Shown one piece after another: positions 1 to 64,000 of a stretch of 64,000 nt of DNA; position 1 is the stretch's first letter; each line of letters opens with the position of its first letter. The stretch is from Bacteroidota bacterium (GTDB taxonomy: Bacteria > Bacteroidota > Bacteroidia > NS11-12g > UBA955), in the NCBI GenBank assembly GCA_963169345.1, contig CAUJCT010000053.1, positions 310,001 through 374,000 on the forward strand, written 5' to 3'. Under the pieces are notes generated by a model. It saw nothing but the letters and a program-made list of their open reading frames with translations. It was not told the origin of the DNA and made no database searches. The position numbers and the translations under genes were made by a program.

Positions 1-464
1 CTATGAGTTCTCGCCACCGACAAAGCTTTGGAATTATTTTGTTTGAGCCAGGCCATAAAAATTGTGTCATAAAACCAAAATGAATACAAAATAGTATTCT
101 CTGAAATTGTAATGCCATTCAATAAGAGTCGAGACTGTATTTGTTCAGCTTTAAAAATATTGGAAACTATTCTGGCAATGGCTGATTTAATTGGCAATAG
201 TTTGCCGGATTTTCTGATTTCAAACAGATAAATTCCTAATATTTTTTTCCAGTTACCGGTAAGGATTTTCTTCTTACTAAACGATTTCCAATCCATAAAA
301 TCGTCAAACACTACTACATTCTTGGGAATCTCGCTTTTATTATCAACTGTGTCAATGGAAAAGAGATAAATTTTTTCAAATACTTCAGAGCATTTAATAA
401 TGTCTTTTAAAATAAAAGGTATCTCCGTATCATCAACAAAATATATCAATTGCTTTTTCTTCAT
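1..464 (-). CDS. Glycosyltransferase, N-terminal part (cut by window edge)
   Basis: The reading frame is open from the ATG at 464 to base 1, giving about 154 residues that begin MKKKQLIYFVDDTEIPF. Residues around 125-154 read YSFWFYDTIFMAWLKQNN followed by a VART stretch. This resembles the YSYWxxxxA...RxHxxD region of bacterial GT4-type glycosyltransferases of O-antigen and capsule loci. The catalytic C-terminal half lies outside the window. The start overlaps the stop of the upstream membrane protein gene as ATGA, so it is the distal visible gene of the polysaccharide operon. Family assignment rests on the short pattern and on context. Acceptor and donor are unknown. Confidence 0.55.
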   Translation of the reverse strand, partial: MKKKQLIYFVDDTEIPFILKDIIKCSEVFEKIYLFSIDTVDNKSEIPKNVVVFDDFMDWKSFSKKKILTGNWKKILGIYLFEIRKSGKLLPIKSAIARIVSNIFKAEQIQSRLLLNGITISENTILYSFWFYDTIFMAWLKQNNSKALSVARTH

Positions 465-2038
465 TTCTTACTATAAACCATAATTTCTCCAAAAAAGGTA
501 TCTAGCTCATAATCTACATTTTCATGCGATTTAAATTGCTCATATAAATTTACATTAAATTCCTTTTCAGGATATTTCAATAAAAGCTTTTGTGGATGAT
601 TTTTATTGAAAACAATATAATCGTTAGAGTCATTCCAAATTTTATCTGGAAAATCCCAATACCATTGAAAATTCGTTGATTGTATTTCAGGTAGTTTAGA
701 TGCAAACGGATGGTAAAGATCAACTTTAACAAAGTCTTCGAAAGGATATAACATAGTTCCATCGGTGCCAACTTTAGAATACCCTTTAGCACCTGGTCTG
801 CTTTTTATGTACTCAATTGCCTTCAAACTATTGTTTCTTGTTTGAATCATCTCCTTCTCAGTTGATAAATGGCTGTATAAAGGCAATTCCCTTGTGAAAA
901 AGAAAAACAAACTCACAGAAAACACTAAAATCAGAGCAGAAAACACAGCAGAATTCAATTGGGCGAAATATTTATTCTCAATTGAAATGAGTAAACCTAA
1001 TACCAGCATCAATTGAGCTGTCCACAAATAATGAGGCCATGTTCTTTTGGTTAGTACTACGATAGCAGTAAATAAAATAAATCCGGAAAGCAGCAATACA
1101 GTGGAAGAATATGATTTTAATTTTACCTCATGTTTAACGGCATATATCAATCCTAAAAGCGCTAATCCAATAAAAAAATAAGACAGATAACTGAATCCAA
1201 AATAGGCTCCGCCATACTCCGACATCCAATTTAATACACCGGTATCAGCATTATCATAGGATTTAGCTGTTCCTCCAAATGTTTCATGTAAATACGTTTT
1301 AAGAAACATCGGTTTAACTGGCGTGAGCACTAAACAAGGAATTGCTAATAAAAAACCAGATAAAAAATAAACAAATGAGCCTATGCCTTTCATGAAAGAA
1401 GGCTTAAATCCATATTTTAATACAGGTAATAAAAAGAGCAAAGGCATTATCAATAGAATATTGAATTTTAACCCATACGCTATTCCTAGAAACAAAAAGT
1501 GAGCTCCGAATTTCCATTCACTTTTTTTAAATCTATTCAGAAAAACAGCTAAGAAAAAGATCTGCCATGGCTCTGGTTTAGGCATCATTATAAAATAGAG
1601 CGTGTAGTATAATCCAAAAGCTGACAGATAAAAAACAAGTTTACTTAACTTATCTTTTAAAAATGTGTTTGCCAGTATATATGCTGAAATTAAAATTAAA
1701 AATGCATGCACTAAACGTATTGTAAGTACCAAACCGCCAACACCCCATATTTTAAATGGGACAAAGGCCAGAAGTGCATCCAGATAAAACATGATTCTGC
1801 CATAGAAAAGCACATTGCCGCATATAACAGACATTATAAAATGCTTGATTGAAATTGGATGAAGTATTGAATAGACTTCCTTTACTGCAATATACTCATC
1901 ATGACCAGCAATTTTAGAGTTGATATTTGAGCCATCCAGAAACTGAAGATTCAGAAATATGGATATTATTGCAAATCCAATCCCAATGGCCGTTTCAAGC
2001 CAATACTTTGTAAAAAAACTCTTGAAATTTAATGTCAT
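461..2038 (-). CDS. GT-C-type integral membrane glycosyltransferase-like protein
   Basis: 525 residues with about ten hydrophobic segments between residues 15 and 385, followed by a soluble tail. An acidic pair in the first outer loop (HDEY, about residues 46-49) fits the catalytic loop of GT-C enzymes (ArnT/PMT-like), which use polyprenyl-phosphate sugars on the outer face of the inner membrane. The KPEPWQ motif near residue 154 also resembles the conserved loop of this fold. The gene is coupled by ATGA to the glycosyltransferase downstream and lies 7 bp after an SGNH-like acylation gene. Likely role: adding a sugar to the lipid-linked glycan in the periplasm. The substrate cannot be inferred. 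Confidence 0.6.
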   Translation of the reverse strand: MTLNFKSFFTKYWLETAIGIGFAIISIFLNLQFLDGSNINSKIAGHDEYIAVKEVYSILHPISIKHFIMSVICGNVLFYGRIMFYLDALLAFVPFKIWGVGGLVLTIRLVHAFLILISAYILANTFLKDKLSKLVFYLSAFGLYYTLYFIMMPKPEPWQIFFLAVFLNRFKKSEWKFGAHFLFLGIAYGLKFNILLIMPLLFLLPVLKYGFKPSFMKGIGSFVYFLSGFLLAIPCLVLTPVKPMFLKTYLHETFGGTAKSYDNADTGVLNWMSEYGGAYFGFSYLSYFFIGLALLGLIYAVKHEVKLKSYSSTVLLLSGFILFTAIVVLTKRTWPHYLWTAQLMLVLGLLISIENKYFAQLNSAVFSALILVFSVSLFFFFTRELPLYSHLSTEKEMIQTRNNSLKAIEYIKSRPGAKGYSKVGTDGTMLYPFEDFVKVDLYHPFASKLPEIQSTNFQWYWDFPDKIWNDSNDYIVFNKNHPQKLLLKYPEKEFNVNLYEQFKSHENVDYELDTFFGEIMVYSKK

Positions 2039-2045
2039 TAATTCT

Positions 2046-2999
2046 CTATGGCTTTATAAAATCCGATTTTCCGACGGCATTTGTATAATTCAAAGTATCT
2101 AAAACAGTTCTCAAATATCGATTAAATTTTGGAATCTCATTCTCCCACATGTGGTGCCCATCTGTGGTTCTGAATTGATTTCTTGCAGGCATAATATCAA
2201 TATATGTAACTTTGTGTTTACCTGATATATTTAACATTAAGCTATTGAATTCAGGACACATTGTATCCTCAAGTTCCAACATTTCACTGGCTATAGGCAA
2301 TCTTATCAAATACACTTTACCGTCTAATTTAAGATAGTCAATTAGTTCTTCAAGATTTCTTAATTTATTAGCTGAAATTTTTCCTTTTTTATAGGTTTCA
2401 GACTGTTTATAGTTATCAATTTTAACACCTAACTTTCTTTTATAATCTTTGTTAAGGAACTCTTCTGTCATTGGTTTAATCATTCTGCCAAAAGAATTGA
2501 TGTGCAAATTGCGATCAGAATTCATCATAACATTGCTTATTTCCCAGATTGAAAGATTGGCAAACCTGAGAATATACTCAAAGTTAGGCCTCATAGGTTC
2601 CAGTTTCAATTTTGATGTAAAACTGGGATTAATAAGGTTCTCGGCACCTGGAATTGAACTTAAAGCCCACGGATCAACTGTTAGTATGTGTATTCTATTT
2701 TTATCAAAACTGGCATTTTGATGGTACTTTCTAATAAGAGCCATATAGCTATTATCATAAGGAGATGCATCAATTGTAAATGAAAAATTATACAGCTGTC
2801 CACCCAATATTGATGGCTCCAAATCTATTGCACTTCTGCTTGTACCAATAATCAAACCCTGATTATGGTAACTTGTCAATCGCGCATAGTTTTGATCAAT
2901 ATATGACTCGTACTTCAACAAATAGAAATAAAGTACACAGGCAAACACCAACAATGTTGCGATACAGTAATAAACGATTTTTAACAATAAATTTCTCAT
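2046..2999 (-). CDS. SGNH-fold partner of MBOAT acyltransferase (membrane-anchored)
   Basis: 317 residues. One membrane segment (about 7-27) anchors a periplasmic domain. GTSRS at 52-56 sits where SGNH/GDSL enzymes carry the nucleophile serine, and D280-G-H282 near the C-terminus matches the block V DxxH dyad. The gene follows the MBOAT gene by only 2 bp. In known polysaccharide acetylation systems (AlgI with AlgJ/AlgX, PatA/PatB) an MBOAT moves the acyl group across the membrane and an SGNH protein attaches it to the glycan; that role is inferred here. Its layout matches the second pair at 11097-13384, although the two SGNH proteins differ greatly in sequence. Confidence 0.6.
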   Translation of the reverse strand: MRNLLLKIVYYCIATLLVFACVLYFYLLKYESYIDQNYARLTSYHNQGLIIGTSRSAIDLEPSILGGQLYNFSFTIDASPYDNSYMALIRKYHQNASFDKNRIHILTVDPWALSSIPGAENLINPSFTSKLKLEPMRPNFEYILRFANLSIWEISNVMMNSDRNLHINSFGRMIKPMTEEFLNKDYKRKLGVKIDNYKQSETYKKGKISANKLRNLEELIDYLKLDGKVYLIRLPIASEMLELEDTMCPEFNSLMLNISGKHKVTYIDIMPARNQFRTTDGHHMWENEIPKFNRYLRTVLDTLNYTNAVGKSDFIKP

Positions 3000-3001
3000 T
3001 A

Positions 3002-4450
3002 TTAAAATTGAAAATAAATAAATGATGACTCACTTGAACCTTTAAACAGGCCAAGCAAAATCAATGTGCCCATACCAATATATATAACCGCTCTTAAGAC
3101 AGGATTTTTAACGGTTCTTAAATTCCTTTCATCCCTTCTCAAAAACCAATCGATAACTATTACAGGAACAATATACAACACGGCGAGAATGCCACCAGGC
3201 TTATGCAACAACTGACCGGGGTCCTCTACTAAATTTACAAAAATGCGCTTAATAAAAAGTAGGGCATCATTAAAATCCTTTATTCTAAAAAATATCCAGG
3301 CGAAAGTGACAAATGCAAAAGTACTTAGCATCTGGAACAACTCCTTAAAGGAAGGTATTTTGCTGCTTTCAGCTGCCACATTACCAAGATTTTTTCTGTT
3401 TTTACCCAATAACAATAAAGGTAAAAATCCACAGGCATGAATAAATCCCCACAAGATAAAATTCCAGCTGGCACCATGCCAAAATCCACTTACAATAAAA
3501 ATAATAAAAGTGTTCCTTATAGCTTTGTATTTTCCATCTTTGGAACCTCCAAGAGGGATATAAAGATAATCTCTGAACCACGATGATAAAGATATGTGCC
3601 AGCGTCTCCAGAACTCGGCAATATCTCTTGAGAAGTAGGGAAATTTAAAGTTACTTAACAACTCGAATCCTAAGAGTTTTGCAGTTCCTAATGCAATATC
3701 AGAATACCCGCTGAAATCAGCATATATCTGGAATGAAAAAGCAATTGAACCCATTATCAATGTTGTTGCACCCTGACCAGAGAAATCGGAATAAATTAAA
3801 TCCACAACTATTGCCAAACTATCTGCAATAACAATCTTCTTAAACATTCCCCATAATATGAGTCTGCAGCCATAAACCGCATTTCTGAAATTAAAACTTC
3901 TGAATGTTTGTACCTGTGGTAAAAGATGATTAGCTCTCTCAATAGGACCTGCAACGAGTAAAGGAAAGAAACTTACAAATACAGCATAATCAATAAAATT
4001 TGAAATAGGTTTTTGCCTTTTGTAATAAATGTCAAATACGTATGACATGCCATGAAATGTATAGAATGAAATCCCTACCGGTAGCGTCAAATTAAGCAAA
4101 GTCGGATTTAAATGTACTCCAAAACCTTCAAATAAATGCTGGAATTGAACAGCAAAAAAATCATAGTATTTGAATACAGCCAGAATGCCCAGATTGTTAA
4201 TTATACTCAACCAGAGAAATAACTTGGATTTTCTTTTATTATCAGAATTTACACCAAAACCGTAAAGAAAATCTATGATTGTATTAAGTGCTAACAGACC
4301 AAGAAATTTCCAGCTCCACCATCCATAAAAAACATAGCTGGCTATTAAAATTAATAGATTCTGATTTCTATAAGATTTGGAAAAAACAAACCAATAGAGA
4401 ATAAAAACTATCGGAAAAAATATGAGAAATTCAAATGAGTTAAATAACAC
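3002..4450 (-). CDS. MBOAT family O-acyltransferase (AlgI-like)
   Basis: 482 residues, polytopic, length typical of AlgI/DltB-like MBOAT proteins. The family core is clear: FPLLVAGPIERA near 162, FWRRWHISLSSWFRDYLYIPLG at 280-301, and SGFWHGASWNF at 321-331 with the conserved His at 325. It should take an acyl group (probably acetyl) from a cytoplasmic donor and pass it across the inner membrane to a periplasmic transferase. The SGNH-type gene directly downstream is the obvious partner. It is a clear paralogue of the MBOAT at 11951-13384, with the same MLFNS start and near-identical core motifs. Confidence 0.9.
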   Translation of the reverse strand: MLFNSFEFLIFFPIVFILYWFVFSKSYRNQNLLILIASYVFYGWWSWKFLGLLALNTIIDFLYGFGVNSDNKRKSKLFLWLSIINNLGILAVFKYYDFFAVQFQHLFEGFGVHLNPTLLNLTLPVGISFYTFHGMSYVFDIYYKRQKPISNFIDYAVFVSFFPLLVAGPIERANHLLPQVQTFRSFNFRNAVYGCRLILWGMFKKIVIADSLAIVVDLIYSDFSGQGATTLIMGSIAFSFQIYADFSGYSDIALGTAKLLGFELLSNFKFPYFSRDIAEFWRRWHISLSSWFRDYLYIPLGGSKDGKYKAIRNTFIIFIVSGFWHGASWNFILWGFIHACGFLPLLLLGKNRKNLGNVAAESSKIPSFKELFQMLSTFAFVTFAWIFFRIKDFNDALLFIKRIFVNLVEDPGQLLHKPGGILAVLYIVPVIVIDWFLRRDERNLRTVKNPVLRAVIYIGMGTLILLGLFKGSSESSFIYFQF

Positions 4451-4460
4451 CTTACTTTTA

Positions 4461-5189
4461 TTATTTTATTCTTCCTGATTGAATGCTTTTTCGTAGCTCA
4501 AAAATATAATTGAAGCTCCTTTTTATTAGTTTCCACTTTGTTTTAAAAGAAGAACCACTCCCTCCCTTCGCCACTCCTGCAACACGTTTGGCAAAGTAAA
4601 CCGGAAAATGAGCAATTTTTCCTATTCTCTTTGCCTGATATAGAAAATATAAATCCAAAGAGAAGTCGTGTGGTGCATCATTTTGTATTTTTTCAAAAAA
4701 CAACTTACTGAACAATTTAGGTTGAGCGTTGATTTCAGTGAGCCTGGTACTTAATGCTATGGAAGCAATGACGCCCATTCCGTATGAAAAAAGTGCCTCA
4801 GTTATTTGACGATTCTTCCTAAATCCTTTTACTAACAGGAAAGGATTGTTTTCGTTTTTATATATTTCAAATGCCTTTAAAACATCCATTGGGTCGGTCT
4901 GTCTGTCGGCATGCGTTACAGATAGGACATCGCCTGTAGCTGATTGTAATCCGCTTAATATACCAAAGCCATATCCAATATTTTTCTCTACCGTATATAC
5001 TTTATAATTATTTGAATTACGCTTTGCCAATTCATTCTTAAAAACCAAATCAGAACCATCCGTAGATCCATTATTAACCAGGACAATTTCAATGTCAGGC
5101 TTCGCTTGAACAAGTAAGTCTAATCTTTGAAACAAAGCTTCAAGGTTGTCTTTCTCATTATAACATGGTAAAATAACCGAAAGCTTCAT
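4461..5189 (-). CDS. Family 2 glycosyltransferase
   Basis: 242 residues with a GT-A fold: LSVILPCYNEKDNL at the N-terminus, NNGSTDGS near 41, and a THADRQTDP segment around 94 in place of the usual DxD site. Polyprenol-phosphate glycosyltransferases of the DPM1/GtrB type look similar, but there are no C-terminal membrane helices. The start overlaps the preceding nucleotidyltransferase gene as ATGA. The product may transfer the unit activated by the two neighbouring nucleotidyltransferases; that link is inference from gene order alone. Confidence 0.8.
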   Translation of the reverse strand: MKLSVILPCYNEKDNLEALFQRLDLLVQAKPDIEIVLVNNGSTDGSDLVFKNELAKRNSNNYKVYTVEKNIGYGFGILSGLQSATGDVLSVTHADRQTDPMDVLKAFEIYKNENNPFLLVKGFRKNRQITEALFSYGMGVIASIALSTRLTEINAQPKLFSKLFFEKIQNDAPHDFSLDLYFLYQAKRIGKIAHFPVYFAKRVAGVAKGGSGSSFKTKWKLIKRSFNYIFELRKSIQSGRIK

Positions 5190-5959
5190 TTTAAATTATG
5201 GAGTTTAGTAAACCATTCATCCCAGTAGTTAAAAGTTTCATAATCGTTTGGAGTACCCCAGCACACGTAGTGTTCGATCTCAAAAACTTTTACTTTATAA
5301 CCTAAATCAATTAAATCGTTGATACATTCATCGACATAAAATTCATTGTTGATTCTTTTATTTCTGGCTATCATTCTTTCGGCAGCTTCAACAAAATACC
5401 TGCCTTTATTAAACCAAAATGCCCCTACAACTGCATGATCATTCATTGGTGTAGAACTTATAGGCACCTTAACGCTCATAGCGTCTACAACGTTGTCATC
5501 TTTTACTTTTATCCAACCATAAGCTTCGGGTTTAGAAGTTACCGATGGATTATTTCTAAAACTAAAGACGATTGCATCTGCACTATTTTTCAAACTATTA
5601 AACTGCTCAATATCGTATATCATTCCATTATCACTTGCCCCAATGACTAATTCATCATCATTGTTTATGATTGATTTTGCCGAAAGGCAGGTCACAGCCT
5701 GACCTTCCGTAAGGTGATCCAATACGACAATATTTGGACTATCAAAGTACTTATTGAGATATTGGTCGATTTGAAAATCTTGAATCTGAAAATCCCTAAC
5801 AACAAAAGTGTAGGAATCGGCTATTGGAAGCGCCTCTGCAGCTGACACTACCATTGGCTTACCAAGAATATCCAGCAGAGGTTTAGGAGTTGTATAACCT
5901 TCGTCCTTAAAACGACTTCCCGCTCCAGCCATAGGAACTAATGCATTTCTTCTTTTCAT
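5186..5959 (-). CDS. Nucleotidyltransferase (NTP_transferase family), copy 1
   Basis: 257 residues from the ATG at 5959, chosen because it forms an ATGA overlap with the upstream gene. A start 30 bases further upstream (5989) is open but would overlap the neighbour by 34 bases. The activation loop AGAGSRF (11-17) and PKPLL (25-29) are those of sugar-phosphate nucleotidyltransferases, and a WGTPNDYETF motif closes the domain near the C-terminus. It should join an NTP to a phosphorylated substrate. It is the second of two adjacent, divergent members of the family, so the pair may activate two substrates or form a heteromer. Nucleotide and substrate are not readable from sequence. Confidence 0.8.
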   Translation of the reverse strand: MKRRNALVPMAGAGSRFKDEGYTTPKPLLDILGKPMVVSAAEALPIADSYTFVVRDFQIQDFQIDQYLNKYFDSPNIVVLDHLTEGQAVTCLSAKSIINNDDELVIGASDNGMIYDIEQFNSLKNSADAIVFSFRNNPSVTSKPEAYGWIKVKDDNVVDAMSVKVPISSTPMNDHAVVGAFWFNKGRYFVEAAERMIARNKRINNEFYVDECINDLIDLGYKVKVFEIEHYVCWGTPNDYETFNYWDEWFTKLHNLK

Positions 5960-6729
5960 TTTCTGTAATGCCCGATTATTTTGCCCCAATTAATATACTC
6001 TTCAAGGTCTTCTGGCGTACCCCATTGACAAAAATGAGGCACCTGATCATAAACCTTTACTGAAAGCCCTTCTTCTTTTAATAGATTATATACCAGACTG
6101 ACATAATACTCTCCATTCAAATTGATATCTCTGTCAATCATCATTTGAAAATACCTTTTGACATACGATCCTTTTGAGAAATAATATGTGCCTCCGGAAT
6201 GGTAAGCTTTCATTTTATTTTCCTCAAAAGAGAATTTCTCTCTAATTTCCAACATGTTCAAATTTTCATCCACTTTACAGGAGGCATATAAATTTTTAGG
6301 ATGTAATAAATGTGGATGAAAACCGGTGTAACAAGGAATTGCGCCATCACAAGCCGACTGTTTTACCCAAGTTATAAAATGTGAAAAATCCCAGTCTTGA
6401 TAAAAATCACAATAATTCACAATTACTTCATCTTCGTCATTTATCTCATGAAATGCCTGTGCAACCGCATAAACCGGACCCAGCTTGTGCCCTTCTATGC
6501 CAATGATTTTGCCATTTGGTGCAATTCTATTTAAAACTTCACGCATGTTGGTGCTTTCCAAATGCTCGTTTCTGCAAATAAAAATAAAATCGTTTTCACC
6601 AGGAAATAACTCTACAACCCATTCGATAATAGGCTTTCCCTGAACTTCAATCAGAGGTTTAACCGACTTATAGCCCGCATCAGCAAAACGCTTTCCCAGC
6701 CCCGACATTGGTATAATTATCTTCATCAA
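5956..6729 (-). CDS. Nucleotidyltransferase (NTP_transferase family), copy 2
   Basis: 257 residues. SGLGKRF at 9-15 and KPLIEVQGKPI near 24-34 give the nucleotide-binding loop of the sugar-nucleotidyltransferase superfamily. NYCDFYQDWD near residue 113 supplies a metal-binding Asp, and WGTPEDLEEYINW ends the domain. It is a paralogue of the next gene rather than a standard RmlA, GalU or ManC type: shorter, and with no hexapeptide or CBS domain. It lies 3 bp after the class II aldolase gene. Its likely role is to activate the product of the aldolase/kinase/phosphatase group upstream, which is inference from context. Confidence 0.8.
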   Translation of the reverse strand: MMKIIIPMSGLGKRFADAGYKSVKPLIEVQGKPIIEWVVELFPGENDFIFICRNEHLESTNMREVLNRIAPNGKIIGIEGHKLGPVYAVAQAFHEINDEDEVIVNYCDFYQDWDFSHFITWVKQSACDGAIPCYTGFHPHLLHPKNLYASCKVDENLNMLEIREKFSFEENKMKAYHSGGTYYFSKGSYVKRYFQMMIDRDINLNGEYYVSLVYNLLKEEGLSVKVYDQVPHFCQWGTPEDLEEYINWGKIIGHYRK

Positions 6730-6732
6730 TTT

Positions 6733-7767
6733 CTATTCAAATAAACTCTTTCTGTGTTTTTCCATTGACATCGAATTAATATAATCAATGTCCTCAGCAG
6801 TTATAAATTTTGGTAAACTTTGTTGACTCATTATTGTATCAAATATAAATAAATAAGCCGTCAGCGTTTCGTGTATGGATAATGCCTCTCTTTCCTTGCA
6901 ATGATAGGATATTACATCAGATCCAATTGAAATTCTGGATGGCTGAGAGTCATTAAAACTGATATTGCCCTTAAAAAACACTGTTTGATCAGGAAATAAA
7001 ACTTGCTCAAAAAAGCCAATATCTGCCTGGTATTTTTTAATCATTTCAATTGTAAAATCCGAAGCCGGCTTCCAGGCATCTTCTAAAGCAATCAACTTTG
7101 CAGATGGGTAATCTGCCTTAATTCCCATTATTTCCTGAATTGAAGTATCTATTGAATCCAGATATTCCTTAACCTTACCAAAGGTATCCGAATGGGCAAT
7201 GATGCCATGATTTGCCAATAAAAAAACTTCAGGTTTCTTTTTGCCGTTGGCCTTTGCGTGAATAAGTGCTTGAGTAACCAGATATGAAAGTCCAAACCCA
7301 GGGCTAACAAAAGGTATACTTACAATTTCAAAACCTGTACTTTCTTTAAGCTTTTCAGTCAGTTCGAGTCTTTTAGAATTGCAATTGATAAGATTAGACC
7401 AAACAGAATGTGTATGAACAACATACTTATCCAGTACCGCATGAAATCCGGTTTCCATAGAAGGTTTTGGATATTGTGAGCCATCTGATTTTAAGTTGAC
7501 AGCGTTATCAACTATTTTCAACATAGACTCTTCATTTTCTTTTTTATCAGTAGCTTCTACATTAAAGAAGAAGTTGCTTATTGGCTGATAATCTACACAA
7601 GAAATTCCCGTCTCTTCTGTCATTTCTTCAAACCTGAATCCTGAAGCTTTGATATACATCTTATCATCCTTTTTGACAGATGTATTTCCACCTGGACCTT
7701 GAATTAAATCAGGTCTTTGAGAAAACAGCTTTGTCAGTTTGAGTATGCCATGGATAGCTTCAGTCAT
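6733..7767 (-). CDS. Class II aldolase/adducin family protein
   Basis: 344 residues, longer than the usual 210-270 of fuculose-1-phosphate aldolases; the extra length is mainly C-terminal. The metal site is intact: GGNTS at 26-30, E105 in METG, H118 and H120 in HTHS, and H187 in LANHG. Members of the family cleave or form ketose phosphates, or act as epimerases or decarboxylases, with a divalent metal. It is coupled (TAATG) to the upstream GT-C/kinase fusion and followed by two nucleotidyltransferases. A class II aldolase in a polysaccharide operon suggests synthesis of an unusual short-chain sugar or polyol phosphate. The reaction is unknown. Confidence 0.8.
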   Translation of the reverse strand: MTEAIHGILKLTKLFSQRPDLIQGPGGNTSVKKDDKMYIKASGFRFEEMTEETGISCVDYQPISNFFFNVEATDKKENEESMLKIVDNAVNLKSDGSQYPKPSMETGFHAVLDKYVVHTHSVWSNLINCNSKRLELTEKLKESTGFEIVSIPFVSPGFGLSYLVTQALIHAKANGKKKPEVFLLANHGIIAHSDTFGKVKEYLDSIDTSIQEIMGIKADYPSAKLIALEDAWKPASDFTIEMIKKYQADIGFFEQVLFPDQTVFFKGNISFNDSQPSRISIGSDVISYHCKEREALSIHETLTAYLFIFDTIMSQQSLPKFITAEDIDYINSMSMEKHRKSLFE

Positions 7768-9875
7768 TATTTGTATTTTAGTTCATTAAATATGATGTAA
7801 GTGACAAATATTTGTAATAACCCTTCGTAATTATCCTTCCAAACTGAATTATAAATACCAATATCTTCTAGTTCTGGTAAACATCTGTCGGCAATCATTT
7901 CAATTTGTTCCTTGGCAATAGAGCCATTCAGACTGATAACTTGTCTTTCAGAAGCATAATTGTGATCAATGGTGAGAGTCCCAACTTTTAGTCTTTCAAT
8001 TAAAGGATCGAGGTCTATATCATTGGAAATGGTTAGTTTTAAACCTATAACGGGTTCAACTTCCTGTTTGACCGGATCGATATCATTCACAGGAAAATAA
8101 GAAGCTATGATATCTGCTTGGGCTGATTGTGAACGAATATACTTTTCAGAGTCTTCTTCTCTTTGCTTTAATTGTTCCAGCACCTTTTCAGGAGAATATC
8201 CTCTTTTTGCAACATCTCTCTGAACTTTCCACCACATTCTAAGCTGCTCTTCAGGTTCCATAAATATCCTCAAATCATAAACTTCAGATTGATTGTTGAG
8301 ATAGAAAGAATGCAAACCTTCAAATACAATCAGTTTGTTAGGTTTTATGAATTTTGGAAGTGTAAACTTTCCGGTAGAATGGTCATAGTTGCGTCTTCTT
8401 ATACTTCTGCCTGATTTAAGTACTCTTGCATGTTCTAGGTCTTCATGAATTTTATTGGCTCTCGGATCCAAATGTGTAAAATTGTTCCAGTTCTCATTAC
8501 CTCTCTCCCATTTATGCATATCATCGCCTCTTATGATACTTGTATTGCCTGGTTCGAATACCGCTGCCAGTCCTTCACTTAAAGTTGATTTTCCACTTGC
8601 TGAATCACCTCCAATACCAAGTAAATAAGGTTGTGAAAGAAATTTTGACTGAATATTGCTTCCTATACCCTTCATAAAAACAAGATAACCAGTTAATATG
8701 AGAGTAGTCTGTAAAAGAGTAAACGACACATTCAAAGATTTAGGATTCGACAACATACAACCATAGTCTGAGTCAACATTAAAAGAACTGATATTACAAG
8801 AATTCCAGTAATCGGATTCAGGAATTAAACCAAAGTATACAAAATACAATACCGTCAATAAAATGAATACTTGTTTTTCCCTTATGTTCTGTCGTATGAT
8901 AAAATAGACCAACAAAGGTACAATCCAGTAATACCAGCCTTGCATTGGGGCAATCATGAGTGTCAGTGCAAGAAATGTAAATGCGAGAAATAATACGAGC
9001 TGATCTCTGTTAACAAATTTGAAATTGAAATAATATACAACCAAAATAAAATAGATGGCCGGAATAAAATAGATTTTCAGGTTTGAATTAAACTGATAGA
9101 ATAGATCGAAGATCTGCTGTTGTACAGGATTATTATACACCATTTCTAAATAATCTGCACTACCAAGAAACGGAGCATTAATGATTGCAACAGTGACTAT
9201 TAATGCTAAAATTGAAACTACTATCTGCTTCCAGTTCACCTGAGATGATTTGAATAAGAACAGTACATAAAATGGTAAAACTAATACCATATTTGTTTTA
9301 GTTGCAATTGCCAAACCCAGACAGACAAAAGCCAATAACCATCTTGATTTAAATAAGAAGTAAAGTGAAATCATCATTATGGCAATTGGAATAACATCCA
9401 ATTGACCATGAAAATAATTAATGTAAATCAAAACAGGCGACAGCCAATACCAGATTAAAACTTGTCTGGTTCTTGTCTTAAGCCATCGAATCAAAACTAA
9501 AAGAATAGCAAAGTCGGCAGCCAGTAAAGGCAGTCTAAAAATTAAACTATCGGCCATAGTAAATGCTTCTACAGCCCCCGGAAAAAGTGGCCAAAGCAAC
9601 ATTCTGGGTAGAGTAAACAAGGCCAGCATGAAAGGTGGATATGGAAATTCTACACCCTTACCATTCTGATTGAAGTATTGATAAGGGTCATCGAAGCCAG
9701 ATGAAATGAAATAATTTCCAAACGGAGCAAATAACTCACGCAGATAAGATGAAGCAAAAAACAAAGAGATAAGAAGTTTCAATACCAGCCCAAACCAGAA
9801 TAATCTGGATTTAGCGAGCGGAATTTTACTTCTACCGCGTTTATCCTTAAATATAGAATTAACCGCTCTTTTCAT
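7767..9875 (-). CDS. Fusion: GT-C-type membrane glycosyltransferase + uridine-kinase-like P-loop kinase
   Basis: 702 residues. Residues 20-400 are a polytopic GT-C-like domain with an acidic loop FDDPYQYF (61-68) and NYFHGQLD (153-160), as in PIG-M/DUF2029-type mannosyltransferases. Residues 415-610 are a cytoplasmic kinase of the phosphoribulokinase/uridine kinase family: Walker A GGDSASGKST (422-431), RGDDMHKW (449-456), RRRNYDHSTGKF (493-504) and VFEGLHSFY (517-525). About 90 more residues follow. One frame runs through both domains with no stop, so the fusion is genuine in this sequence. The kinase probably phosphorylates a small hydroxylated substrate for the neighbouring nucleotidyltransferases. 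Pairing with a membrane glycosyltransferase is unusual. Confidence 0.85.
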   Translation of the reverse strand: MKRAVNSIFKDKRGRSKIPLAKSRLFWFGLVLKLLISLFFASSYLRELFAPFGNYFISSGFDDPYQYFNQNGKGVEFPYPPFMLALFTLPRMLLWPLFPGAVEAFTMADSLIFRLPLLAADFAILLVLIRWLKTRTRQVLIWYWLSPVLIYINYFHGQLDVIPIAIMMISLYFLFKSRWLLAFVCLGLAIATKTNMVLVLPFYVLFLFKSSQVNWKQIVVSILALIVTVAIINAPFLGSADYLEMVYNNPVQQQIFDLFYQFNSNLKIYFIPAIYFILVVYYFNFKFVNRDQLVLFLAFTFLALTLMIAPMQGWYYWIVPLLVYFIIRQNIREKQVFILLTVLYFVYFGLIPESDYWNSCNISSFNVDSDYGCMLSNPKSLNVSFTLLQTTLILTGYLVFMKGIGSNIQSKFLSQPYLLGIGGDSASGKSTLSEGLAAVFEPGNTSIIRGDDMHKWERGNENWNNFTHLDPRANKIHEDLEHARVLKSGRSIRRRNYDHSTGKFTLPKFIKPNKLIVFEGLHSFYLNNQSEVYDLRIFMEPEEQLRMWWKVQRDVAKRGYSPEKVLEQLKQREEDSEKYIRSQSAQADIIASYFPVNDIDPVKQEVEPVIGLKLTISNDIDLDPLIERLKVGTLTIDHNYASERQVISLNGSIAKEQIEMIADRCLPELEDIGIYNSVWKDNYEGLLQIFVTYIIFNELKYK

Positions 9876-10528
9876 ATTGTATTATCGTCAATCTGATAAG
9901 CCTTTATACCAATGCTCTCTGCACCTTTAATATCTTTTTCATAGCTGTCTCCAATCATTATTACTTCCGAAGGTTTCAAATTTAACTTATCGAGAGCCAA
10001 TTGAAATATAGCTGGTTCAGGTTTTTCTACACCGGCTTCCTCAGAACTGACCATATATCTGACATATTGGTTTAAACTGAGTTTTTCTAACTTCCTTAGC
10101 TGAATTTGTGCAGTCAGATCGGTAACAATAGCCATTTCAATACCATTCAATCGGGCATTGTTCATAAGCTCCAATGCACCTTCTCTGACTTTCATAGAGT
10201 TGAGAAAGGTACTCCAGTACACTTCTTCCAATTTTAATCCAAATTCAGAACTGGTAAACCCTTTGGCAAATTCATGCAGCTTTTGCAAGTATAGCAATCT
10301 TGAATGTGAGGCACCCTGACCATGAAGTTGGTTGTGAACAATATCTCTTGACTTTTTCCAAAAAGCATCAAATTGTGATTCACTTATATCAAATCCCAAA
10401 GCAGTTTTTCGTGTTTCCTGATAGGCAATTTTATGAACAGACTCATAGATATAGATAGTATTATCAAGGTCCCAGAGTATCCCTTTTACTCCATCCAAAC
10501 TTATTTTATTCCAATTTTCTACTACCAT
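9872..10528 (-). CDS. HAD-superfamily phosphatase
   Basis: 218 residues. Motif I is DLDNT at 20-24 with the nucleophile and acid/base Asp pair; motif II is IVTD near 134-137; the motif III Lys lies in GVEKPEP; and motif IV is MIGDSYEKD near 191. A helical cap sits between motifs I and II, as in subclass I HAD hydrolases such as phosphoglycolate phosphatase. It overlaps the GT-C/kinase fusion by ATGA and the GDPD-like gene by 7 bp. Beside an aldolase, a kinase and two nucleotidyltransferases it most likely removes a phosphate from an intermediate before re-phosphorylation at another position. That step is inferred. Confidence 0.85.
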   Translation of the reverse strand: MVVENWNKISLDGVKGILWDLDNTIYIYESVHKIAYQETRKTALGFDISESQFDAFWKKSRDIVHNQLHGQGASHSRLLYLQKLHEFAKGFTSSEFGLKLEEVYWSTFLNSMKVREGALELMNNARLNGIEMAIVTDLTAQIQLRKLEKLSLNQYVRYMVSSEEAGVEKPEPAIFQLALDKLNLKPSEVIMIGDSYEKDIKGAESIGIKAYQIDDNTI

Positions 10529-11094
10529 AAATCAGGTCTTTTTGTACACACAGCATCAATGTCCATATTCGCAAGTTTCAATTTAAATTCATCTATTCTG
10601 GATATATCGTAACCTTGCAACTCAGGTGAAACAATGCATAACTTAAAGTGTTCTTTCAATAAATTATAAGTTGCCAAATCTAATGGAAGATCATTAAAAC
10701 AGTCTATCCAAACCCAATCTAACTTTCCTGCAAAACCCATAACAAAATCAATAGGTTCATACTCTGAAAAGCGAACTGCAATCTTTTTTACTCCTTTTTT
10801 CATATACTTGATCAAAAAAGGCAGAGATAAATCCAGAAAGAAATAATTCTCTATTTTGTGTTTTTCCATTAATTCAAGAATCCTGTCTTCCATACCCTCT
10901 GCTTTGGTATTTAAGATAAGCAAAGCATGTTGGTAATACTTTAGCCATTCTTCAAAATCCTCTCCTTCCTTAAAGGCATCATGGTGAATAATTATCTTGT
11001 CTCCAAATGGTCTTAAATCCATTTCAACACCATATTCTCCTGGAGTTTGTTTTAATTGTTCAATTGTATTTATTCTGTGAGCTATTTTAAGCAT
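10522..11094 (-). CDS. Glycerophosphodiester phosphodiesterase-like protein
   Basis: 190 residues. The N-terminus carries the GDPD signature in compact form: AHR at 5-7, VEMDLR at 23-28 (Glu and Asp metal ligands) and HHD at 37-39. The rest shows alternating beta/alpha segments (LILNTKAEGME, NYFFLDLS, AVRFSEYEP, WVWIDCF) consistent with a shortened TIM barrel. Classical GDPDs exceed 230 residues, so this one is short. There is no signal peptide, so it would act in the cytoplasm. Its position between acylation genes and the phosphatase/kinase/aldolase group suggests a phosphodiester intermediate or product; it may not be a true glycerophosphodiesterase. Confidence 0.6.
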   Translation of the reverse strand: MLKIAHRINTIEQLKQTPGEYGVEMDLRPFGDKIIIHHDAFKEGEDFEEWLKYYQHALLILNTKAEGMEDRILELMEKHKIENYFFLDLSLPFLIKYMKKGVKKIAVRFSEYEPIDFVMGFAGKLDWVWIDCFNDLPLDLATYNLLKEHFKLCIVSPELQGYDISRIDEFKLKLANMDIDAVCTKRPDLW

Positions 11095-11096
11095 AC

Positions 11097-11954
11097 TTAT
11101 TTTTCTCTTAATTGTTTTAAAACAAATTGTGTAAAATAATCAGCGCCTTTTCTGTTTAAATGAAATCTATCCGAAAAGTATTCGTTCGATAGCATCAAAC
11201 TTCTATCATTTAAATAACGCAAATTGTGTTTTTTCACATATTGATCTATAGCCAATTCAAGTCCTTTAACTTTAACTGCTGATGAATGCACCGGGCTCGT
11301 TAAAATAACAAGTTCTATTTTTTTACTTAAGCAAATCTCAGCTATTTTATCCAAATAGCGCATCTGAGTCGAAGATAGTTGTTCTTTATAATTACTGGTA
11401 ACTACAGCGTTAATTGCTTCCATAGTTATTGTGGAGTCAATGCCTTGGAAAGCGCCATATTGCTTCATGTAATTTTCTTTATCAAACAAATCTTGAATTG
11501 AAAACAAATTTGAAAAAGCCTTTAAGTAACCCCAGGGATTAAAAGAAGTCAGTTCCTTTACTTCACTCAAGCTCATATAAGGAAACACCTTTGGGAACTT
11601 AAAATTGATATAACTTTGAGATTTATACCATTCATCAGCGGTTATATCAATATTGTGATAGTCTATGCCTAAAACTACTGTATCAATAGAACTGTTGTCT
11701 TGCAACAATTTGACCAGTTTTGAGTATGTATAGAGATAATTATCTCCGCTTTGAGCAAATGTAATAATGTCATTGTAGGTATTGTCATTAATAGATTGTT
11801 CAATATGTGAATCACCTATAAATGCAATAGTAGCTGGCTTTATTAAAGTCCAGGATCTGTTCTTGTAGGCATTTTGTACTATAATAAATAATACGATTAC
11901 TACCACACAAGTAAAAATTGAAAACCAGACTATATGCTTATAAAAACTTCTCAA
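11097..11954 (-). CDS. SGNH-fold partner of second MBOAT acyltransferase
   Basis: 285 residues from a TTG at 11954 that overlaps the MBOAT stop as TTGA. An ATG exists at 12032 but would overlap the MBOAT gene by 82 bp, and its first 26 residues add nothing resembling the family. From the TTG the protein starts like its counterpart at 2046-2999: a short basic stretch, then one membrane helix (about 8-28). GDSH at 47-50 is the SGNH block I nucleophile motif, and D262-R-F-H265 is the block V dyad. It is the likely periplasmic acyl transferase or esterase working with the MBOAT protein. The start choice is moderately secure. Confidence 0.65.
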   Translation of the reverse strand: MRSFYKHIVWFSIFTCVVVIVLFIIVQNAYKNRSWTLIKPATIAFIGDSHIEQSINDNTYNDIITFAQSGDNYLYTYSKLVKLLQDNSSIDTVVLGIDYHNIDITADEWYKSQSYINFKFPKVFPYMSLSEVKELTSFNPWGYLKAFSNLFSIQDLFDKENYMKQYGAFQGIDSTITMEAINAVVTSNYKEQLSSTQMRYLDKIAEICLSKKIELVILTSPVHSSAVKVKGLELAIDQYVKKHNLRYLNDRSLMLSNEYFSDRFHLNRKGADYFTQFVLKQLREK

Positions 11955-13384
11955 AACTGAAAATAGATAAATGTTTGTGGTGTTGCTCCAAGAATAAGAA
12001 TGATCACTAGTATACTTGCGTAAATTAGCCATCTGAACGCCTTGCTCTTAATTCCATACATATTTTGAAGGGCATAATCTTTTTCTCTTCCTAACCATTC
12101 CATTACCAGCATTATTAAAATTAATATGAACACATTGGCTGGGCGGATTACAGGTAAAGAAAACAGATTACCTGTAAATATCCCTTTGAGATAACTGAAG
12201 GCCATAGAAACTGACTCAGCTCTAAAAAATACCCATATTAAGGAAACTATCAGGAATGTTGTCAAAACCTGAAAAAACTCTTTAATATTCGGAAGAAGTT
12301 TACCAGAAGCAACAACACCCTTAAAACTTGTTTTAAGAATGAAATTATCAGCAATTACAAACAGGGCATTAATAAAGCCCCACATGATAAAAGTCCAGTT
12401 TGCGCCATGCCAGAAACCACTGACTAAAAATACAATACCAACATTTATAATTTTTCTGAAATAGGTTGTTTGATTGCCCCCAAGAGGAATATATAAATAG
12501 TCTCTAAACCATGAAGACAAGGATATATGCCATCTCTTCCAGAATTCTGCAAGGTTTCTTGAAAAATATGGAAATGCAAAGTTCTTTAACAAATCAAAAC
12601 CCATAAGTCGAGCACTTCCAAGTGCTATATCAGAATAGCCGGAAAAATCTCCGTAAATTTGAAAAGCGAAGAAAATTGCACCAACTAGCAAAGTGCTGCC
12701 TGAATAATCAGAAGCATGATCAAAAATGGTATTGGCAAAAATTGCACAATTATCTGCAATAACAATCTTCTTAAATAGACCCCATAAAATTTGTCTTAAC
12801 CCTTCAATGGCATTGGATTCAGAAAATGTTCTTTTTCCTTCAATTTGAGGAAGTAAATGTGTAGCTCTCTCTATCGGACCAGCCACCAATAAAGGGAAAA
12901 AACTTACAAATAGTCCATAATCAATAAAATTCTTTCGAACCTCAACTTTCCCGTTATAACAGTCAAAAACGTAAGAAAGTCCGTGAAAAGTATAAAAAGA
13001 AATTCCTACTGGTAAGAGAACATCAATTCTTGCAAACGAACTGTTAATTCCAAATAAGTTTACAAGATCATTGCATATTTCAGAAAAGAAATTGAAGTAT
13101 TTAAATAAACCGAGAAATCCAAGGTTAATACCTACACTCAAAATCAACCAAAATTTCTTGTTCTTCTTTGAAACCGAATCATCTATTTTTATTGCACTGT
13201 AATAATCGAGAAGAGTTGAAAAAACAAGCAAGAATAAAAACTTCCAATTCCACATTCCATAAAAAAAGTAACTCATCAGAAGTAAAAATCCATTCTGGTA
13301 TATTCGGTTTCCTTTATTTAGCCACCAATAGATAATGACGACTACAGGCAAAAAGAAAAGATATTCCAGTGAATTGAAAAGCAC
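11951..13384 (-). CDS. MBOAT family O-acyltransferase (AlgI-like), second copy
   Basis: 477 residues, polytopic. It shares with the MBOAT at 3002-4450 the MLFNS start, the FPLLVAGPIERA segment, FWKRWHISLSSWFRDYLYIPLG (281-302) and SGFWHGANW (322-330, catalytic His 326). Two complete paralogues in one operon imply two distinct acyl decorations, or one acyl type at two positions, of the same glycan. The gene follows a GT4 glycosyltransferase by 19 bp and is coupled to its SGNH partner through a TTGA overlap. Confidence 0.9.
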   Translation of the reverse strand: MLFNSLEYLFFLPVVVIIYWWLNKGNRIYQNGFLLLMSYFFYGMWNWKFLFLLVFSTLLDYYSAIKIDDSVSKKNKKFWLILSVGINLGFLGLFKYFNFFSEICNDLVNLFGINSSFARIDVLLPVGISFYTFHGLSYVFDCYNGKVEVRKNFIDYGLFVSFFPLLVAGPIERATHLLPQIEGKRTFSESNAIEGLRQILWGLFKKIVIADNCAIFANTIFDHASDYSGSTLLVGAIFFAFQIYGDFSGYSDIALGSARLMGFDLLKNFAFPYFSRNLAEFWKRWHISLSSWFRDYLYIPLGGNQTTYFRKIINVGIVFLVSGFWHGANWTFIMWGFINALFVIADNFILKTSFKGVVASGKLLPNIKEFFQVLTTFLIVSLIWVFFRAESVSMAFSYLKGIFTGNLFSLPVIRPANVFILILIMLVMEWLGREKDYALQNMYGIKSKAFRWLIYASILVIILILGATPQTFIYFQF

Positions 13385-13403
13385 TTATTTTTCTATGTTG
13401 TTT

Positions 13404-14624
13404 TTATGAATTATTAGTATTTGACCTGTTGTATGTTATCAGGAAGTTTATTAATCTTCTCATCTTTACATCATAATCAAGATTCTCTATGGCATACTGA
13501 CGCATAAATTCTGCAGTAGCATTTAAATCTTTAATTTGACTGTACCATTCAACCACTACGTTAAAATCTATATCAGAATCATCACATGGTAATTCTAAAC
13601 AACAGTTTTTTAACTCGTTATGTCCTGATATATCTGGGTCATTGTGGCCGTATATATATGGTAAACCTCTTGCAAAATATTCTCTGGCTTTAATAATTGT
13701 TGTACTTTTTAGTCCTTTTCTGAATATGCCAAATGCACCTAATCCCAGATCAATTTGGCCTATTAATTTATCTAAATCCTTCTTTTCTATATATCCACCG
13801 GCAATGACTTTATCTGAAATTCGAAGATCCATTGCCAGCTTAATTTCATTTTCAAGACTTTTTCCAAAAATATAGAGTTTTATATTCCAGTCGCCTTTAT
13901 AGTTAGCTATTCCCTTTATAACCCTGTCAAGTCCATTAAAATCAGCAATAGTAGAGGCACCTTTTAAAAACAATAGATGCAGCCTTTTAGGTTCTGTTGC
14001 TATAGTTCTGATTTGAAAATCGCTAACTTTAACACTATCTCCCCCTATCAAAAGATTATAATTTCTTTTAGCTCTTTTGTTTTCGTATTCTGCAATATCC
14101 TCAGAATTGGAAATACCAAAAGCTGCATTTGCTCTGATGATTCTACCATATAACCATTCGCTTAAAAGAGGTAAATAGTAAAACTCGAGATTCCCCAACC
14201 AGGATGACAAATTAAATCTCAATGGATTTTCCTTTCTGTATAATTTTATTTCATAAGTTTCAGAAGTGACATGTTCAATAAAGATCTTTTTCCTGTATGT
14301 TTTCAACCATTTAGCTAATTCAAAGCTGGCACCGGGATAACGACAATAGATATAATCAAATTCAGGTCTGTTTTTATTAAACCAGTTAAGCAGCGTTTTA
14401 TGTATGGCTCTTCTTTGTCTAAACGACCTGAACCAACCCTTTTTTATTTTAGGAACCGATATAAATTGAAAATCATCATGCTCATCATTAACATTATCAG
14501 TTGTGAAAAATAGACCTTTACAATCAACACCGTATTTTTTCAATGATTTTATCTGATTCAGTACTTTTTGTTGTACTGAACTCGTCTTTAAACCCGCTGA
14601 AGTAAATACGTAATATATTTTCAT
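13404..14624 (-). CDS. Family 4-type glycosyltransferase
   Basis: 406 residues. The N-terminal Rossmann half starts MKIYYVFTSAGLKTSSVQQKV and includes the FDYIYCRYPGAS segment. The C-terminal half has LHLLFLKGASTIADFNGLDR and IYIFGKS-like strands, then GLGAFGIFRKGLKSTTIIKAREYFARGLP. This last segment fits the nucleotide-sugar binding region of GT4 enzymes, although the usual Ex7E is replaced by a KxxEYFxxG pattern. It should act in the cytoplasm on the lipid-linked glycan. It lies 3 bp after the AsnB-like gene. Confidence 0.75.
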   Translation of the reverse strand: MKIYYVFTSAGLKTSSVQQKVLNQIKSLKKYGVDCKGLFFTTDNVNDEHDDFQFISVPKIKKGWFRSFRQRRAIHKTLLNWFNKNRPEFDYIYCRYPGASFELAKWLKTYRKKIFIEHVTSETYEIKLYRKENPLRFNLSSWLGNLEFYYLPLLSEWLYGRIIRANAAFGISNSEDIAEYENKRAKRNYNLLIGGDSVKVSDFQIRTIATEPKRLHLLFLKGASTIADFNGLDRVIKGIANYKGDWNIKLYIFGKSLENEIKLAMDLRISDKVIAGGYIEKKDLDKLIGQIDLGLGAFGIFRKGLKSTTIIKAREYFARGLPYIYGHNDPDISGHNELKNCCLELPCDDSDIDFNVVVEWYSQIKDLNATAEFMRQYAIENLDYDVKMRRLINFLITYNRSNTNNS

Positions 14625-14627
14625 GAT

Positions 14628-16499
14628 TTACTTAATTAAATTATAATTGATATTCTGCCATACTTCACGTATTAATGCATTTTCCATTTTACCATTTGAG
14701 TTTAATGCTGATTCCATTTTAGATTTCAATTCCTTATCAGAAGTCATGTCCAGAGCCCAATTTTTAAGTTTGTCATTCAACCAATATTCAACTGGACTGC
14801 CAATTCCGACTTTAAAGGCTCTATTTCTTAAACTTTCATCCATTTTGCCTTTCATGGACTCTCTTAAAATTCTTTTTGTAAATCCACTCCCAACCTTACT
14901 TTCAATCGGTAGAGAAAATACATAAGAAACCAACCGCCAATCCATAAATGGCATTCTGATCTCAATAGAATTCATCATACCTGCTCTGTCAAAATTTCTA
15001 AGTAAAGCTGGTAAAGTATGTTGGAAAAACTCGAAATAAACCATTCTTTCCCTAACAGGCTTTTTGCTGAAATCGTATGTTTTATCACTGAGTTCAGGTA
15101 ATTTTAATGGTAAATATTCGAGATTGGGACTCTGAGTCCCTACTAATTTTTTCAATTTGTATTTCAGTCCTGATTCTCTCAGTTTTTTTTCTTCTAAATT
15201 TTTATTTGATTTAGAAATAAAATGCCCGCGATTATCCGGATGGTACATATCTGATAAAATATCTCTGTAATCTAATGCCTGAGAACTTTTTCCATACCAA
15301 AGTGCATCGTTGTAAAGGCCATAAATCATATCTCGATACCCATAAAGCATTTCGTCTACGCCATGACCATCAAGCGAAACAACAACTCCATTTTTTCTCA
15401 TTCCCTCATAAACAGAAGCAATAGAACTAATCGGTGATATATTTATAAAATCGCAAAGTTCGGTATCTCTTTCAATCCTTGCCGCAAGATCAACATCATT
15501 GGTTTCAAGAAATGTTATTGGTCCGCCGGTATAATTTGCTGCAATTTGAGCATACTCTCTTTCATCATTTGGCAAACCTTTAAAAGTAGCTGTAAATGCT
15601 CTTTGTGCGTCTTCATTTACCCTGCCTAATGATTCTTTTTGAATTATGTCATAAACTGTGGAATATACAGCCGTAGAATCTAGTCCACCACTTAAAGCGG
15701 TCGCTATTGGTACATCACTGACAAGTCTGATTCGGCAGGCGTCTCTGAAAATTTCGTAAAATTTCTCACACTGCTCATTAAAACTTTTAGGAATTTCAGG
15801 ATGACAATCCTCAATACTCCACCAGCGTTTCTGTGAAATTTTCTCTTGTCTTTTTACTATTAGATAATGGCCCGGTAATAATTGATATATTTGTTTAAAT
15901 ATAGTATGACCCAATCCTTCGAGAGCATATGGGTCTATCATATTGTGATGGAGTTTTATTTCATCTACTTCCCGGTTAAAATTATTTAAGAATTTAAATG
16001 CTCGGGTTTCTGATGCAAATACAAACCTTTTATCTTCTTCGTACAGATAATATAATGGCTTGATTCCAAATCTGTCTCTTGCTAAGAATAGTTCCTTGTT
16101 TAAATTATCCCAGATAGCAAATGCCCACATTCCATTGAATTTCTTCAGACATAATGGTCCCCATTCCATGTACGCTGCAAGTATAACTTCCGTATCTGAT
16201 TCCGATTTAAAGCTATGTCCTTTTGATATCAGTGTTTCCTTTATTTCAGGAAAATTAAAAATCTCACCATTATAGGTGATTACAAATCTTCCCTGGTCAA
16301 ATGACATAGGTTGTCGGCCAAGAGGACTTAAATCTAATATTGAAAGTCTCCTCTGCGCCAAACCCAGCGTTTCTTTATCGAGTAATTCAATTCCATAATC
16401 ATCAGGACCTCTATGCGTCATTGAATTATTGAACTTCTCCAGAGTTGCAGCTTCTACTTTTGCGCCATCAAGTTGATATATTCCGGAAATACCACACAT
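14628..16499 (-). CDS. asnB: Asparagine synthase-like glutamine amidotransferase
   Basis: 623 residues. Class II glutamine amidotransferase domain at about 1-210 with the N-terminal nucleophile Cys2 (MCGISG), RGPDD (30-34) and YNGEIFN (76-82). Synthetase domain from about 240 with the PP-loop SGGLDS at 270-275. This is the full architecture of AsnB. Inside a polysaccharide operon between a GT2 and a GT4, such proteins are often thought to amidate a uronic acid carboxylate of the glycan rather than make asparagine; that use is inferred. It lies 6 bp after the GT2 gene. Confidence 0.85.
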   Translation of the reverse strand: MCGISGIYQLDGAKVEAATLEKFNNSMTHRGPDDYGIELLDKETLGLAQRRLSILDLSPLGRQPMSFDQGRFVITYNGEIFNFPEIKETLISKGHSFKSESDTEVILAAYMEWGPLCLKKFNGMWAFAIWDNLNKELFLARDRFGIKPLYYLYEEDKRFVFASETRAFKFLNNFNREVDEIKLHHNMIDPYALEGLGHTIFKQIYQLLPGHYLIVKRQEKISQKRWWSIEDCHPEIPKSFNEQCEKFYEIFRDACRIRLVSDVPIATALSGGLDSTAVYSTVYDIIQKESLGRVNEDAQRAFTATFKGLPNDEREYAQIAANYTGGPITFLETNDVDLAARIERDTELCDFINISPISSIASVYEGMRKNGVVVSLDGHGVDEMLYGYRDMIYGLYNDALWYGKSSQALDYRDILSDMYHPDNRGHFISKSNKNLEEKKLRESGLKYKLKKLVGTQSPNLEYLPLKLPELSDKTYDFSKKPVRERMVYFEFFQHTLPALLRNFDRAGMMNSIEIRMPFMDWRLVSYVFSLPIESKVGSGFTKRILRESMKGKMDESLRNRAFKVGIGSPVEYWLNDKLKNWALDMTSDKELKSKMESALNSNGKMENALIREVWQNINYNLIK

Positions 16500-16505
16500 G
16501 TTTTT

Positions 16506-17309
16506 TTAACTATTTAACTTTTGAAATTTTCGCAATTCTTTCCATTTTAAAAACTCATATCTCGCTGCAAAAAAACTAAGTAAAAAACCAGTTAAACCAT
16601 CCTTGTATCCTTCTCTTGTTTTAAAAGAATAATAGAATTTAATTAAACTGTCATACCATTGCTTTTTGAAACTATATCTCAGACCAAGTTTATATTGTGC
16701 CAGTCCTTCTCCTTTTAAATATCTGTTGTGTTTCGACAACAGTTGGCTCCAGCTGCTACACCAATAATGTCTGCTATAATTCTCGCCTTCAAATTTTATT
16801 TTTATTCTTGTGTATCCATCTTTCATTTTTATACTCGAGTGCACTTCATTTCCAACATGTACACCACTAAGTCGATAAAGAAGTCTGGCATATATCACGC
16901 CTCCGTAAACAGTCCCTTTAAGTTTCTTGCCTTTAAAATAATTAAACATAGGTACACGAATTACCGAAACATCATCAGCTACATTTATTAGTGTTAATTT
17001 GATACTTTCAATTAATGCCCCTGATATTCTTTCATCCGGATCCATCAATAAGAACCAATCGTTCTCTATATTGGGAATATATTTGTCGTGATAAGCATCA
17101 AAATATAAGAGATCTTTGTCTTCAAAATAATACTTATCGCAATATCTCAAAGCAATTTCCTCTGTGTTGTCATTTGAGTTTAAGTTCACAACAATGACTT
17201 CATCACAGAATTGAACAGATTTGAGACAATCCTCCAATATATGCCCCTCATTAAAAGAAGCTATGACTGCTGAAATAGGTAATGTGCCGGCGATCCCTTT
17301 CTGTCTCAT
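16506..17309 (-). CDS. Family 2 glycosyltransferase, WaaE/KdtX-like
   Basis: 267 residues. The start PISAVIASFNEGHILEDCL, VNLNSNDNTEEIA and the metal-binding segment LLMDPDERIS near 86-95 match the WaaE/KdtX group of GT2 enzymes, which add a glucose-type residue to LPS core. HYWCSSW near the C-terminal third and a K/R-rich tail also fit. The start overlaps the upstream membrane protein stop (ATGA). The acceptor could be LPS core or the O-chain; I cannot say which. Confidence 0.75.
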   Translation of the reverse strand: MRQKGIAGTLPISAVIASFNEGHILEDCLKSVQFCDEVIVVNLNSNDNTEEIALRYCDKYYFEDKDLLYFDAYHDKYIPNIENDWFLLMDPDERISGALIESIKLTLINVADDVSVIRVPMFNYFKGKKLKGTVYGGVIYARLLYRLSGVHVGNEVHSSIKMKDGYTRIKIKFEGENYSRHYWCSSWSQLLSKHNRYLKGEGLAQYKLGLRYSFKKQWYDSLIKFYYSFKTREGYKDGLTGFLLSFFAARYEFLKWKELRKFQKLNS

Positions 17310-18628
17310 CTGTATTTTTCCTTTCTTATTGATTTCAAACCAAAATGTTTTGCAACAGCGATATTTAATGCATAAGTTGAATCGTCTGTGATATCAATAA
17401 ATTCGCGGGTTGCCGGGGGACCAATTAGATCATTTGCTTTTAAAACCAAATGTTGGCCTTTATTTGCCTTATACAATTCAATTCGAACAGCCATTTTTTT
17501 CACACAAAAGGAGGCTCCCCAAAATTGGTAAAAAGCAAGAACTATAAAAATCAACAAAACAGGAACTTGGAAATTTCTAATGTACTTATCGTAAAAATCA
17601 TAGTTTGATTCACCAAATTCTGCAAGTTGTGTTACGAAGAACAACATTACAAAGAATACAATATGAATGTTTAACCTTGGAGAAGTGATATAATAGATCA
17701 TTCTTGGAAAGTAAAATGCCAAACTGATTCCAGCTGCAATCAACCACCGGTATTCAAATAAAATGCTGTAAAAAGTGGGTCGCATTTCAGAGTTATTTCG
17801 GCGTATTAATATGAAAAACACGGCTACAACTATTAATACCCAAAGCATAGGTGTATTCAGATCAAAAAATTTATCTATAAACTGATACAATCTGAAATAG
17901 AGATTGTGAATCAATGAAAATGCCTTTTTATCAAATCCGCCTTCTAACTTAAATCTCTCGGTACTTCCGGGGGATAAAACCACTACCAGAAGTCCTAGGA
18001 AAAAAGCCAAAGAAGCCCACTTTCTTCTTGATACACCCAATTTGTCCTGAGTGTTAAAAATCTCGACTATCAATACAAACAAAATAGCCATTACAGCACC
18101 TGGTGAAGCAATACCTGCAATGAAGGAGATTAAAAACAAAAATATGGTATGTATTCTATTTGAATCTATAGATACATAGGCTGCATAAAACAGAAACACT
18201 TCAACCACATAAAGCATACCCGTTTGCCAATACAATGTTTCAAAATGTGAATAATATCCTGCCATCCATAAAACAGCTGTAAATGTGATTGTAAGGATGA
18301 ATTGTTCTAATAAATTAAGCGGCATTTTTCTTTTTACAAGAATTGTAAGAAAGTACGCTGCTAAAAAAAAGAGAATTGATGCAATCAGAGTCGCAAGCCA
18401 AGGAAATGGTGTATTTAAACAATGTCTTGATATTAAATAACCAAGATTCAAGGACCTGCCGTCAAAAATCCAATAGTCATTAATAAGAAAACCCAAAGGT
18501 GTAAAAGTTTGAAATTTAACTTTAAACAAATAGTCATCTCCCCAATTCCAAACATAAAATGAGTTAGCAAAAAAAAGTAAAACAGCAATTAAAGCAGAAC
18601 TATACAATATGTAATGTTTTAACCTCAA
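17306..18628 (-). CDS. Polytopic membrane protein of polysaccharide locus (DUF6056-like, GT-C candidate)
   Basis: 440 residues from a TTG at 18628, two bases after the upstream stop. An ATG at 18700 is open but would overlap the CBS-nucleotidyltransferase by 70 bp, and its added residues are a repetitive Arg/Lys-rich stretch. About eleven membrane segments. The first loop contains WNWGDDYLFKV, a Gly-Asp-Asp pair placed like the GT-C catalytic acid, followed by FDGRSLNLGYL. Such proteins are annotated as DUF6056 or as GT-C-like and occur in many surface glycan loci. Function is unproven; a periplasmic glycosyltransferase is the best guess. Confidence 0.55.
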   Translation of the reverse strand: MRLKHYILYSSALIAVLLFFANSFYVWNWGDDYLFKVKFQTFTPLGFLINDYWIFDGRSLNLGYLISRHCLNTPFPWLATLIASILFFLAAYFLTILVKRKMPLNLLEQFILTITFTAVLWMAGYYSHFETLYWQTGMLYVVEVFLFYAAYVSIDSNRIHTIFLFLISFIAGIASPGAVMAILFVLIVEIFNTQDKLGVSRRKWASLAFFLGLLVVVLSPGSTERFKLEGGFDKKAFSLIHNLYFRLYQFIDKFFDLNTPMLWVLIVVAVFFILIRRNNSEMRPTFYSILFEYRWLIAAGISLAFYFPRMIYYITSPRLNIHIVFFVMLFFVTQLAEFGESNYDFYDKYIRNFQVPVLLIFIVLAFYQFWGASFCVKKMAVRIELYKANKGQHLVLKANDLIGPPATREFIDITDDSTYALNIAVAKHFGLKSIRKEKYR

Positions 18629-18630
18629 TT

Positions 18631-19689
18631 TTAAAATATTATGCTTTTGAAATCTTCTTGTGCTTTTTTGAAATCTTCGTGCTTTCCAATATCCAGCCAA
18701 TAACCAGCCATGTGATAGGAAATGACTTTGTTGCCATTCTCAACCATTCTTTCAATTAAGTCAGTTGCATTAAAGAATTGACCCTGAGGCACATATTGCT
18801 CTATGAATTTTCGCTTTACCAGATAAATGCCGCCATTTGAATAATATGTATAAGTAGGTTTTTCTGAAAATCCTGTAATTGATCTTTCCTTGTTTTCTAA
18901 TACTGCATATGGTACAGACACTTTGTATGGAATTGATACAACTGATAAATCAGCATTTTCTCTTAAAAAATCGAGGAAGAAATGCTCGTAATCCAGATTA
19001 GTCAAAATATCCGAATTCATTATCAATACATAATCATGTCCAAAATTCTTGATATAACCAACAGACCCAAGAGTTCCCAAAGGCTTATCTTCATTAACGT
19101 ACTCTATATGGATACTCTTTTCATTGCCATCACCAAAATAAGTCTGAATAACCTCACCCAGATAATTGATTGAAATCCAAAAATCATCAACCCCAAAATT
19201 AGTAAGCCTTTCAATATTATGCTGTATGATTGGTTTGCCAGCCACCTCTAACATAGGCTTAGGAACCGTATCTGTCAATGGTCTTAATCTTTCGCCTCTT
19301 CCACCTGCCATAATTACAACATCCATTGGCAAATAAGATCTCAGTTGTCTCAAGCTGATAACATTCACTATCTTATTGTTATCGTCCACAACCGGTAATA
19401 CCATTATATTTTTATTTTTATATTCGACAATATCCTCAACCTTATAGCTGGATTTATTAATAAAAACAGGATTGTGCTGAATAATGGATTCTACTTTATC
19501 ATTTAAATCATGCCCCCCAAGTAACCCTCTCCTTACATCACCGTCCGTCAATGAGCCCAATAATCTTTTATCTTCATCAACAACAAAGGCTATTGGCTCC
19601 CTGGCGATTTTATTTAATACTGACAAGGCTTCCAGTATACTGCTGTTTTTATCAATTAATCTGTGGCTATATGGAATTAGTTCATTCAT
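18631..19689 (-). CDS. CBS-domain nucleotidyltransferase (PtmE/LegX-like)
   Basis: 352 residues. A CBS pair occupies about 1-118 (FVVDEDKRLLGSLTDGDVRRGLL, then MVLPVVDDNNKIV). The nucleotidyltransferase domain follows at 122-350 with MAGGRGERLRPLT (127-139) and PKPMLEVAGKPI (143-154). This domain order is that of PtmE, the GlcN-1-phosphate guanylyltransferase of the Campylobacter legionaminic acid pathway, and of related proteins beside LegB. The adjacent gene is a LegB-like dehydratase. The pair may make a GDP-linked 6-deoxy-4-keto amino sugar. The rest of the nonulosonate pathway is not in the window. Confidence 0.75.
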   Translation of the reverse strand: MNELIPYSHRLIDKNSSILEALSVLNKIAREPIAFVVDEDKRLLGSLTDGDVRRGLLGGHDLNDKVESIIQHNPVFINKSSYKVEDIVEYKNKNIMVLPVVDDNNKIVNVISLRQLRSYLPMDVVIMAGGRGERLRPLTDTVPKPMLEVAGKPIIQHNIERLTNFGVDDFWISINYLGEVIQTYFGDGNEKSIHIEYVNEDKPLGTLGSVGYIKNFGHDYVLIMNSDILTNLDYEHFFLDFLRENADLSVVSIPYKVSVPYAVLENKERSITGFSEKPTYTYYSNGGIYLVKRKFIEQYVPQGQFFNATDLIERMVENGNKVISYHMAGYWLDIGKHEDFKKAQEDFKSIIF

Positions 19690-19692
19690 AAA

Positions 19693-20691
19693 TCAGATAT
19701 TGTAAATATTGGATTTGTATTGTTTTAGATTGTCAGGATTAGAAAACCATTCTGAAGTAATTTTTAAGCCTTCGTCCAGACTTATTTTTTGACTCCAGTT
19801 TGTCAATTCCATAATTTTCTTATTGCTACCGTGCAGACGTTCGACCTCGCTTTTCTCAGGTCTTAGTCTTTGATCATCCGATACGACAATTGCATCAGGT
19901 GCAATAATCTGAATCAGTTTATTAGCCAAATCTCCGACTGAAATTTCACTTTGGGTGGCAATATTAATTTCTTCACCAATGGTTTTGTCTGATTTGGCAA
20001 TTTCAATAAATCCCTGAGCAGTGTCTTTCACAAACAACAAATCTCTTGTTGGATGTAATGACCCTAATTTAATTTCCTTCATACCACTGTACAATTGTGT
20101 AATAATGGTAGGTATTACAGCTCTTGCAGATTGTCTGGGTCCGAAAGTATTGAAAGGGCGGACAATTGTAACCGGGAGATTAAAACTCCTGAAATAGGAT
20201 TCTGCCAGATGGTCGGCGCCAATTTTAGTAGCTGAGTAGGGAGATTGACCTTGTCTTGGATGCTTTTCATCTATTGGAACATACAATGCAGTCCCATATA
20301 CTTCCGAAGTTGAAGTGACCAGTAATTTCTCGATATTGAGGTCCCTTGCTGCCTGCAAAACATTCAAAGTTCCTTTTATATTGGTATCAACATAACTGTC
20401 TGGTGAATGATAACTAAATGGAATTGCAATTAATGCTGCCAGATGAAAAACTACCTCTACACCTTCCATAGCTTTTCTTACTCCGTTTGGATCTCTGATA
20501 TCTCCTGTAAATACTTCTATTTGCTGGAGCTTGTCCTTGGAAATTGTATCCAACCAGCCCCACGAATTAAAAGAGTTATAGTAACAAAATGCCTTTACAC
20601 TACAGCCCTCTTCCAGCAATGCTTCTGTAAGGTGACTGCCAATAAATCCATCTGCACCTGTGATAAGTACTTTTTTTCCTTTTAAGTTCAT
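19693..20691 (-). CDS. NAD-dependent 4,6-dehydratase, LegB-like (SDR family)
   Basis: 332 residues, an extended SDR enzyme. The NAD loop is TGADGFIGSHL near 11-21. The catalytic Thr/Ser and Tyr-Lys are in TSTSEVYG (about 127-134) and YSATKIGAD (about 152-160), and NTFGPRQSARAVIPT follows. The sequence around FCYYNSFNSWGWLD and HLAALIAIPFSY is characteristic of the LegB group, which makes the 6-deoxy-4-keto form of an N-acetylhexosamine nucleotide, rather than of RmlB or GMD. It lies 3 bp before the CBS-nucleotidyltransferase and overlaps the upstream GT2 by ATGA. Confidence 0.8.
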   Translation of the reverse strand: MNLKGKKVLITGADGFIGSHLTEALLEEGCSVKAFCYYNSFNSWGWLDTISKDKLQQIEVFTGDIRDPNGVRKAMEGVEVVFHLAALIAIPFSYHSPDSYVDTNIKGTLNVLQAARDLNIEKLLVTSTSEVYGTALYVPIDEKHPRQGQSPYSATKIGADHLAESYFRSFNLPVTIVRPFNTFGPRQSARAVIPTIITQLYSGMKEIKLGSLHPTRDLLFVKDTAQGFIEIAKSDKTIGEEINIATQSEISVGDLANKLIQIIAPDAIVVSDDQRLRPEKSEVERLHGSNKKIMELTNWSQKISLDEGLKITSEWFSNPDNLKQYKSNIYNI

Positions 20692-21815
20692 TTTCTGATA
20701 ATGTGTTTAATTATTTCTTTTGTTTTTGTGAGCAGATTGCCCCTGAATATTGAGGAGTTGATGACTAATAAAAGGTCCTTTAAAGTCAACTCCTTTCTGA
20801 ATTTCTCAAAGCCATTTTGCCACTGATTTATAAATATAAATTCTCTTAATTTCTGATCGTGAAAAAATCTCGATTTTTGATTGCATTCAATCAGATAGTT
20901 GAGCCATCTGTGCAGTCTTAACCATTCATCCTTACCTCTTAAACTATTGCCTTGCTGACAATGCTCTACATGAAAGAGAACATCTGTTTCATTATAGTTC
21001 ATGCCCAGCCTTTGGAAAATATTGTTCATAATTCTAATCCAACTGGCTTTAATTATTTGCAGATTTCTTTCATTAGTGACCTGATTGCTATGTGTTCTGT
21101 AGAGATAGAGAAATTGTGGGTAGACAGCTGTTCTGTATTTATCCATAATTCTGAACCACAAGTCATAATCCTCTGCATACTTATAATCATTTCTGTAGCC
21201 AAATTCTTGAAGGACACTGGATCTAAATAATGAAGCAGCATGTGAAATTGGCGAAAAATAAAGCATACTTATTTTTTGCAAATCAAAATCATCTCTGTAA
21301 GTCACATCTCTGGTTTCATGTTTTTCATTAAAAATTTTCATCCATGAGCTTACAACAGAAATTTCAGGGTGTTGATTCAGAAAATCAAACTGCATTTCAA
21401 AACGCATGGGATGAATCAAGTCATCCAAATCCATCCGGGCTATATATGAATTATTACAATGTTTCAGCCCAATATTAAAACATTCAATAATGCCTTTGTG
21501 CTCAGTATTTTCAACCAAAGTAATATTGATGTGTTTTGCTGATAATTCTTTAATGATATCTATGGTTCTATCGGTGCAAGGGTCTGTAACTATCACCAGA
21601 TGCACTTTAGGATAAGACTGAAAAATAACAGATTCTATTGCATGTTCAATATAGCTTTCTGCATTGTAAACACAGGTTAAAACATCTATTACCGGCAAAT
21701 CCTTATCCTTTAAAACAAGTTCCTGATAGGATGTACGCCATAGCTGCATTGCCTTAGATTCGCTTGAAGTCAATAACGAAAAAATCTTGTCCGATATGGC
21801 AATTCTATTGTTCAT
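20688..21815 (-). CDS. Family 2 glycosyltransferase
   Basis: 375 residues. The GT-A domain begins near residue 40 (PVIDVLTCVYNAESYIEHAI) and has DPCTDRT and an intact metal-binding segment YIARMDLDDLIHP near 131. AEDYDLWFRIM near 204 matches the ED of the acceptor-binding helix. A roughly 35-residue N-terminal extension and a C-terminal helical region lie outside the core. It overlaps the upstream GT2 by ATGA. The two adjacent GT2 proteins share the RMDxDD and AEDxDLWxRM motifs and are probably related by old duplication, adding consecutive residues of the repeat unit. Confidence 0.85.
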   Translation of the reverse strand: MNNRIAISDKIFSLLTSSESKAMQLWRTSYQELVLKDKDLPVIDVLTCVYNAESYIEHAIESVIFQSYPKVHLVIVTDPCTDRTIDIIKELSAKHINITLVENTEHKGIIECFNIGLKHCNNSYIARMDLDDLIHPMRFEMQFDFLNQHPEISVVSSWMKIFNEKHETRDVTYRDDFDLQKISMLYFSPISHAASLFRSSVLQEFGYRNDYKYAEDYDLWFRIMDKYRTAVYPQFLYLYRTHSNQVTNERNLQIIKASWIRIMNNIFQRLGMNYNETDVLFHVEHCQQGNSLRGKDEWLRLHRWLNYLIECNQKSRFFHDQKLREFIFINQWQNGFEKFRKELTLKDLLLVINSSIFRGNLLTKTKEIIKHIIRK

Positions 21816-22819
21816 CTTGTTTTCCAGTTCAATATACTTTTTAAACCCCAGATAATTGGATGAATGTGATTAAACCTCATGATTTTTCGAAACGACTTGT
21901 CAAAAAACAACTTTAGAGAAAGCGAATCAAAGCATACCAGGTTGTTCATTTGATAGCCAATTATTTCAATTGATTTCGATTTAATGTCTTCCCTTGTAAA
22001 AAACTTTATTGCTGAATCCGAATTTTCAAGAGCCTTAAAAAAGTTATAAGATTTGTAAAGATTCTGAGGATATAACTCTAAATCTCGATTCAGCATTTTG
22101 ACAACAAATTCAGGACTATACAAACCGGAATCCAGTCCGAGGACATTCATAAATTCTACAAGACTTTTCCTGTGATTATTGGTTTGGACTTCTGTTTTCG
22201 TACTGCTCTCCTGCCCTGGATGTAACCGATAATTTAGTAATGCATCTGGTAAGTTGGCCAGCTTGGTATAAAATGCCATTCTCCACCATAGATCGAAATC
22301 TTCTGCAACATAAGCTTTGGTATTAAATTCCAACTGATGCTCAGTAATAATTGATCTTCTCAAGATAACACTTGGATGGGCTAAAGGACTGCTTTTAAAA
22401 ATCCACCATCTTAATTCATTATCCAGACAAGGTCTTGCTATTATCTGATCGGTACCTACTATTTTCAACTGAGTTCCGCAGGCTCCAACTTCAGGATGAT
22501 TGTCCATGAATTCGACTTGTTTAGCAATTCTGTCCTTTTCACAAATGTCATCCGCATCCATTCGAAGAATATATCGTCCAGAAGCTTGTTTTAATCCTGT
22601 ATTCAATACATGTATCAAACCGGTATTAGATTCAAATGAAAAGTACTTTATCCTGGCGTCTTGAAATGATTTAATTACAGAATCCGATTGATCTATGGAA
22701 CCATCGTTATAAATAAGTAATTCAAAATCTCTGAACGTTTGATCCAAAAGACTTTGAATGGCTTCTCCAAGAAATTCCTCAGCATTATAAACAGGTAATA
22801 TGATCGAAACCTTTTCCAA
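21812..22819 (-). CDS. Family 2 glycosyltransferase
   Basis: 335 residues. Typical GT2 start SIILPVYNAEEFLGEAIQSL, then YNDGSIDQSDSVI near 37, the DxD segment YILRMDADDICEKDR near 89, and VAEDFDLWWRMAF near 172. The C-terminal 120 residues are helical and not conserved. It begins one base before the FkbM gene region ends and is coupled to the next GT2. The role is transfer of a sugar from a nucleotide donor in the cytoplasm; donor and linkage are unknown. Confidence 0.85.
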   Translation of the reverse strand: MEKVSIILPVYNAEEFLGEAIQSLLDQTFRDFELLIYNDGSIDQSDSVIKSFQDARIKYFSFESNTGLIHVLNTGLKQASGRYILRMDADDICEKDRIAKQVEFMDNHPEVGACGTQLKIVGTDQIIARPCLDNELRWWIFKSSPLAHPSVILRRSIITEHQLEFNTKAYVAEDFDLWWRMAFYTKLANLPDALLNYRLHPGQESSTKTEVQTNNHRKSLVEFMNVLGLDSGLYSPEFVVKMLNRDLELYPQNLYKSYNFFKALENSDSAIKFFTREDIKSKSIEIIGYQMNNLVCFDSLSLKLFFDKSFRKIMRFNHIHPIIWGLKSILNWKTR

Positions 22820-23605
22820 TTATATGCTTTTAATATAAATATCGCCGAACCCGGTACTTACAAATGAATCCGACCTGATTGTTTTTTCCATTTCATCAGG
22901 TGTAATCCATTGGTCCAATTCAAGTTTCATGGATTCGCCTATAGAGTAATTGCATTTCACAGTTCCAGATACTTTCTCAATGTATCTTAGGCAATCAACA
23001 GCTTTATCTGTTTGTTCAGGAGTCGTATATTCGTATGAAATATATGGTACCGATTGTGTCAGACCCTTTAATACTTCCAGCTCAAACCCTTCAACATCAA
23101 TTTTAATAAAATCAGGCCTGCCAAATTTAGCTACCATTTTATCCAGTGTGGTCATCTCAACTTTGACCTCTGTATCCCAATTAAATTCTTTAAACCGGTC
23201 TTCCTTCACAGATTTAATCCAATCAGTAGAAAAAGAAGAAATCGTTGTAGCATTGGAAATATAGAAGGTTTTTACTTCTTCTTTTTCACCAAGTCCATTA
23301 TTTACTACTTTTATCTTGTTGCCAAACCTCGCCTTTAAAACCTGTCTGCAATAATCCTGGGGTTCAAAAGCAACTACATTAGCTCCTGTCATTAAGACTG
23401 GTTCAACTCTATTGCCAATATTAGCACCAACATCAAAGAAAAGACTGCCTTTCTTTAAAAATGAACTGTAGAATTGTTTTCTTTTCTCTATTTCTTCAGG
23501 ACTGTCAACAGGCCATTTTAATGGCTCTTTTTTCTCCATCAGTTTGCGAATTTTGGCTATATTATTTGGGCCAATAATCGATTTTAAAATTTGTTTTAAA
23601 GCCAT
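22820..23605 (-). CDS. FkbM family methyltransferase
   Basis: 261 residues. SAM-binding core: LFFDVGANIGNRVEP (about 55-69) as motif I, VVAFEPQDYCRQVL as the motif II acidic strand, then the FkbM signature DFIKIDVEGFELEVLKGL near 165-182. Methyltransferases of this family O-methylate sugars or other hydroxyls in surface glycans and natural products. It sits between the GT11 fucosyltransferase (6 bp) and a GT2, so an O-methylated sugar in this glycan is plausible. There is no signal or membrane segment. Confidence 0.85.
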   Translation of the reverse strand: MALKQILKSIIGPNNIAKIRKLMEKKEPLKWPVDSPEEIEKRKQFYSSFLKKGSLFFDVGANIGNRVEPVLMTGANVVAFEPQDYCRQVLKARFGNKIKVVNNGLGEKEEVKTFYISNATTISSFSTDWIKSVKEDRFKEFNWDTEVKVEMTTLDKMVAKFGRPDFIKIDVEGFELEVLKGLTQSVPYISYEYTTPEQTDKAVDCLRYIEKVSGTVKCNYSIGESMKLELDQWITPDEMEKTIRSDSFVSTGFGDIYIKSI

Positions 23606-23611
23606 ATTTTT

Positions 23612-24451
23612 TTAAATTCTAATCCAATCTTTTGGTGTCAAATTGGATGTGTCATGTATTTCTTTGTTAAACCATTGTTTTGGTGCTACAACCAGTTTGT
23701 CTGTGTTCTGGTTTAAATACGCACCCCACCAGCTAAAACTGCTGTTTGCTATCACATTAAAATGGCATAAACTCATTAAATGCAATTCGATATCAGCATC
23801 CAGATTCTCAATAAAACGAATATTTGAACGCAGTTTAAAATTCTCTTTGCACCAATTTATGTCATCAGAGAATACAAATATTTCCAAATTGTCCAGACCA
23901 GTTCTAGATTCAATCAACTCGATTGCAGACTGATAATAAGACATTGGCAATAAACCATGCACCTGATTGGTTATATAATCATTAGCATAATCCCCTCTTC
24001 TGATATGAATACTTATTGAAGAATTTTTTTGTATTTCTTCCAGTAACGTACTATCAATTGATGAGGTATTAATCGGTTTAAATATTTTGAATAAATCTTC
24101 CTTTATACTATCGAAATATTCAGGGTTTTGCCAATAACCTTTCAACCTGACATTGTCCTTTAAATTTAATACTGTAGCATCAAAATTAAATTCCTTTTTT
24201 TCTTCAATCTCAATCCAGTTTTTTGGGATACCATTGAGTAGTTTAAAGAACCAACCCGTTTCAAGAATATTCTTTTTAACTAATCTTACATTTACAGGAA
24301 AATTGGAAAGAGAATACGTTCTTTTATTATCTCTTTCTAGTTCTGATAAATCCAAGATTAATGTTGAATTTTGTTTCAAAGCAAGCCTGTATCCAATCGA
24401 AAACTGGAACATCTGATTTCCCAAACCACCCGAAAGGACTGACAATACCAT
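23612..24451 (-). CDS. Alpha-1,2-fucosyltransferase-type enzyme (GT11)
   Basis: 279 residues, the usual GT11 length. Diagnostic motifs are LSGGLGNQMFQFSIG (6-20), SIHIRRGDY (147-155, the GDP-fucose binding HxRRGD) and NSSFSWWGAYLN near 236-247. It transfers L-fucose from GDP-fucose, usually in alpha-1,2 linkage, in the cytoplasm. GDP-fucose synthesis genes (gmd, fcl) are not in this window and must be elsewhere if fucose is the true donor. The gene starts one base before the carbamoyltransferase stop region ends. Confidence 0.9.
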   Translation of the reverse strand: MVLSVLSGGLGNQMFQFSIGYRLALKQNSTLILDLSELERDNKRTYSLSNFPVNVRLVKKNILETGWFFKLLNGIPKNWIEIEEKKEFNFDATVLNLKDNVRLKGYWQNPEYFDSIKEDLFKIFKPINTSSIDSTLLEEIQKNSSISIHIRRGDYANDYITNQVHGLLPMSYYQSAIELIESRTGLDNLEIFVFSDDINWCKENFKLRSNIRFIENLDADIELHLMSLCHFNVIANSSFSWWGAYLNQNTDKLVVAPKQWFNKEIHDTSNLTPKDWIRI

Positions 24452-24452
24452 T

Positions 24453-26291
24453 TTACTTTCTTTTAAGCAGATAACCTTCTATTATTACAAAGTCCATATT
24501 GGTATCAAGAAAATCCTGTATAGCGTCTTTTGGCGTTTCCACAATTGTTCTACCGTGTTTGTTGAAGGAAGTATTGATGCTGACACCATAATCCGTTAAT
24601 CTTTTAAGTTCTTTAAGATATCTGAAATACATAGGATTGTCTTTCTCTTCGACAAACTGAGCCCTTCCGGTACCATCTACATGCACAGAAGCCGGAATTT
24701 TTTCTCTGTGTTCTTGTCTCATTCTGAAAGCACAGGTCATGTGTTTATTTGGATAAGAAACTTCAAATAATCTGTCACGTTCTTCTTCAAGTATAGAAGG
24801 GCAAAATGGCTGAAACAATGGTCTGTTTTTAATGGACCCATTTATTTTCTTAGTAATTTCTTCGTGCCTGCAGTCGGCAATAATACTTCTGTTCCCCAAC
24901 GCTCTGGGGCCCCATTCCATTCTTCCATGGAATATTGCACCAACTTTTCCTTCAACTACCAATTGTGCTGCTCTTTCAGGCCAGGCATCTCCCAGGTCTT
25001 CAAAATCAATTGTGTTTTCCTTTCGAATGGCTTCTAAAACTTGTTCTCTGCTATAAGATGTACCAAAATATGGCATGTAACGACTTTTTAACCATTGCAT
25101 TTGTGGAATATCAGTCTTACTTAAATAAGCCAAATATGCCGCACCTTCAGCTGTGCCTTCATCAGTCATTGCCGGAACAATATAAATAGACTGAGTTAGC
25201 TCCTCAAATACGCGTAAATTCAATATTACATTGGCAAAAACTCCTCCACTGAAACACAATTGCTTAATGCCTGTTTCATCAATCAATCCTTTAAGAAATT
25301 TCAACATGAATTCTTCCAGAAATTTTTGAATGGAAGCAGATATATCTTCTTTTTTATAGTCTTTAAGAAACCTGTAAAATTCTTCAGTCGAAAAATATAA
25401 CTCAGCATCCTCCTGATGAGTCACTATTGTGTTGTTCTTGTCTATGGAGAAACATTTCCAAAGTTTGTCATAAATTTCGTTCTGATAATTTCCGAATGCT
25501 GCCAGTGCCTCTACTTTTCCTTCATCTGCATTGGCTGTAAATCCAAGCATGTGTGTAAAGTAAGTATACATACCGCCAACCGAGCTTTCAAAAGATTCAA
25601 CATTCACATACTTTCCTCCAAAACTAAAAAACTTCTTTGGTGAAATTGAAGTACTGTGTAAACTTAGCTTATTATCTTTTACAATATATACACTCGAAAA
25701 TCTATTATGGTCGCCCTGAGCATCCATTGTAACCAGAAGTGTGTCTCCCGTATAGCTCGAAGTGAAATAACTCGAAACAGCATGACATTCTTCGTGATCA
25801 TAATATTGTAATTCAATATCAGCTTTTGGAAACCTTTCTTTTAGAATATCTGTAAGAAGCTCGGATTGATATCGGGTAATACTTGATTCGAAGATATTCT
25901 TATAGGCTCTGTTTTTCCCTTTTTTAAACAAATACCAAAACTTCTTATTTTCTGATAAGCGCTTAAATTCGTAATCCTTAGACTTAAAGCCTTTCAAATA
26001 TGGCTCATTGAATAATTCTCTAAGGAAAAGAGTTCTTTGATGCTGATTGGCGAATATTTTTAAACTTTTCTGCTCTAACCTGGCGTTAGCGCAAATGAGT
26101 TTTGTAACTGCATTGACATCTATTCCTGAATATTGAATATATTTATCCAAAACAACTATTGGAAAGATGTTATCATGCTTAAAGCGTGTAATTCTCTCGG
26201 TAGACACCGCAAATACATCCTGTTTTTGTGGGTCTATTACAAAAACTGCTGAATCGTGACCGAAAAAATTTATCCCTAAATATAGTTCCAT
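24453..26291 (-). CDS. Carbamoyltransferase (NodU/CmcH/TobZ family)
   Basis: 612 residues, full length. The N-terminal Kae1-like domain has LGINFFGHDSAVFVID, YYDHEECHAVSSYF near 163, TMDAQGDHNRFS near 188 and FSGGVFANVILNLR near 347. The C-terminal YrdC-like carbamoyltransferase domain starts near 400 and contains GRMEWGPRALGNRSI near 452 and NTSFNKHGRTIVETP near 575. These enzymes use carbamoyl phosphate and ATP to carbamoylate hydroxyl groups of sugars. Here it would decorate a glycan residue. It is coupled to the Wzt gene by TAATG. Confidence 0.9.
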   Translation of the reverse strand: MELYLGINFFGHDSAVFVIDPQKQDVFAVSTERITRFKHDNIFPIVVLDKYIQYSGIDVNAVTKLICANARLEQKSLKIFANQHQRTLFLRELFNEPYLKGFKSKDYEFKRLSENKKFWYLFKKGKNRAYKNIFESSITRYQSELLTDILKERFPKADIELQYYDHEECHAVSSYFTSSYTGDTLLVTMDAQGDHNRFSSVYIVKDNKLSLHSTSISPKKFFSFGGKYVNVESFESSVGGMYTYFTHMLGFTANADEGKVEALAAFGNYQNEIYDKLWKCFSIDKNNTIVTHQEDAELYFSTEEFYRFLKDYKKEDISASIQKFLEEFMLKFLKGLIDETGIKQLCFSGGVFANVILNLRVFEELTQSIYIVPAMTDEGTAEGAAYLAYLSKTDIPQMQWLKSRYMPYFGTSYSREQVLEAIRKENTIDFEDLGDAWPERAAQLVVEGKVGAIFHGRMEWGPRALGNRSIIADCRHEEITKKINGSIKNRPLFQPFCPSILEEERDRLFEVSYPNKHMTCAFRMRQEHREKIPASVHVDGTGRAQFVEEKDNPMYFRYLKELKRLTDYGVSINTSFNKHGRTIVETPKDAIQDFLDTNMDFVIIEGYLLKRK

Positions 26292-27538
26292 TAATGTACT
26301 TTAAATTCTCCTTTGGTTATTAAAAATCCTACTCCTTTATTTAAATCGTATGTTTCGCCTTTTGCGTTTATTTCCAAAACTTCAAAACTTAGTAGCTTTT
26401 CACAATACTGAATGGATTTACCATTAAACAATAAGTTAAAGGTCAATGAGTAAATCCCGGGTGCTAATTTTATCTGATGATTGGTATAGAGGATCGTATT
26501 ACTTCCTTTGTGTAGTTCGAATGTTTCTGATTTCTCTGAATAAATATTGACATCCATTGAACTGGCTATTCCAATGCCTAATTGATAATTACCTTGAACC
26601 GAACATTCTAATTCGAATGAAAACTTTAATATTTCTCCAGCTAAATAGGAACTTGCTTTTAAGTTATCAGTATTTAAAAGTGTTAGTCGATTTACTCCAG
26701 CTGGCTGACTGCTATCAATATCAATCTCCAACTCCTCTTCCATTTTTAATTCCTGGCTTAAGTAATTACTGATGATTCTGTCCGTTTGCCCTATTTGTTG
26801 AATCGTGCCGTGCTTCAGATAAATTGCTTTACTACACAGAGACTGAATTGCGCCCATATTATGGCTAACAAATAATACTGTTCTACCTTGACCGCTGACA
26901 TCTTTCATTTTACCCAAACATTTCTTTTGAAATTCAGCATCACCAACGGCCAAAACTTCATCTACGATTAATATCTCAGGTTCCAGATGGGCAGCAACCG
27001 CAAATGCCAAACGAACATACATACCGGAAGAATACCTCTTAACAGGTGTATCAATGTATCTCTCAACGCCCGAAAAATCAATAATCTCATCAAATTTCGA
27101 TTTGATTTCCTGCTTACTCATGCCCATAATTGCTCCATTCAAAAACACATTTTCCCTTCCGGTTAATTCTGGATGAAAACCTGTACCAACTTCCAATAAA
27201 CTGGCCATTCTGCCATTAACAGTTATTTGACCTGTAGTAGGGGCTGTTACTCTGGATAGTATCTTAAGCAAGGTGCTTTTACCGGCACCATTTTTACCAA
27301 TAATACCAACAACTTCGCCTTCGTTGATATCAAAATTTATATCCTTTAATGCCCAGACATATTCCGAACTACCCTTTTTACTTCTGTCATTTGCTTCACC
27401 AATCTTAAGAAAAGGATCCTCCTTTCCTCTCAATTGATAGATCCACCTTTTGAAATCATTGGCAAGAGTCTTGGTACCAATTGAACCCAATCGGTATTGT
27501 TTTGAAATATTTTCCGCTTTGATGATAGTGCTTGCCAT
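26291..27538 (-). CDS. wzt: ABC transporter ATP-binding protein, Wzt-type with substrate-recognition domain
   Basis: 415 residues. The nucleotide-binding domain at about 1-250 has Walker A GKNGAGKST (81-89), the ABC signature YSSGMYVRLAFA near 168 and Walker B ILIVDEVLAVGD near 190. Residues about 255-410 form a beta-rich domain like Wzt-C, which in E. coli O8/O9a recognises the non-reducing-end cap of the O-chain. It is coupled to the permease gene by TAATG. Together they export a completed undecaprenol-linked glycan. A cap-reading domain implies chain-length termination by modification; methylation, acylation or carbamoylation enzymes of this locus are candidates. Confidence 0.9.
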   Translation of the reverse strand: MASTIIKAENISKQYRLGSIGTKTLANDFKRWIYQLRGKEDPFLKIGEANDRSKKGSSEYVWALKDINFDINEGEVVGIIGKNGAGKSTLLKILSRVTAPTTGQITVNGRMASLLEVGTGFHPELTGRENVFLNGAIMGMSKQEIKSKFDEIIDFSGVERYIDTPVKRYSSGMYVRLAFAVAAHLEPEILIVDEVLAVGDAEFQKKCLGKMKDVSGQGRTVLFVSHNMGAIQSLCSKAIYLKHGTIQQIGQTDRIISNYLSQELKMEEELEIDIDSSQPAGVNRLTLLNTDNLKASSYLAGEILKFSFELECSVQGNYQLGIGIASSMDVNIYSEKSETFELHKGSNTILYTNHQIKLAPGIYSLTFNLLFNGKSIQYCEKLLSFEVLEINAKGETYDLNKGVGFLITKGEFKVH

Positions 27539-28386
27539 TATACTGTATCTATAAATCCTTTCTCCACTTTGTTAAATATTAAAACACCAATCAATAGAGC
27601 AACTAAAGTGAAAGCTGAACTATACGCGATATATGCCCAATCAAAAATTCCCGCTCCAAGAAAACTATATTTGATAGCCTCCATAAGTGGTACCAGTGGA
27701 TTTAGCATTAACATCCATTGCTTTTCTGGCGAAAGTACTGAAACGGGGAATATGACTGCACTTGCATACATTAATAATTGAACACCAAAAGCAATAAGAA
27801 ATGATAAATCTCGATATTTGGTGGTTAAGGCTGAAAACAACAGTCCAAATCCAAGTCCCATTAATGCAAACAGCAACAAAATAACCGGCACAAAAACGAG
27901 GGTTAGTTGTGGGTTCACATTCTCATTCACAAATACATAATAAAGCCAGACTATAATCAACAAAAGAAACTGAATTGCCAGTTTCATAAGGTTGGAAATA
28001 ACTATTGATAAAGGTACAATCAACCGGGGAAAATACACTTTTCCAAATACTGCAGCATTTGTGATGAAAGTGTTGGATGTTGCAGTAAGACAACTTGAAA
28101 AATAATTCCAGAATGTTACACCTGTTAAGTAAAATAATATTGTCGGAATGCCATCTGTAGGTAATTGAGCAAACATGCCGAACACTATTGTAAATGTTAC
28201 AGTTGTTAGCATTGGATGTATGAAAAACCAAATTGGCCCGAGAATAGTTTGCTTGTAAACTGAAATGAAATCTCTTTTTACTAATAATATCAGTAGATCC
28301 CGATATTGCCAAATCTCTTTTAGATTAATATCCCAAAGAGACCGCTTTGGTTTAATAACAAATGTATACTGTGTATTGTCCGACAT
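27538..28386 (-). CDS. wzm: ABC-2 type polysaccharide export permease (Wzm-like)
   Basis: 282 residues with six membrane segments. The cytoplasmic start contains WDINLKEIWQYRDLLILLVKRDF and YKQTILGPIWFFIHP, both hallmarks of ABC-2 polysaccharide exporters (Wzm/TagG). Gene order permease then ATPase with a 1-bp stop/start overlap is standard. It forms the channel that carries the lipid-linked O-chain or capsule across the inner membrane. It follows the UpxY antiterminator gene directly, again with a TAATG junction. Confidence 0.9.
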   Translation of the reverse strand: MSDNTQYTFVIKPKRSLWDINLKEIWQYRDLLILLVKRDFISVYKQTILGPIWFFIHPMLTTVTFTIVFGMFAQLPTDGIPTILFYLTGVTFWNYFSSCLTATSNTFITNAAVFGKVYFPRLIVPLSIVISNLMKLAIQFLLLIIVWLYYVFVNENVNPQLTLVFVPVILLLFALMGLGFGLLFSALTTKYRDLSFLIAFGVQLLMYASAVIFPVSVLSPEKQWMLMLNPLVPLMEAIKYSFLGAGIFDWAYIAYSSAFTLVALLIGVLIFNKVEKGFIDTV

Positions 28387-28958
28387 TATATTTTTTTTAA
28401 GTACTGAGAAGGAACTTTTACTTTAATGCTATTGTGAAAATTGTCAAAGCAAATTAAAAACCAATAATCACCGGTACAATCAAGCAGTTCTCCTGTTTTG
28501 CCTTTCAATGGACCACCATCGATTATAACTCTGCATCCTGTAAGCAAATGTTTGTAATCAGTAATTTCCATTACATCATATCCATGTTGAATAATAGACT
28601 TTAGTGTCTCGATTTCTTCTTGTGAAACCTTCGCTGGCCCATTTTCAAAACTGACAATTTTAACCACTCCTTTATAATCCTTCAATTCTTGCTTATCCCA
28701 TACCCCTTTGATAAATATATAAGAATTAAACAGTGGTTGTTCAGTTGATTTTACTCTGTCGCTCCACTGTTTGACTCTTTTTACCAATGGTACATACGTT
28801 TTAAAACCTGCCTGTGATAACTTCTCAGACAAATTCTTTTCTTGCCTGGAGCGCGTATAAATAACATACCATTGCTCCTTTTCTCTAATTCTCTCCTTTC
28901 TTTGCCTTAATAATCCTTCATCAGGATTAACAAGGCTTGTGTTTTCTGCTAAATGCAT
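28386..28958 (-). CDS. UpxY-type NusG-like transcription antiterminator
   Basis: 190 residues from the ATG at 28958. A start at 29039 is also open, but it overlaps the upstream gene, and a TAnnTTTG -7 box lies just before 28958. The NGN domain is at about 28-125 (WYVIYTRSRQEKNLSEKL, YVPLVKRVKQWSDR, PLFNSYIFIKG), with a KOW-like C-terminal domain at about 135-190 (GCRVIIDGGPLKGKTG). In Bacteroides, UpxY proteins encoded at the head of a capsule operon prevent premature termination in their own long operon. Here about 28 kb of glycan genes lie downstream, consistent with that role. Confidence 0.88.
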   Translation of the reverse strand: MHLAENTSLVNPDEGLLRQRKERIREKEQWYVIYTRSRQEKNLSEKLSQAGFKTYVPLVKRVKQWSDRVKSTEQPLFNSYIFIKGVWDKQELKDYKGVVKIVSFENGPAKVSQEEIETLKSIIQHGYDVMEITDYKHLLTGCRVIIDGGPLKGKTGELLDCTGDYWFLICFDNFHNSIKVKVPSQYLKKI

Positions 28959-28993
28959 GATTCCAGTTCTTTTAGTTAAGTTATAGGTTAAAG

Positions 28994-29001
28994 CAAATGT
29001 A
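28994..29001 (-). promoter_or_regulatory. Candidate -7 box (TACATTTG) before the UpxY gene
   Basis: On the minus strand this reads TACATTTG, a perfect match to the Bacteroidota -7 consensus TAnnTTTG. It lies 35 bases before the chosen UpxY start and inside the tail of the region between the upstream regulator and UpxY. No clear TTG -33 element is present at the right spacing, so this is a weak call. If real, it would be an internal promoter for the export and decoration half of the operon. Confidence 0.35.
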
Positions 29002-29023
29002 TCAAATACACTTATTTTAACTT

Positions 29024-29557
29024 TTATGTTTTCTCCCACAACAATATAAACTTGGCGTCAGATTCTTCGAACAACTTATCAAAAGTCTGTGTATTAATCA
29101 GGACTTCATAAGCAATTTGTCTTTCTATCTGATGTTCCACTTTAATACACAACTCCTTTAAAAATCCTTCGTTTACTTCACCAATAAAAATCAAGTCAAT
29201 AGTTTGGCTATCAAGCCCATTGGCTATACTTCCAGTCAAATATACTTTTTCCAATTGACCTAATTTCTTTGCCACATATTCAATAATCCAATCTATACCG
29301 ACATATTTTCTAACAATACTTTGAACATCCTTGAAAAGCGGATGCCTGTCATTAGCCTTATAATACTTGCGATTCCCTTCCAGTTCAGAAATCAACATAC
29401 CGGCTTTTTCAAACTTATTTAACTCTAAACGAATAGCATTGGTTGATTCACCAAATTCAGACTCAAGATGTCTTAGATATGATCTTGTCTCATAATTTAA
29501 AAAAAACTTTAACAAAAGTTTAATTCTTGTTTTTGAGGATATTAGAGTTTGGATCAT
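29024..29557 (-). CDS. Winged-helix regulator fused to a degenerate nucleotidyltransferase domain
   Basis: 177 residues. Residues about 1-70 form an ArsR-like winged helix (KTRIKLLLKFFLNYETRSYLRHL, AIRLELNKFEKAGML, GNRKYYKAN). Residues 100-175 resemble a MNT-type minimal nucleotidyltransferase: the GS of VYLTGSIANG at 109-110, then D121 in the strand DLIFIG. The second carboxylate expected two residues later (123) is Ile, so catalysis is doubtful. This protein type recurs upstream of UpxY-like genes in Bacteroidota glycan loci. It probably regulates this operon, with the pseudo-enzyme domain as a nucleotide sensor; that is inference. Confidence 0.65.
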   Translation of the reverse strand: MIQTLISSKTRIKLLLKFFLNYETRSYLRHLESEFGESTNAIRLELNKFEKAGMLISELEGNRKYYKANDRHPLFKDVQSIVRKYVGIDWIIEYVAKKLGQLEKVYLTGSIANGLDSQTIDLIFIGEVNEGFLKELCIKVEHQIERQIAYEVLINTQTFDKLFEESDAKFILLWEKT

Positions 29558-29589
29558 TTAAATTGAGTAACAAAACTACTCAACAAAAA

Positions 29590-30312
29590 CTACTTCACAA
29601 AAAGGTTGTATTTCACAATACAGTAGATAGCTCTAAACCCGTCTCTCCAACCAATTTTTTTACCTTCCTCATAGGTGCGGCCATAATATGAAATACCTAC
29701 TTCATAAAAACGAATACCGGGTATCCTCGAAACCCTTGCAGTTACTTCAGGTTCAAAGCCAAATCGCTTTTCCTTAAATTGAATTTTTTGGATGATTTCT
29801 GTCTTAAAAAGCTTATAACATGTTTCCATATCCGTTAAATTGAGATTGGTCAACATATTGGACAGGAATGTTAGAAACTTATTTCCGATTGAATGCCAGA
29901 AGAAAAGAATTCTATGTGGTTTACCGCCCATAAACCTGCTTCCATATACAACATCTGCAAAACCATCTAAAACTGGTTTTAGTAAAATATTGTATTCATT
30001 GGGATCATATTCCAGATCCGCGTCCTGAATAATTGTATAGTTGCCTGTAGCTTCTCTTATACCAGTATGGAGAGCTGCTCCTTTTCCTTGATTTATCTCA
30101 TGTTTCAGGTACTTTATCGGTGCCGTTCCATTTGTCTTAATATAAGATAATATGGCAAATTCCGTATCGTCTGTTGAAGCATCATTGACAATTAATATTT
30201 CTTTGTCAATATTGTCTATCAACTCTACTGCCATTACCTTATCAAGAATTAAATGAATGGTTTTGGCTTCATTATAGGCAGGAATAACAATAGACAGTTT
30301 ATCTTTACTCAT
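29590..30312 (-). CDS. Polyprenyl-phosphate-type family 2 glycosyltransferase (DPM1-like)
   Basis: 240 residues. LSIVIPAYNEAKTIHLIL, VNDASTDDTE near 42, and the DxD segment IIQDADLEYDPNEY near 94 are those of dolichol/polyprenyl-phosphate mannosyl- or glucosyltransferases. YGSRFMGGKP near 120 and a C-terminal YGRTYEEGKKIGWRDG segment support the DPM1 group. It lacks C-terminal membrane helices. It would make the lipid-phosphate sugar used by the GT-C enzymes of this locus (461-2038, 7767-9875). It overlaps the oxidoreductase gene by ATGA. Confidence 0.85.
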   Translation of the reverse strand: MSKDKLSIVIPAYNEAKTIHLILDKVMAVELIDNIDKEILIVNDASTDDTEFAILSYIKTNGTAPIKYLKHEINQGKGAALHTGIREATGNYTIIQDADLEYDPNEYNILLKPVLDGFADVVYGSRFMGGKPHRILFFWHSIGNKFLTFLSNMLTNLNLTDMETCYKLFKTEIIQKIQFKEKRFGFEPEVTARVSRIPGIRFYEVGISYYGRTYEEGKKIGWRDGFRAIYCIVKYNLFVK

Positions 30313-31349
30313 TGAGGGTTTTTAATTTTGAAAAATGGATTATTAGCGTAAATGCGTTCTATGATTTCGACCACTTTCCAGCCATCCGAAGCATTTGTAG
30401 TTATAGGCTCGTTGCTATTCAAAGCCTGGATGACGTTGTTGTAAAAATGATCGTGATTAGATGCGGAACCTTTATAAGTGCCATAATCATTTGGTGGATT
30501 AGATGCTGGCAAAACAGGCATTTCATAATTAGCAATATGACAATATTCAACACTATTCATATATTGACCACCAATTTTTACAGAGCCGCTTTCTGCAATA
30601 ATAGTTATGCTGCTTTCTAGGTTTCGATCCCAGGTTGATGTCGAATAACTAAATGTTCCTGTTCCGCCTTTTATAAAATCAAAAATGATATGACCCGAAT
30701 CTTCAAATCCCGTTAATTGAGAATGATTAAAATCCATGAATTTAGATTGTATATTTTTAATATCCCCAAACAACCAGTACATCATATCAACAAAATGAGA
30801 AAATTGAGTAAACAAGGTACCACCATCCAGCTCAAGCTTACCTTTCCAATTGGTGTTATTATAATATCTTTCATCTCTGTTCCAAAAACAATTGATTTGG
30901 ACCATATAAATCTGCCCCAGTAACTTCTTTTCTATAATATCCTTCAACCAAACTGAAGGAGGTGAATATCGATTCTGCATGACACAGAATATTTTCTTAC
31001 CATTATTTTCAGACAATTTAAACAGTGATTCGCAATCTGCACTCTTTAATGCCATTGGCTTCTCAATTACAACATGTTTATTTTGGAGTAATCCTGCCAT
31101 AGCGTGTTCGGCATGTAAGCCATTTGGAGTTGTTACACAAAGCACATCGCACTCTACTTTTTCAAGCATTTCCTTAACAGAATTGTAAAAAGGAATATTC
31201 AGATCTTTTGCTTCAGTGATTTTAGATGCATCAATATCACAAATAGCGACCAGATTAGCATTTGTAATAGCTTTAATAACCTGGGCGTGTCGTTTACCAA
31301 TGTATCCGCACCCGGCAATGGCAAATCGAACAGGCTTATTTTGATTCAT
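30309..31349 (-). CDS. Gfo/Idh/MocA family oxidoreductase
   Basis: 346 residues. The Rossmann motif IAGCGYIGKRHAQV (about 11-24) binds NAD(P), and VIEKPMALK near 92-100 carries the catalytic Lys of the EKP motif. The C-terminal half is the Gfo/Idh substrate domain (WKGKLELDGGTLFTQFSHFVDMM with a conserved Asp-Gly-Gly and His). In glycan loci this family includes WbpB/WlbA-type UDP-GlcNAcA 3-dehydrogenases. A companion aminotransferase or acetyltransferase is not seen here, so the sugar made is unclear. It overlaps the flippase gene by 14 bp. Confidence 0.85.
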   Translation of the reverse strand: MNQNKPVRFAIAGCGYIGKRHAQVIKAITNANLVAICDIDASKITEAKDLNIPFYNSVKEMLEKVECDVLCVTTPNGLHAEHAMAGLLQNKHVVIEKPMALKSADCESLFKLSENNGKKIFCVMQNRYSPPSVWLKDIIEKKLLGQIYMVQINCFWNRDERYYNNTNWKGKLELDGGTLFTQFSHFVDMMYWLFGDIKNIQSKFMDFNHSQLTGFEDSGHIIFDFIKGGTGTFSYSTSTWDRNLESSITIIAESGSVKIGGQYMNSVEYCHIANYEMPVLPASNPPNDYGTYKGSASNHDHFYNNVIQALNSNEPITTNASDGWKVVEIIERIYANNPFFKIKNPQ

Positions 31350-33069
31350 CTCTTTTTGAATGACTGTCTATATCAAACGTAGAATCGCATAATTGTATAA
31401 TGCGTTTCTGGTGTGCAATTATAATAATTGTGACTTTTTGTTTTTTTAAATTCTGTAAACTTTCGATAATAATATCTTCAGTATTTGCATCAAGTGAGCT
31501 GGTTGCCTCATCAAACAATAACACACTCGCCTCTTTGTACAAGGCTCTTGCAATAGCAATTCTTTGTTTCTGACCTTCAGAAATTTTAGAACCCTGTTCT
31601 CCCATTAGTGTTTCCAAGCCATTTGGCAACTGCCCAACAAAAGTTTCTAAGCCGGAAGATTTAATTGCTCTTACCATCTTCTCTTCATTGTATGTGCTTG
31701 AAAGTGCAATATTTTCGAAAAGGGATTTATTAAATATAAATGGGGATTGATGGACAAAGCCTATCTGATTTTGCCACGGGATAAGTTTAGTTTCATCTAA
31801 AATTGAACCATCTATTGAAATAGTGCCAGATTTTGGCTGGATCAAACCAGAAATAATTTTCATCAGTGTACTCTTTCCGCTTCCACTCATACCTGTTATC
31901 CCAAATACAGAACCTTTATTGATGGTCAAGTTTACTCCACTCAATAATTCATTCTCTGAATCATCAAATTTATAAGATATGTCTTTCAAATCAATTTGCT
32001 GATGAAACTGCAATTGATGCGTTTGGTGAAGTTTTGTATTGTGTTTATTAAGCTGTAAGAATTCTATAGTATGTTGGTGAAGCTTAAGTTTCATTACTCC
32101 AACCAAAAGTCTGTTAATTGCAGGCACAAGTCTGAAAACCGATAACACAAAAACAGCCGCTAAAGCGCGCAGTCCAGCCGGATTTTCAGAGAAAAAGAAG
32201 CCGTATACAACTAACATTATTACCCCAATCAACACGACTATTTCATTAGCTCTGGCAGGAATTCCCTGATAGAAAATGGATTTTAAATCACATTCGATTA
32301 AAAACTTTTGTTTGTTTAAAAAGTCTTTAATAAAAAAGCCGGCAGACTGATTCACTTTAACATCTACCAATCCATTCATTCCAATGTTTAAACTCTCAAT
32401 TGTCTCCTCTCTTCTCCCTTTTGTTTTTTCCCCCAGCTTATAAATTTTCTGTTTGATACTGCTGTTTATAAAGTAAAAAGCGGGAGCAGTTACCAATACT
32501 ATCATGAAGAAAATAGCAGGATTGAACCAGATAATAAAAATCAGGATAAATAGAATTACCAGACTTTCTCCAACAATATTGACAAATGGAATCAATACTC
32601 CTGTTGCAAAATACATCGAATTGAAATGTATTTTATTTAAAAAATCGGTGGTGCCTTTGCTAACAATAGTCTCAAATGGTTGGTTGATTATATTGTAAAA
32701 AGTATTCTCTGTAAAATTTTGTACCAGTTTGGTACATAGTGAATTCACAGATTTTTGAACCAAAATTGCTGTAATATTCTTAATAAGAAAAAAGATTACA
32801 ACAATAATAATTAAGGCAATCAGGAAACTGCCTTCACTTTCTAATTGAAATTTATTATAGATATAGCGAAGTTTTCTGCTTTTAGCTAAAAAATCCTTGT
32901 CTACTGCTAACATTAGCACAGGCACTACAGCTGCTAAGGCTAATACATCGGCCAATGAAACCAGACTGTTTAGAAATAAAAGTCTCTTACCTTTTGTTAG
33001 ACTTGGTTTGTCTAGCAACAGATATATGCTTTTGACAGTCTCAAGTATGGCATTCTTTTGTATCCTCAA
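31336..33069 (-). CDS. ABC exporter with fused permease and ATPase (PglK/MsbA-like flippase)
   Basis: 577 residues. About six membrane helices at 25-320 are followed by an ATPase domain: Walker A GMSGSGKST (393-401), signature SEGQKQRIAIARAL (497-510) and Walker B VLLFDEATSSLD (515-526 region). The organisation and length match PglK-type lipid-linked oligosaccharide flippases. The start is a TTG at 33069 because no in-frame ATG precedes the first membrane segment. It is the first gene of the polysaccharide operon and diverges from the LUD-like gene. Together with Wzm/Wzt the locus has two separate ABC systems. Confidence 0.85.
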   Translation of the reverse strand: MRIQKNAILETVKSIYLLLDKPSLTKGKRLLFLNSLVSLADVLALAAVVPVLMLAVDKDFLAKSRKLRYIYNKFQLESEGSFLIALIIIVVIFFLIKNITAILVQKSVNSLCTKLVQNFTENTFYNIINQPFETIVSKGTTDFLNKIHFNSMYFATGVLIPFVNIVGESLVILFILIFIIWFNPAIFFMIVLVTAPAFYFINSSIKQKIYKLGEKTKGRREETIESLNIGMNGLVDVKVNQSAGFFIKDFLNKQKFLIECDLKSIFYQGIPARANEIVVLIGVIMLVVYGFFFSENPAGLRALAAVFVLSVFRLVPAINRLLVGVMKLKLHQHTIEFLQLNKHNTKLHQTHQLQFHQQIDLKDISYKFDDSENELLSGVNLTINKGSVFGITGMSGSGKSTLMKIISGLIQPKSGTISIDGSILDETKLIPWQNQIGFVHQSPFIFNKSLFENIALSSTYNEEKMVRAIKSSGLETFVGQLPNGLETLMGEQGSKISEGQKQRIAIARALYKEASVLLFDEATSSLDANTEDIIIESLQNLKKQKVTIIIIAHQKRIIQLCDSTFDIDSHSKRDESK

Positions 33070-33100
33070 AGATTAATTTTTCTATTTTTAGCGAATTGAT

Positions 33101-33116
33101 TTTCTTTGCAAATGTA
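33101..33116. promoter_or_regulatory. Divergent promoter pair: abutting -7 boxes
   Basis: The plus strand reads TTTCTTTG at 33101-33108 (one mismatch to TAnnTTTG), and the minus strand reads TACATTTG at 33109-33116 (perfect match). The two boxes abut back to back around a TTTGCAAA palindrome. The minus box would serve the polysaccharide operon (TTG start at 33069) and the plus box the LUD-like gene (GTG start at 33137). Neither has a convincing TTG -33 element, so transcription from here is plausible but not proven. Confidence 0.4.
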
Positions 33117-33136
33117 GAATTTATTGTCTAAATCAG

Positions 33137-33712
33137 GTGTTTGAAATAACCCCAAAAGAGCAATTGTTGAAAAATATTCGCAAAGGATTGGTACAGCCTC
33201 TTCCAAATAAGTACCCTTTGCTAAATCTTGAGAAAGAGCTTTTAAAACAAGCTATTCTCAAGACAGATGAAACATTTATCAAACACTGGGTTGATAATGG
33301 TTTTCTATTCAGTGTATTTAAAGGTCAATACGATCTGATACATCAACTTAAGGCAACGTGCTCTAATTATAAACTAGGGCAAATGGCCTTGGATGAAAAA
33401 TCACTTATTAGTCTCTTTAATGATAATGATGTTGCTTTTTTACCAATGGATAAGCTCGAAAAAACCATTGTCTGCAGTTTTTCAAAACTTGAAATTGGCA
33501 CCAATACACTTTATTTCAGCTCCGAAATTCAACCTATAAAATCCTTTCATAAAGCCGAAAATATCTTGCTATTTGGTAAATCTGCTCAAATAGAATCACC
33601 CGAAAACAATAAGTATTTCAGTGAACTCACCATAAAAAGTGATTTAAAAGTTCAGCTACCTATCGCCTACTTCTCTAAATTCAAGCAGGTTTTCCTGTTT
33701 ATTGAAGAGTAA
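33137..33712 (+). CDS. LUD-domain-like protein (LutC-related, tentative)
   Basis: 191 residues starting at a GTG; no ATG is near. The start MFEITPKEQLLKNIRKGL resembles the head of Bacteroidota LUD-domain (lactate utilisation LutC-like) proteins, which begin with a similar FxIxxxExLLKxIRxAL pattern. The later part has a strand TLYFSSE and a C-terminal FKQVFLFIEE that could be the last LUD strand. The gene transcribes toward hmgA with a 115-bp gap and diverges from the polysaccharide operon. No catalytic residues are identifiable. The family call is based on the N-terminus and length only. Confidence 0.45.
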   Translation: MFEITPKEQLLKNIRKGLVQPLPNKYPLLNLEKELLKQAILKTDETFIKHWVDNGFLFSVFKGQYDLIHQLKATCSNYKLGQMALDEKSLISLFNDNDVAFLPMDKLEKTIVCSFSKLEIGTNTLYFSSEIQPIKSFHKAENILLFGKSAQIESPENNKYFSELTIKSDLKVQLPIAYFSKFKQVFLFIEE

Positions 33713-33783
33713 ACTTCATCATAATCGCTGATTTTAGTCAGTATTCATTACTTTTCGTCTATCTAATTGACCAAAGTCAGTTT

Positions 33784-33810
33784 TTGTTTTTGACAGGACA
33801 GATAAACTTG
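33784..33810 (+). promoter_or_regulatory. Candidate promoter of the hmgA operon
   Basis: TTG at 33784-33786, then 16 bases, then TAAACTTG at 33803-33810, which differs from TAnnTTTG at one position. The hmgA ATG follows 17 bases later. Spacing is slightly short for the usual 17-23, so the call is moderate to weak. Confidence 0.35.
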
Positions 33811-33827
33811 CCGTAAATAATAATATT

Positions 33828-35012
33828 ATGCCTATTTATCGTCAAGTTGGAAAGATTCCTAAAAAACGTCATATCGTATTCCGTCAACCAAATGGAGAAT
33901 TATATCACGAAGAACTTTTTGGTACAGAGGGATTTTCAGGTGTATCTTCTTTGGTATATCACCTATATCCGCCAACAATGGTTAAAGATCATGGAAAACC
34001 ATACAGTGTACGTCCTGAAATTGCAATAGAAGATAATCTTCAGGCCAGGAGTTTCATGGGTTTTGAAGTTGATGCGGAGGAAGATTACATTCAAAGTCGC
34101 AAGGTCCTGTTTGTAAACGACGACCTGCATATTGGTCTTGCCTCGCCTATGAATGGTACCGTTGACTACTTTTTTAAGAATGCTGATGCCGACGAAATGT
34201 TGTTCATTCACAAAGGCAGTGGCGTATTAAAAACGATGTACGGTCAAATCGATTTTGAATATGGCGATTATGTCATAATTCCAAGAGGGACTGTGTACAG
34301 TATTCATTTTGAAACAGAAGACAACAAAATATTATTCATAGAATCTTTTAGTCCTATTGAAACTCCTGTCAGGTATCGCAACCAATATGGACAGTTTATG
34401 GAGAATTCTCCTTTTTGCGAGCGCGACATGAAGTTGCCGCATAGCATGGAAACAAACAGCGAAAAAGGTGAGTTCAAAATTAATATTAAGAAAAGAGGTT
34501 TAATATATCCTTATACATACGAGACTCACCCGTTTGATGTTGTTGGGTATGATGGCTGCAGCTATCCTTATGCTATGTCCATTTTCGATTTTGAACCAAT
34601 AACAGGCAGAATTCACATGCCGCCGCCTATTCACCAACATTTTCAGGCCAATAATTTTGTTGTTTGTTCATTTGTGCCGCGTCTATACGATTATCATCCG
34701 GACGCTATTCCGGCTCCTTACCATCATAGCAATATAGATAGCGACGAATTACTATATTATGTTGATGGTGACTTTATGAGCAGAAATAATATTCAAAAAG
34801 GGCAAATAACACTTCACCCTGGGGGCATTCCACATGGTCCACATCCTGGAGCAATCGAGAGAAGTATCGGTAAAAAAGAGACGCAGGAACTGGCAGTAAT
34901 GATAGACCCTTTCAGACCTGTAAAAATAACAAAAGAAGCTTTGAAAATAGAACTACCCGAGTACTTCAAATCATGGGTTAGTAGTGAACAACAAGAAACC
35001 ATCAACTTATAA
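33828..35012 (+). CDS. hmgA: Homogentisate 1,2-dioxygenase
   Basis: 394 residues, close to the short bacterial form. The cupin signature is strong: MPIYRQVGKIPKKRH start, PPPIHQHFQANNFVVCSF near 265-282, the iron-site region PYHHSNIDSDE (297-307) and HPGGIPHGPHPG (330-341) with His336. It opens the ring of homogentisate to maleylacetoacetate using Fe(II) and O2, the step after HPPD in tyrosine degradation. It is the first enzyme gene of the island; hppD follows at 13 bp. The next tyrosine enzymes (isomerase, fumarylacetoacetase) are not in the window. Confidence 0.93.
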   Translation: MPIYRQVGKIPKKRHIVFRQPNGELYHEELFGTEGFSGVSSLVYHLYPPTMVKDHGKPYSVRPEIAIEDNLQARSFMGFEVDAEEDYIQSRKVLFVNDDLHIGLASPMNGTVDYFFKNADADEMLFIHKGSGVLKTMYGQIDFEYGDYVIIPRGTVYSIHFETEDNKILFIESFSPIETPVRYRNQYGQFMENSPFCERDMKLPHSMETNSEKGEFKINIKKRGLIYPYTYETHPFDVVGYDGCSYPYAMSIFDFEPITGRIHMPPPIHQHFQANNFVVCSFVPRLYDYHPDAIPAPYHHSNIDSDELLYYVDGDFMSRNNIQKGQITLHPGGIPHGPHPGAIERSIGKKETQELAVMIDPFRPVKITKEALKIELPEYFKSWVSSEQQETINL

Positions 35013-35025
35013 AAACCAAACAATC

Positions 35026-36186
35026 ATGGATACATTAGATTTGACAAGTGTCAAAAATTTCAATTACGCAGAAAATAAAAAGATATTCGATAAAGCACAG
35101 GATTTTCTGCCAATCAACGGTACAGATTACGTTGAATTGTATGTAGGTAACGCTAAGCAATCTGCTCATTTCTACAAAACAGCATTAGGGTTTCAGGACC
35201 TTGCGTATATGGGTCTGGAAACAGGTTGTAAAGACAGAACATCCTACGCTTTACAACAAGGTAAAATCAGACTGGTATTAACTACTCCCTTTGATCCTGA
35301 AAGTGAAATATCAAAACATCTGATTCAACATGGTGATGGGGTAAAAGTCATAGCACTCTGGGTAGACGATGCTTATGATGCCTTTGAACAAACTGTTAAA
35401 AGAGGCGCAAAACCTTATATTCAACCTGAAACAATTGAAGATAAAGATGGCATAATCCGTCGTTCAGGTATTCATACTTATGGAGATACAGTTCATATAT
35501 TTATTGAAAGAAAAAATTATAACGGAATATTCCTTCCTGGATATGAAAAACTTGAAACCGAATACAAGCCTATACCAACCGGATTAAAATACATTGACCA
35601 CATGGTTGGCAATGTAGAGCTCGGAGCGATGAATGTATGGTCTGAATTCTATGCCAATGTAATGGGTTTTGCTAATCTGGTGACATTTGATGACAAAGAT
35701 ATATCGACCGAATACACAGCATTGATGAGCAAAGTTATGACCAATGGCAATGGGTATATCAAATTTCCAATCAACGAACCTGCCATCGGCAAAAAGAAAT
35801 CACAGGTAGAAGAGTATCTTGATTTCTATCGTGGTCCTGGTTGTCAACACATAGCTGTAGCGACTGATGATATTGTCTTCACTATATCAGAAATGAGAAA
35901 AAGAGGTGTAGAGTTTCTCTATGTCCCAGGCACCTACTATGATACGGTTAAAGAAAGAGTTGGTATTATCGAAGAAGACCTGGAAGAATTGAAAAGATGG
36001 GGTATTATGGTAGATCGCGATGAAGAAGGTTACTTGCTACAGATTTTCACAAAACCTGTAGAAGACAGACCAACTCTGTTCTTTGAAATTATTCAGAGAA
36101 AAGGGGCTAAGTCGTTTGGAAAAGGTAATTTTCAAGCTTTATTCGAAAGCATTGAAGCGGAACAAGCCAGAAGAGGAACACTCTAA
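35026..36186 (+). CDS. hppD: 4-hydroxyphenylpyruvate dioxygenase
   Basis: 386 residues from the ATG at 35026. A GTG at 34984 is open but would overlap hmgA by 29 bp. Two VOC-fold halves: YVELYVGN opens the first and YIDHMVGN the second. The 2-His-1-Glu iron site is H192 (DHMVGN), H275 (CQHIAVAT) and E354 (LFFEIIQR). The enzyme converts 4-hydroxyphenylpyruvate to homogentisate, the substrate of the adjacent HmgA. The C-terminal GKGNFQALFESIE helix is typical. Confidence 0.95.
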   Translation: MDTLDLTSVKNFNYAENKKIFDKAQDFLPINGTDYVELYVGNAKQSAHFYKTALGFQDLAYMGLETGCKDRTSYALQQGKIRLVLTTPFDPESEISKHLIQHGDGVKVIALWVDDAYDAFEQTVKRGAKPYIQPETIEDKDGIIRRSGIHTYGDTVHIFIERKNYNGIFLPGYEKLETEYKPIPTGLKYIDHMVGNVELGAMNVWSEFYANVMGFANLVTFDDKDISTEYTALMSKVMTNGNGYIKFPINEPAIGKKKSQVEEYLDFYRGPGCQHIAVATDDIVFTISEMRKRGVEFLYVPGTYYDTVKERVGIIEEDLEELKRWGIMVDRDEEGYLLQIFTKPVEDRPTLFFEIIQRKGAKSFGKGNFQALFESIEAEQARRGTL

Positions 36187-36197
36187 TTTTCTAATTT

Positions 36198-36725
36198 ATG
36201 GCTATATTAAATCCCATTAATTTTCAAAAATGGGTGAATGAGAACAAACATTTGCTCAAACCACCCGTTGGTAATCAGGTTATATATAAAGATGCTGAAA
36301 CTATTGTCATGGTAGTTGGGGGCCCTAATAACAGAAAGGATTATCACTACAATGAAGGCGAAGAATTTTTTTATCAGCTTGAAGGTGATATGCAACTTCC
36401 TATCATTGAAAATGGTAAAAAAAGAGTGATTGAAATAAAAGAAGGGGATATTTTTCTTTTGCCTCCAAAAGTGCCACATTCTCCTCAGAGAAAAGCCAAT
36501 ACACTTGGTCTTGTTATTGAGCGAAAAAGAGCCGATCAGGAGATAGATTCATGCATGTGGTTTTGTGAATCGTGTGACAATTTACTTTATAAGGCAGATT
36601 TCAAATTGGTTGATATTGTTGAGCAATTGCCAAAACTCATGCAATCTTTCTATGATAATTTGACATTGCGTACCTGCCAAAAATGTGGGACTATAATGGA
36701 ACCTCCAACTTTAAAAACAGAATAA
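36198..36725 (+). CDS. nbaC: 3-hydroxyanthranilate 3,4-dioxygenase
   Basis: 175 residues. Cupin iron ligands H50, E56 (DYHYNEGEEFF) and H94 (KVPHSP) align with the known bacterial enzyme, and R46 lies in the substrate loop NNRKDYH. A second, rubredoxin-like metal site is complete: C123, C126, C160 and C163. The enzyme cleaves 3-hydroxyanthranilate to aminocarboxymuconate semialdehyde, the precursor of quinolinate and NAD or of further degradation. It lies 11 bp after hppD and 1 bp before the KMO gene. Confidence 0.93.
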   Translation: MAILNPINFQKWVNENKHLLKPPVGNQVIYKDAETIVMVVGGPNNRKDYHYNEGEEFFYQLEGDMQLPIIENGKKRVIEIKEGDIFLLPPKVPHSPQRKANTLGLVIERKRADQEIDSCMWFCESCDNLLYKADFKLVDIVEQLPKLMQSFYDNLTLRTCQKCGTIMEPPTLKTE

Positions 36726-36726
36726 T

Positions 36727-38082
36727 ATGAAACAAGCAACAATAATTGGATCAGGATTAGTAGGTTCTCTTTGGGCCATATACTTAAATAAGGCTGGCTA
36801 TAAGGTTAATCTTTTGGAGAGACGTCCTGATATGAGAAAAAATCCGATTTCAGCCGGAAAATCCATCAATTTAGCCATTTCATACAGAGGCTGGAAAGCC
36901 CTTGACTCCATAGGTGCCGGTGATATCATAAGAAAAAGCGCCATTCCAATGTATGGTCGTACAGTGCATCATCCTGATGGTACTTGTTCTTTTCAAACCT
37001 ATGGTATAAACAATCAGGCTATATATTCTGTTTCCCGGGGAGAAATTAATAGTGTATTGATGGATTTAGCTGAAAGTTCAGGAAATACCGAATTGTATTT
37101 TGATAGTTATTGTACCGGTATAGACATGAATAAGAACATTGCCTACTTTGAACACAACAACAATGGGGTAAAGTTCGATATCAAATCTGATGTCATTTTT
37201 GCGACTGATGGTGCTTTTTCATCAGTCAGGTACAATTCTATGCAAAAAATGGATAGATTTTCCTATAGTCAGAATTACATTGATGATGGTTATAAAGAAA
37301 TAATATTACCAGCAAACGCTGATGGTTCTTATAAGTTAGATAAGAATTCCTTGCATATTTGGCCCAGAGGAAGATTTATGCTAATTGCCTTACCTAACCC
37401 TGAAGGGTCTTTTACATGTACACTTTTTATGCCTTTTGAAGGTCATAAATATTGTTTCAATAATTTAAAAACCAAGCATGACGTAATTGCATTGTTCAGG
37501 GAAATGTTCTCAGACTTCTATGATTTGATGCCTGAGATTGCAGAGACCTGGGATGAACATCCAATTTCATCCTTAGCAATTATCAGATGTTTCCCATGGC
37601 ATTTTAATCAAACAGTTTTGATGGGAGATGCCGCTCACGCCACAGTACCATTTTATGGTCAAGGTATGAATGCAGGATTTGAAGATTGTACGGTGTTGTT
37701 TGGCTTAATGGAAAAATTTGGTGACGATTGGAAGGCTTGCTTTGAAGCTTATGAAAAGTTACGCAAACCCAATGGTGACGCGGTTCAGGATTTATCTTTG
37801 CAAAATTATCTTATAATGAGAGACAAGGTAAATGATCCTAATTTTATCTTACAGCAAAAAGTCGAAAAACGAATTCATGAATTGTATCCCGATCTATACT
37901 TACCTTTGTACTCGATGGTATCATTCAGTGATATTGAGTATCATACTGCATTAGAACAAGGTAAAAAGCAAGATGCAGAGATGAAATCATTCATTGAAAA
38001 ACATCAGATAACCGCCTCTATGAAAGATGAACAAATTGATAAAATCATTCACAAGGCTTTAGGAAAGGAAATATTGGTTTAA
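36727..38082 (+). CDS. kmo: Kynurenine 3-monooxygenase
   Basis: 451 residues. FAD-binding GSGLVGS (8-14) followed by NLLERRPDMR, an internal RSAIPMYGRTVHHPDG segment, and the flavin motif LMGDAAHATVPFYGQGMNAGFEDC near 299-322. Together these identify KMO rather than a generic PHBH-type hydroxylase. It hydroxylates L-kynurenine with NADPH and O2. The C-terminal 80 residues are the usual membrane-proximal region, but no strong membrane helix is visible. The gene is in an operon with the dioxygenase before it and TDO after it (5 bp). Confidence 0.93.
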   Translation: MKQATIIGSGLVGSLWAIYLNKAGYKVNLLERRPDMRKNPISAGKSINLAISYRGWKALDSIGAGDIIRKSAIPMYGRTVHHPDGTCSFQTYGINNQAIYSVSRGEINSVLMDLAESSGNTELYFDSYCTGIDMNKNIAYFEHNNNGVKFDIKSDVIFATDGAFSSVRYNSMQKMDRFSYSQNYIDDGYKEIILPANADGSYKLDKNSLHIWPRGRFMLIALPNPEGSFTCTLFMPFEGHKYCFNNLKTKHDVIALFREMFSDFYDLMPEIAETWDEHPISSLAIIRCFPWHFNQTVLMGDAAHATVPFYGQGMNAGFEDCTVLFGLMEKFGDDWKACFEAYEKLRKPNGDAVQDLSLQNYLIMRDKVNDPNFILQQKVEKRIHELYPDLYLPLYSMVSFSDIEYHTALEQGKKQDAEMKSFIEKHQITASMKDEQIDKIIHKALGKEILV

Positions 38083-38087
38083 ATAAA

Positions 38088-39014
38088 ATGAAAGAAAATC
38101 AAATCGAGTTATTAAAGAGAATTGAAGAAAAATTCGCTGCTATCGACCAAAATCCGGACACTCATTTAGAGGGACTGGTATGGGCCAAACCTATTACCTA
38201 TTGGGATTATATTCAACCTGAAGCTTTACTAAGTCTTCAAATACAAAGAACAACTTTGCCTGATGAAATGGTGTTTATTATGTATCACCAGATTAATGAG
38301 TTATTGTTCAAAATGATTTTATGGGAAATAGATCAGGTGTGTCTTTCTGAAAATGTTGAAGCAGATTTTTTCTCTGAAAAACTCAGAAGAATAAGTCGTT
38401 ATTTTGATATGCTATCATCTTCATTCGATATCATGGGGGATGGGATGGAAATCGCTCAGTATATGAAATTCAGAAATACCCTGACTCCTGCAAGTGGTTT
38501 TCAAAGTGCACAATACAGAGTAATTGAATTTGCATCAACTGAATTAATCAATCTTATAGATAACAGATTCCGAGCTACTATCGATCGCAATACACCTTAT
38601 GAGCACGCCTACGATCATTTATATTGGCAGGCAGCAGGAAAAGACCATGCAACCGGCAAAAAATCAACCTTAATTCGTTTGTTTGAGGAGAAATATAAAA
38701 CAGATTTCCTTAGAAAAATGGAACATTACAACACGCGCAATCTCTGGACTAAATTTAAATCCTTGCCCGATCATGTTAAAAGTAATGAAAACCTAATCAA
38801 AGCTATGAGGCATTACGACCGCACAGTCAATGTTTCATGGGTAATGGCTCATTATCACGCTGCCGAAAAGTATCTGGAAAGCGGCCCTAAAAAAGCTGAA
38901 GCAACCGGCGGAAGTGATTGGAAAAAATACATGCATCCAAAATATCAAAGAAGAATATTCTTTCCCGAGTTATGGAGCGAGGAAGAATTAAGAACCTGGG
39001 GTGAGGATGTTTAG
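38088..39014 (+). CDS. kynA: Tryptophan 2,3-dioxygenase
   Basis: 308 residues, all alpha as expected. Family motifs: TYWDYIQPEALLSLQ near 37-51, EMVFIMYHQINELLFKM near 60-76 (substrate-region His67), RNTLTPASGFQSAQYR near 133-148, and a C-terminal VMAHYHAAEKYL plus ATGGSDW region holding the heme-side His and the TGGS substrate loop. It opens the indole ring of L-tryptophan to N-formylkynurenine, the first step of the kynurenine pathway. Its stop overlaps the stop of the convergent lipoprotein gene. Confidence 0.93.
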   Translation: MKENQIELLKRIEEKFAAIDQNPDTHLEGLVWAKPITYWDYIQPEALLSLQIQRTTLPDEMVFIMYHQINELLFKMILWEIDQVCLSENVEADFFSEKLRRISRYFDMLSSSFDIMGDGMEIAQYMKFRNTLTPASGFQSAQYRVIEFASTELINLIDNRFRATIDRNTPYEHAYDHLYWQAAGKDHATGKKSTLIRLFEEKYKTDFLRKMEHYNTRNLWTKFKSLPDHVKSNENLIKAMRHYDRTVNVSWVMAHYHAAEKYLESGPKKAEATGGSDWKKYMHPKYQRRIFFPELWSEEELRTWGEDV

Positions 39015-39466
39015 TGAGTTCTGAGATTAAATTTCAAGTTAAAACTTAAACTATCTGTTGTTTTACAGCTCAAAGAGAAATTATATACTTCATTTTTTAT
39101 TAGTTGCTGATCCTGGATGATTCCTGTCATTTCGAATTCTGAGATTAAATTCATAACATCGAGATTCTGACCCGGTTCTACATCATTTATTTTTTTATCA
39201 CAAATCAAATTAATTGTTGATGGAACTATTTTATTTTTGTGGATATCAGCAGCTTGTAGTTTATTATAAGTAAGGCAAATTTGTTTGGAAGCTTCCTGAA
39301 TTTCCTTGTCCGCTTTAGCCTTAATAACAAATACGGATTGCGAACCTTTTGTATAATTAGTATCTGTACTTAATAAAAGTCCAACAATTCGAACACTATC
39401 AGGTTTTGGCGTGCACATGCAGGAAACAAGCATTAGAATTAGTATCATATAAATTGAGTATTTCAT
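39011..39466 (-). CDS. Small lipoprotein of unknown function
   Basis: 151 residues. The signal MKYSIYMILILMLVSC ends in a lipobox with Cys16, so it is probably a lipid-anchored periplasmic or outer membrane protein. The mature part looks beta-rich (SVRIVGLLL, QSVFVIKAKA, EFEMTGII, YNFSLSCKTT). I recognise no family. It converges with kynA and shares a 4-bp stop overlap with it, and it diverges from the M16 peptidase operon by 106 bp. Confidence 0.6.
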   Translation of the reverse strand: MKYSIYMILILMLVSCMCTPKPDSVRIVGLLLSTDTNYTKGSQSVFVIKAKADKEIQEASKQICLTYNKLQAADIHKNKIVPSTINLICDKKINDVEPGQNLDVMNLISEFEMTGIIQDQQLIKNEVYNFSLSCKTTDSLSFNLKFNLRTH

Positions 39467-39560
39467 GTTTTAAACAGTCTTATTCACACGAATTTACAAA
39501 CAAATAACTTAATAAAACAATTCTATATGCTGAAACTACATGGAATAGAGACACCATTCG

Positions 39561-39568
39561 TATCTTTG
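39561..39568 (+). promoter_or_regulatory. -7 box (TATCTTTG) four bases before the M16 peptidase start
   Basis: A perfect TAnnTTTG box is followed by four bases and the GTG start at 39573. With a transcription start a few bases past the box, the mRNA would be leaderless or nearly so. No TTG is seen at -33 spacing. The downstream frame shows family similarity within a few residues of the GTG, so a much later start is unlikely. Confidence 0.5.
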
Positions 39569-39572
39569 CAAG

Positions 39573-40811
39573 GTGATAAACTACAACATCAGTAAGTTAG
39601 AGAACGGATTAACCCTCATACATCATGAAGACAATAATACAAATCTATGCGTAAGTAATCTGTTGTATAACGTTGGTGCCAGGGATGAAAACCCTGATAA
39701 AACCGGATTTGCTCATTTATTCGAACATCTAATGTTTGGGGGATCTGTTAATATATCTTCATTTGATACTCCTTTACAAAAAGCCAGCGGCGAAAACAAT
39801 GCATTTACAAGTAATGACATTACGAATTACTATATAACCCTGCCTTCTCAAAACATAGAAACCGCATTGTGGCTAGAAAGTGACCGAATGCTCAGACTTG
39901 ATTTTTCAGAAAAATCTCTGAATGTGCAAAAGGGTGTGGTTATAGAAGAATTTAAACAAAGGTATCTTAATCAACCATATGGGGATGCCTGGCTCAAATT
40001 AAGACCTTTGGCTTACGAAGTACACCCTTATCAATGGGCCACAATTGGAAAAGAAATCAGTCATATTGAAAATGCTAGTCTAGAGGATGTCATAGCGTTT
40101 TTTGAAAGATACTATAATCCCTCTAATGCTATTTTGTGCTTAGCCGGAAATATTGACTTTAAAACTGCAAAAGAACTCACTCAAAAATGGTTTGGTGACA
40201 TACCTTCTGGTCCTGTCAATAAAAATAAATATCCTCAGGAACCGGTTCCTTCAAAACGAAAGGAAAAAACCATTGAAGCCAAGGTTCCACAGAATGGTTT
40301 GTACATGGCTTTTCAAATGGTGGAGCGCACCCATCCCCTGTACTTCGGTTTCGATTTATTGTCAGATATTTTATCCGGAACAGAATCTTCCAGGTTCATG
40401 AATATATTGGTTAAGGAAAAGGCCATTTTCACCCACGTTCATGCCTATATAAGCGGAGAGATAGATAAGGGATTATTTATTATTGACGGAAAGCTGAAAG
40501 ATGGTATAGACTTCAAAGATGCTGAAAATGCTGTTATGGAGATATTGATAGACATTTCATTAAATGGAATATCAAAAACCGAATTAACTAAAGTTAAAAA
40601 CAAAGTCATTACAAGCAACCTATTTTCAAAGACATCTGTCTTAAATAAGGCTATGGCTCTATGTTATGCGCATTTATTGGGCGACATTGAATTGGTGAAT
40701 ACAGAAATTGAAGCCCTGAAATCCATATCGGAAGAAGAAATTAAGCAGATTTGCAAAGACTACCTGACTACAGAAAACCGCAGTGTATTAAAATACATAT
40801 CCAAACAATGA
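39573..40811 (+). CDS. M16 family zinc metallopeptidase, catalytic subunit
   Basis: 412 residues from a GTG. The inverted zinc motif HLFEH is at 48-52 (GFAHLFEHLMF), with the distal Glu in VVIEEFKQRY near 125-130, so the subunit should be active. There is no signal peptide, suggesting a cytoplasmic location or an unusual export route. It is coupled by ATGA to a second M16 protein without the zinc motif. Active/inactive M16 pairs like this form heterodimeric peptidases similar to mitochondrial processing peptidase. It is the first gene of the operon reaching mnmG. Confidence 0.88.
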   Translation: MINYNISKLENGLTLIHHEDNNTNLCVSNLLYNVGARDENPDKTGFAHLFEHLMFGGSVNISSFDTPLQKASGENNAFTSNDITNYYITLPSQNIETALWLESDRMLRLDFSEKSLNVQKGVVIEEFKQRYLNQPYGDAWLKLRPLAYEVHPYQWATIGKEISHIENASLEDVIAFFERYYNPSNAILCLAGNIDFKTAKELTQKWFGDIPSGPVNKNKYPQEPVPSKRKEKTIEAKVPQNGLYMAFQMVERTHPLYFGFDLLSDILSGTESSRFMNILVKEKAIFTHVHAYISGEIDKGLFIIDGKLKDGIDFKDAENAVMEILIDISLNGISKTELTKVKNKVITSNLFSKTSVLNKAMALCYAHLLGDIELVNTEIEALKSISEEEIKQICKDYLTTENRSVLKYISKQ

Positions 40812-42055
40812 ACAGAAAAGACGCACCAGAAATTCAAATAATAGATAAGATTCACACCGGCTTTCCGGAAAGAAATGGTCGAATTTTCAGAATCGATTCC
40901 GAAGAAGCCGTATTTAAACTTGAGATTATTTATCCAAATGCCGGATATGGAATTTATAAAAATAAGTTCCACGCTTTATATGGCATGGATTTGCTGTTAA
41001 GTGGCACAGCTGATCAAAGCGCTTCAGAAATTTCAGAATCTTTAGATCAACTTGGCTCTTTTGTTTTTAAAAATTGTGATTATTACAATGCTTCCATAAC
41101 CATATATGGATTAAGTGAGCATCTTGAAAACACACTTAAAATTGTTCATAACTCTATTGAAAAATGTATTTATGTAGATAATGAACTAACTGTATATAAA
41201 AATAGAAAAATCAGTGAGTTAAACATTAACTTAAATAAAACAAATTTTCAAGCCAACAGAGCAATAAACGACTTGATATTTGGAGATAATCATCCATATT
41301 CACAGAAATCAGATGAAAAATTAATACAATCTATTCAAAACTCTGAACTTCTCGAATTCAAGAAAAATGCATTAACAGAACCCTATTTTATATATACCGG
41401 CCCTAAAGAAACAACTATCGAAAACACAATAGCATCATTTGGTTTTGATATTCGGGGTGAAATGCCAATAGTCATTGAAGAAAAGGCGCCTGTTATTGCC
41501 TGCAGCAGAAAGCTGATTCCGGTTGGAGGCTCTACACAAAACTCTATTCGATTCGGAAAAATACTACCATCGAGACAAGATCCGGATTATTTTAGTCTTA
41601 GCTTAATGAATCTGGTATTGGGTGGGTTTTTCGGCTCACGCTTAATGAAGAACATACGAGAAGAGAAAGGTCTAACCTATGGTATACACTCATCTATAAC
41701 ACCCTTCAAAAAATTCAGTTTATTCAAAATAAGTTCCGAGTGCAACAACGAACTTAGTGAAACGGTAAAAAACGAGATTGAAAAGGAAATTATTCAATTG
41801 CAGACCGACTTAATAAGCGACGAAGAACTAACTATTGCAAGAAACTACATGCTAGGAAGCCTGCTTAGAAATTTTGATGGTGCCTTTAACATCAGTGAGC
41901 GTTTAAAGGCCTATTTGGAATTAGAGACTGAGCAAGGTTATTATGAGAGATATTTCCTGGCGATTAACCAAATTACACCTGAGCAAATTCGGGCGTGTGC
42001 AAACAATTATTTAGATATAAAGACGTTAAATTATTGTGTAGCCGGTGAGGTTTAA
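40808..42055 (+). CDS. M16 family peptidase-like protein, non-catalytic subunit
   Basis: 415 residues from the ATG at 40808, which overlaps the first subunit stop as ATGA. An earlier in-frame start at 40751 would overlap by 61 bp and is less likely. The HxxEH motif is absent: the equivalent segment reads FHALYGMDLLLSGTAD. The C-terminal M16 domain is clear, with LMNLVLGGFFGSRLMKNIREEKGLTYGI carrying the substrate-binding R/Y pair. Expected role: partner of the zinc subunit upstream. Substrates unknown. Confidence 0.85.
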   Translation: MNRKDAPEIQIIDKIHTGFPERNGRIFRIDSEEAVFKLEIIYPNAGYGIYKNKFHALYGMDLLLSGTADQSASEISESLDQLGSFVFKNCDYYNASITIYGLSEHLENTLKIVHNSIEKCIYVDNELTVYKNRKISELNINLNKTNFQANRAINDLIFGDNHPYSQKSDEKLIQSIQNSELLEFKKNALTEPYFIYTGPKETTIENTIASFGFDIRGEMPIVIEEKAPVIACSRKLIPVGGSTQNSIRFGKILPSRQDPDYFSLSLMNLVLGGFFGSRLMKNIREEKGLTYGIHSSITPFKKFSLFKISSECNNELSETVKNEIEKEIIQLQTDLISDEELTIARNYMLGSLLRNFDGAFNISERLKAYLELETEQGYYERYFLAINQITPEQIRACANNYLDIKTLNYCVAGEV

Positions 42056-43823
42056 AATTCACATATTATTTGTCATTCTTTTTTGGGGTTGTACCCAGAC
42101 ACTATTTGGACTTGAAGGTAGGCCAAAGATTAGAAGAGCTTGTTTAAATAGGTCTGACTCAACTCTTGATTTACATTGGAATAAGCCTGCTGACAATTGT
42201 GGGAGTTTTACTCATTTTAATCTATATGGAAGAGACAATTCCCTTAGTATTTTTGAATTTTTAGGAACCTATACCAACTACTCATCCACCAGCTTGACTT
42301 TAAAACTCAAGAATGTCAAGGCCTGGGAATTTTATCTTGTCTATCATAAAGCCTGCAATGGTACAGACAGTATTCATAGTGACACAGTATTTATTGATAA
42401 TACTGCGCCATCTAATTCTACTTTAGATTCGGTTAGTGTAGATTTAACAACACAGAAAGCTTTAATTGGTTGGAGTAAAAGTGGTGATGCTGATGTTGAG
42501 GGATATTACATTTACAATGTTTCCTCATCCGGATTAAACAGTATCATTACTACTTCTTCTGGCCTAGTTTATCTTGATATAGGGGCGAGGAATCCGGGAA
42601 CAAGTGTACAATCGTATAAGATTGCCGCATTTGACAGCTGTAAGAATGCCTCACTAATAAGTCAGGAACACTCTACTATTTGGCTTCAAAGCACTTATAA
42701 TCAATGTAATAAATCAATTAGTTTACAATGGACTCCTTATGTAGGGTGGCCAGTAAGTAACTACGACATTTATTTAAAAATTGACGCTGGTAATTTTACA
42801 AAAATTGGCTCTGTTATTTCAAACATAAATCAGTTCACATATAATTTCAATCAATTTGGTAGTACCTATTGCTTTTTTATAAGGGCTAACAAACAAGGCT
42901 CTCCAATTACATCATCATCTAATGCAACATGCAACGCAACAGATAATATAGTTCCTAGCAAAAATTCCTACATTGCTAAGGTATCAGTAATAAATGAAGT
43001 AATCGAATTTGTCGGAATCATTCAACCTAATTCATCGGTTGAAAAAATAAATATTTATAAGAAAGTGGGAAATGGAGCTTTTGTAATATGGAACACAAGA
43101 ATTATAGCTAATCCGGTTTTAGGTGAAACTATACGGATTATAGACAATGATGTCAATGTACATACAAAGACTTATTCATATTATTTTACAACCGAAGGCC
43201 CATGTAGTTTAATATTTGACAGTTCTCAAATAGCTAGCACTATCCTACTCACTGTTACAATGTCTCAACCAGGAGATCAGACATTAAATTGGAATTCATA
43301 CGCAGAATTTATAAAATTTACAGAAAATCAACAGGTATTACTAAGTTCAGATCAAAACTCTAATTATGGTTCCACGTGGAACATACTAAATACACTTGGA
43401 ACAGGAATAGCAACTTATCAAGATTTTACCACGGTAAGTATCAACCAACAGAGGATCTGTTATTGTATCAGAGCAATTGAAAACAATATTCAAGCGCCAT
43501 TTAATAGAAAAGACAGCAGCTATAGCAATGTAGAGTGTGTTACCGCCGACCCTATAGTATATTTTCCTAATGCTATACAATTGAATGGCTTTAATACTGT
43601 ATTCTTGCCTCAGGGTGTCTTTATAGATTACTCTAAAAGCTATTTTTTAATTTACGACCGTTGGGGTCAATTGTTATACGAAACCAATGATATAAGAAAA
43701 GGATGGGATGGAACCGCCAATGGAGAGCTCGTTCAAAGCGATGTATATGCATACAAAGCAGTCATTATTGGTTTAAATGGAAAAATATTAAACTTTGATG
43801 GCACGATTACTGTATTAAAATGA
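42045..43823 (+). CDS. Secreted protein with T9SS type B sorting domain
   Basis: 592 residues. The signal peptide MRFKIHILFVILFWGC is followed by a fibronectin-III-like beta-rich region (about 25-490) and a gliding-motility-type C-terminal domain (CHU_C, about 505-592) with YFPNAIQLNGFN, YFLIYDRWGQLLYETN and GWDGTANG. This domain directs export through the type IX secretion system. It starts at a GTG and overlaps the peptidase gene by 11 bp. A parS-like palindrome lies inside the gene at 43369. Being wedged between peptidase and ybeY genes is unusual for a surface protein. Confidence 0.85.
   Translation: MRFKIHILFVILFWGCTQTLFGLEGRPKIRRACLNRSDSTLDLHWNKPADNCGSFTHFNLYGRDNSLSIFEFLGTYTNYSSTSLTLKLKNVKAWEFYLVYHKACNGTDSIHSDTVFIDNTAPSNSTLDSVSVDLTTQKALIGWSKSGDADVEGYYIYNVSSSGLNSIITTSSGLVYLDIGARNPGTSVQSYKIAAFDSCKNASLISQEHSTIWLQSTYNQCNKSISLQWTPYVGWPVSNYDIYLKIDAGNFTKIGSVISNINQFTYNFNQFGSTYCFFIRANKQGSPITSSSNATCNATDNIVPSKNSYIAKVSVINEVIEFVGIIQPNSSVEKINIYKKVGNGAFVIWNTRIIANPVLGETIRIIDNDVNVHTKTYSYYFTTEGPCSLIFDSSQIASTILLTVTMSQPGDQTLNWNSYAEFIKFTENQQVLLSSDQNSNYGSTWNILNTLGTGIATYQDFTTVSINQQRICYCIRAIENNIQAPFNRKDSSYSNVECVTADPIVYFPNAIQLNGFNTVFLPQGVFIDYSKSYFLIYDRWGQLLYETNDIRKGWDGTANGELVQSDVYAYKAVIIGLNGKILNFDGTITVLK
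43369..43382. other. parS-like palindrome 1 (ParB-binding site)
   Basis: GTTCCACGTGGAAC is a perfect 14-bp palindrome and the core of bacterial chromosomal parS (TGTTYCACGTGRAACA). Flanking bases are G and A. It lies inside the type B sorting protein gene and encodes Gly-Ser-Thr-Trp-Asn. Confidence 0.75.
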
Positions 43824-44254
43824 TAACATTTAACGGGAAGAAAGAATATATAAGAGGGCAGACCAGCTCTATCCGGAAGACCATCAACTCAATCATCAAA
43901 GAACACCAGTTTAAAATTAATCAAATTGATTATATTTTTGTCGATGATGAGACGTTGTTAGATATCAATAGAACATCATTAAACCATAATTTCTATACAG
44001 ATATCATAACTTTTGATTATACAGAAGACAGGCGAATTGAAGCAGAAATCTATATTAGTATTGATAGGGTAACTGAAAATGCCAATAAATATAAAACAGC
44101 GTTCCACGTGGAACTACTTAGGGTGATTTTTCACGGAGTGCTCCATTGTGTCGGTTATAAGGATAAAACCAAATCTGAAAGCAAAAAGATGCGTTTGGCT
44201 GAAGAGAAATATTTAGAAAGATATAAAAATGTGTTCCACGTGGAACTTGAATAA
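43820..44254 (+). CDS. ybeY: Endoribonuclease YbeY (rRNA maturation factor)
   Basis: 144 residues. The UPF0054 core is present: TDIITFDY and the zinc segment [12 protein letters not shown] near 115-126. The first two His are kept, but the third His of the canonical HxxxHxxGYDH is replaced by KD, which I believe is common in this phylum. The enzyme acts in 16S rRNA 3' processing. Two parS-like palindromes lie within the gene, both read as FHVEL: one just before the zinc motif (44101) and one at the very C-terminus (44233). ATGA overlap with the upstream gene; the stop overlaps the mnmG start by one base. Confidence 0.88.
44101..44114. other. parS-like palindrome 2 (ParB-binding site)
   Basis: A second perfect GTTCCACGTGGAAC palindrome, 732 bp after the first, inside ybeY. 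In the ybeY frame it encodes part of Phe-His-Val-Glu-Leu. Confidence 0.75.
44233..44246. other. parS-like palindrome 3 (ParB-binding site)
   Basis: A third perfect GTTCCACGTGGAAC, 132 bp after the second, preceded by T so that TGTTCCACGTGGAACT matches 15 of 16 bases of the extended site. It sits in the last codons of ybeY, a few bases before mnmG starts. Confidence 0.78.
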
Positions 44255-46107
44255 TGGAAATAGAATACGATATAATTATTGTTGGGGCCGGTCATGCCGG
44301 TTGTGAAGCAGCACACGCTGCAGCTACTATGGGCTCGAAAGTTTTGTTGATTACAATGAACATGGAAACAATCGCTAAAATGTCTTGTAATCCGGCTATG
44401 GGAGGTGTTGCTAAAGGTCAAATAATACGAGAAATTGACGCTTTAGGAGGTATGTCAGGTATTATTACAGACAAAACCATGATTCAATTTAGAATGCTCA
44501 ACAGATCAAAGGGCGCTGCGATGTGGAGTCCAAGAGCTCAGTCAGACAGAATGCGCTTTTCTGAAGAATGGCGTTTAACACTAGAATCCAATCCAAATAT
44601 TGATTTCTTACAAGACAATGTAATTGGAATAACCACTCAGGGTTCAAAAGTAAACGGAGTTAAAACCTCTATGGGTTATACTATATTATCAAAAGCGGTT
44701 GTTTTAACCTCTGGCACTTTTTTGAATGGCAAGATTCATATTGGAACGAAAAATTTTGGTGGGGGTAGAATGGCTGAAAATAATAGTATTGGTATTACTT
44801 CCAATTTAGTTGCATTAGGTTTTGAAGCCGGAAGAATGAAAACCGGCACACCACCAAGAGTAGATGGACGGTCTTTGGACTATACCAAAATGGAAGAACA
44901 AAAAGGAGATGAAAACCCAAGTAAGTTTTCTTATTCAAGTCAGACATCTTCTTTACAAAAACAACTTTCATGTTATATCACTTATACCAATGATAATGTC
45001 CATGAAATACTAAGAGAAGGTTTTGACAGATCTCCTATGTTTAATGGTAGTATATCAGGACTAGGTCCTAGATATTGTCCATCAATTGAAGATAAAATTA
45101 ACCGATTTGCTGAAAGAGAAAGACATCAAATTTTTGTAGAACCTGAAGGATGGAAAACTATTGAAATGTATATCAATGGATTCTCTACGTCTCTTCCGGA
45201 AGATATTCAGTATAAAGCAATTAAGTTAATTCCTGGATTCGAAAAAGCGAAAATCTTCCGACCAGGTTATGCCATTGAATACGACTACTTCCCTCCTACC
45301 CAGCTTAAATCTACTTTAGAAACTAAACTGGTTGATAATCTATATTTTGCAGGTCAAATAAACGGGACAACCGGTTATGAAGAAGCTGCCTGTCAAGGGT
45401 TAATGGCTGGTATAAATGCACATCGCAAAGTATACGAACATTCAGAATTTGTTTTAGATCGCTCTGAAGCTTATATCGGTGTATTAATAGACGACTTAAT
45501 TAACAAGGGTACGGATGAGCCATATAGAATGTTTACGTCCAGGGCAGAATTCAGAATTTTACTCAGACAAGATAATGCTGATGAAAGATTAACTGAAAAA
45601 GGCCATAAAATTGGTTTAGCGAGCATCCAACGAATTAATGAACTAAATACTAAAAGAAATCAGGTTGAAAGCTTACAAACGTTTTTAAAGAATAAATCTG
45701 TAGAACCGGCTGAAGTGAATTCAATATTAGAGGAATGTCAAACACCACCAATTGATCAGAAAATTAAATTGGATAAACTTATTTTAAGACCTCAACTTGG
45801 TATCGATAATTTTCTATCCGTTTACCCAACAATCAATGAATACGAACCTATCATAAGAGAGCAAGTCGAAATTCTTACCAAATATGAATCGTATATAGAT
45901 AAAGAAAAACAAACAGCTGATAAATTACATAAATTGGAAAATTATAAACTAAAAGGAGATTTTGATTACTCTACTCTTAAATCACTAAGCATAGAAAGTA
46001 GAGAAAAACTTAATAAAATTAAACCCGAAACTATAGGACAGGCATCCCGAATTAGTGGCGTTTCACCTTCAGATATATCTATTCTATTAATTCATCTTGG
46101 CAAATGA
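44254..46107 (+). CDS. mnmG: tRNA uridine-5-carboxymethylaminomethyl(34) synthesis enzyme MnmG
   Basis: 617 residues, full length. The FAD-binding [10 protein letters not shown] at 11-20, the conserved [12 protein letters not shown] near 46-57, and [16 protein letters not shown] near 196-211 identify MnmG/GidA. The C-terminal helical domain that contacts MnmE (about 550-617) is present, ending with a typical [15 protein letters not shown]. With MnmE it modifies the wobble uridine of several tRNAs. In many bacteria gidA lies close to oriC, which is relevant given the parS palindromes just upstream. TAATG overlap with ybeY and ATGA overlap with the following gene. Confidence 0.97.
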
Positions 46108-47471
46108 GATATATTATTCTAAGCATTTTTCTATACTCCTGCGCTTCAATTGGTATTTTAGAAGGTGGTGAAAAAGATACAGAAGCTCCCAAACTATTAA
46201 AAAACAATCTAACTGAGACTAACTTCAGTTCTCAAACTATTACATTAGAATTTGATGAATATATTGAAGTTAATAATCCGGAGAAAAATATTAAACTCTA
46301 TCCAGAGCACAGTACACTTAAAGTTAGTATAACAAAAAAGAAAGTTAGTATTAAACTGGATTCAACTCTACATCCAAATACAACATACTATCTAAAAATA
46401 GATAATGGTATTAAAGATATTCATGAAGGTAATTTATTTTCTTTTGATTATTTATTTAGTACCGGTAGTGCCAGAGACACAGGAATTACCACTGTTTTAA
46501 TAGAAAATTTCAAAGAATTTAAAAATCTTAAAATAGCACTAGTTAAAGGTGAAGTAAAAGACAGCCTTCGAAAATTTCCTGCGTATTATACACTTCCTGT
46601 AAATACTGAACAAATACAATTTAAGGGTTTAAAAAAGGAAGAATATAGTGCCTGGGTTTTTACAGATAATGATCAAAATAATTTACCTGATTGGTACTCT
46701 CCTATTGGTTTTACAGGTACCTTAAAACCAGATACAGTAGTAAAACTTAGAGTATATGACTGGAACACTAAATTAAAGATAAAAAAAGTATTAACAGATG
46801 GTTTATATACTAAGTTCATATATGAAAAGAATAAAAGGTATACCAACGGATTGAATCTATTATTACCTGATCAAGCTGATAAATTAATTTATGCAACAGA
46901 AGATAGTGCCCTTTTTGAAGATATTACAAGCTCGTATATACCTGATACAGTAAATTCTATTGATGCTTACATGGAATTACATGATATTATATTGAGTAAT
47001 ATGATGGTGATAAAAGGTAAATCATTTGTACTACAATATAAAATGCCTCAATTTTATTCAAATAAATCTTTCTATACACCCTTAGAATATTCAAGAACAG
47101 TCTATAAAAACAACATTGAAAATACACTTATATATTCTGAAAGAACAGAAGAAATAGATACTATAAGTATTAAGGAAAGACAAACTGTTGAAGAAGATAA
47201 GTTAAGCTTGTTGACTATAGAAATCAACGATACAATTAATCAGTCTTTTGATATTTTTATTATAAAGGATAATACAATTGTATACTATTCAACAGATGAT
47301 AAAAATATAGAGTTATTTCTTGAACCAGGTTCATATAATATAGAAATATATGAAAGTGAAAATACAAAAAAAATACAACCATTTAATTTAATCAACGGAC
47401 CTAGTCTAATTTACTCTAAACGCCTTATTTTAAAGGCATCTTGGGAAGAAATGATGCAAATAAAACTTTAA
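46104..47471 (+). CDS. Lipoprotein with N-terminal Ig-like domain
   Basis: 455 residues. Signal [13 protein letters not shown] with lipobox Cys13, then [15 protein letters not shown] and a Big_5-type Ig-like domain to about residue 125 ([35 protein letters not shown]). This GGxxDxxxP start is typical of Bacteroidota lipoproteins beside mnmG. The remaining 330 residues are beta-rich and of unknown function. It overlaps mnmG by ATGA and is the last gene of the operon. The likely location is the cell envelope. Confidence 0.8.
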
Positions 47472-47850
47472 GTATTTTTCAACATAATTAACAACATAAA
47501 ACACTTAAAAGGCACATTAAAACGTGGAACAATAAAATAGCGATATTTATCTATAAAAAGTAAGCATAAAAGTGCAAAATAGTAGAACAAATTGGTATGT
47601 TATCTTCAAATCAATAAAACAGAAAAGAGGTTCATCAACATTAATGTGAATTTGTGAATATATAACGTGAAGTATAGTAAAATCAAGTGTTCTCATAAAT
47701 TATATAACGTTAACAAACTATTATCAAATCAAAAGAAACAAATTACAAAACGAAAAAAAAACGAGTTATCACCAAATCCACAGCACATAAATATTACATA
47801 ATATTAATTTAAAATTTTATTATTTATATTTTGATTGGGGAAAGGTCGAC
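47472..47850. other. AT-rich intergenic region, candidate replication-origin element
   Basis: About 380 bp without a gene. It is extremely AT-rich and ends in a long A/T run (about 47788-47832) like a DNA unwinding element. Several degenerate DnaA-box-like 9-mers are present: TGTGAATAT at 47653-47661 on the plus strand (one mismatch to the reverse consensus TGTGNATAA), TTATCACCA at 47766, AAATCCACA at 47774 and TTTTCAACA near 47477. A parS half-site (ACGTGGAAC) lies at 47522. None of the boxes is perfect, so origin function is a hypothesis. No RNA gene or small ORF is evident. Confidence 0.3.
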
Positions 47851-47880
47851 TTGGCGAATGGAAAGTTTAATTTATTTTTG
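47851..47880 (+). promoter_or_regulatory. Promoter of pheS
   Basis: TTG at 47851-47853, 19 bases, then TATTTTTG at 47873-47880: an exact match to the Bacteroidota TTG-N17-23-TAnnTTTG arrangement. The pheS ATG begins four bases after the -7 box, so the transcript is expected to have almost no leader. Confidence 0.65.
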
Positions 47881-47884
47881 TACC

Positions 47885-48904
47885 ATGAGTTTGAATGAAA
47901 GAATTGAATCATTAAAAAATAAAGCGGCGGAATTTTCTATTGAAAAAAAAGAAAATGTCGAGGAATTTAGATTGAAATTTCTTTCAAAAAAGGGAGAATT
48001 AAATGATTTATTCGATGCATTTAAATTGTTAGTTGGTGAAGAAAAGAGAGAGCTGGGAAAGCAGTTAAATATACTTAAACAGTCAATAGAGGAGAAATTA
48101 AATCAAGCAAAAGAAAAATTTGGTTCAGAAAAAAAATTTTCCGCTGACGCGGTCGATTTAAGTTTACCAGTTAATGCTTTTTCCGCGGGCTCACTGCATC
48201 CTGTATCTATTGTAAAGAATGAGATTCTTGAAATATTCGAAAAGATTGGTTTTACCGTTGAGTACGGCCCGGAAATAGAAGATGACTGGCATAATTTTAC
48301 TGCCTTAAATTTCGCGGAAAATCATCCGGCCAGAGATATGCAGGATACTTTTTTTGTGGAAAAAGAACCGAAAGGTAACTATGCGTTAAGAACCCATACA
48401 AGTAGTGTTCAAGTGAGATTGATGGAGAACACAAAGCCACCGATTCGTGCATTAATGCCGGGAAGAGTATACAGGAATGAGGATGTATCTGCACGTTCAA
48501 ACTGTTTTTTCCATCAGGTAGAGGGGTTGTATATTGACGAAAATGTAAGTTTTGCGGACCTAAAACAAACACTCTACTATTTTGTTTCTCAGTTTTTTGG
48601 TGAAAGAGATATTCGATTCAGGCCTTCCTATTTTCCATTTACTGAGCCAAGCGCTGAGATGGATATTTATCTGGGTATGGAGACAGAGCAAGACGCTAGA
48701 TTAACCAAAGGGACAGGATGGTTAGAAATTTTAGGGTGTGGTATGGTAGATCCTAATGTATTAAAAAATTGTGGCATAGATCCTGAAAAATACTCTGGGT
48801 TTGCATTTGGTATGGGGATAGATAGAATTACCATGTTGAAATATGGTATTAAAGATATCCGACAAATGTTTGAAAACGATGTGCGCTTCTTAGAGCAGTT
48901 TTAA
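47885..48904 (+). CDS. pheS: Phenylalanine--tRNA ligase alpha subunit
   Basis: 339 residues from the ATG at 47885; an upstream in-frame start at 47831 would lie before the promoter. The N-terminal coiled-coil arm (about 1-85) is followed by the class II catalytic core: HPVSIVKNEILEIFEKIGF, NFTALNFAENHPARDMQDTFFV, LRTHTSSVQVRLM, FHQVEGLYID (motif 2) and GFAFGMGIDRITMLKYGI (motif 3). It charges tRNA-Phe together with PheT, whose gene is not adjacent; the downstream gene is convergent. The stop overlaps the response regulator stop by 4 bp. Confidence 0.97.
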   Translation: MSLNERIESLKNKAAEFSIEKKENVEEFRLKFLSKKGELNDLFDAFKLLVGEEKRELGKQLNILKQSIEEKLNQAKEKFGSEKKFSADAVDLSLPVNAFSAGSLHPVSIVKNEILEIFEKIGFTVEYGPEIEDDWHNFTALNFAENHPARDMQDTFFVEKEPKGNYALRTHTSSVQVRLMENTKPPIRALMPGRVYRNEDVSARSNCFFHQVEGLYIDENVSFADLKQTLYYFVSQFFGERDIRFRPSYFPFTEPSAEMDIYLGMETEQDARLTKGTGWLEILGCGMVDPNVLKNCGIDPEKYSGFAFGMGIDRITMLKYGIKDIRQMFENDVRFLEQF

Positions 48905-49641
48905 TTTTTAATTACTTCTTTCAGGCGCGAATAACCGCTGCGACTTACACTTAGCACCGTCCCATCGAGTAATTCGAGATTATAATTATCACCATTTACG
49001 CTAATTAAGCCTTTTGCTTTTTCGATGTTAACCAGGTAAGAGCGGTGTATTCGAATGAAATGGCCCTTATCCAGAGTAGATTCATAGTAACTCATGGTTT
49101 TCTTCTTTACATAAATTTTCCCTGAAGAATGGATTTTGACATAATCGTCATAAGATTCGATATAGTCGATATCCTTAACAGGAACAATAATGATATCCTG
49201 ACCTGATTTAACCACAATACGGTTTTCATGAGAAGGAGTGGGTTCTATTTTGCCTTCCTGTAAAGCTTTAATCAGATTTTTGGACGATTCATTATTGAGA
49301 AATTTTAATACCGCTTTATTGAATCTTTCTTGGGAAAATGGTTTTAGAAGATAATCCAGAGCATTGGTGTCAAAGGCTTTCATAGCATATTCATCAAATG
49401 CGGTTGTGAAAATTACAGAAGGGGTATTTTCAAGGAGTTCAAGCATTTCAAATCCATTTAACTTTGGCATTCTTACATCAAGGAAAACCAAATCAGGGTT
49501 TAAATTTTGGATGGATTTTATTCCTTCAAATCCATCGCCACACTCTGCAATTAAAGTCAATTCCGGAAAATGGCTCATATATTCCTTTATCAGGCCTCTA
49601 GCCAGAGGTTCATCATCTATAATAATAACATTTGCTTTCAT
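48901..49641 (-). CDS. LytTR-family response regulator
   Basis: 246 residues. The receiver domain (1-120) has the acidic pair D9/D10, phospho-acceptor D55 in LVFLDVRMPKLNG, and TTAFDEYAMKAF followed by K102 in YLLKPFSQERF. The LytTR DNA-binding domain at about 140-244 has DIDYIESYDDYVKIHSSG and GHFIRIHRSYLVN. It pairs with the LytS-type kinase directly upstream (ATGA overlap). This Bacteroidota AgrA/LytR-type pair usually controls cell-envelope genes; targets here are unknown. Confidence 0.92.
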   Translation of the reverse strand: MKANVIIIDDEPLARGLIKEYMSHFPELTLIAECGDGFEGIKSIQNLNPDLVFLDVRMPKLNGFEMLELLENTPSVIFTTAFDEYAMKAFDTNALDYLLKPFSQERFNKAVLKFLNNESSKNLIKALQEGKIEPTPSHENRIVVKSGQDIIIVPVKDIDYIESYDDYVKIHSSGKIYVKKKTMSYYESTLDKGHFIRIHRSYLVNIEKAKGLISVNGDNYNLELLDGTVLSVSRSGYSRLKEVIKN

Positions 49642-50666
49642 GCTACCGGAATTTTTAAAGAAGTTGTAAAGGTATTGTTTTCATCTTTTATAGACAGCAA
49701 ATCTTTTCTGCCATAAATTAAAAATAATCTTCTTGAAAGAGTTTGCAGACCAAAACCCAGTCCTTTGTGCCTGTCAGAGGAATCGGGATCATAAGGATTT
49801 GTAACACTAATTTCTATAAAACCATTAGTCATTTTTACATTCAGTTTTATTTCGACATTTCCTAAAGTGTCATATAGACCATACTTAATAGCATTTTCAA
49901 TAAGTGGCAGTAAAATTAAAGGGGGTATATTGTGTTTCAGAACTTTTTCATCAACATCAATCAAAGTATCCATTCGATGACCAAATCTAACTTTTTCGAT
50001 GGCTAAATACAGCTGCAGATGTTTTAATTCTTCTTCTACAGAAATATGTGATTCGTTATCTTTTCGAACAGTTCCACGTAAAAAGTCGGACAACTCATGT
50101 ATCATTTTTCGGGCAGCAGCGGGATTAACAGTAACTAATGCATTGACAGAGTTTAAGGTATTAAAAAGAAAATGAGGTTGTAATTGCTGTCTGAGGTTAT
50201 TTAGCTCAGCTTCTTTGGCCAACTTTTCAGATTCAAAGTGACGTTTGTTCTCTTCTTCAGAATTTATAAATAATTGAATTATCCACGCAATAAGAGCGCT
50301 TAGAACCAAGAGCAACAAAGCTATAAAAAACCTCAAAAGCAAACCTGATTCATAGAATGCTATAAAGTGTTGATCATAAGAGAGAATAAATGAGGTAAGA
50401 AAACCATTTAAACCGAGCCAAATTATAGCAACAACTATACACCATATAACAACTTTCCAGGCGTGTTTAGGTCCGGGTTGATAAAATCTGAGAATATTAC
50501 TAAGAACTAATGAAAGGAGAACCAGAGGGATATTGCTAAGAATAGAATCGAGCAAAGCGGTATTAAAGGACATTCCGGCAAGAAAAAGTACCAGAACATG
50601 CAAAGACATCCAAGCCAACCAAATACTAACATAAGCGAATAGTGTATATCTTGAGTTTTTATTCAT
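49638..50666 (-). CDS. LytS/YehU-type sensor histidine kinase
   Basis: 342 residues. Four membrane segments in about 10-135 form the sensor, followed by a short coiled coil and the His_kinase signature LRQQLQPHFLFNTLNSVNAL with H165. The HATPase region has PPLILLPLIENAIKYGL near 235 and HKGLGFGLQTLSRRL near 300. Phosphoryl transfer to the LytTR regulator downstream is expected. It starts on the last base of the preceding small gene. The stimulus is unknown. Confidence 0.92.
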   Translation of the reverse strand: MNKNSRYTLFAYVSIWLAWMSLHVLVLFLAGMSFNTALLDSILSNIPLVLLSLVLSNILRFYQPGPKHAWKVVIWCIVVAIIWLGLNGFLTSFILSYDQHFIAFYESGLLLRFFIALLLLVLSALIAWIIQLFINSEEENKRHFESEKLAKEAELNNLRQQLQPHFLFNTLNSVNALVTVNPAAARKMIHELSDFLRGTVRKDNESHISVEEELKHLQLYLAIEKVRFGHRMDTLIDVDEKVLKHNIPPLILLPLIENAIKYGLYDTLGNVEIKLNVKMTNGFIEISVTNPYDPDSSDRHKGLGFGLQTLSRRLFLIYGRKDLLSIKDENNTFTTSLKIPVA

Positions 50667-50977
50667 TAAAAAGCATGCGATAATTTATGGCACATTCTAT
50701 CTTTTGTGTATTCGGATACGACATCTAATAGTCTTGAATCAACTTCGATTATATTGCCATCGGCTTCAACGGGGTAGAATTCGACAATGCCCAGTGGTTG
50801 CCATTCAATTCTGTCCCCATTTTCATTGACAAATGTTGAAGCTTTCTTTAGCATGGACATTTTGATGTTTTCAAACGCTATTGCAGGATTACCTTCAAGG
50901 GTCAACATACAAATTTCTTCATATTGCTTTGGAAATCCGCAAACGAAAATTTCGAATAGTACTTTTGCGGCAAACAT
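50666..50977 (-). CDS. Small protein, DUF4288-like
   Basis: 103 residues, soluble, alpha/beta. FAAKVLFEIFVCG at the start, an EEICMLTLEGNPAIAFENIKMSMLKKAS helix and WQPLGIVEFYPVEADGNIIEVDSRLL are reminiscent of the DUF4288 family, whose function is unknown. It lies between the LiaF-like gene (2 bp) and the histidine kinase (1-bp overlap), so it is probably co-transcribed with them and could be an accessory of the signalling system. The family assignment is tentative. Confidence 0.5.
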   Translation of the reverse strand: MFAAKVLFEIFVCGFPKQYEEICMLTLEGNPAIAFENIKMSMLKKASTFVNENGDRIEWQPLGIVEFYPVEADGNIIEVDSRLLDVVSEYTKDRMCHKLSHAF

Positions 50978-50979
50978 AC

Positions 50980-51717
50980 TTAGAAGCTTTTAATATCAAT
51001 ACCTCCAAACAGGCTTGTGCCTCTTAAAATTAGTACATTTTCACCATTTGGAACCACAGATTGCTGAGGTCTTTTGTCTTCTATTCCGCCAAAGATAGAA
51101 ACGATTTCGGTTCTCAGCTCCCAGTTGGCCGGAATAATTAGCTTGGTACCACCCATTATATTAACCAGTTCCATAGTAACATGACCTTTAATTTCAGCTT
51201 GAGATAAATTTAGTTCGGAGCCTCCAAAGACACTTACCATTTCACCGCCCTTAAAGTCTTTCGATACAATATTTTTTCTAACGCTTCCAAATATTGCAAC
51301 AGAGTCGAGTCGGTCGCTGGATTCATAATCAACAGTTTCATAGTGTTTGTAATTTTCTTTCCAATCAGTACCATCCCATCTTTTCTTTCTTCGACCAAAG
51401 ATCATGGCCAAACCAATAGCAATGATGAGTATTGGCCAAAAGAATTGTTTGATGGACATCTCATAGAAAAAGTCGTCAATCAGAAAAACAACACCAATGC
51501 TGATCATAATCCACCAGGTATTGCTTCTGAAACTGTGTCTAAATCCGATATAAGCACCAATTGTAATCAGTAGCATTTGCCAGGAAAATAACCAGGCTGG
51601 TAAAAGCACCCCAGAAGTTTTTAACAACAGCAAAATTCCAACTGCCACAACTATAAGTCCGGCTTCTCTTTTACCCTTGTTGTGGTTTTTTTCAAGTTCT
51701 TGAGTATCGATTGTCAT
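50980..51717 (-). CDS. LiaF/DUF5668-like envelope-stress membrane protein
   Basis: 245 residues from the ATG at 51717; an earlier in-frame ATG at 51744 would add nine hydrophobic residues of poor quality. Four membrane segments lie within about 15-115 (LIVVAVGILLLLKTSGVLLP, then two LiaF-TM-like repeats), followed by a C-terminal beta-solenoid domain of LiaF type with repeats SVAIFGSVRKN, MVSVFGGSELN, LVNIMGGTKLII and IVSIFGGIEDKRP. In Firmicutes LiaF restrains the LiaRS system; here the downstream LytS/LytTR pair may be its partner. A weak minus-strand -7-like box TTGTTTTG lies at 51737-51744. Confidence 0.8.
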   Translation of the reverse strand: MTIDTQELEKNHNKGKREAGLIVVAVGILLLLKTSGVLLPAWLFSWQMLLITIGAYIGFRHSFRSNTWWIMISIGVVFLIDDFFYEMSIKQFFWPILIIAIGLAMIFGRRKKRWDGTDWKENYKHYETVDYESSDRLDSVAIFGSVRKNIVSKDFKGGEMVSVFGGSELNLSQAEIKGHVTMELVNIMGGTKLIIPANWELRTEIVSIFGGIEDKRPQQSVVPNGENVLILRGTSLFGGIDIKSF

Positions 51718-51823
51718 AATGTAAAAAATTATGATGCAAAACAATGAGATAGTGGCAAAGGAAACAATTCAATTTAGGCAGGAGGGAAAAGAAATAGGTA
51801 AATGAACAAAAAACGTAGAGGAA

Positions 51824-52273
51824 ATGAAAAAATTTATATTTGCAGGTATGAAGTTATCTATGCTGGGTATAATGTTGACACTGTTTTTTACAACATGCAG
51901 TGTTAAGCATGTTTTTTACAAACAAGAGTTAAGCTATGTTTATTTTGGTTGCGGAGGTGGTTTTACCGGAGAAGTAAAAGGAAATAAAATTACCGGAAAT
52001 GGGGTATTGACAGAGAACAGTGATATCAATACCCAGACAGCTTTATTAAAACCAGTATCGAAAGCAGACTTAAAGTTGTTGGAGAAACTATTGAGCAACG
52101 ACAGCTTGTATCTGGTAACTGAGGATGAAAGCGGAAATATGACATGCTTCATTGAGATATACAGGGGAGGGGCTATTTTTAAGCAATTTAGATGGGTAGA
52201 AGGCACGAGTCCTAAAAGTGCTTTAGTTAGGGATTTGTATCAGCAATTAAACAAACTAAAAGAGGGGCATTAA
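51824..52273 (+). CDS. Small lipoprotein of unknown function
   Basis: 149 residues. The signal sequence MKKFIFAGMKLSMLGIMLTLFFTTC ends at Cys25 in a loose lipobox (FTTC). The mature part has YVYFGCGGGFTGEVKGN and an EIYRGGAIFKQFRWVEG beta strand set. I do not recognise a family. It diverges from the LiaF-like operon by 106 bp and stands alone, with a 248-bp gap before bshA. Confidence 0.6.
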   Translation: MKKFIFAGMKLSMLGIMLTLFFTTCSVKHVFYKQELSYVYFGCGGGFTGEVKGNKITGNGVLTENSDINTQTALLKPVSKADLKLLEKLLSNDSLYLVTEDESGNMTCFIEIYRGGAIFKQFRWVEGTSPKSALVRDLYQQLNKLKEGH

Positions 52274-52340
52274 TTTTTTTAACATACTTCACCCTGCTAG
52301 GGTATCTGAAATTAAAAAAATTCATTTTTGGGTTTTTAGG

Positions 52341-52373
52341 TTCACAAAAAATTCTTCCATTTCACAAAAAATT
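52341..52373. repeat. Direct repeat, 13 bp, two copies at 20-bp spacing
   Basis: TTCACAAAAAATT occurs at 52341-52353 and again at 52361-52373, exactly 20 bp apart, about two helical turns. It lies in the gap between the lipoprotein and bshA, about 130 bp before the bshA promoter. The A-tracts make it partly low-complexity. It could be a regulator or bending site; nothing more can be said. Confidence 0.4.
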
Positions 52374-52474
52374 GGATGCTTTGGGTGTACTCCTATTGCA
52401 TTAAATAATTAGGTTATTTAATTTTATGGACTTCTAAAAGTACTCCTGTCGAGTTTATGACTTTATAATCAAAC

Positions 52475-52509
52475 TTGATACTTCGCCAAACAAAACTTCT
52501 TTATCTTTG
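52475..52509 (+). promoter_or_regulatory. Promoter of bshA
   Basis: TATCTTTG at 52502-52509 is a perfect TAnnTTTG box. A TTG at 52475-52477 is 24 bases upstream, one more than the usual maximum. The bshA ATG follows the -7 box after 12 bases, so the leader is very short. Confidence 0.5.
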
Positions 52510-52521
52510 TCGTTCTATCAG

Positions 52522-53658
52522 ATGAATATAGGCATAGTTTGTTATCCGACATTTGGGGGCAGCGGGGTTGTAGCCACAGAGCTGGGAAAAGCGTTAGCGG
52601 CAAAAGGGTATAATATCCATTTTATAAGTTACAGTCAGCCAGCAAGATTAGATTTTTTTAATCCCAATGTTTTCTTTCATGAAGTTTCGATATATAAATA
52701 TCCATTGTTCGAATATGTGCCTTACGAAACGATACTTGCCAGCAAAATTGTAGATATAGTCAAGCAATATAAGTTGCATATACTTCATGTTCATTATGCG
52801 ATTCCTCATGCCAGCGCAGCTTTGATGGCAAAGAACATTCTCGAAGAACAGGGAATTTCGATACCTATTGTAACAACTTTACACGGCACAGATATCACTT
52901 TGGTGGGCAAAGATCCTACTTATGAACCGGTGGTTTCATACTCAATCAACCATTCAGACGCCGTTACGGCTGTTTCCGAAAGTTTGAAGCAGGATACAAT
53001 TAAAAACTTTCACATTCAAAAGTTTATCGATGTTGTTCCAAACTTCATTGATTTTTCAAGATTTACAAAGCAAAAGAAAGAGCATTTCAAAAAAGCGATT
53101 GCCCCAAATAACGAAAAAATACTAGTACATACATCCAACTTCAGAAAAGTGAAAAGGGTAGAGGATGTTGTAAAAGTTTTTGCGCTGGTAACTGAGAAAA
53201 TTCCTTCAAAATTGTTGTTAATCGGTGATGGACCTGAGCGAATGAATATCGAGCTGATGGCACGTGAAATGGGCGTTTGCGACAGGGTCACCTTTTTAGG
53301 TAAGCAAGAGCAAATCGAAGAGATTTTATCTGTTTGCGATTTGTTCCTGTTAACGTCAGAAACCGAGAGTTTCGGTTTAGCTGCTTTAGAAGCGATGGCA
53401 TGCGAGGTTCCGGTTATATCTTCGGACACTGGTGGAATTCCTGAAGTTAATGTGCATGGTGTAACAGGATATCTCAGTAAAGTAGGCGATGTAGAAGATA
53501 TGGCTAAAAATGCACTGAAGATTCTGACAAACGAAGAAACACTTCATGAATTCAGAGCTAATTCTTTAAAAAGAGCAAACGAATTCCATATTGACAAGAT
53601 TTTGCCATTATATGAGCAAGTGTACGAAAGACTTGTAAAAACATCTCTAAAGGCTTAA
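52522..53658 (+). CDS. bshA: N-acetyl-alpha-D-glucosaminyl L-malate synthase BshA
   Basis: 378 residues from the ATG at 52522; an in-frame TTG at 52507 lies in the promoter. The start MNIGIVCYPTFGGSGVVATELG, then HVHYAIPHASAALMAK near 93 and TTLHGTDITLVG near 122, are diagnostic of BshA among GT4 enzymes. The C-terminal half has TETESFGLAALEAMACEVPV with the Ex7E motif. It joins GlcNAc from UDP-GlcNAc to L-malate, the first step of bacillithiol synthesis. BshB and BshC are not in the window. Confidence 0.93.
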   Translation: MNIGIVCYPTFGGSGVVATELGKALAAKGYNIHFISYSQPARLDFFNPNVFFHEVSIYKYPLFEYVPYETILASKIVDIVKQYKLHILHVHYAIPHASAALMAKNILEEQGISIPIVTTLHGTDITLVGKDPTYEPVVSYSINHSDAVTAVSESLKQDTIKNFHIQKFIDVVPNFIDFSRFTKQKKEHFKKAIAPNNEKILVHTSNFRKVKRVEDVVKVFALVTEKIPSKLLLIGDGPERMNIELMAREMGVCDRVTFLGKQEQIEEILSVCDLFLLTSETESFGLAALEAMACEVPVISSDTGGIPEVNVHGVTGYLSKVGDVEDMAKNALKILTNEETLHEFRANSLKRANEFHIDKILPLYEQVYERLVKTSLKA

Positions 53659-53797
53659 AACAGGCCAAAAACAAGCATTTGTTAAACGGCTTTTATCCAT
53701 CAATTTTTTAATTTGGACGAGTTCTTTCGATAAAAAAAGGAGCACTGCTTTGACATATATAAAATTATAGGCTTAATTTGGACGCAAATATTTGTAT

Positions 53798-56700
53798 ATG
53801 AAGCGTTTTTTACCATTAATTTTCTTTTTCACCTTTTTCGGAATTCTGAATGCACAAAAATCGACTAAGACAACTCAAGAGGAAAAGAAGCCTCAGAGCA
53901 GTCCATTTTCTTCAATTGCATCATCACAAAAGTTTCGTTCAATTGGACCAGCGGTTACATCGGGCAGGATAGGAGATCTATGCGTCAATCCAAAGAACAA
54001 ATCACAATGGTATGTCGTTGCAGCCAGTGGCGGTATTTGGAAAACAGACAATGCAGGCAATACTTTTTATCCGGTTTTTGACAATTATGGATCATATTCC
54101 ATAGGTTGTATAACCATGGACCCAAATAACACGAATGTATTGTGGGCAGGAACCGGCGAAAACAACAATCAAAGAAGTGTTGGGTATGGTGATGGAATAT
54201 ATAAAACCGAAGACGGAGGCAAGTCCTGGAAAAATATGGGTTTAAAAATGAGTGAACACATAGGCATGATAGCAGTAGACCCCAGAAACAGTCAGGTGGT
54301 TTATGTGGCTGCTTATGGTCCGCTCTGGAGTTCGGGGGGAGACAGAGGTATTTATAAAACAGAAGACGGTGGTAAAACCTGGAACAGAATTCTTTTTGTA
54401 AGTGAGAACACGGGATTCAATGAAGTGCATTTGGTTTCAGGCCAACCGGATGTTATATATGCAACTGCTCATCAAAGAAGAAGACATGAGTGGACGTATC
54501 TTGGCGGCGGTCCCGAATCGGCAATATACAAAAGCATTGATGGAGGTAAAACCTGGAATAGGCTGGAAGGAGGATTGCCTAAAGGCGATCTTGGCAGAAT
54601 AAGTGTAGCTATTCCTGAGGCAAATACTGATATTGTTTATGCCATGATTGAGGCAACTGAAGGGGGAGGTTTTTATAAATCTACAGACAGAGGGGCTAGC
54701 TGGAGCAAACAGTCAGGGCATGCAACAGCCGGAAATTATTATTGTGAAATATTTGCGGATCCTGTTAATCCTGATAAAGTATATTCGATGAATACCTGGG
54801 CATCTGTAAGTATTGATGGAGGTAAAACTTTTAAAGGAATAGGAGAGAGAAACAAACACGTGGACAACCATGTTATCTGGATTGATAAGGACAACCCAAA
54901 CCACTATCTGATGGGATGTGATGGAGGATTATACGAAACCTGGGACGAAGCTTGTAACTGGGATTTTAAAGGCAATTTACCTATCACCCAGTTTTACAGA
55001 GTAACAGTCGATAATTCAAAACCATTTTATTATGTATATGGAGGAACTCAAGATAACAATACATTAGGAGGTCCATCGAGAACCATTAGCGCAAGCGGTA
55101 TACACAATTATGATTGGTTTGTAACTGTTGGTGGTGACGGGTTTAAAACTGTAGTTGATCCAAAAGATCCAGATATTGTCTATTCTCAATGGCAATATGG
55201 AGGCCTTGTTAGATATAACAGAAAGACCGGAGAGGCTATTGATATAAAGCCTCAGGAAATGAAGGGCCAACCAGCATACAGATTTAATTGGGATGCGCCA
55301 ATAGTCATAAGTAAACACGATAACAAAACCTTGTATTTTGCGGCTCAGGTTATTTTTAAAAGTACAGATATGGGCTCGAGCTGGAAAGTTATTAGCCCTG
55401 ATTTGTCAAGAGGTTTAGATAGAAATAAGTTACCTGTGATGGGTAAAATATGGAGTGTTGATGCAGTTGCCAAAAATCAATCGACAAGTATTTATGGCAA
55501 TATTACTGCAATGGCTGAGTCACCTTTTAATGCGCAGTTATTGTACGCTGGTACGGATGATGGATTGATTCATGTGAGTTCAGATGGTGGACAGAATTGG
55601 TTAAAAATAGATAATATAACGGGTGTTCCTAAACAGTGTTTGATTCAGAATATTTATACTTCCAGACACGATGCAAATGTTGCATGGGCGGTATTTAACA
55701 ATCATAGAAATGGTGACTTCAAACCTTATTTAGTCAAAACAGTTGACCAAGGGAAGACCTGGCAAATTGTTAGCACAAACCTTCCGGAAAGAGGGTCTTT
55801 GCAGTGTATCATGGAAGACCACAAGTCAAAGAACTTACTATTTGCAGGAACAGAATTCGGAGTGTTTGCCAGTAATGATCAAGGTAAAACCTGGGATAAA
55901 CTTGGAAATTTACCAACTATTTGTGTTAAAGAGATTGTTGTTCAGGAAGAAGCTAACGACCTTGTTATAGCAACCTTTGGAAGAGGTTTTTATATTTTAG
56001 ATGATTATAGTGCTCTACAAAACTTTGATCAGATTAAATCAGACCTGGAAAATAAACCCGCAGTAATATTCCCAATTGAAGACGGCTTGGTGTATGTGTC
56101 TTCGACGCCATTGGGACATAAAGGTAAATCGTTTCAAGGAGCAAGTTTTTATACAGCTGATAACCCAACAATCGGGACCAATATTCAATATTTTGTAAAA
56201 GACGAATACAAAAGCTTAAAGGAACAAAGAAAGGACAGGGAAGAAAAGCAAGTGAATGATTTATATCCAAGTCTGGATAGTTTAAGAATGGAGGACCATG
56301 AACCTGAAACTTATTTAGTCATTAGTATTAAGGACAATGCCGGCAACCTCGTAAGACAATTTAAAAGAGCTCCTAAAAAAGGCATGAATAGCATCAACTG
56401 GGATGGAAGGATAGAAAAGACAAGTCCGGTTACTTTTTATACACCAGATCCAGATAATCCTTATGAAGGCGATGATCAAGGCTCTATGGCTTTACCAGGT
56501 GAGTATACAGTAGAAATTCACCTCGTCAAAGAAAATACAATACAACTTTTGGCCGGAGGAGTTAAATTTAAAATGAAGACATTGTTTCAAACCACTGGTG
56601 ACGATAAGTTCAATCGTGAACTGGCAGAATTCAGAAGGGTAGTTACAGGCGTCAACAGTTATTGCAATGAAATGTCTAACAGAGTAAGATTTGTCAAACA

Positions 56701-57052
56701 GAATATACATCAGATAACCGACCAATCAGTTCTAAGTCAGATAAGTGAAATTGAAAAGAAGTTATCAGAATTTAACAGATTGATGTATGGTGATGGCACA
56801 AGAGCGTCAAGAGAGTTCGAAACATTCCCCGGATTACTCGGCTCTTTGGAAGGCATAGTTTATAATTTATGGGCTACATCTCAAGCACCAACAGGCACAT
56901 ACCAAAACAAATTAACTGAGATTAAATCAGAATTTAGCTCAGTGTATCAACTGGTTTTGGATATTAAAATGTTGATGGAAAATCTCGATAAGCAATTGGA
57001 TCAGGCTAAGTTTCCGTACACACCTGGTCGTTTGCCTGATTGGAAGGGTTAA
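53798..57052 (+). CDS. Secreted sortilin/VPS10-like beta-propeller protein with Asp-box repeats
   Basis: 1084 residues from the ATG at 53798. The signal peptide MKRFLPLIFFFTFFGILNAQ is cleaved about after residue 20. About ten Asp-box motifs (S/TxDxGxxW) fold into beta-propellers, for example IYKTEDGGKSW, IYKTEDGGKTW, IYKSIDGGKTW, FYKSTDRGASW, FKSTDMGSSW, VSSDGGQNW, VKTVDQGKTW and FASNDQGKTW. Residues beyond about 780 contain a FlgD-like NSINWDGR segment and a coiled-coil tail. No T9SS sorting domain is visible, so it is probably periplasmic or outer-membrane associated. Often annotated as glycosyl hydrolase, but no sialidase active site is evident. Confidence 0.85.
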   Translation: MKRFLPLIFFFTFFGILNAQKSTKTTQEEKKPQSSPFSSIASSQKFRSIGPAVTSGRIGDLCVNPKNKSQWYVVAASGGIWKTDNAGNTFYPVFDNYGSYSIGCITMDPNNTNVLWAGTGENNNQRSVGYGDGIYKTEDGGKSWKNMGLKMSEHIGMIAVDPRNSQVVYVAAYGPLWSSGGDRGIYKTEDGGKTWNRILFVSENTGFNEVHLVSGQPDVIYATAHQRRRHEWTYLGGGPESAIYKSIDGGKTWNRLEGGLPKGDLGRISVAIPEANTDIVYAMIEATEGGGFYKSTDRGASWSKQSGHATAGNYYCEIFADPVNPDKVYSMNTWASVSIDGGKTFKGIGERNKHVDNHVIWIDKDNPNHYLMGCDGGLYETWDEACNWDFKGNLPITQFYRVTVDNSKPFYYVYGGTQDNNTLGGPSRTISASGIHNYDWFVTVGGDGFKTVVDPKDPDIVYSQWQYGGLVRYNRKTGEAIDIKPQEMKGQPAYRFNWDAPIVISKHDNKTLYFAAQVIFKSTDMGSSWKVISPDLSRGLDRNKLPVMGKIWSVDAVAKNQSTSIYGNITAMAESPFNAQLLYAGTDDGLIHVSSDGGQNWLKIDNITGVPKQCLIQNIYTSRHDANVAWAVFNNHRNGDFKPYLVKTVDQGKTWQIVSTNLPERGSLQCIMEDHKSKNLLFAGTEFGVFASNDQGKTWDKLGNLPTICVKEIVVQEEANDLVIATFGRGFYILDDYSALQNFDQIKSDLENKPAVIFPIEDGLVYVSSTPLGHKGKSFQGASFYTADNPTIGTNIQYFVKDEYKSLKEQRKDREEKQVNDLYPSLDSLRMEDHEPETYLVISIKDNAGNLVRQFKRAPKKGMNSINWDGRIEKTSPVTFYTPDPDNPYEGDDQGSMALPGEYTVEIHLVKENTIQLLAGGVKFKMKTLFQTTGDDKFNRELAEFRRVVTGVNSYCNEMSNRVRFVKQNIHQITDQSVLSQISEIEKKLSEFNRLMYGDGTRASREFETFPGLLGSLEGIVYNLWATSQAPTGTYQNKLTEIKSEFSSVYQLVLDIKMLMENLDKQLDQAKFPYTPGRLPDWKG

Positions 57053-57070
57053 TTTTATTTAGCTAAAAAT

Positions 57071-57091
57071 AAGTCGATTAGAAGTCGACTT
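57071..57091 (+). repeat. Short inverted repeat after the VPS10-like gene
   Basis: AAGTCGA (57071-57077) and TCGACTT (57085-57091) can form a 7-bp stem with a 7-base loop, 18 bp after the stop codon. No T-run follows, so it is not a standard terminator. Confidence 0.4.
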
Positions 57092-57103
57092 TCGTCCAAT
57101 AAG

Positions 57104-57124
57104 GTACTATGTATTGCATAGTAC
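57104..57124. promoter_or_regulatory. Palindromic operator over the padR -33 element
   Basis: GTACTATG (57104-57111), five bases TATTG, then CATAGTAC (57117-57124): a perfect 8-bp inverted repeat. The TTG in its centre (57114-57116) is at -33 spacing (21 bases) from the -7 box, so a bound dimer would cover the promoter. The PadR gene begins 25 bases later, which points to autoregulation of the PadR-PspC operon. Confidence 0.6.
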
Positions 57125-57145
57125 TATAAATTTATTATACCTTTG
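57114..57145 (+). promoter_or_regulatory. Promoter of the padR-pspC operon
   Basis: TTG at 57114-57116, 21 bases, TACCTTTG at 57138-57145, all within the Bacteroidota consensus. The PadR ATG at 57150 follows after four bases, again predicting a leaderless or near-leaderless mRNA. Confidence 0.6.
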
Positions 57146-57149
57146 CAAC

Positions 57150-57476
57150 ATGGATTTGGAAAATACCCGGTCGCAGATGCGAAAAGGCATTTTAGAGTAT
57201 TGTATATTAAGCATAATAGACAAGCATGAGTGTTATGCGTCAGATATAATAGAGGAAATGAAGAAGGCCAGGCTGATAGTTGTAGAAGGCACGTTATATC
57301 CATTATTAACCCGATTAAAAAATTCAGGATTATTGAATTATAAGTGGGAGGAATCCAAGTCTGGTCCACCTAGAAAATATTATTCATTAACAGAAGATGG
57401 AAAGCGATTTATAGGTGACCTGACAGAAACCTGGGATGAATTAAGTAAAGCAGTAACAATCATTAGAAACAAATAG
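57150..57476 (+). CDS. PadR family transcriptional regulator
   Basis: 108 residues from the ATG at 57150; an in-frame start at 57114 falls upstream of the -7 box. Winged helix: MRKGILEYCILSIIDKHECYASDIIEEM, then VEGTLYPLLTRLKNSGLL (recognition helix) and GPPRKYYSLTEDGKRFI (wing), with a short C-terminal dimerisation helix. PadR proteins are mostly ligand-responsive repressors of their own operon. A PspC-domain membrane protein follows at 14 bp, a pairing common in Bacteroidota, and a palindrome covers the promoter. Confidence 0.92.
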   Translation: MDLENTRSQMRKGILEYCILSIIDKHECYASDIIEEMKKARLIVVEGTLYPLLTRLKNSGLLNYKWEESKSGPPRKYYSLTEDGKRFIGDLTETWDELSKAVTIIRNK

Positions 57477-57490
57477 AAACACACAATTTT

Positions 57491-59002
57491 ATGAATAAAA
57501 TAATCAGTGCCAATATCAATGGTTTTGTATTTAACATCGATGAAAAGGCGTATGAAAAATTGAAGAATTACCTGGAGCGTATAAAAGAAAATGTGAAGAA
57601 TGATGAGGTAATGATGGATATTGAAAACAGAATTGCAGAACTCTTTGATTACAGATTAAAGAATGGTTCTCAAGCCATATTCGACAGAGATGTGGAAGAT
57701 ATCATACAGCAGATAGGCAGTCCTGAGCAATTTGGACAAGAAGAGCAGGAGAGTAGCAAAGAATCAAAGAAGGAGAGCAATTATAGTGAACGCAGAAAAT
57801 ACAGACGTTTATACAGAAATGAGGATGATAAAGTAATTGGAGGAGTATGTAGTGGTATTGCATCCTATTTTGGCATAGATCCTTTATTTTTAAGAATAGG
57901 TTTTGCAGTTTCACTATTTGCATTAGGTACAGGTATATTGTTGTATATTTTTCTGATGATAGTATTACCGGTTGCTGCCACTCCGGCAGAGAAACTGGAA
58001 ATGATGGGAGAACCCGTTGATTTTAATAATTTAAGCAAGACTATAGAAAAAGATTTTAAGGATGCTTATAACAGATATCAGCCAGAAGTAAAGACAGGAT
58101 TTGAAAGATTTCTGGAGGTATTGGTAAGAGTTGGGGCCGTTGTACTGATTATATTTTTAATAAGTTTATTTGTTCCTGTCAGTATTGGAATTTTCACATC
58201 TGTTGGTGTAGCCTCATGGTTTTTACCACTCATCAATAGCTACATGTTTCTTTCGCCAAATGAAGGCATTATTATACTAATAGGTTTGATATTGTTCTTT
58301 GTGGTTCCATTGATAGGAGCGGGCTACAAGCTTGTCAGAGTAGTTTTTAAAACCAAACCAATGAATAAAGTCTTATCAATTTTGTTAAGTATATTCTGGT
58401 TTATAGGTTTTTGTCTTTTGTCTTATAGTACCTACAATATTGGTCAGGAATTTTCAAGTTCAAGTTCAATAGTGCAGACCGATACAATTGATATAGCACA
58501 AGGGGGAACTATCGTTATAAGAGCAAGAAATACTGAAGGCAAGCAAAGGTTCATAATAAATGACAGGGACGGAGATGAAAAGATAAGTATACATTCACGT
58601 GAAGATTTTAAAGATTTTCTGGATGACAGAATAGGTAGAAACATAGAACTGAAAATTGTTAAAGGGTATGCGAGTAAACCGGTGATAACAGTTATTAAGC
58701 GATCAAATGGAAGAAATCGTTTAGTAGCAGGAGAATATTCAAGCAAAATAGGCTACAACTATCAAAAATCAGACTCAAGTGTACTGTTGGATGATTATTT
58801 TACCACAGGCTCAGATCAGTTATGGCGCAATCAGAAAGTTAGAATCATTATAGAAATTCCCATGAATTTCAAATTTGAAATTGATGGGTCCTGTTCAGGA
58901 ATCATGAACGACAGGCATTTTGATGATTATGATGATTATGAAGAAGGAAGCATATTTAATAAACAATTGCACATAGATGAACAAGGGAAAATAGTCAACT
59001 AA
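57491..59002 (+). CDS. PspC-domain membrane protein
   Basis: 503 residues. Residues 1-80 are a helical region (YEKLKNYLERIKENVKNDEVMMDIENRIAELF). The PspC domain is at about 105-165 (RNEDDKVIGGVCSGIASYFGIDPLFLRIGF, followed by a membrane helix to LPV). Three or four more membrane segments follow to about residue 320, then a C-terminal periplasmic beta-rich domain. PspC domains take part in phage-shock-type envelope stress responses. Co-transcribed with padR, it may sense or stabilise the inner membrane. A strong terminator follows. Confidence 0.88.
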   Translation: MNKIISANINGFVFNIDEKAYEKLKNYLERIKENVKNDEVMMDIENRIAELFDYRLKNGSQAIFDRDVEDIIQQIGSPEQFGQEEQESSKESKKESNYSERRKYRRLYRNEDDKVIGGVCSGIASYFGIDPLFLRIGFAVSLFALGTGILLYIFLMIVLPVAATPAEKLEMMGEPVDFNNLSKTIEKDFKDAYNRYQPEVKTGFERFLEVLVRVGAVVLIIFLISLFVPVSIGIFTSVGVASWFLPLINSYMFLSPNEGIIILIGLILFFVVPLIGAGYKLVRVVFKTKPMNKVLSILLSIFWFIGFCLLSYSTYNIGQEFSSSSSIVQTDTIDIAQGGTIVIRARNTEGKQRFIINDRDGDEKISIHSREDFKDFLDDRIGRNIELKIVKGYASKPVITVIKRSNGRNRLVAGEYSSKIGYNYQKSDSSVLLDDYFTTGSDQLWRNQKVRIIIEIPMNFKFEIDGSCSGIMNDRHFDDYDDYEEGSIFNKQLHIDEQGKIVN

Positions 59003-59024
59003 GTTGAGCATACTTCGACAGTTT

Positions 59025-59056
59025 AAAAGCTTGATATTCAAAATCAAGCTTTTTTT
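59025..59056 (+). terminator. Rho-independent terminator after the PspC gene
   Basis: AAAAGCTTGAT (59025-59035), a 7-base loop, then ATCAAGCTTTT (59043-59053): an 11-bp perfect stem running into a T-tract. It lies 23 bp after the stop codon. Confidence 0.85.
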
Positions 59057-59350
59057 ATGTTATTGCCGGAAAATTAAAATTATAGGTATTAGCATGAGGT
59101 AGTAAAGGTTCTAAAGGTATGGAAAACAGTATATTTTCGTATAGATGCAATAAAGTAAATCACAATTTATTCATTTTTATATATCTAATTATCAATTAAT
59201 TAAGAAATATTTTTTAATAGATGTTACATAGTCAACAATATTTACATAAACTAGAGTATAAGTCGCTGAAAATCATGAGAAGAAATACTTAGTAAGTAAA
59301 AAAACCGAAAAAAATACGAATTACACAAATAACCTAAACCCTTTAAAACC
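59057..59350. other. AT-rich gap before the large T9SS protein gene
   Basis: About 290 bases after the terminator. It presumably holds the promoter and 5' leader of the next gene, but I see no clean TAnnTTTG box, RNA structure or small gene in it. A-rich runs (about 59290-59345) precede the start codon. Confidence 0.4.
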
Positions 59351-62300
59351 ATGCAGAAAACTACCCCAATTTTCCGCAAATTATTAATGGTTTTTGCCTA
59401 CACTATCACATTTTCTTTAAAGGCACAAATTTCATTAACTGCGACATCCGCTACAACTTCAGGAAGTTATAGCACTTTAAAATCGGCCTTCGATGCTATT
59501 AATGCCGGAACGCATCAAGGCGACATTTCAATTACGGTAACCGGCAACACAACAGAAACTGCCACTGCGACGCTTAATGCGAGTGGTTCGGGCAGTGCCA
59601 GTTATGCCAGCCTCCTTATTCAACCTGGTGGAGGAGCAGCAAGAACAATTTCAGGAAATTTGAATGGTGGCATTATTACATTAAATGGAGCAGATGCTGT
59701 AACCATTAATGGCTTAAACAGCGGTGGTAATTCACTTACAATTGAAAATTCCAATACAGGAACAAATGCTTCAGCCTTGATTTTTTCGAATGCTTCTACC
59801 AATAACATTGTAACAAAATGTGATTTGAAAGGTTCTAACGCATCAACTACCACATATACCCATGGCGTAGTTACTTTTTCAAGCGGGAGCAATAACAATA
59901 TTCAAATAACATATTGCAATATTGGGCCATCAGGAAGTAATAAACCATCCAGATGTGTTGTATCCGGAGCCGGAACTAACACCACAATCACAATAGACAA
60001 TTGTCATATATATGACTATTCAGGCGGAGCCGGTACCGGAGTGAATGACAGACATTCTGCAATTTACTTGTATTATGGAACCAGTTCACAATGGACTATT
60101 ACCAATAACAGCATATACCAAACAACATCAACCAATTTAACAACAGCAGGTATTATCAGCGCAATATGTATTCGATCAGGAGATGGTTATGATATTAGTA
60201 ATAATTATATAGGTGGTTCGGAGCCTGAATGTGGAGGTACAGCAATGACCTATACAGGTGATATCAAAGAATTTTATTTGATAGAAATTGGCAATGATGT
60301 TGGATATGCCAATTTAAATACAATAAATAACAACACAATCCGCAACATTAATTTCAGTTCTTCATCTACTTCAAGTAGCACAAATAATTCTGTTCCAAGA
60401 TTTTCTGCCATACAGGTAAGAAGAGGAAAGGTGACAATGAATTACAACACCATTGGCAGCGCTATCGATAACGGAAGTATTACTTTAACTCAAACCAACA
60501 ATACATTTTCATTGTACTACTTTTTAGTACCACTGGCGTATAGTAATTACATTGTGAATGTGACGAATTGTAATCACAATGCCATTGCAGGTATTGACTT
60601 AGACGCACAAAATTTTGATGCTTATGGTGTACACATGCAACCTTACACCGGAAATTCAATTGACAGTTTTTGTTATAATACAATTGGGAGTTTAATAGTC
60701 AATAACAGCATCACAATTGCATTGAATACAACTTCAGTGACCAGAAACTTTTTTACAAGTGTATATGCTTCATCAATTACGTTAGGCGCAAAAGTAATTA
60801 GTAATAATACTATTGCAGGCATTAGCAGAGGAAACTCAAGCTCAACAGACGCGATGTATGGCATACTTTCCTATATGGATAGTGCGATCATAAAAGACAA
60901 TGAAATAGCTTATTTAACTTCTGATGGAACCGGATCAATATATGGTATACATGCCTCTTATAGCCAGGACCAGACTATTTCAGGTAATTTTGTTCATGGA
61001 TTAGGTTGTACAGGTAATACCAACAATCCGGTGTATGGAATTTATAATGACTATAGCGGAACAAATGGTCCTGTATTCAATAATATAGTATTACTGGGAA
61101 CAAACAGAAGTGGCATGACCTATTCAACTTGTCCATTTGTAGGGATAGGTCACAGATATTCAACCAATATCTATTTCAATACCGTATATATAAATGGCTC
61201 TACCAATTCAAAAAACAGTTATGCGTATTACGAGTATTTCAATACAAGTTCAAGGATAATAGAGAGTAATATTTTTATCAATAAAAGGGCTAACACATCG
61301 GGTACTGCCAAGCATTATGCTGCTTATTTTTATAGTTCATTAGGGTTAAGCTGCGATTATAATGACTATTATGTATCAGGTTCAGGTAGTATGTTAGGGT
61401 ATTTATCCGGCGATTTAAACACTTTAACATCATTAAGAACAGCAACTGGTCAGGATCCAAACAGCCAATCTTTGTTTCCAAATTTTATTGATGAAGGTGC
61501 ACAAACCAGTGCCAGTTATATGTGTAAAATGTATCTGCAAGGCACTTCTATTGCAGGAATAGGCGAAGACTATAATAAAATTTCAAGGGGTACAGTTCCA
61601 ATGATGGGCGCATTAGACGGGTATTACTGGAGAGGCAATATCGATTCAGATTTTGCCAATGCCAGTAATTGGTTAGGCGGAACAATTCCACCGGATAATG
61701 CATTTGTGATATTTGATGTATCACCGGTTAATCATTGTCAGATGGATGCCAACCACATCATAGGAGGTTTAATCAATGAGCAAAACAATTTTGGTTTCGA
61801 CTTAAATGGATACGAGCTGACACTTACCGGTGACCTTACACTGGACGGAGGTGCTGTTATTTATGCCAATACATCTGGGTCAAAATTGATATTAGCCGGC
61901 GATGCATTGCAGGAAATACCGACTGATGCATTTTATAACAAGACAATTTACAGTTTGGAAATTAATAATCCGAGTGGAGTAATACTTTATGATGATGATA
62001 CGATAAGCAATGAATTAAGCATGCTTAGCGGAGAAATAAATATGCTGAATTATACCCTGGTATTAGGCAATTCGGTTTCAAATACGGGTACTCTTAACTA
62101 CACATCAGGACAAATACTAGGTCGTTTTATGAGATGGTTTGCAGCATCGACAAATACAGGAAATGCAAGTGGATTGTTTCCATTGGGATACAATGGTTAC
62201 GATAGATTTGTAACAGTAGAATTCAGCAATGCCCCTTCAGCAGGCGGAACTTTAAGTGCATATTTTAATCCTACAACAATGGGTACAGATGGAATTCCAA

Positions 62301-63115
62301 TTGTCAACGTGGCTTCAGCTGGCTCATGTGTACCTTTCGATATTACCGAAACAAGTGATGAAGGATATTGGGAAATGACACCTGATAACGGATTAACAGG
62401 AGGCGATTACGATATAACACTGGTAGGACAGGGATTTCACAGCATAAATTACTTATGTGAACTAAGCGCCATTAAAAGAGTTGGCAATAGTCCATGGTTT
62501 GAAAGCGGAACTCAAGAAGAACCAACAGGCACATTAAGCCGTCCGGTAGTGAAAAGAACTGACGCCAGTGGCTGGAGTAATTGGGGTTTTGGAGCCGGAA
62601 TGATTAATCCATTGCCTGTAAAATTTATCAGCATACATGCAGAATGTCAAAATTCAAATGTTCATTTTGAATGGACAAGTGCAGAAGAAGGACAGAATAT
62701 GCTTTATGATATTGAAATCAGTGAAGATGGAAAGAAATGGGTGACTTACAAGTCTATTCAAGCCAATGGATTGAAATATTCGAATTATGAACTGGAAATT
62801 AATGGAGACAATATTCACTTCATTCGTGTAGTAGAAATAAATCCTGAAGGAATAAAAGCCTACTCACCGATAAGCAGAGTAAATTGTTCAAATGACAATT
62901 CGAATATCCAGGTATACCCAAATCCAGGCAGTGATGTTTTCACTATCAGCTCAGGCAATGAAATAGGCACTGTTGAAATCATAGATATGATGGGACAGGT
63001 GGTGTTTTCATCAGAAACATCTTTATATCAGATGAGCATAGATGCTTCAGATTGGTTGCCGGGTGTTTACACGGTTAAAGTTGGCGACAGAACGATGCGA
63101 CTGATTAAACAATAA
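59351..63115 (+). CDS. Large secreted beta-helix protein with T9SS type A sorting domain
   Basis: 1254 residues. Signal peptide to about residue 26 (LKAQ). Residues about 40-760 have many right-handed beta-helix-like rungs rich in N, T, S and G (ITNNSIYQ, ISNNYIGG, INNNTIRNINF, KDNEIAYL, ISGNFVHGL). Next come a FANASNWLGGTIPPDNAFVIFD-type segment and further beta domains. The C-terminal 75 residues are a type A T9SS sorting domain (VYPNPGSDVFTI, VEIIDMMGQVVFSS, WLPGVYTVKV, RLIKQ). It should be exported and attached to the cell surface, perhaps as an adhesin. Specific ligand unknown. Confidence 0.88.
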   Translation: MQKTTPIFRKLLMVFAYTITFSLKAQISLTATSATTSGSYSTLKSAFDAINAGTHQGDISITVTGNTTETATATLNASGSGSASYASLLIQPGGGAARTISGNLNGGIITLNGADAVTINGLNSGGNSLTIENSNTGTNASALIFSNASTNNIVTKCDLKGSNASTTTYTHGVVTFSSGSNNNIQITYCNIGPSGSNKPSRCVVSGAGTNTTITIDNCHIYDYSGGAGTGVNDRHSAIYLYYGTSSQWTITNNSIYQTTSTNLTTAGIISAICIRSGDGYDISNNYIGGSEPECGGTAMTYTGDIKEFYLIEIGNDVGYANLNTINNNTIRNINFSSSSTSSSTNNSVPRFSAIQVRRGKVTMNYNTIGSAIDNGSITLTQTNNTFSLYYFLVPLAYSNYIVNVTNCNHNAIAGIDLDAQNFDAYGVHMQPYTGNSIDSFCYNTIGSLIVNNSITIALNTTSVTRNFFTSVYASSITLGAKVISNNTIAGISRGNSSSTDAMYGILSYMDSAIIKDNEIAYLTSDGTGSIYGIHASYSQDQTISGNFVHGLGCTGNTNNPVYGIYNDYSGTNGPVFNNIVLLGTNRSGMTYSTCPFVGIGHRYSTNIYFNTVYINGSTNSKNSYAYYEYFNTSSRIIESNIFINKRANTSGTAKHYAAYFYSSLGLSCDYNDYYVSGSGSMLGYLSGDLNTLTSLRTATGQDPNSQSLFPNFIDEGAQTSASYMCKMYLQGTSIAGIGEDYNKISRGTVPMMGALDGYYWRGNIDSDFANASNWLGGTIPPDNAFVIFDVSPVNHCQMDANHIIGGLINEQNNFGFDLNGYELTLTGDLTLDGGAVIYANTSGSKLILAGDALQEIPTDAFYNKTIYSLEINNPSGVILYDDDTISNELSMLSGEINMLNYTLVLGNSVSNTGTLNYTSGQILGRFMRWFAASTNTGNASGLFPLGYNGYDRFVTVEFSNAPSAGGTLSAYFNPTTMGTDGIPIVNVASAGSCVPFDITETSDEGYWEMTPDNGLTGGDYDITLVGQGFHSINYLCELSAIKRVGNSPWFESGTQEEPTGTLSRPVVKRTDASGWSNWGFGAGMINPLPVKFISIHAECQNSNVHFEWTSAEEGQNMLYDIEISEDGKKWVTYKSIQANGLKYSNYELEINGDNIHFIRVVEINPEGIKAYSPISRVNCSNDNSNIQVYPNPGSDVFTISSGNEIGTVEIIDMMGQVVFSSETSLYQMSIDASDWLPGVYTVKVGDRTMRLIKQ

Positions 63116-63171
63116 GATATTAATAGAATCTTTAGAAAAAGCATCATAAGCATTTATATAGAAAAATTTAG

Positions 63172-63195
63172 AAAGGCGCCTCAGGGCGCTTTTTT
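63172..63195. terminator. Hairpin terminator between convergent genes
   Basis: GCGCC and GGCGC form a GC-rich stem around a TCAG loop. AAA/TTT extends it with one bulged G, and a run of six T follows. It ends the large T9SS gene (56 bp after its stop). On the opposite strand it touches the 3' end of the convergent membrane protein gene, so it may act in both directions. Confidence 0.7.
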
Positions 63196-63880
63196 ATTCA
63201 ACATCGTCTTCACCCTTGACAAATATCCTGAAACCCCGGTAAATTAAAAGTATGGCTATAAATTCGGTGATATAAAGAGCATAGACATATCCAATTTTCA
63301 TATAGATGCCACCGATACTTGGTAAAATAGCACCAAATGAAATATAGAGACAAGCGATGAATTTGGATTCTCTGTTGATTTGATTGAAGTATTGATTAGC
63401 AGAATACACCGCACCACCAAAGAGAAAAATAAAGGAATAGGTATTGATGAAAGGAGAGAACAGGCGGGTCCATTGCCAGGACAATACATCGCCAGACAGT
63501 TTACCGTTAAAATCGGCAGGGATAGAAAGAGGAGATAGCGCAACACAAGAGCTTGCAATGAGCAAATAGATTAACCAGAATATGGTGGTTCTATCTCCAA
63601 TTTTTTCGGAGAGAAACAAATAGACAGTACCTTGAGCGAGCGGGAAACCACCGAACAGAGCGCCTGTAATAAACCAGAATCTGAAATTGGTTTCAGACCA
63701 GCCAAAAAGACTGTTAATACCTTCGGCCATAGTGCCCAGACCAAAGAGGAAAAGACCGATGGTCCACCAGAGGACAAATTTTCTTTTAAATTTGAGATAA
63801 ATTTTAAGGACTTCAAAAGCGAATACAAAAGCCATTAAAGAAGACAGAATAGGTATATATTCGGCGAGTCTTGTAAGCAT
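63194..63880 (-). CDS. Seven-helix membrane protein of unknown function
   Basis: 228 residues with about seven hydrophobic segments and short loops (LSSLMAFVFAFEVLKIYL, LWWTIGLFLFGLGTM, FRFWFITGALFGGFPLAQGTVYLF, and others). It resembles the stand-alone 7TM sensor-like proteins of Bacteroidota, but I recognise no named family and see no attached kinase or catalytic domain. It converges with the large T9SS gene and shares its terminator. The start is the ATG at 63880; the remaining 120 bp to the window end hold no clear gene. Confidence 0.65.
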   Translation of the reverse strand: MLTRLAEYIPILSSLMAFVFAFEVLKIYLKFKRKFVLWWTIGLFLFGLGTMAEGINSLFGWSETNFRFWFITGALFGGFPLAQGTVYLFLSEKIGDRTTIFWLIYLLIASSCVALSPLSIPADFNGKLSGDVLSWQWTRLFSPFINTYSFIFLFGGAVYSANQYFNQINRESKFIACLYISFGAILPSIGGIYMKIGYVYALYITEFIAILLIYRGFRIFVKGEDDVE

Positions 63881-64000
63881 ATAGCATGAATTCCCGCCTG
63901 CAATGTAGCGACTATTTCAGATTATGCAAATTTTTAGACTAGGTATTTTTAAATTAAGAACAATTCTCACCCACCCCAGCTTTCTCTATCCAAACTTCTG

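Follow-up and report, generated by a model that had tools for sequence, protein, structure and literature searches.

A glycosyltransferase fused to a phosphoribulokinase-type kinase in a conserved glycan-gene cassette of mostly non-autotrophic hosts

Introduction

Phosphoribulokinase (PRK) is a Calvin-cycle enzyme that produces ribulose bisphosphate (RuBP), a compound best known for accepting CO2 in the RuBisCO reaction. In a 64,000-nucleotide stretch of DNA from a Bacteroidota bacterium (GenBank assembly GCA_963169345.1, contig CAUJCT010000053.1, positions 310,001 to 374,000; the whole stretch is called the window), a P-loop kinase of the PRK/uridine-kinase type is joined in one frame to a polytopic membrane glycosyltransferase, and no RuBisCO was found in the genome that carries it. 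The locus raises the question of what such a kinase phosphorylates and what ties it to glycan assembly. An earlier note on the window had called the kinase half uridine-kinase-like and had proposed a new sugar or polyol kinase. No earlier description of the fusion was found in the literature searched, which left most subscription journals and preprints outside its coverage.

The fusion gene and its distribution

The fusion frame opens with an ATG and contains zero internal stops, and the opposite (plus) strand of the locus is full of stops (Table 1). Pfam PF00485 (PRK/uridine kinase) was matched at aa 419-599 with 127.7 bits (cut-off 22), and the P-loop GGDSASGKST pointed out in the earlier note was present at aa 422-431. 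GC content showed no break at the join (34% on one side and 36% on the other), and the two-domain model was predicted with confidence (mean pLDDT 89.8, pTM 0.84). The fusion protein was matched in 34 of 39 related genomes (E ≤ 0.001), in 17 of these over essentially its whole length, the window's own genome included. Nothing was found in favour of an assembly error or a chance fusion; both were ruled out by 80 to 90 genomes and records in which the fusion is one uninterrupted frame, with full-length homologues across phyla, and chance fusion is also countered by the confident model and by the sampled kinase halves, which formed one clade. The probability left to this explanation is negligible. 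The joining of a polytopic GT-C transferase to a PRK-type P-loop kinase is confirmed and is conserved across genomes, as the earlier note had held of the fusion itself.

The 80 to 90 full-length homologues were distributed over Bacteroidota, Patescibacteria, Cyanobacteriota, Pseudomonadota, Omnitrophota, DPANN archaea and plasmids. A scan of named genomes recovered 68 fusion loci, nearly all full length, from Bacteroidota, Patescibacteria, Melainabacteria, a spirochaete, Alphaproteobacteria, SAR86, Deferribacterota, Omnitrophota, Aenigmatarchaeota, Woesearchaeota and Prochlorococcus; many of these records are metagenome bins, and their names may be wrong. The distribution is sporadic: full-length copies were found in 4/395 genomes from the class to which the window belongs (its own genome included) and in 5/385 from the class of Acetobacter, and the fusion in 11/299 genomes of the Prochlorococcus order and 2/5,426 E. 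coli genomes. Azospirillum, Hirschia and E. coli plasmids also carried copies. The gene cassette described below crosses phylum borders and enters plasmids, an E. coli IncR plasmid among them; no chromosomal E. coli O-antigen version of the fusion was found at the DNA level, and no phage carriage of it was found.

Table 1. Coordinates of the fusion, its conserved sites and the neighbouring cassette genes in the window
Feature	Position	Strand	Basis
FUS, 702 aa, GT-C transferase + PRK-type kinase	7767..9875	-	ORF, Pfam, NCBIfam, homologue searches
GT-C half, aa 15-406, predicted polyprenyl/dolichyl-phosphate-sugar-dependent fold	8658..9833	-	predicted fold, conserved residues
Complete PRK-type kinase half, aa 413-702	7770..8639	-	NCBIfam, PDB matches, tree, fold
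P-loop GIGGDSASGKST, aa 420-431	8583..8618	-	sequence, alignments
DDMHKWER, aa 451-458: PRK catalytic Asp, Ru5P-site His and Arg	8502..8525	-	alignments, PMC5241800
Y497-D-H499, Ru5P phosphate binding (by PRK equivalence)	8379..8387	-	alignments, PMC5241800
K550, R553, R558, Ru5P/ATP lid residues	8202..8228	-	alignments, PMC5241800
ALD, class II aldolase, FucA-like (Glu105, His118/120/187)	6733..7767	-	Pfam, residues, profile, fold
NT2, nucleotidyltransferase	5956..6729	-	Pfam, residues, genome survey
NT1, second nucleotidyltransferase	5186..5989	-	Pfam, neighbourhood survey
GT2, GtrB/DPMS-like polyprenyl-phosphate glycosyltransferase	4461..5189	-	Pfam, structure matches
HAD phosphatase, best match RuBP 5-phosphatase	9872..10528	-	NCBIfam, residues
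GDPD-like phosphodiesterase, HR..E.D..HD residues	10522..11094	-	neighbourhood survey, residues
MEM, polytopic membrane protein, recognised mainly in near relatives	461..2038	-	neighbourhood survey

The kinase half is PRK-type

The top NCBIfam model for the kinase half was NF005655 (PRK07429) at 210.6 bits, below its curated cut-off of 236; uridine kinase models scored 70.8 (cut-off 180) and 66.1 (cut-off 220.3). The PRK model matched 25 of 26 fusion members. In the PDB the best matches were PRKs (157.6 bits), against 45.8 bits for uridine kinase, and the predicted fold of aa 409-702 was superposed on PRKs with Z 29.8 (9qkp, 283 residues) and 29.5 (5b3f, 274 residues), against a Z of about 21 for uridine kinase. 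Residues that bind ribulose 5-phosphate (Ru5P) and ATP have been defined for the PRKs of M. hungatei and R. sphaeroides; the MhPRK site comprises the catalytic Asp, His55, Arg59, Tyr98, His100, Lys151 and Arg154 (PMC5241800). Their counterparts in the fusion are D451, H454, R458, Y497, H499, K550 and R553. Together with R558 these were invariant in 66/66 non-cyanobacterial homologues covering the site, and all eight were intact in 3/3 plasmid copies, in four non-autotrophic Cyanobacteriota and in four alphaproteobacteria. A uridine kinase from one of the hosts lacks equivalents of H454, R458, H499 and K550.

A kinase tree was rerun without one very long class I PRK branch that had disturbed the first tree. 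The 27 fused kinases tested formed one clade apart from stand-alone PRKs (support 98/99), and because of this separate clade and the score below the cut-off the kinase half is called PRK-type rather than a member of PRK07429. With class II PRKs (plant, cyanobacterial and archaeal; 9qkp, 5b3f, 6kev) it has the full-length fold, the P-loop and the tested Ru5P/ATP residues in common; unlike them it is joined to a GT-C domain, and its hosts mostly lack a Calvin cycle.

By alignment and predicted fold, the kinase half is PRK-type, not uridine-kinase-type. Since it scores and folds as a PRK and keeps Ru5P residues that uridine kinase lacks, its substrate is likely Ru5P rather than a new sugar or polyol, and the kinase head probably acts as a PRK (Ru5P to RuBP). 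Neither the uridine-kinase likeness nor the new kinase proposed earlier was upheld. A uridine or nucleoside kinase head could have supplied nucleotide for NDP-sugar synthesis; databases label some fusion members uridine kinase, and the superfamily is common to both. Score, fold and residues rule this function out, and the hosts carry separate proteins of uridine-kinase size (200-230 aa), so that the explanation is left very improbable.

The transferase half

The predicted fold of the GT-C half was best matched by GPI mannosyltransferase I with bound Dol-P-Man (Z 29.5 over 350 residues), followed by ALG3 (Z 26.6), ArnT (20.2) and PimE (18.6), with ALG6 also among the matches; all of these use polyprenyl- or dolichyl-phosphate sugars. 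Pfam GT87 was reached by the window protein at aa 77-307 just above its gathering cut-off (25.5 bits against 25) and was not matched in fusion members L022 and L116. Conserved residues were D121, HGQLD at 156-160, K193 and W314. The acidic loop FDDPYQYF, which the earlier note had taken as a GT-C hallmark, does occur in the window protein, yet without conservation of its acids among members: position 62 varies, and position 63 holds Asn in 45/69 and Asp in 18/69. Judged by its model, the half resembles polyprenyl-phosphate-sugar transferases. The predicted fold is common to GPI mannosyltransferase I, ALG3, ArnT and PimE/GT87 over about 260-350 residues; unlike in those enzymes, identity to them being 10-14%, the DD of the first outer loop is not conserved and a kinase is attached.

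A conserved cassette

Around the fusion, minus-strand genes follow one another closely, overlapping or a few bases apart, within a polysaccharide region whose flanking genes were assigned by inspection (glycosyltransferases, asparagine-synthase-like, ABC-transporter and MBOAT-type genes). In near relatives the order was GDPD-like, HAD, fusion, ALD, NT2, NT1, GT2, membrane protein. Linkage was counted over the 44 fusion loci that had 6 kb or more of sequence to either side: NT2 was present in 40, ALD in 40, GT2 in 38, NT1 in 38, HAD in 37 and the GDPD-like gene in 35. The tie to glycan assembly drawn in the earlier note was supported, the class II aldolase and the paired nucleotidyltransferases being constant companions of the fusion. 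Gene order varies and membership is stable; NT1 and NT2 are fused in Flavobacteriaceae, Prochlorococcus and plasmids. Among 72,556 plasmids, this type of HAD occurred in only 3 records, those carrying the fusion. Defence-system models gave no match.

All 31 HADs tested matched RuBP 5-phosphatase (NF053830), with a best E of 2.1e-57, the next family reaching 2.6e-38; the window HAD was below the curated cut-off (177.1 against 330). NF053830 is a haloarchaeal RuBP 5-phosphatase model. Catalytic residues (DxD, T/S, K, D..D) were kept in essentially all members, cyanobacterial ones included. The chance that the HAD converts RuBP to ribulose 1-phosphate (Ru1P) is put at slightly better than even.

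In ALD, the catalytic Glu (E105) and the three metal-binding His (H118, H120, H187) were conserved in 71/71 members, and profile and fold were closest to ketose-1-phosphate aldolases. NCBIfam equivalog cut-offs were not reached (fucA 22.3 against 400; Ru1P aldolase 20.9 against 300), the Ru1P aldolase model being almost unmatched at that score. An AraD-type epimerase role was judged less likely, the catalytic Glu being as in FucA and both sequence and fold being nearer FucA. GT2 resembled dolichyl-phosphate mannose synthase and sll0501, a likeness to be expected of an enzyme that loads polyprenyl phosphate. Structure matches of the nucleotidyltransferases were too weak for a substrate to be named.

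In haloarchaea, conversion of RuBP to Ru1P by a HAD and of Ru1P to DHAP and glycolaldehyde by a FucA-type enzyme are proven (PMC9700705). The cassette shares two elements with this non-carboxylating pentose bisphosphate pathway, a RuBP-phosphatase-like HAD and a class II aldolase of FucA type; unlike there, RuBP would come from a PRK instead of R15P isomerase, the genes are linked to glycan genes, and the HAD falls below the family cut-off. A version of the pathway supplied by a PRK, leading from Ru5P through RuBP and Ru1P to DHAP and glycolaldehyde, whose one tie to the glycan genes is their use of the C2 or C3 fragment, would agree with the order of PRK, RuBP phosphatase and FucA-type aldolase (PMC9700705), and in some Bacteroidia fusion and aldolase do adjoin each other without the rest of the cassette. 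Yet the other enzymes are located elsewhere in those genomes, namely the NT2-NT1 pair and mostly the HAD; NT2 and HAD were both present in 8/8 dispersed genomes at least 90% complete, and a true lack of the other enzymes was ruled out for the more complete genomes. The constant NT1/NT2 and GT2 linkage, the frequent GtrA and the GT-C fusion also point to assembly, not catabolism, and a purely carbon-processing role is considered improbable.

Kinase decay in picocyanobacteria

No other PRK-type gene above the uridine-kinase range of size and score was found in 47 non-cyanobacterial hosts searched (0/47), and a RuBisCO-family match was absent in 43 of the 47. Certain alphaproteobacteria whose fusion kinase is intact encode RuBisCO-family proteins of 242-250 bits, which are probably RuBisCO-like.

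The picocyanobacterial operon reads ALD-NT2NT1-GtrA-GT2-GDPD-like-FUS-HAD, with small variations and some copies cut by contig ends. The kinase site was destroyed in 11/11 picocyanobacterial homologues, the frames still being open, and the catalytic residues of HAD, ALD, NT2, the GDPD-like protein and GT-C were kept; only kinase residues had decayed. RuBisCO was found in 10 of these 11 hosts (295-469 bits); it was not found in the eleventh, G664, perhaps through genome incompleteness. One picocyanobacterial host, G420, encodes a separate PRK of its own. In four other Cyanobacteriota without true RuBisCO (one 70-bit match) the kinase was intact.

Phylogeny of the GT-C half placed the decayed copies in two clades, the second adjoining an intact Azospirillum copy. 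A single clade of decayed copies, and with it one common origin of the kinase decay, was rejected (AU test, p=0.0023); on this phylogeny the kinase is read as having decayed at least twice independently in picocyanobacteria. With two events, a sign test cannot reach significance. Because decay occurred only in Calvin-cycle hosts, which make RuBP themselves, the simplest reading is that the kinase product is RuBP; the pattern is strong but not conclusive evidence for this.

The same pattern bears on a rival reading in which the specificity of the kinase head has shifted to a different ketose phosphate or polyol phosphate, such as xylulose 5-phosphate or a ketose phosphate that the aldolase forms, with RuBP uninvolved; the picocyanobacterial loss would then have followed since another enzyme or an ordinary PRK makes that product. 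The separate clade of the fused kinases (98/99) and their score below the PRK07429 cut-off would fit such a shift, as would the breadth of substrates in the HAD and aldolase families. Against it, all tested Ru5P contacts are invariant, the best family of the HAD is a RuBP-specific phosphatase, and the kinase alone was lost in RuBP-making hosts, which points to RuBP. We regard a shifted specificity as unlikely, though less so than the carbon-processing role.

Proposed pathway

We favour, at somewhat better than even probability, the reading of the fusion as a PRK and a polyprenyl-phosphate-dependent transferase in a glycan cassette fed by RuBP. From the conserved fusion and its residues, the cassette, its spread and the selective decay, we infer the individual reactions as follows. 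A two-headed enzyme would act at both ends of one surface-glycan pathway. Its cytosolic kinase head would likely convert Ru5P to ribulose 1,5-bisphosphate in cells that do not fix CO2. The HAD could plausibly remove the 5-phosphate to give Ru1P, and the FucA-type aldolase may rebuild or cleave the ketose 1-phosphate, giving a pentulose phosphate or cleavage products. The nucleotidyltransferases might then activate the product of the aldolase step, the GtrB-like GT2 might load it onto polyprenyl phosphate, GtrA or an equivalent might flip the polyprenyl-linked unit, and the GT-C head would transfer the unit to a glycan outside. In picocyanobacteria the same cassette would be plugged into the Calvin cycle, with the kinase head left to decay.

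The chances are about even that RuBP-derived carbon ends in a glycan, and the wider claim is likewise finely balanced, namely that cells not fixing CO2 make RuBP as a surface-glycan precursor through a dedicated, transferase-joined PRK and that picocyanobacteria supply it from the Calvin cycle. The evidence suggests surface decoration by means of a photosynthesis metabolite in microbes that cannot fix CO2. The donor could be an activated pentulose. In Ru1P the phosphate sits off the anomeric carbon, which precludes direct synthesis of an ordinary NDP-sugar from this compound; this position counts against the favoured reading. Also weighing against that reading are the scores of the kinase and the HAD under their curated cut-offs, the nearly unmatched Ru1P aldolase model for ALD, the small number of independent decays, the G664 host in which no RuBisCO was found, the RuBisCO-family proteins of some hosts with intact kinases, and the missing GtrA beside the window's copy. 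D-xylulose residues occur in several bacterial polysaccharides (PMC8707391), and no account of how a D-xylulose-type unit is activated was found in the literature.

If the RuBP-fed reading is true, RuBP has a second major fate, the PRK-like genes of non-autotrophs now misnamed uridine kinase are explained, and a new activated pentulose, or its product, is predicted in bacterial and archaeal surface glycans. The picocyanobacterial decay makes the question of the kinase substrate directly testable.

Relation to known glycan systems

The D-glycero-D-manno-heptose pathway uses a kinase, the GmhB phosphatase and the HddC nucleotidyltransferase. The cassette would follow a like succession of a kinase, a phosphatase acting on the bisphosphate and a nucleotidyltransferase; unlike that pathway, it draws on other enzyme families and would pass through a pentulose bisphosphate. 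With the GtrA-GtrB-Gtr(type) modules of serotype conversion, the cassette has in common a GtrB-like GT2, a GT-C transferase and, in many cassettes (including those of Acetobacter and the E. coli plasmid), GtrA. Unlike those modules it has its own enzymes for putative donor synthesis, one of them fused to the transferase, and no GtrA was found beside the window's copy. In near relatives, small ORFs next to the fusion that had been considered as GtrA candidates proved to be PDDEXK_3 and 23S rRNA intervening-sequence proteins.

Neighbourhood of the cassette

The cassette that carries the fusion of a GT-C transferase and a phosphoribulokinase (PRK)-type kinase was flanked on both sides by an SGNH-like/MBOAT-like gene pair. 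The MBOAT proteins of the two pairs were alike, a relative of one being 50% identical to the other, and from this likeness in sequence a duplication and two acylation steps are suggested. Elsewhere in the window, a compact gene set looked by inspection like one for aromatic amino-acid degradation (homogentisate, 4-hydroxyphenylpyruvate, kynurenine and tryptophan dioxygenase types).

Coordinates of features in the window and in other cassette loci
Feature	Location	Strand	Remark
SGNH-like/MBOAT-like pair	window 2046-4450	minus	cassette flank
SGNH-like/MBOAT-like pair	window 11097-13384	minus	other flank; similar to 2046-4450 pair
Aromatic amino-acid degradation-type set	window 33828-39014	plus	by inspection
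Complete cassette	L116 (NZ_CP145712.1) 6022-14984		E. coli IncR plasmid
Inserted ORF, PDDEXK_3 or 23S rRNA intervening-sequence type	L031 7376-7744
Same	L033 7464-7856
Same	L028 12748-13113
Fusion broken into two frames	L092 7989-10156		Rickettsiaceae bin

Cassettes and kinases in other genomes

Cassette genes in relatives were separated by the inserted ORFs. In L092 the fusion was split and the cassette genes adjoining it were shortened, both perhaps through decay or sequencing error. IS26 lay close to the plasmid-borne E. coli cassette, and a second E. coli strain (bullfrog source) carried an identical copy.

RuBisCO-family proteins (242-250 bits) were found in two cassette hosts, Aureimonas ureilytica (G748, L072) and Brucella pecoris (G422, L077), and are probably RuBisCO-like proteins. 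Many cyanobacterial genomes (L136-L155) carried two stand-alone PRK-type genes each, encoding proteins of ~337 aa and 315-333 aa; the 315-333 aa group contained no fusion and clustered with a Mycobacterium plasmid PRK.
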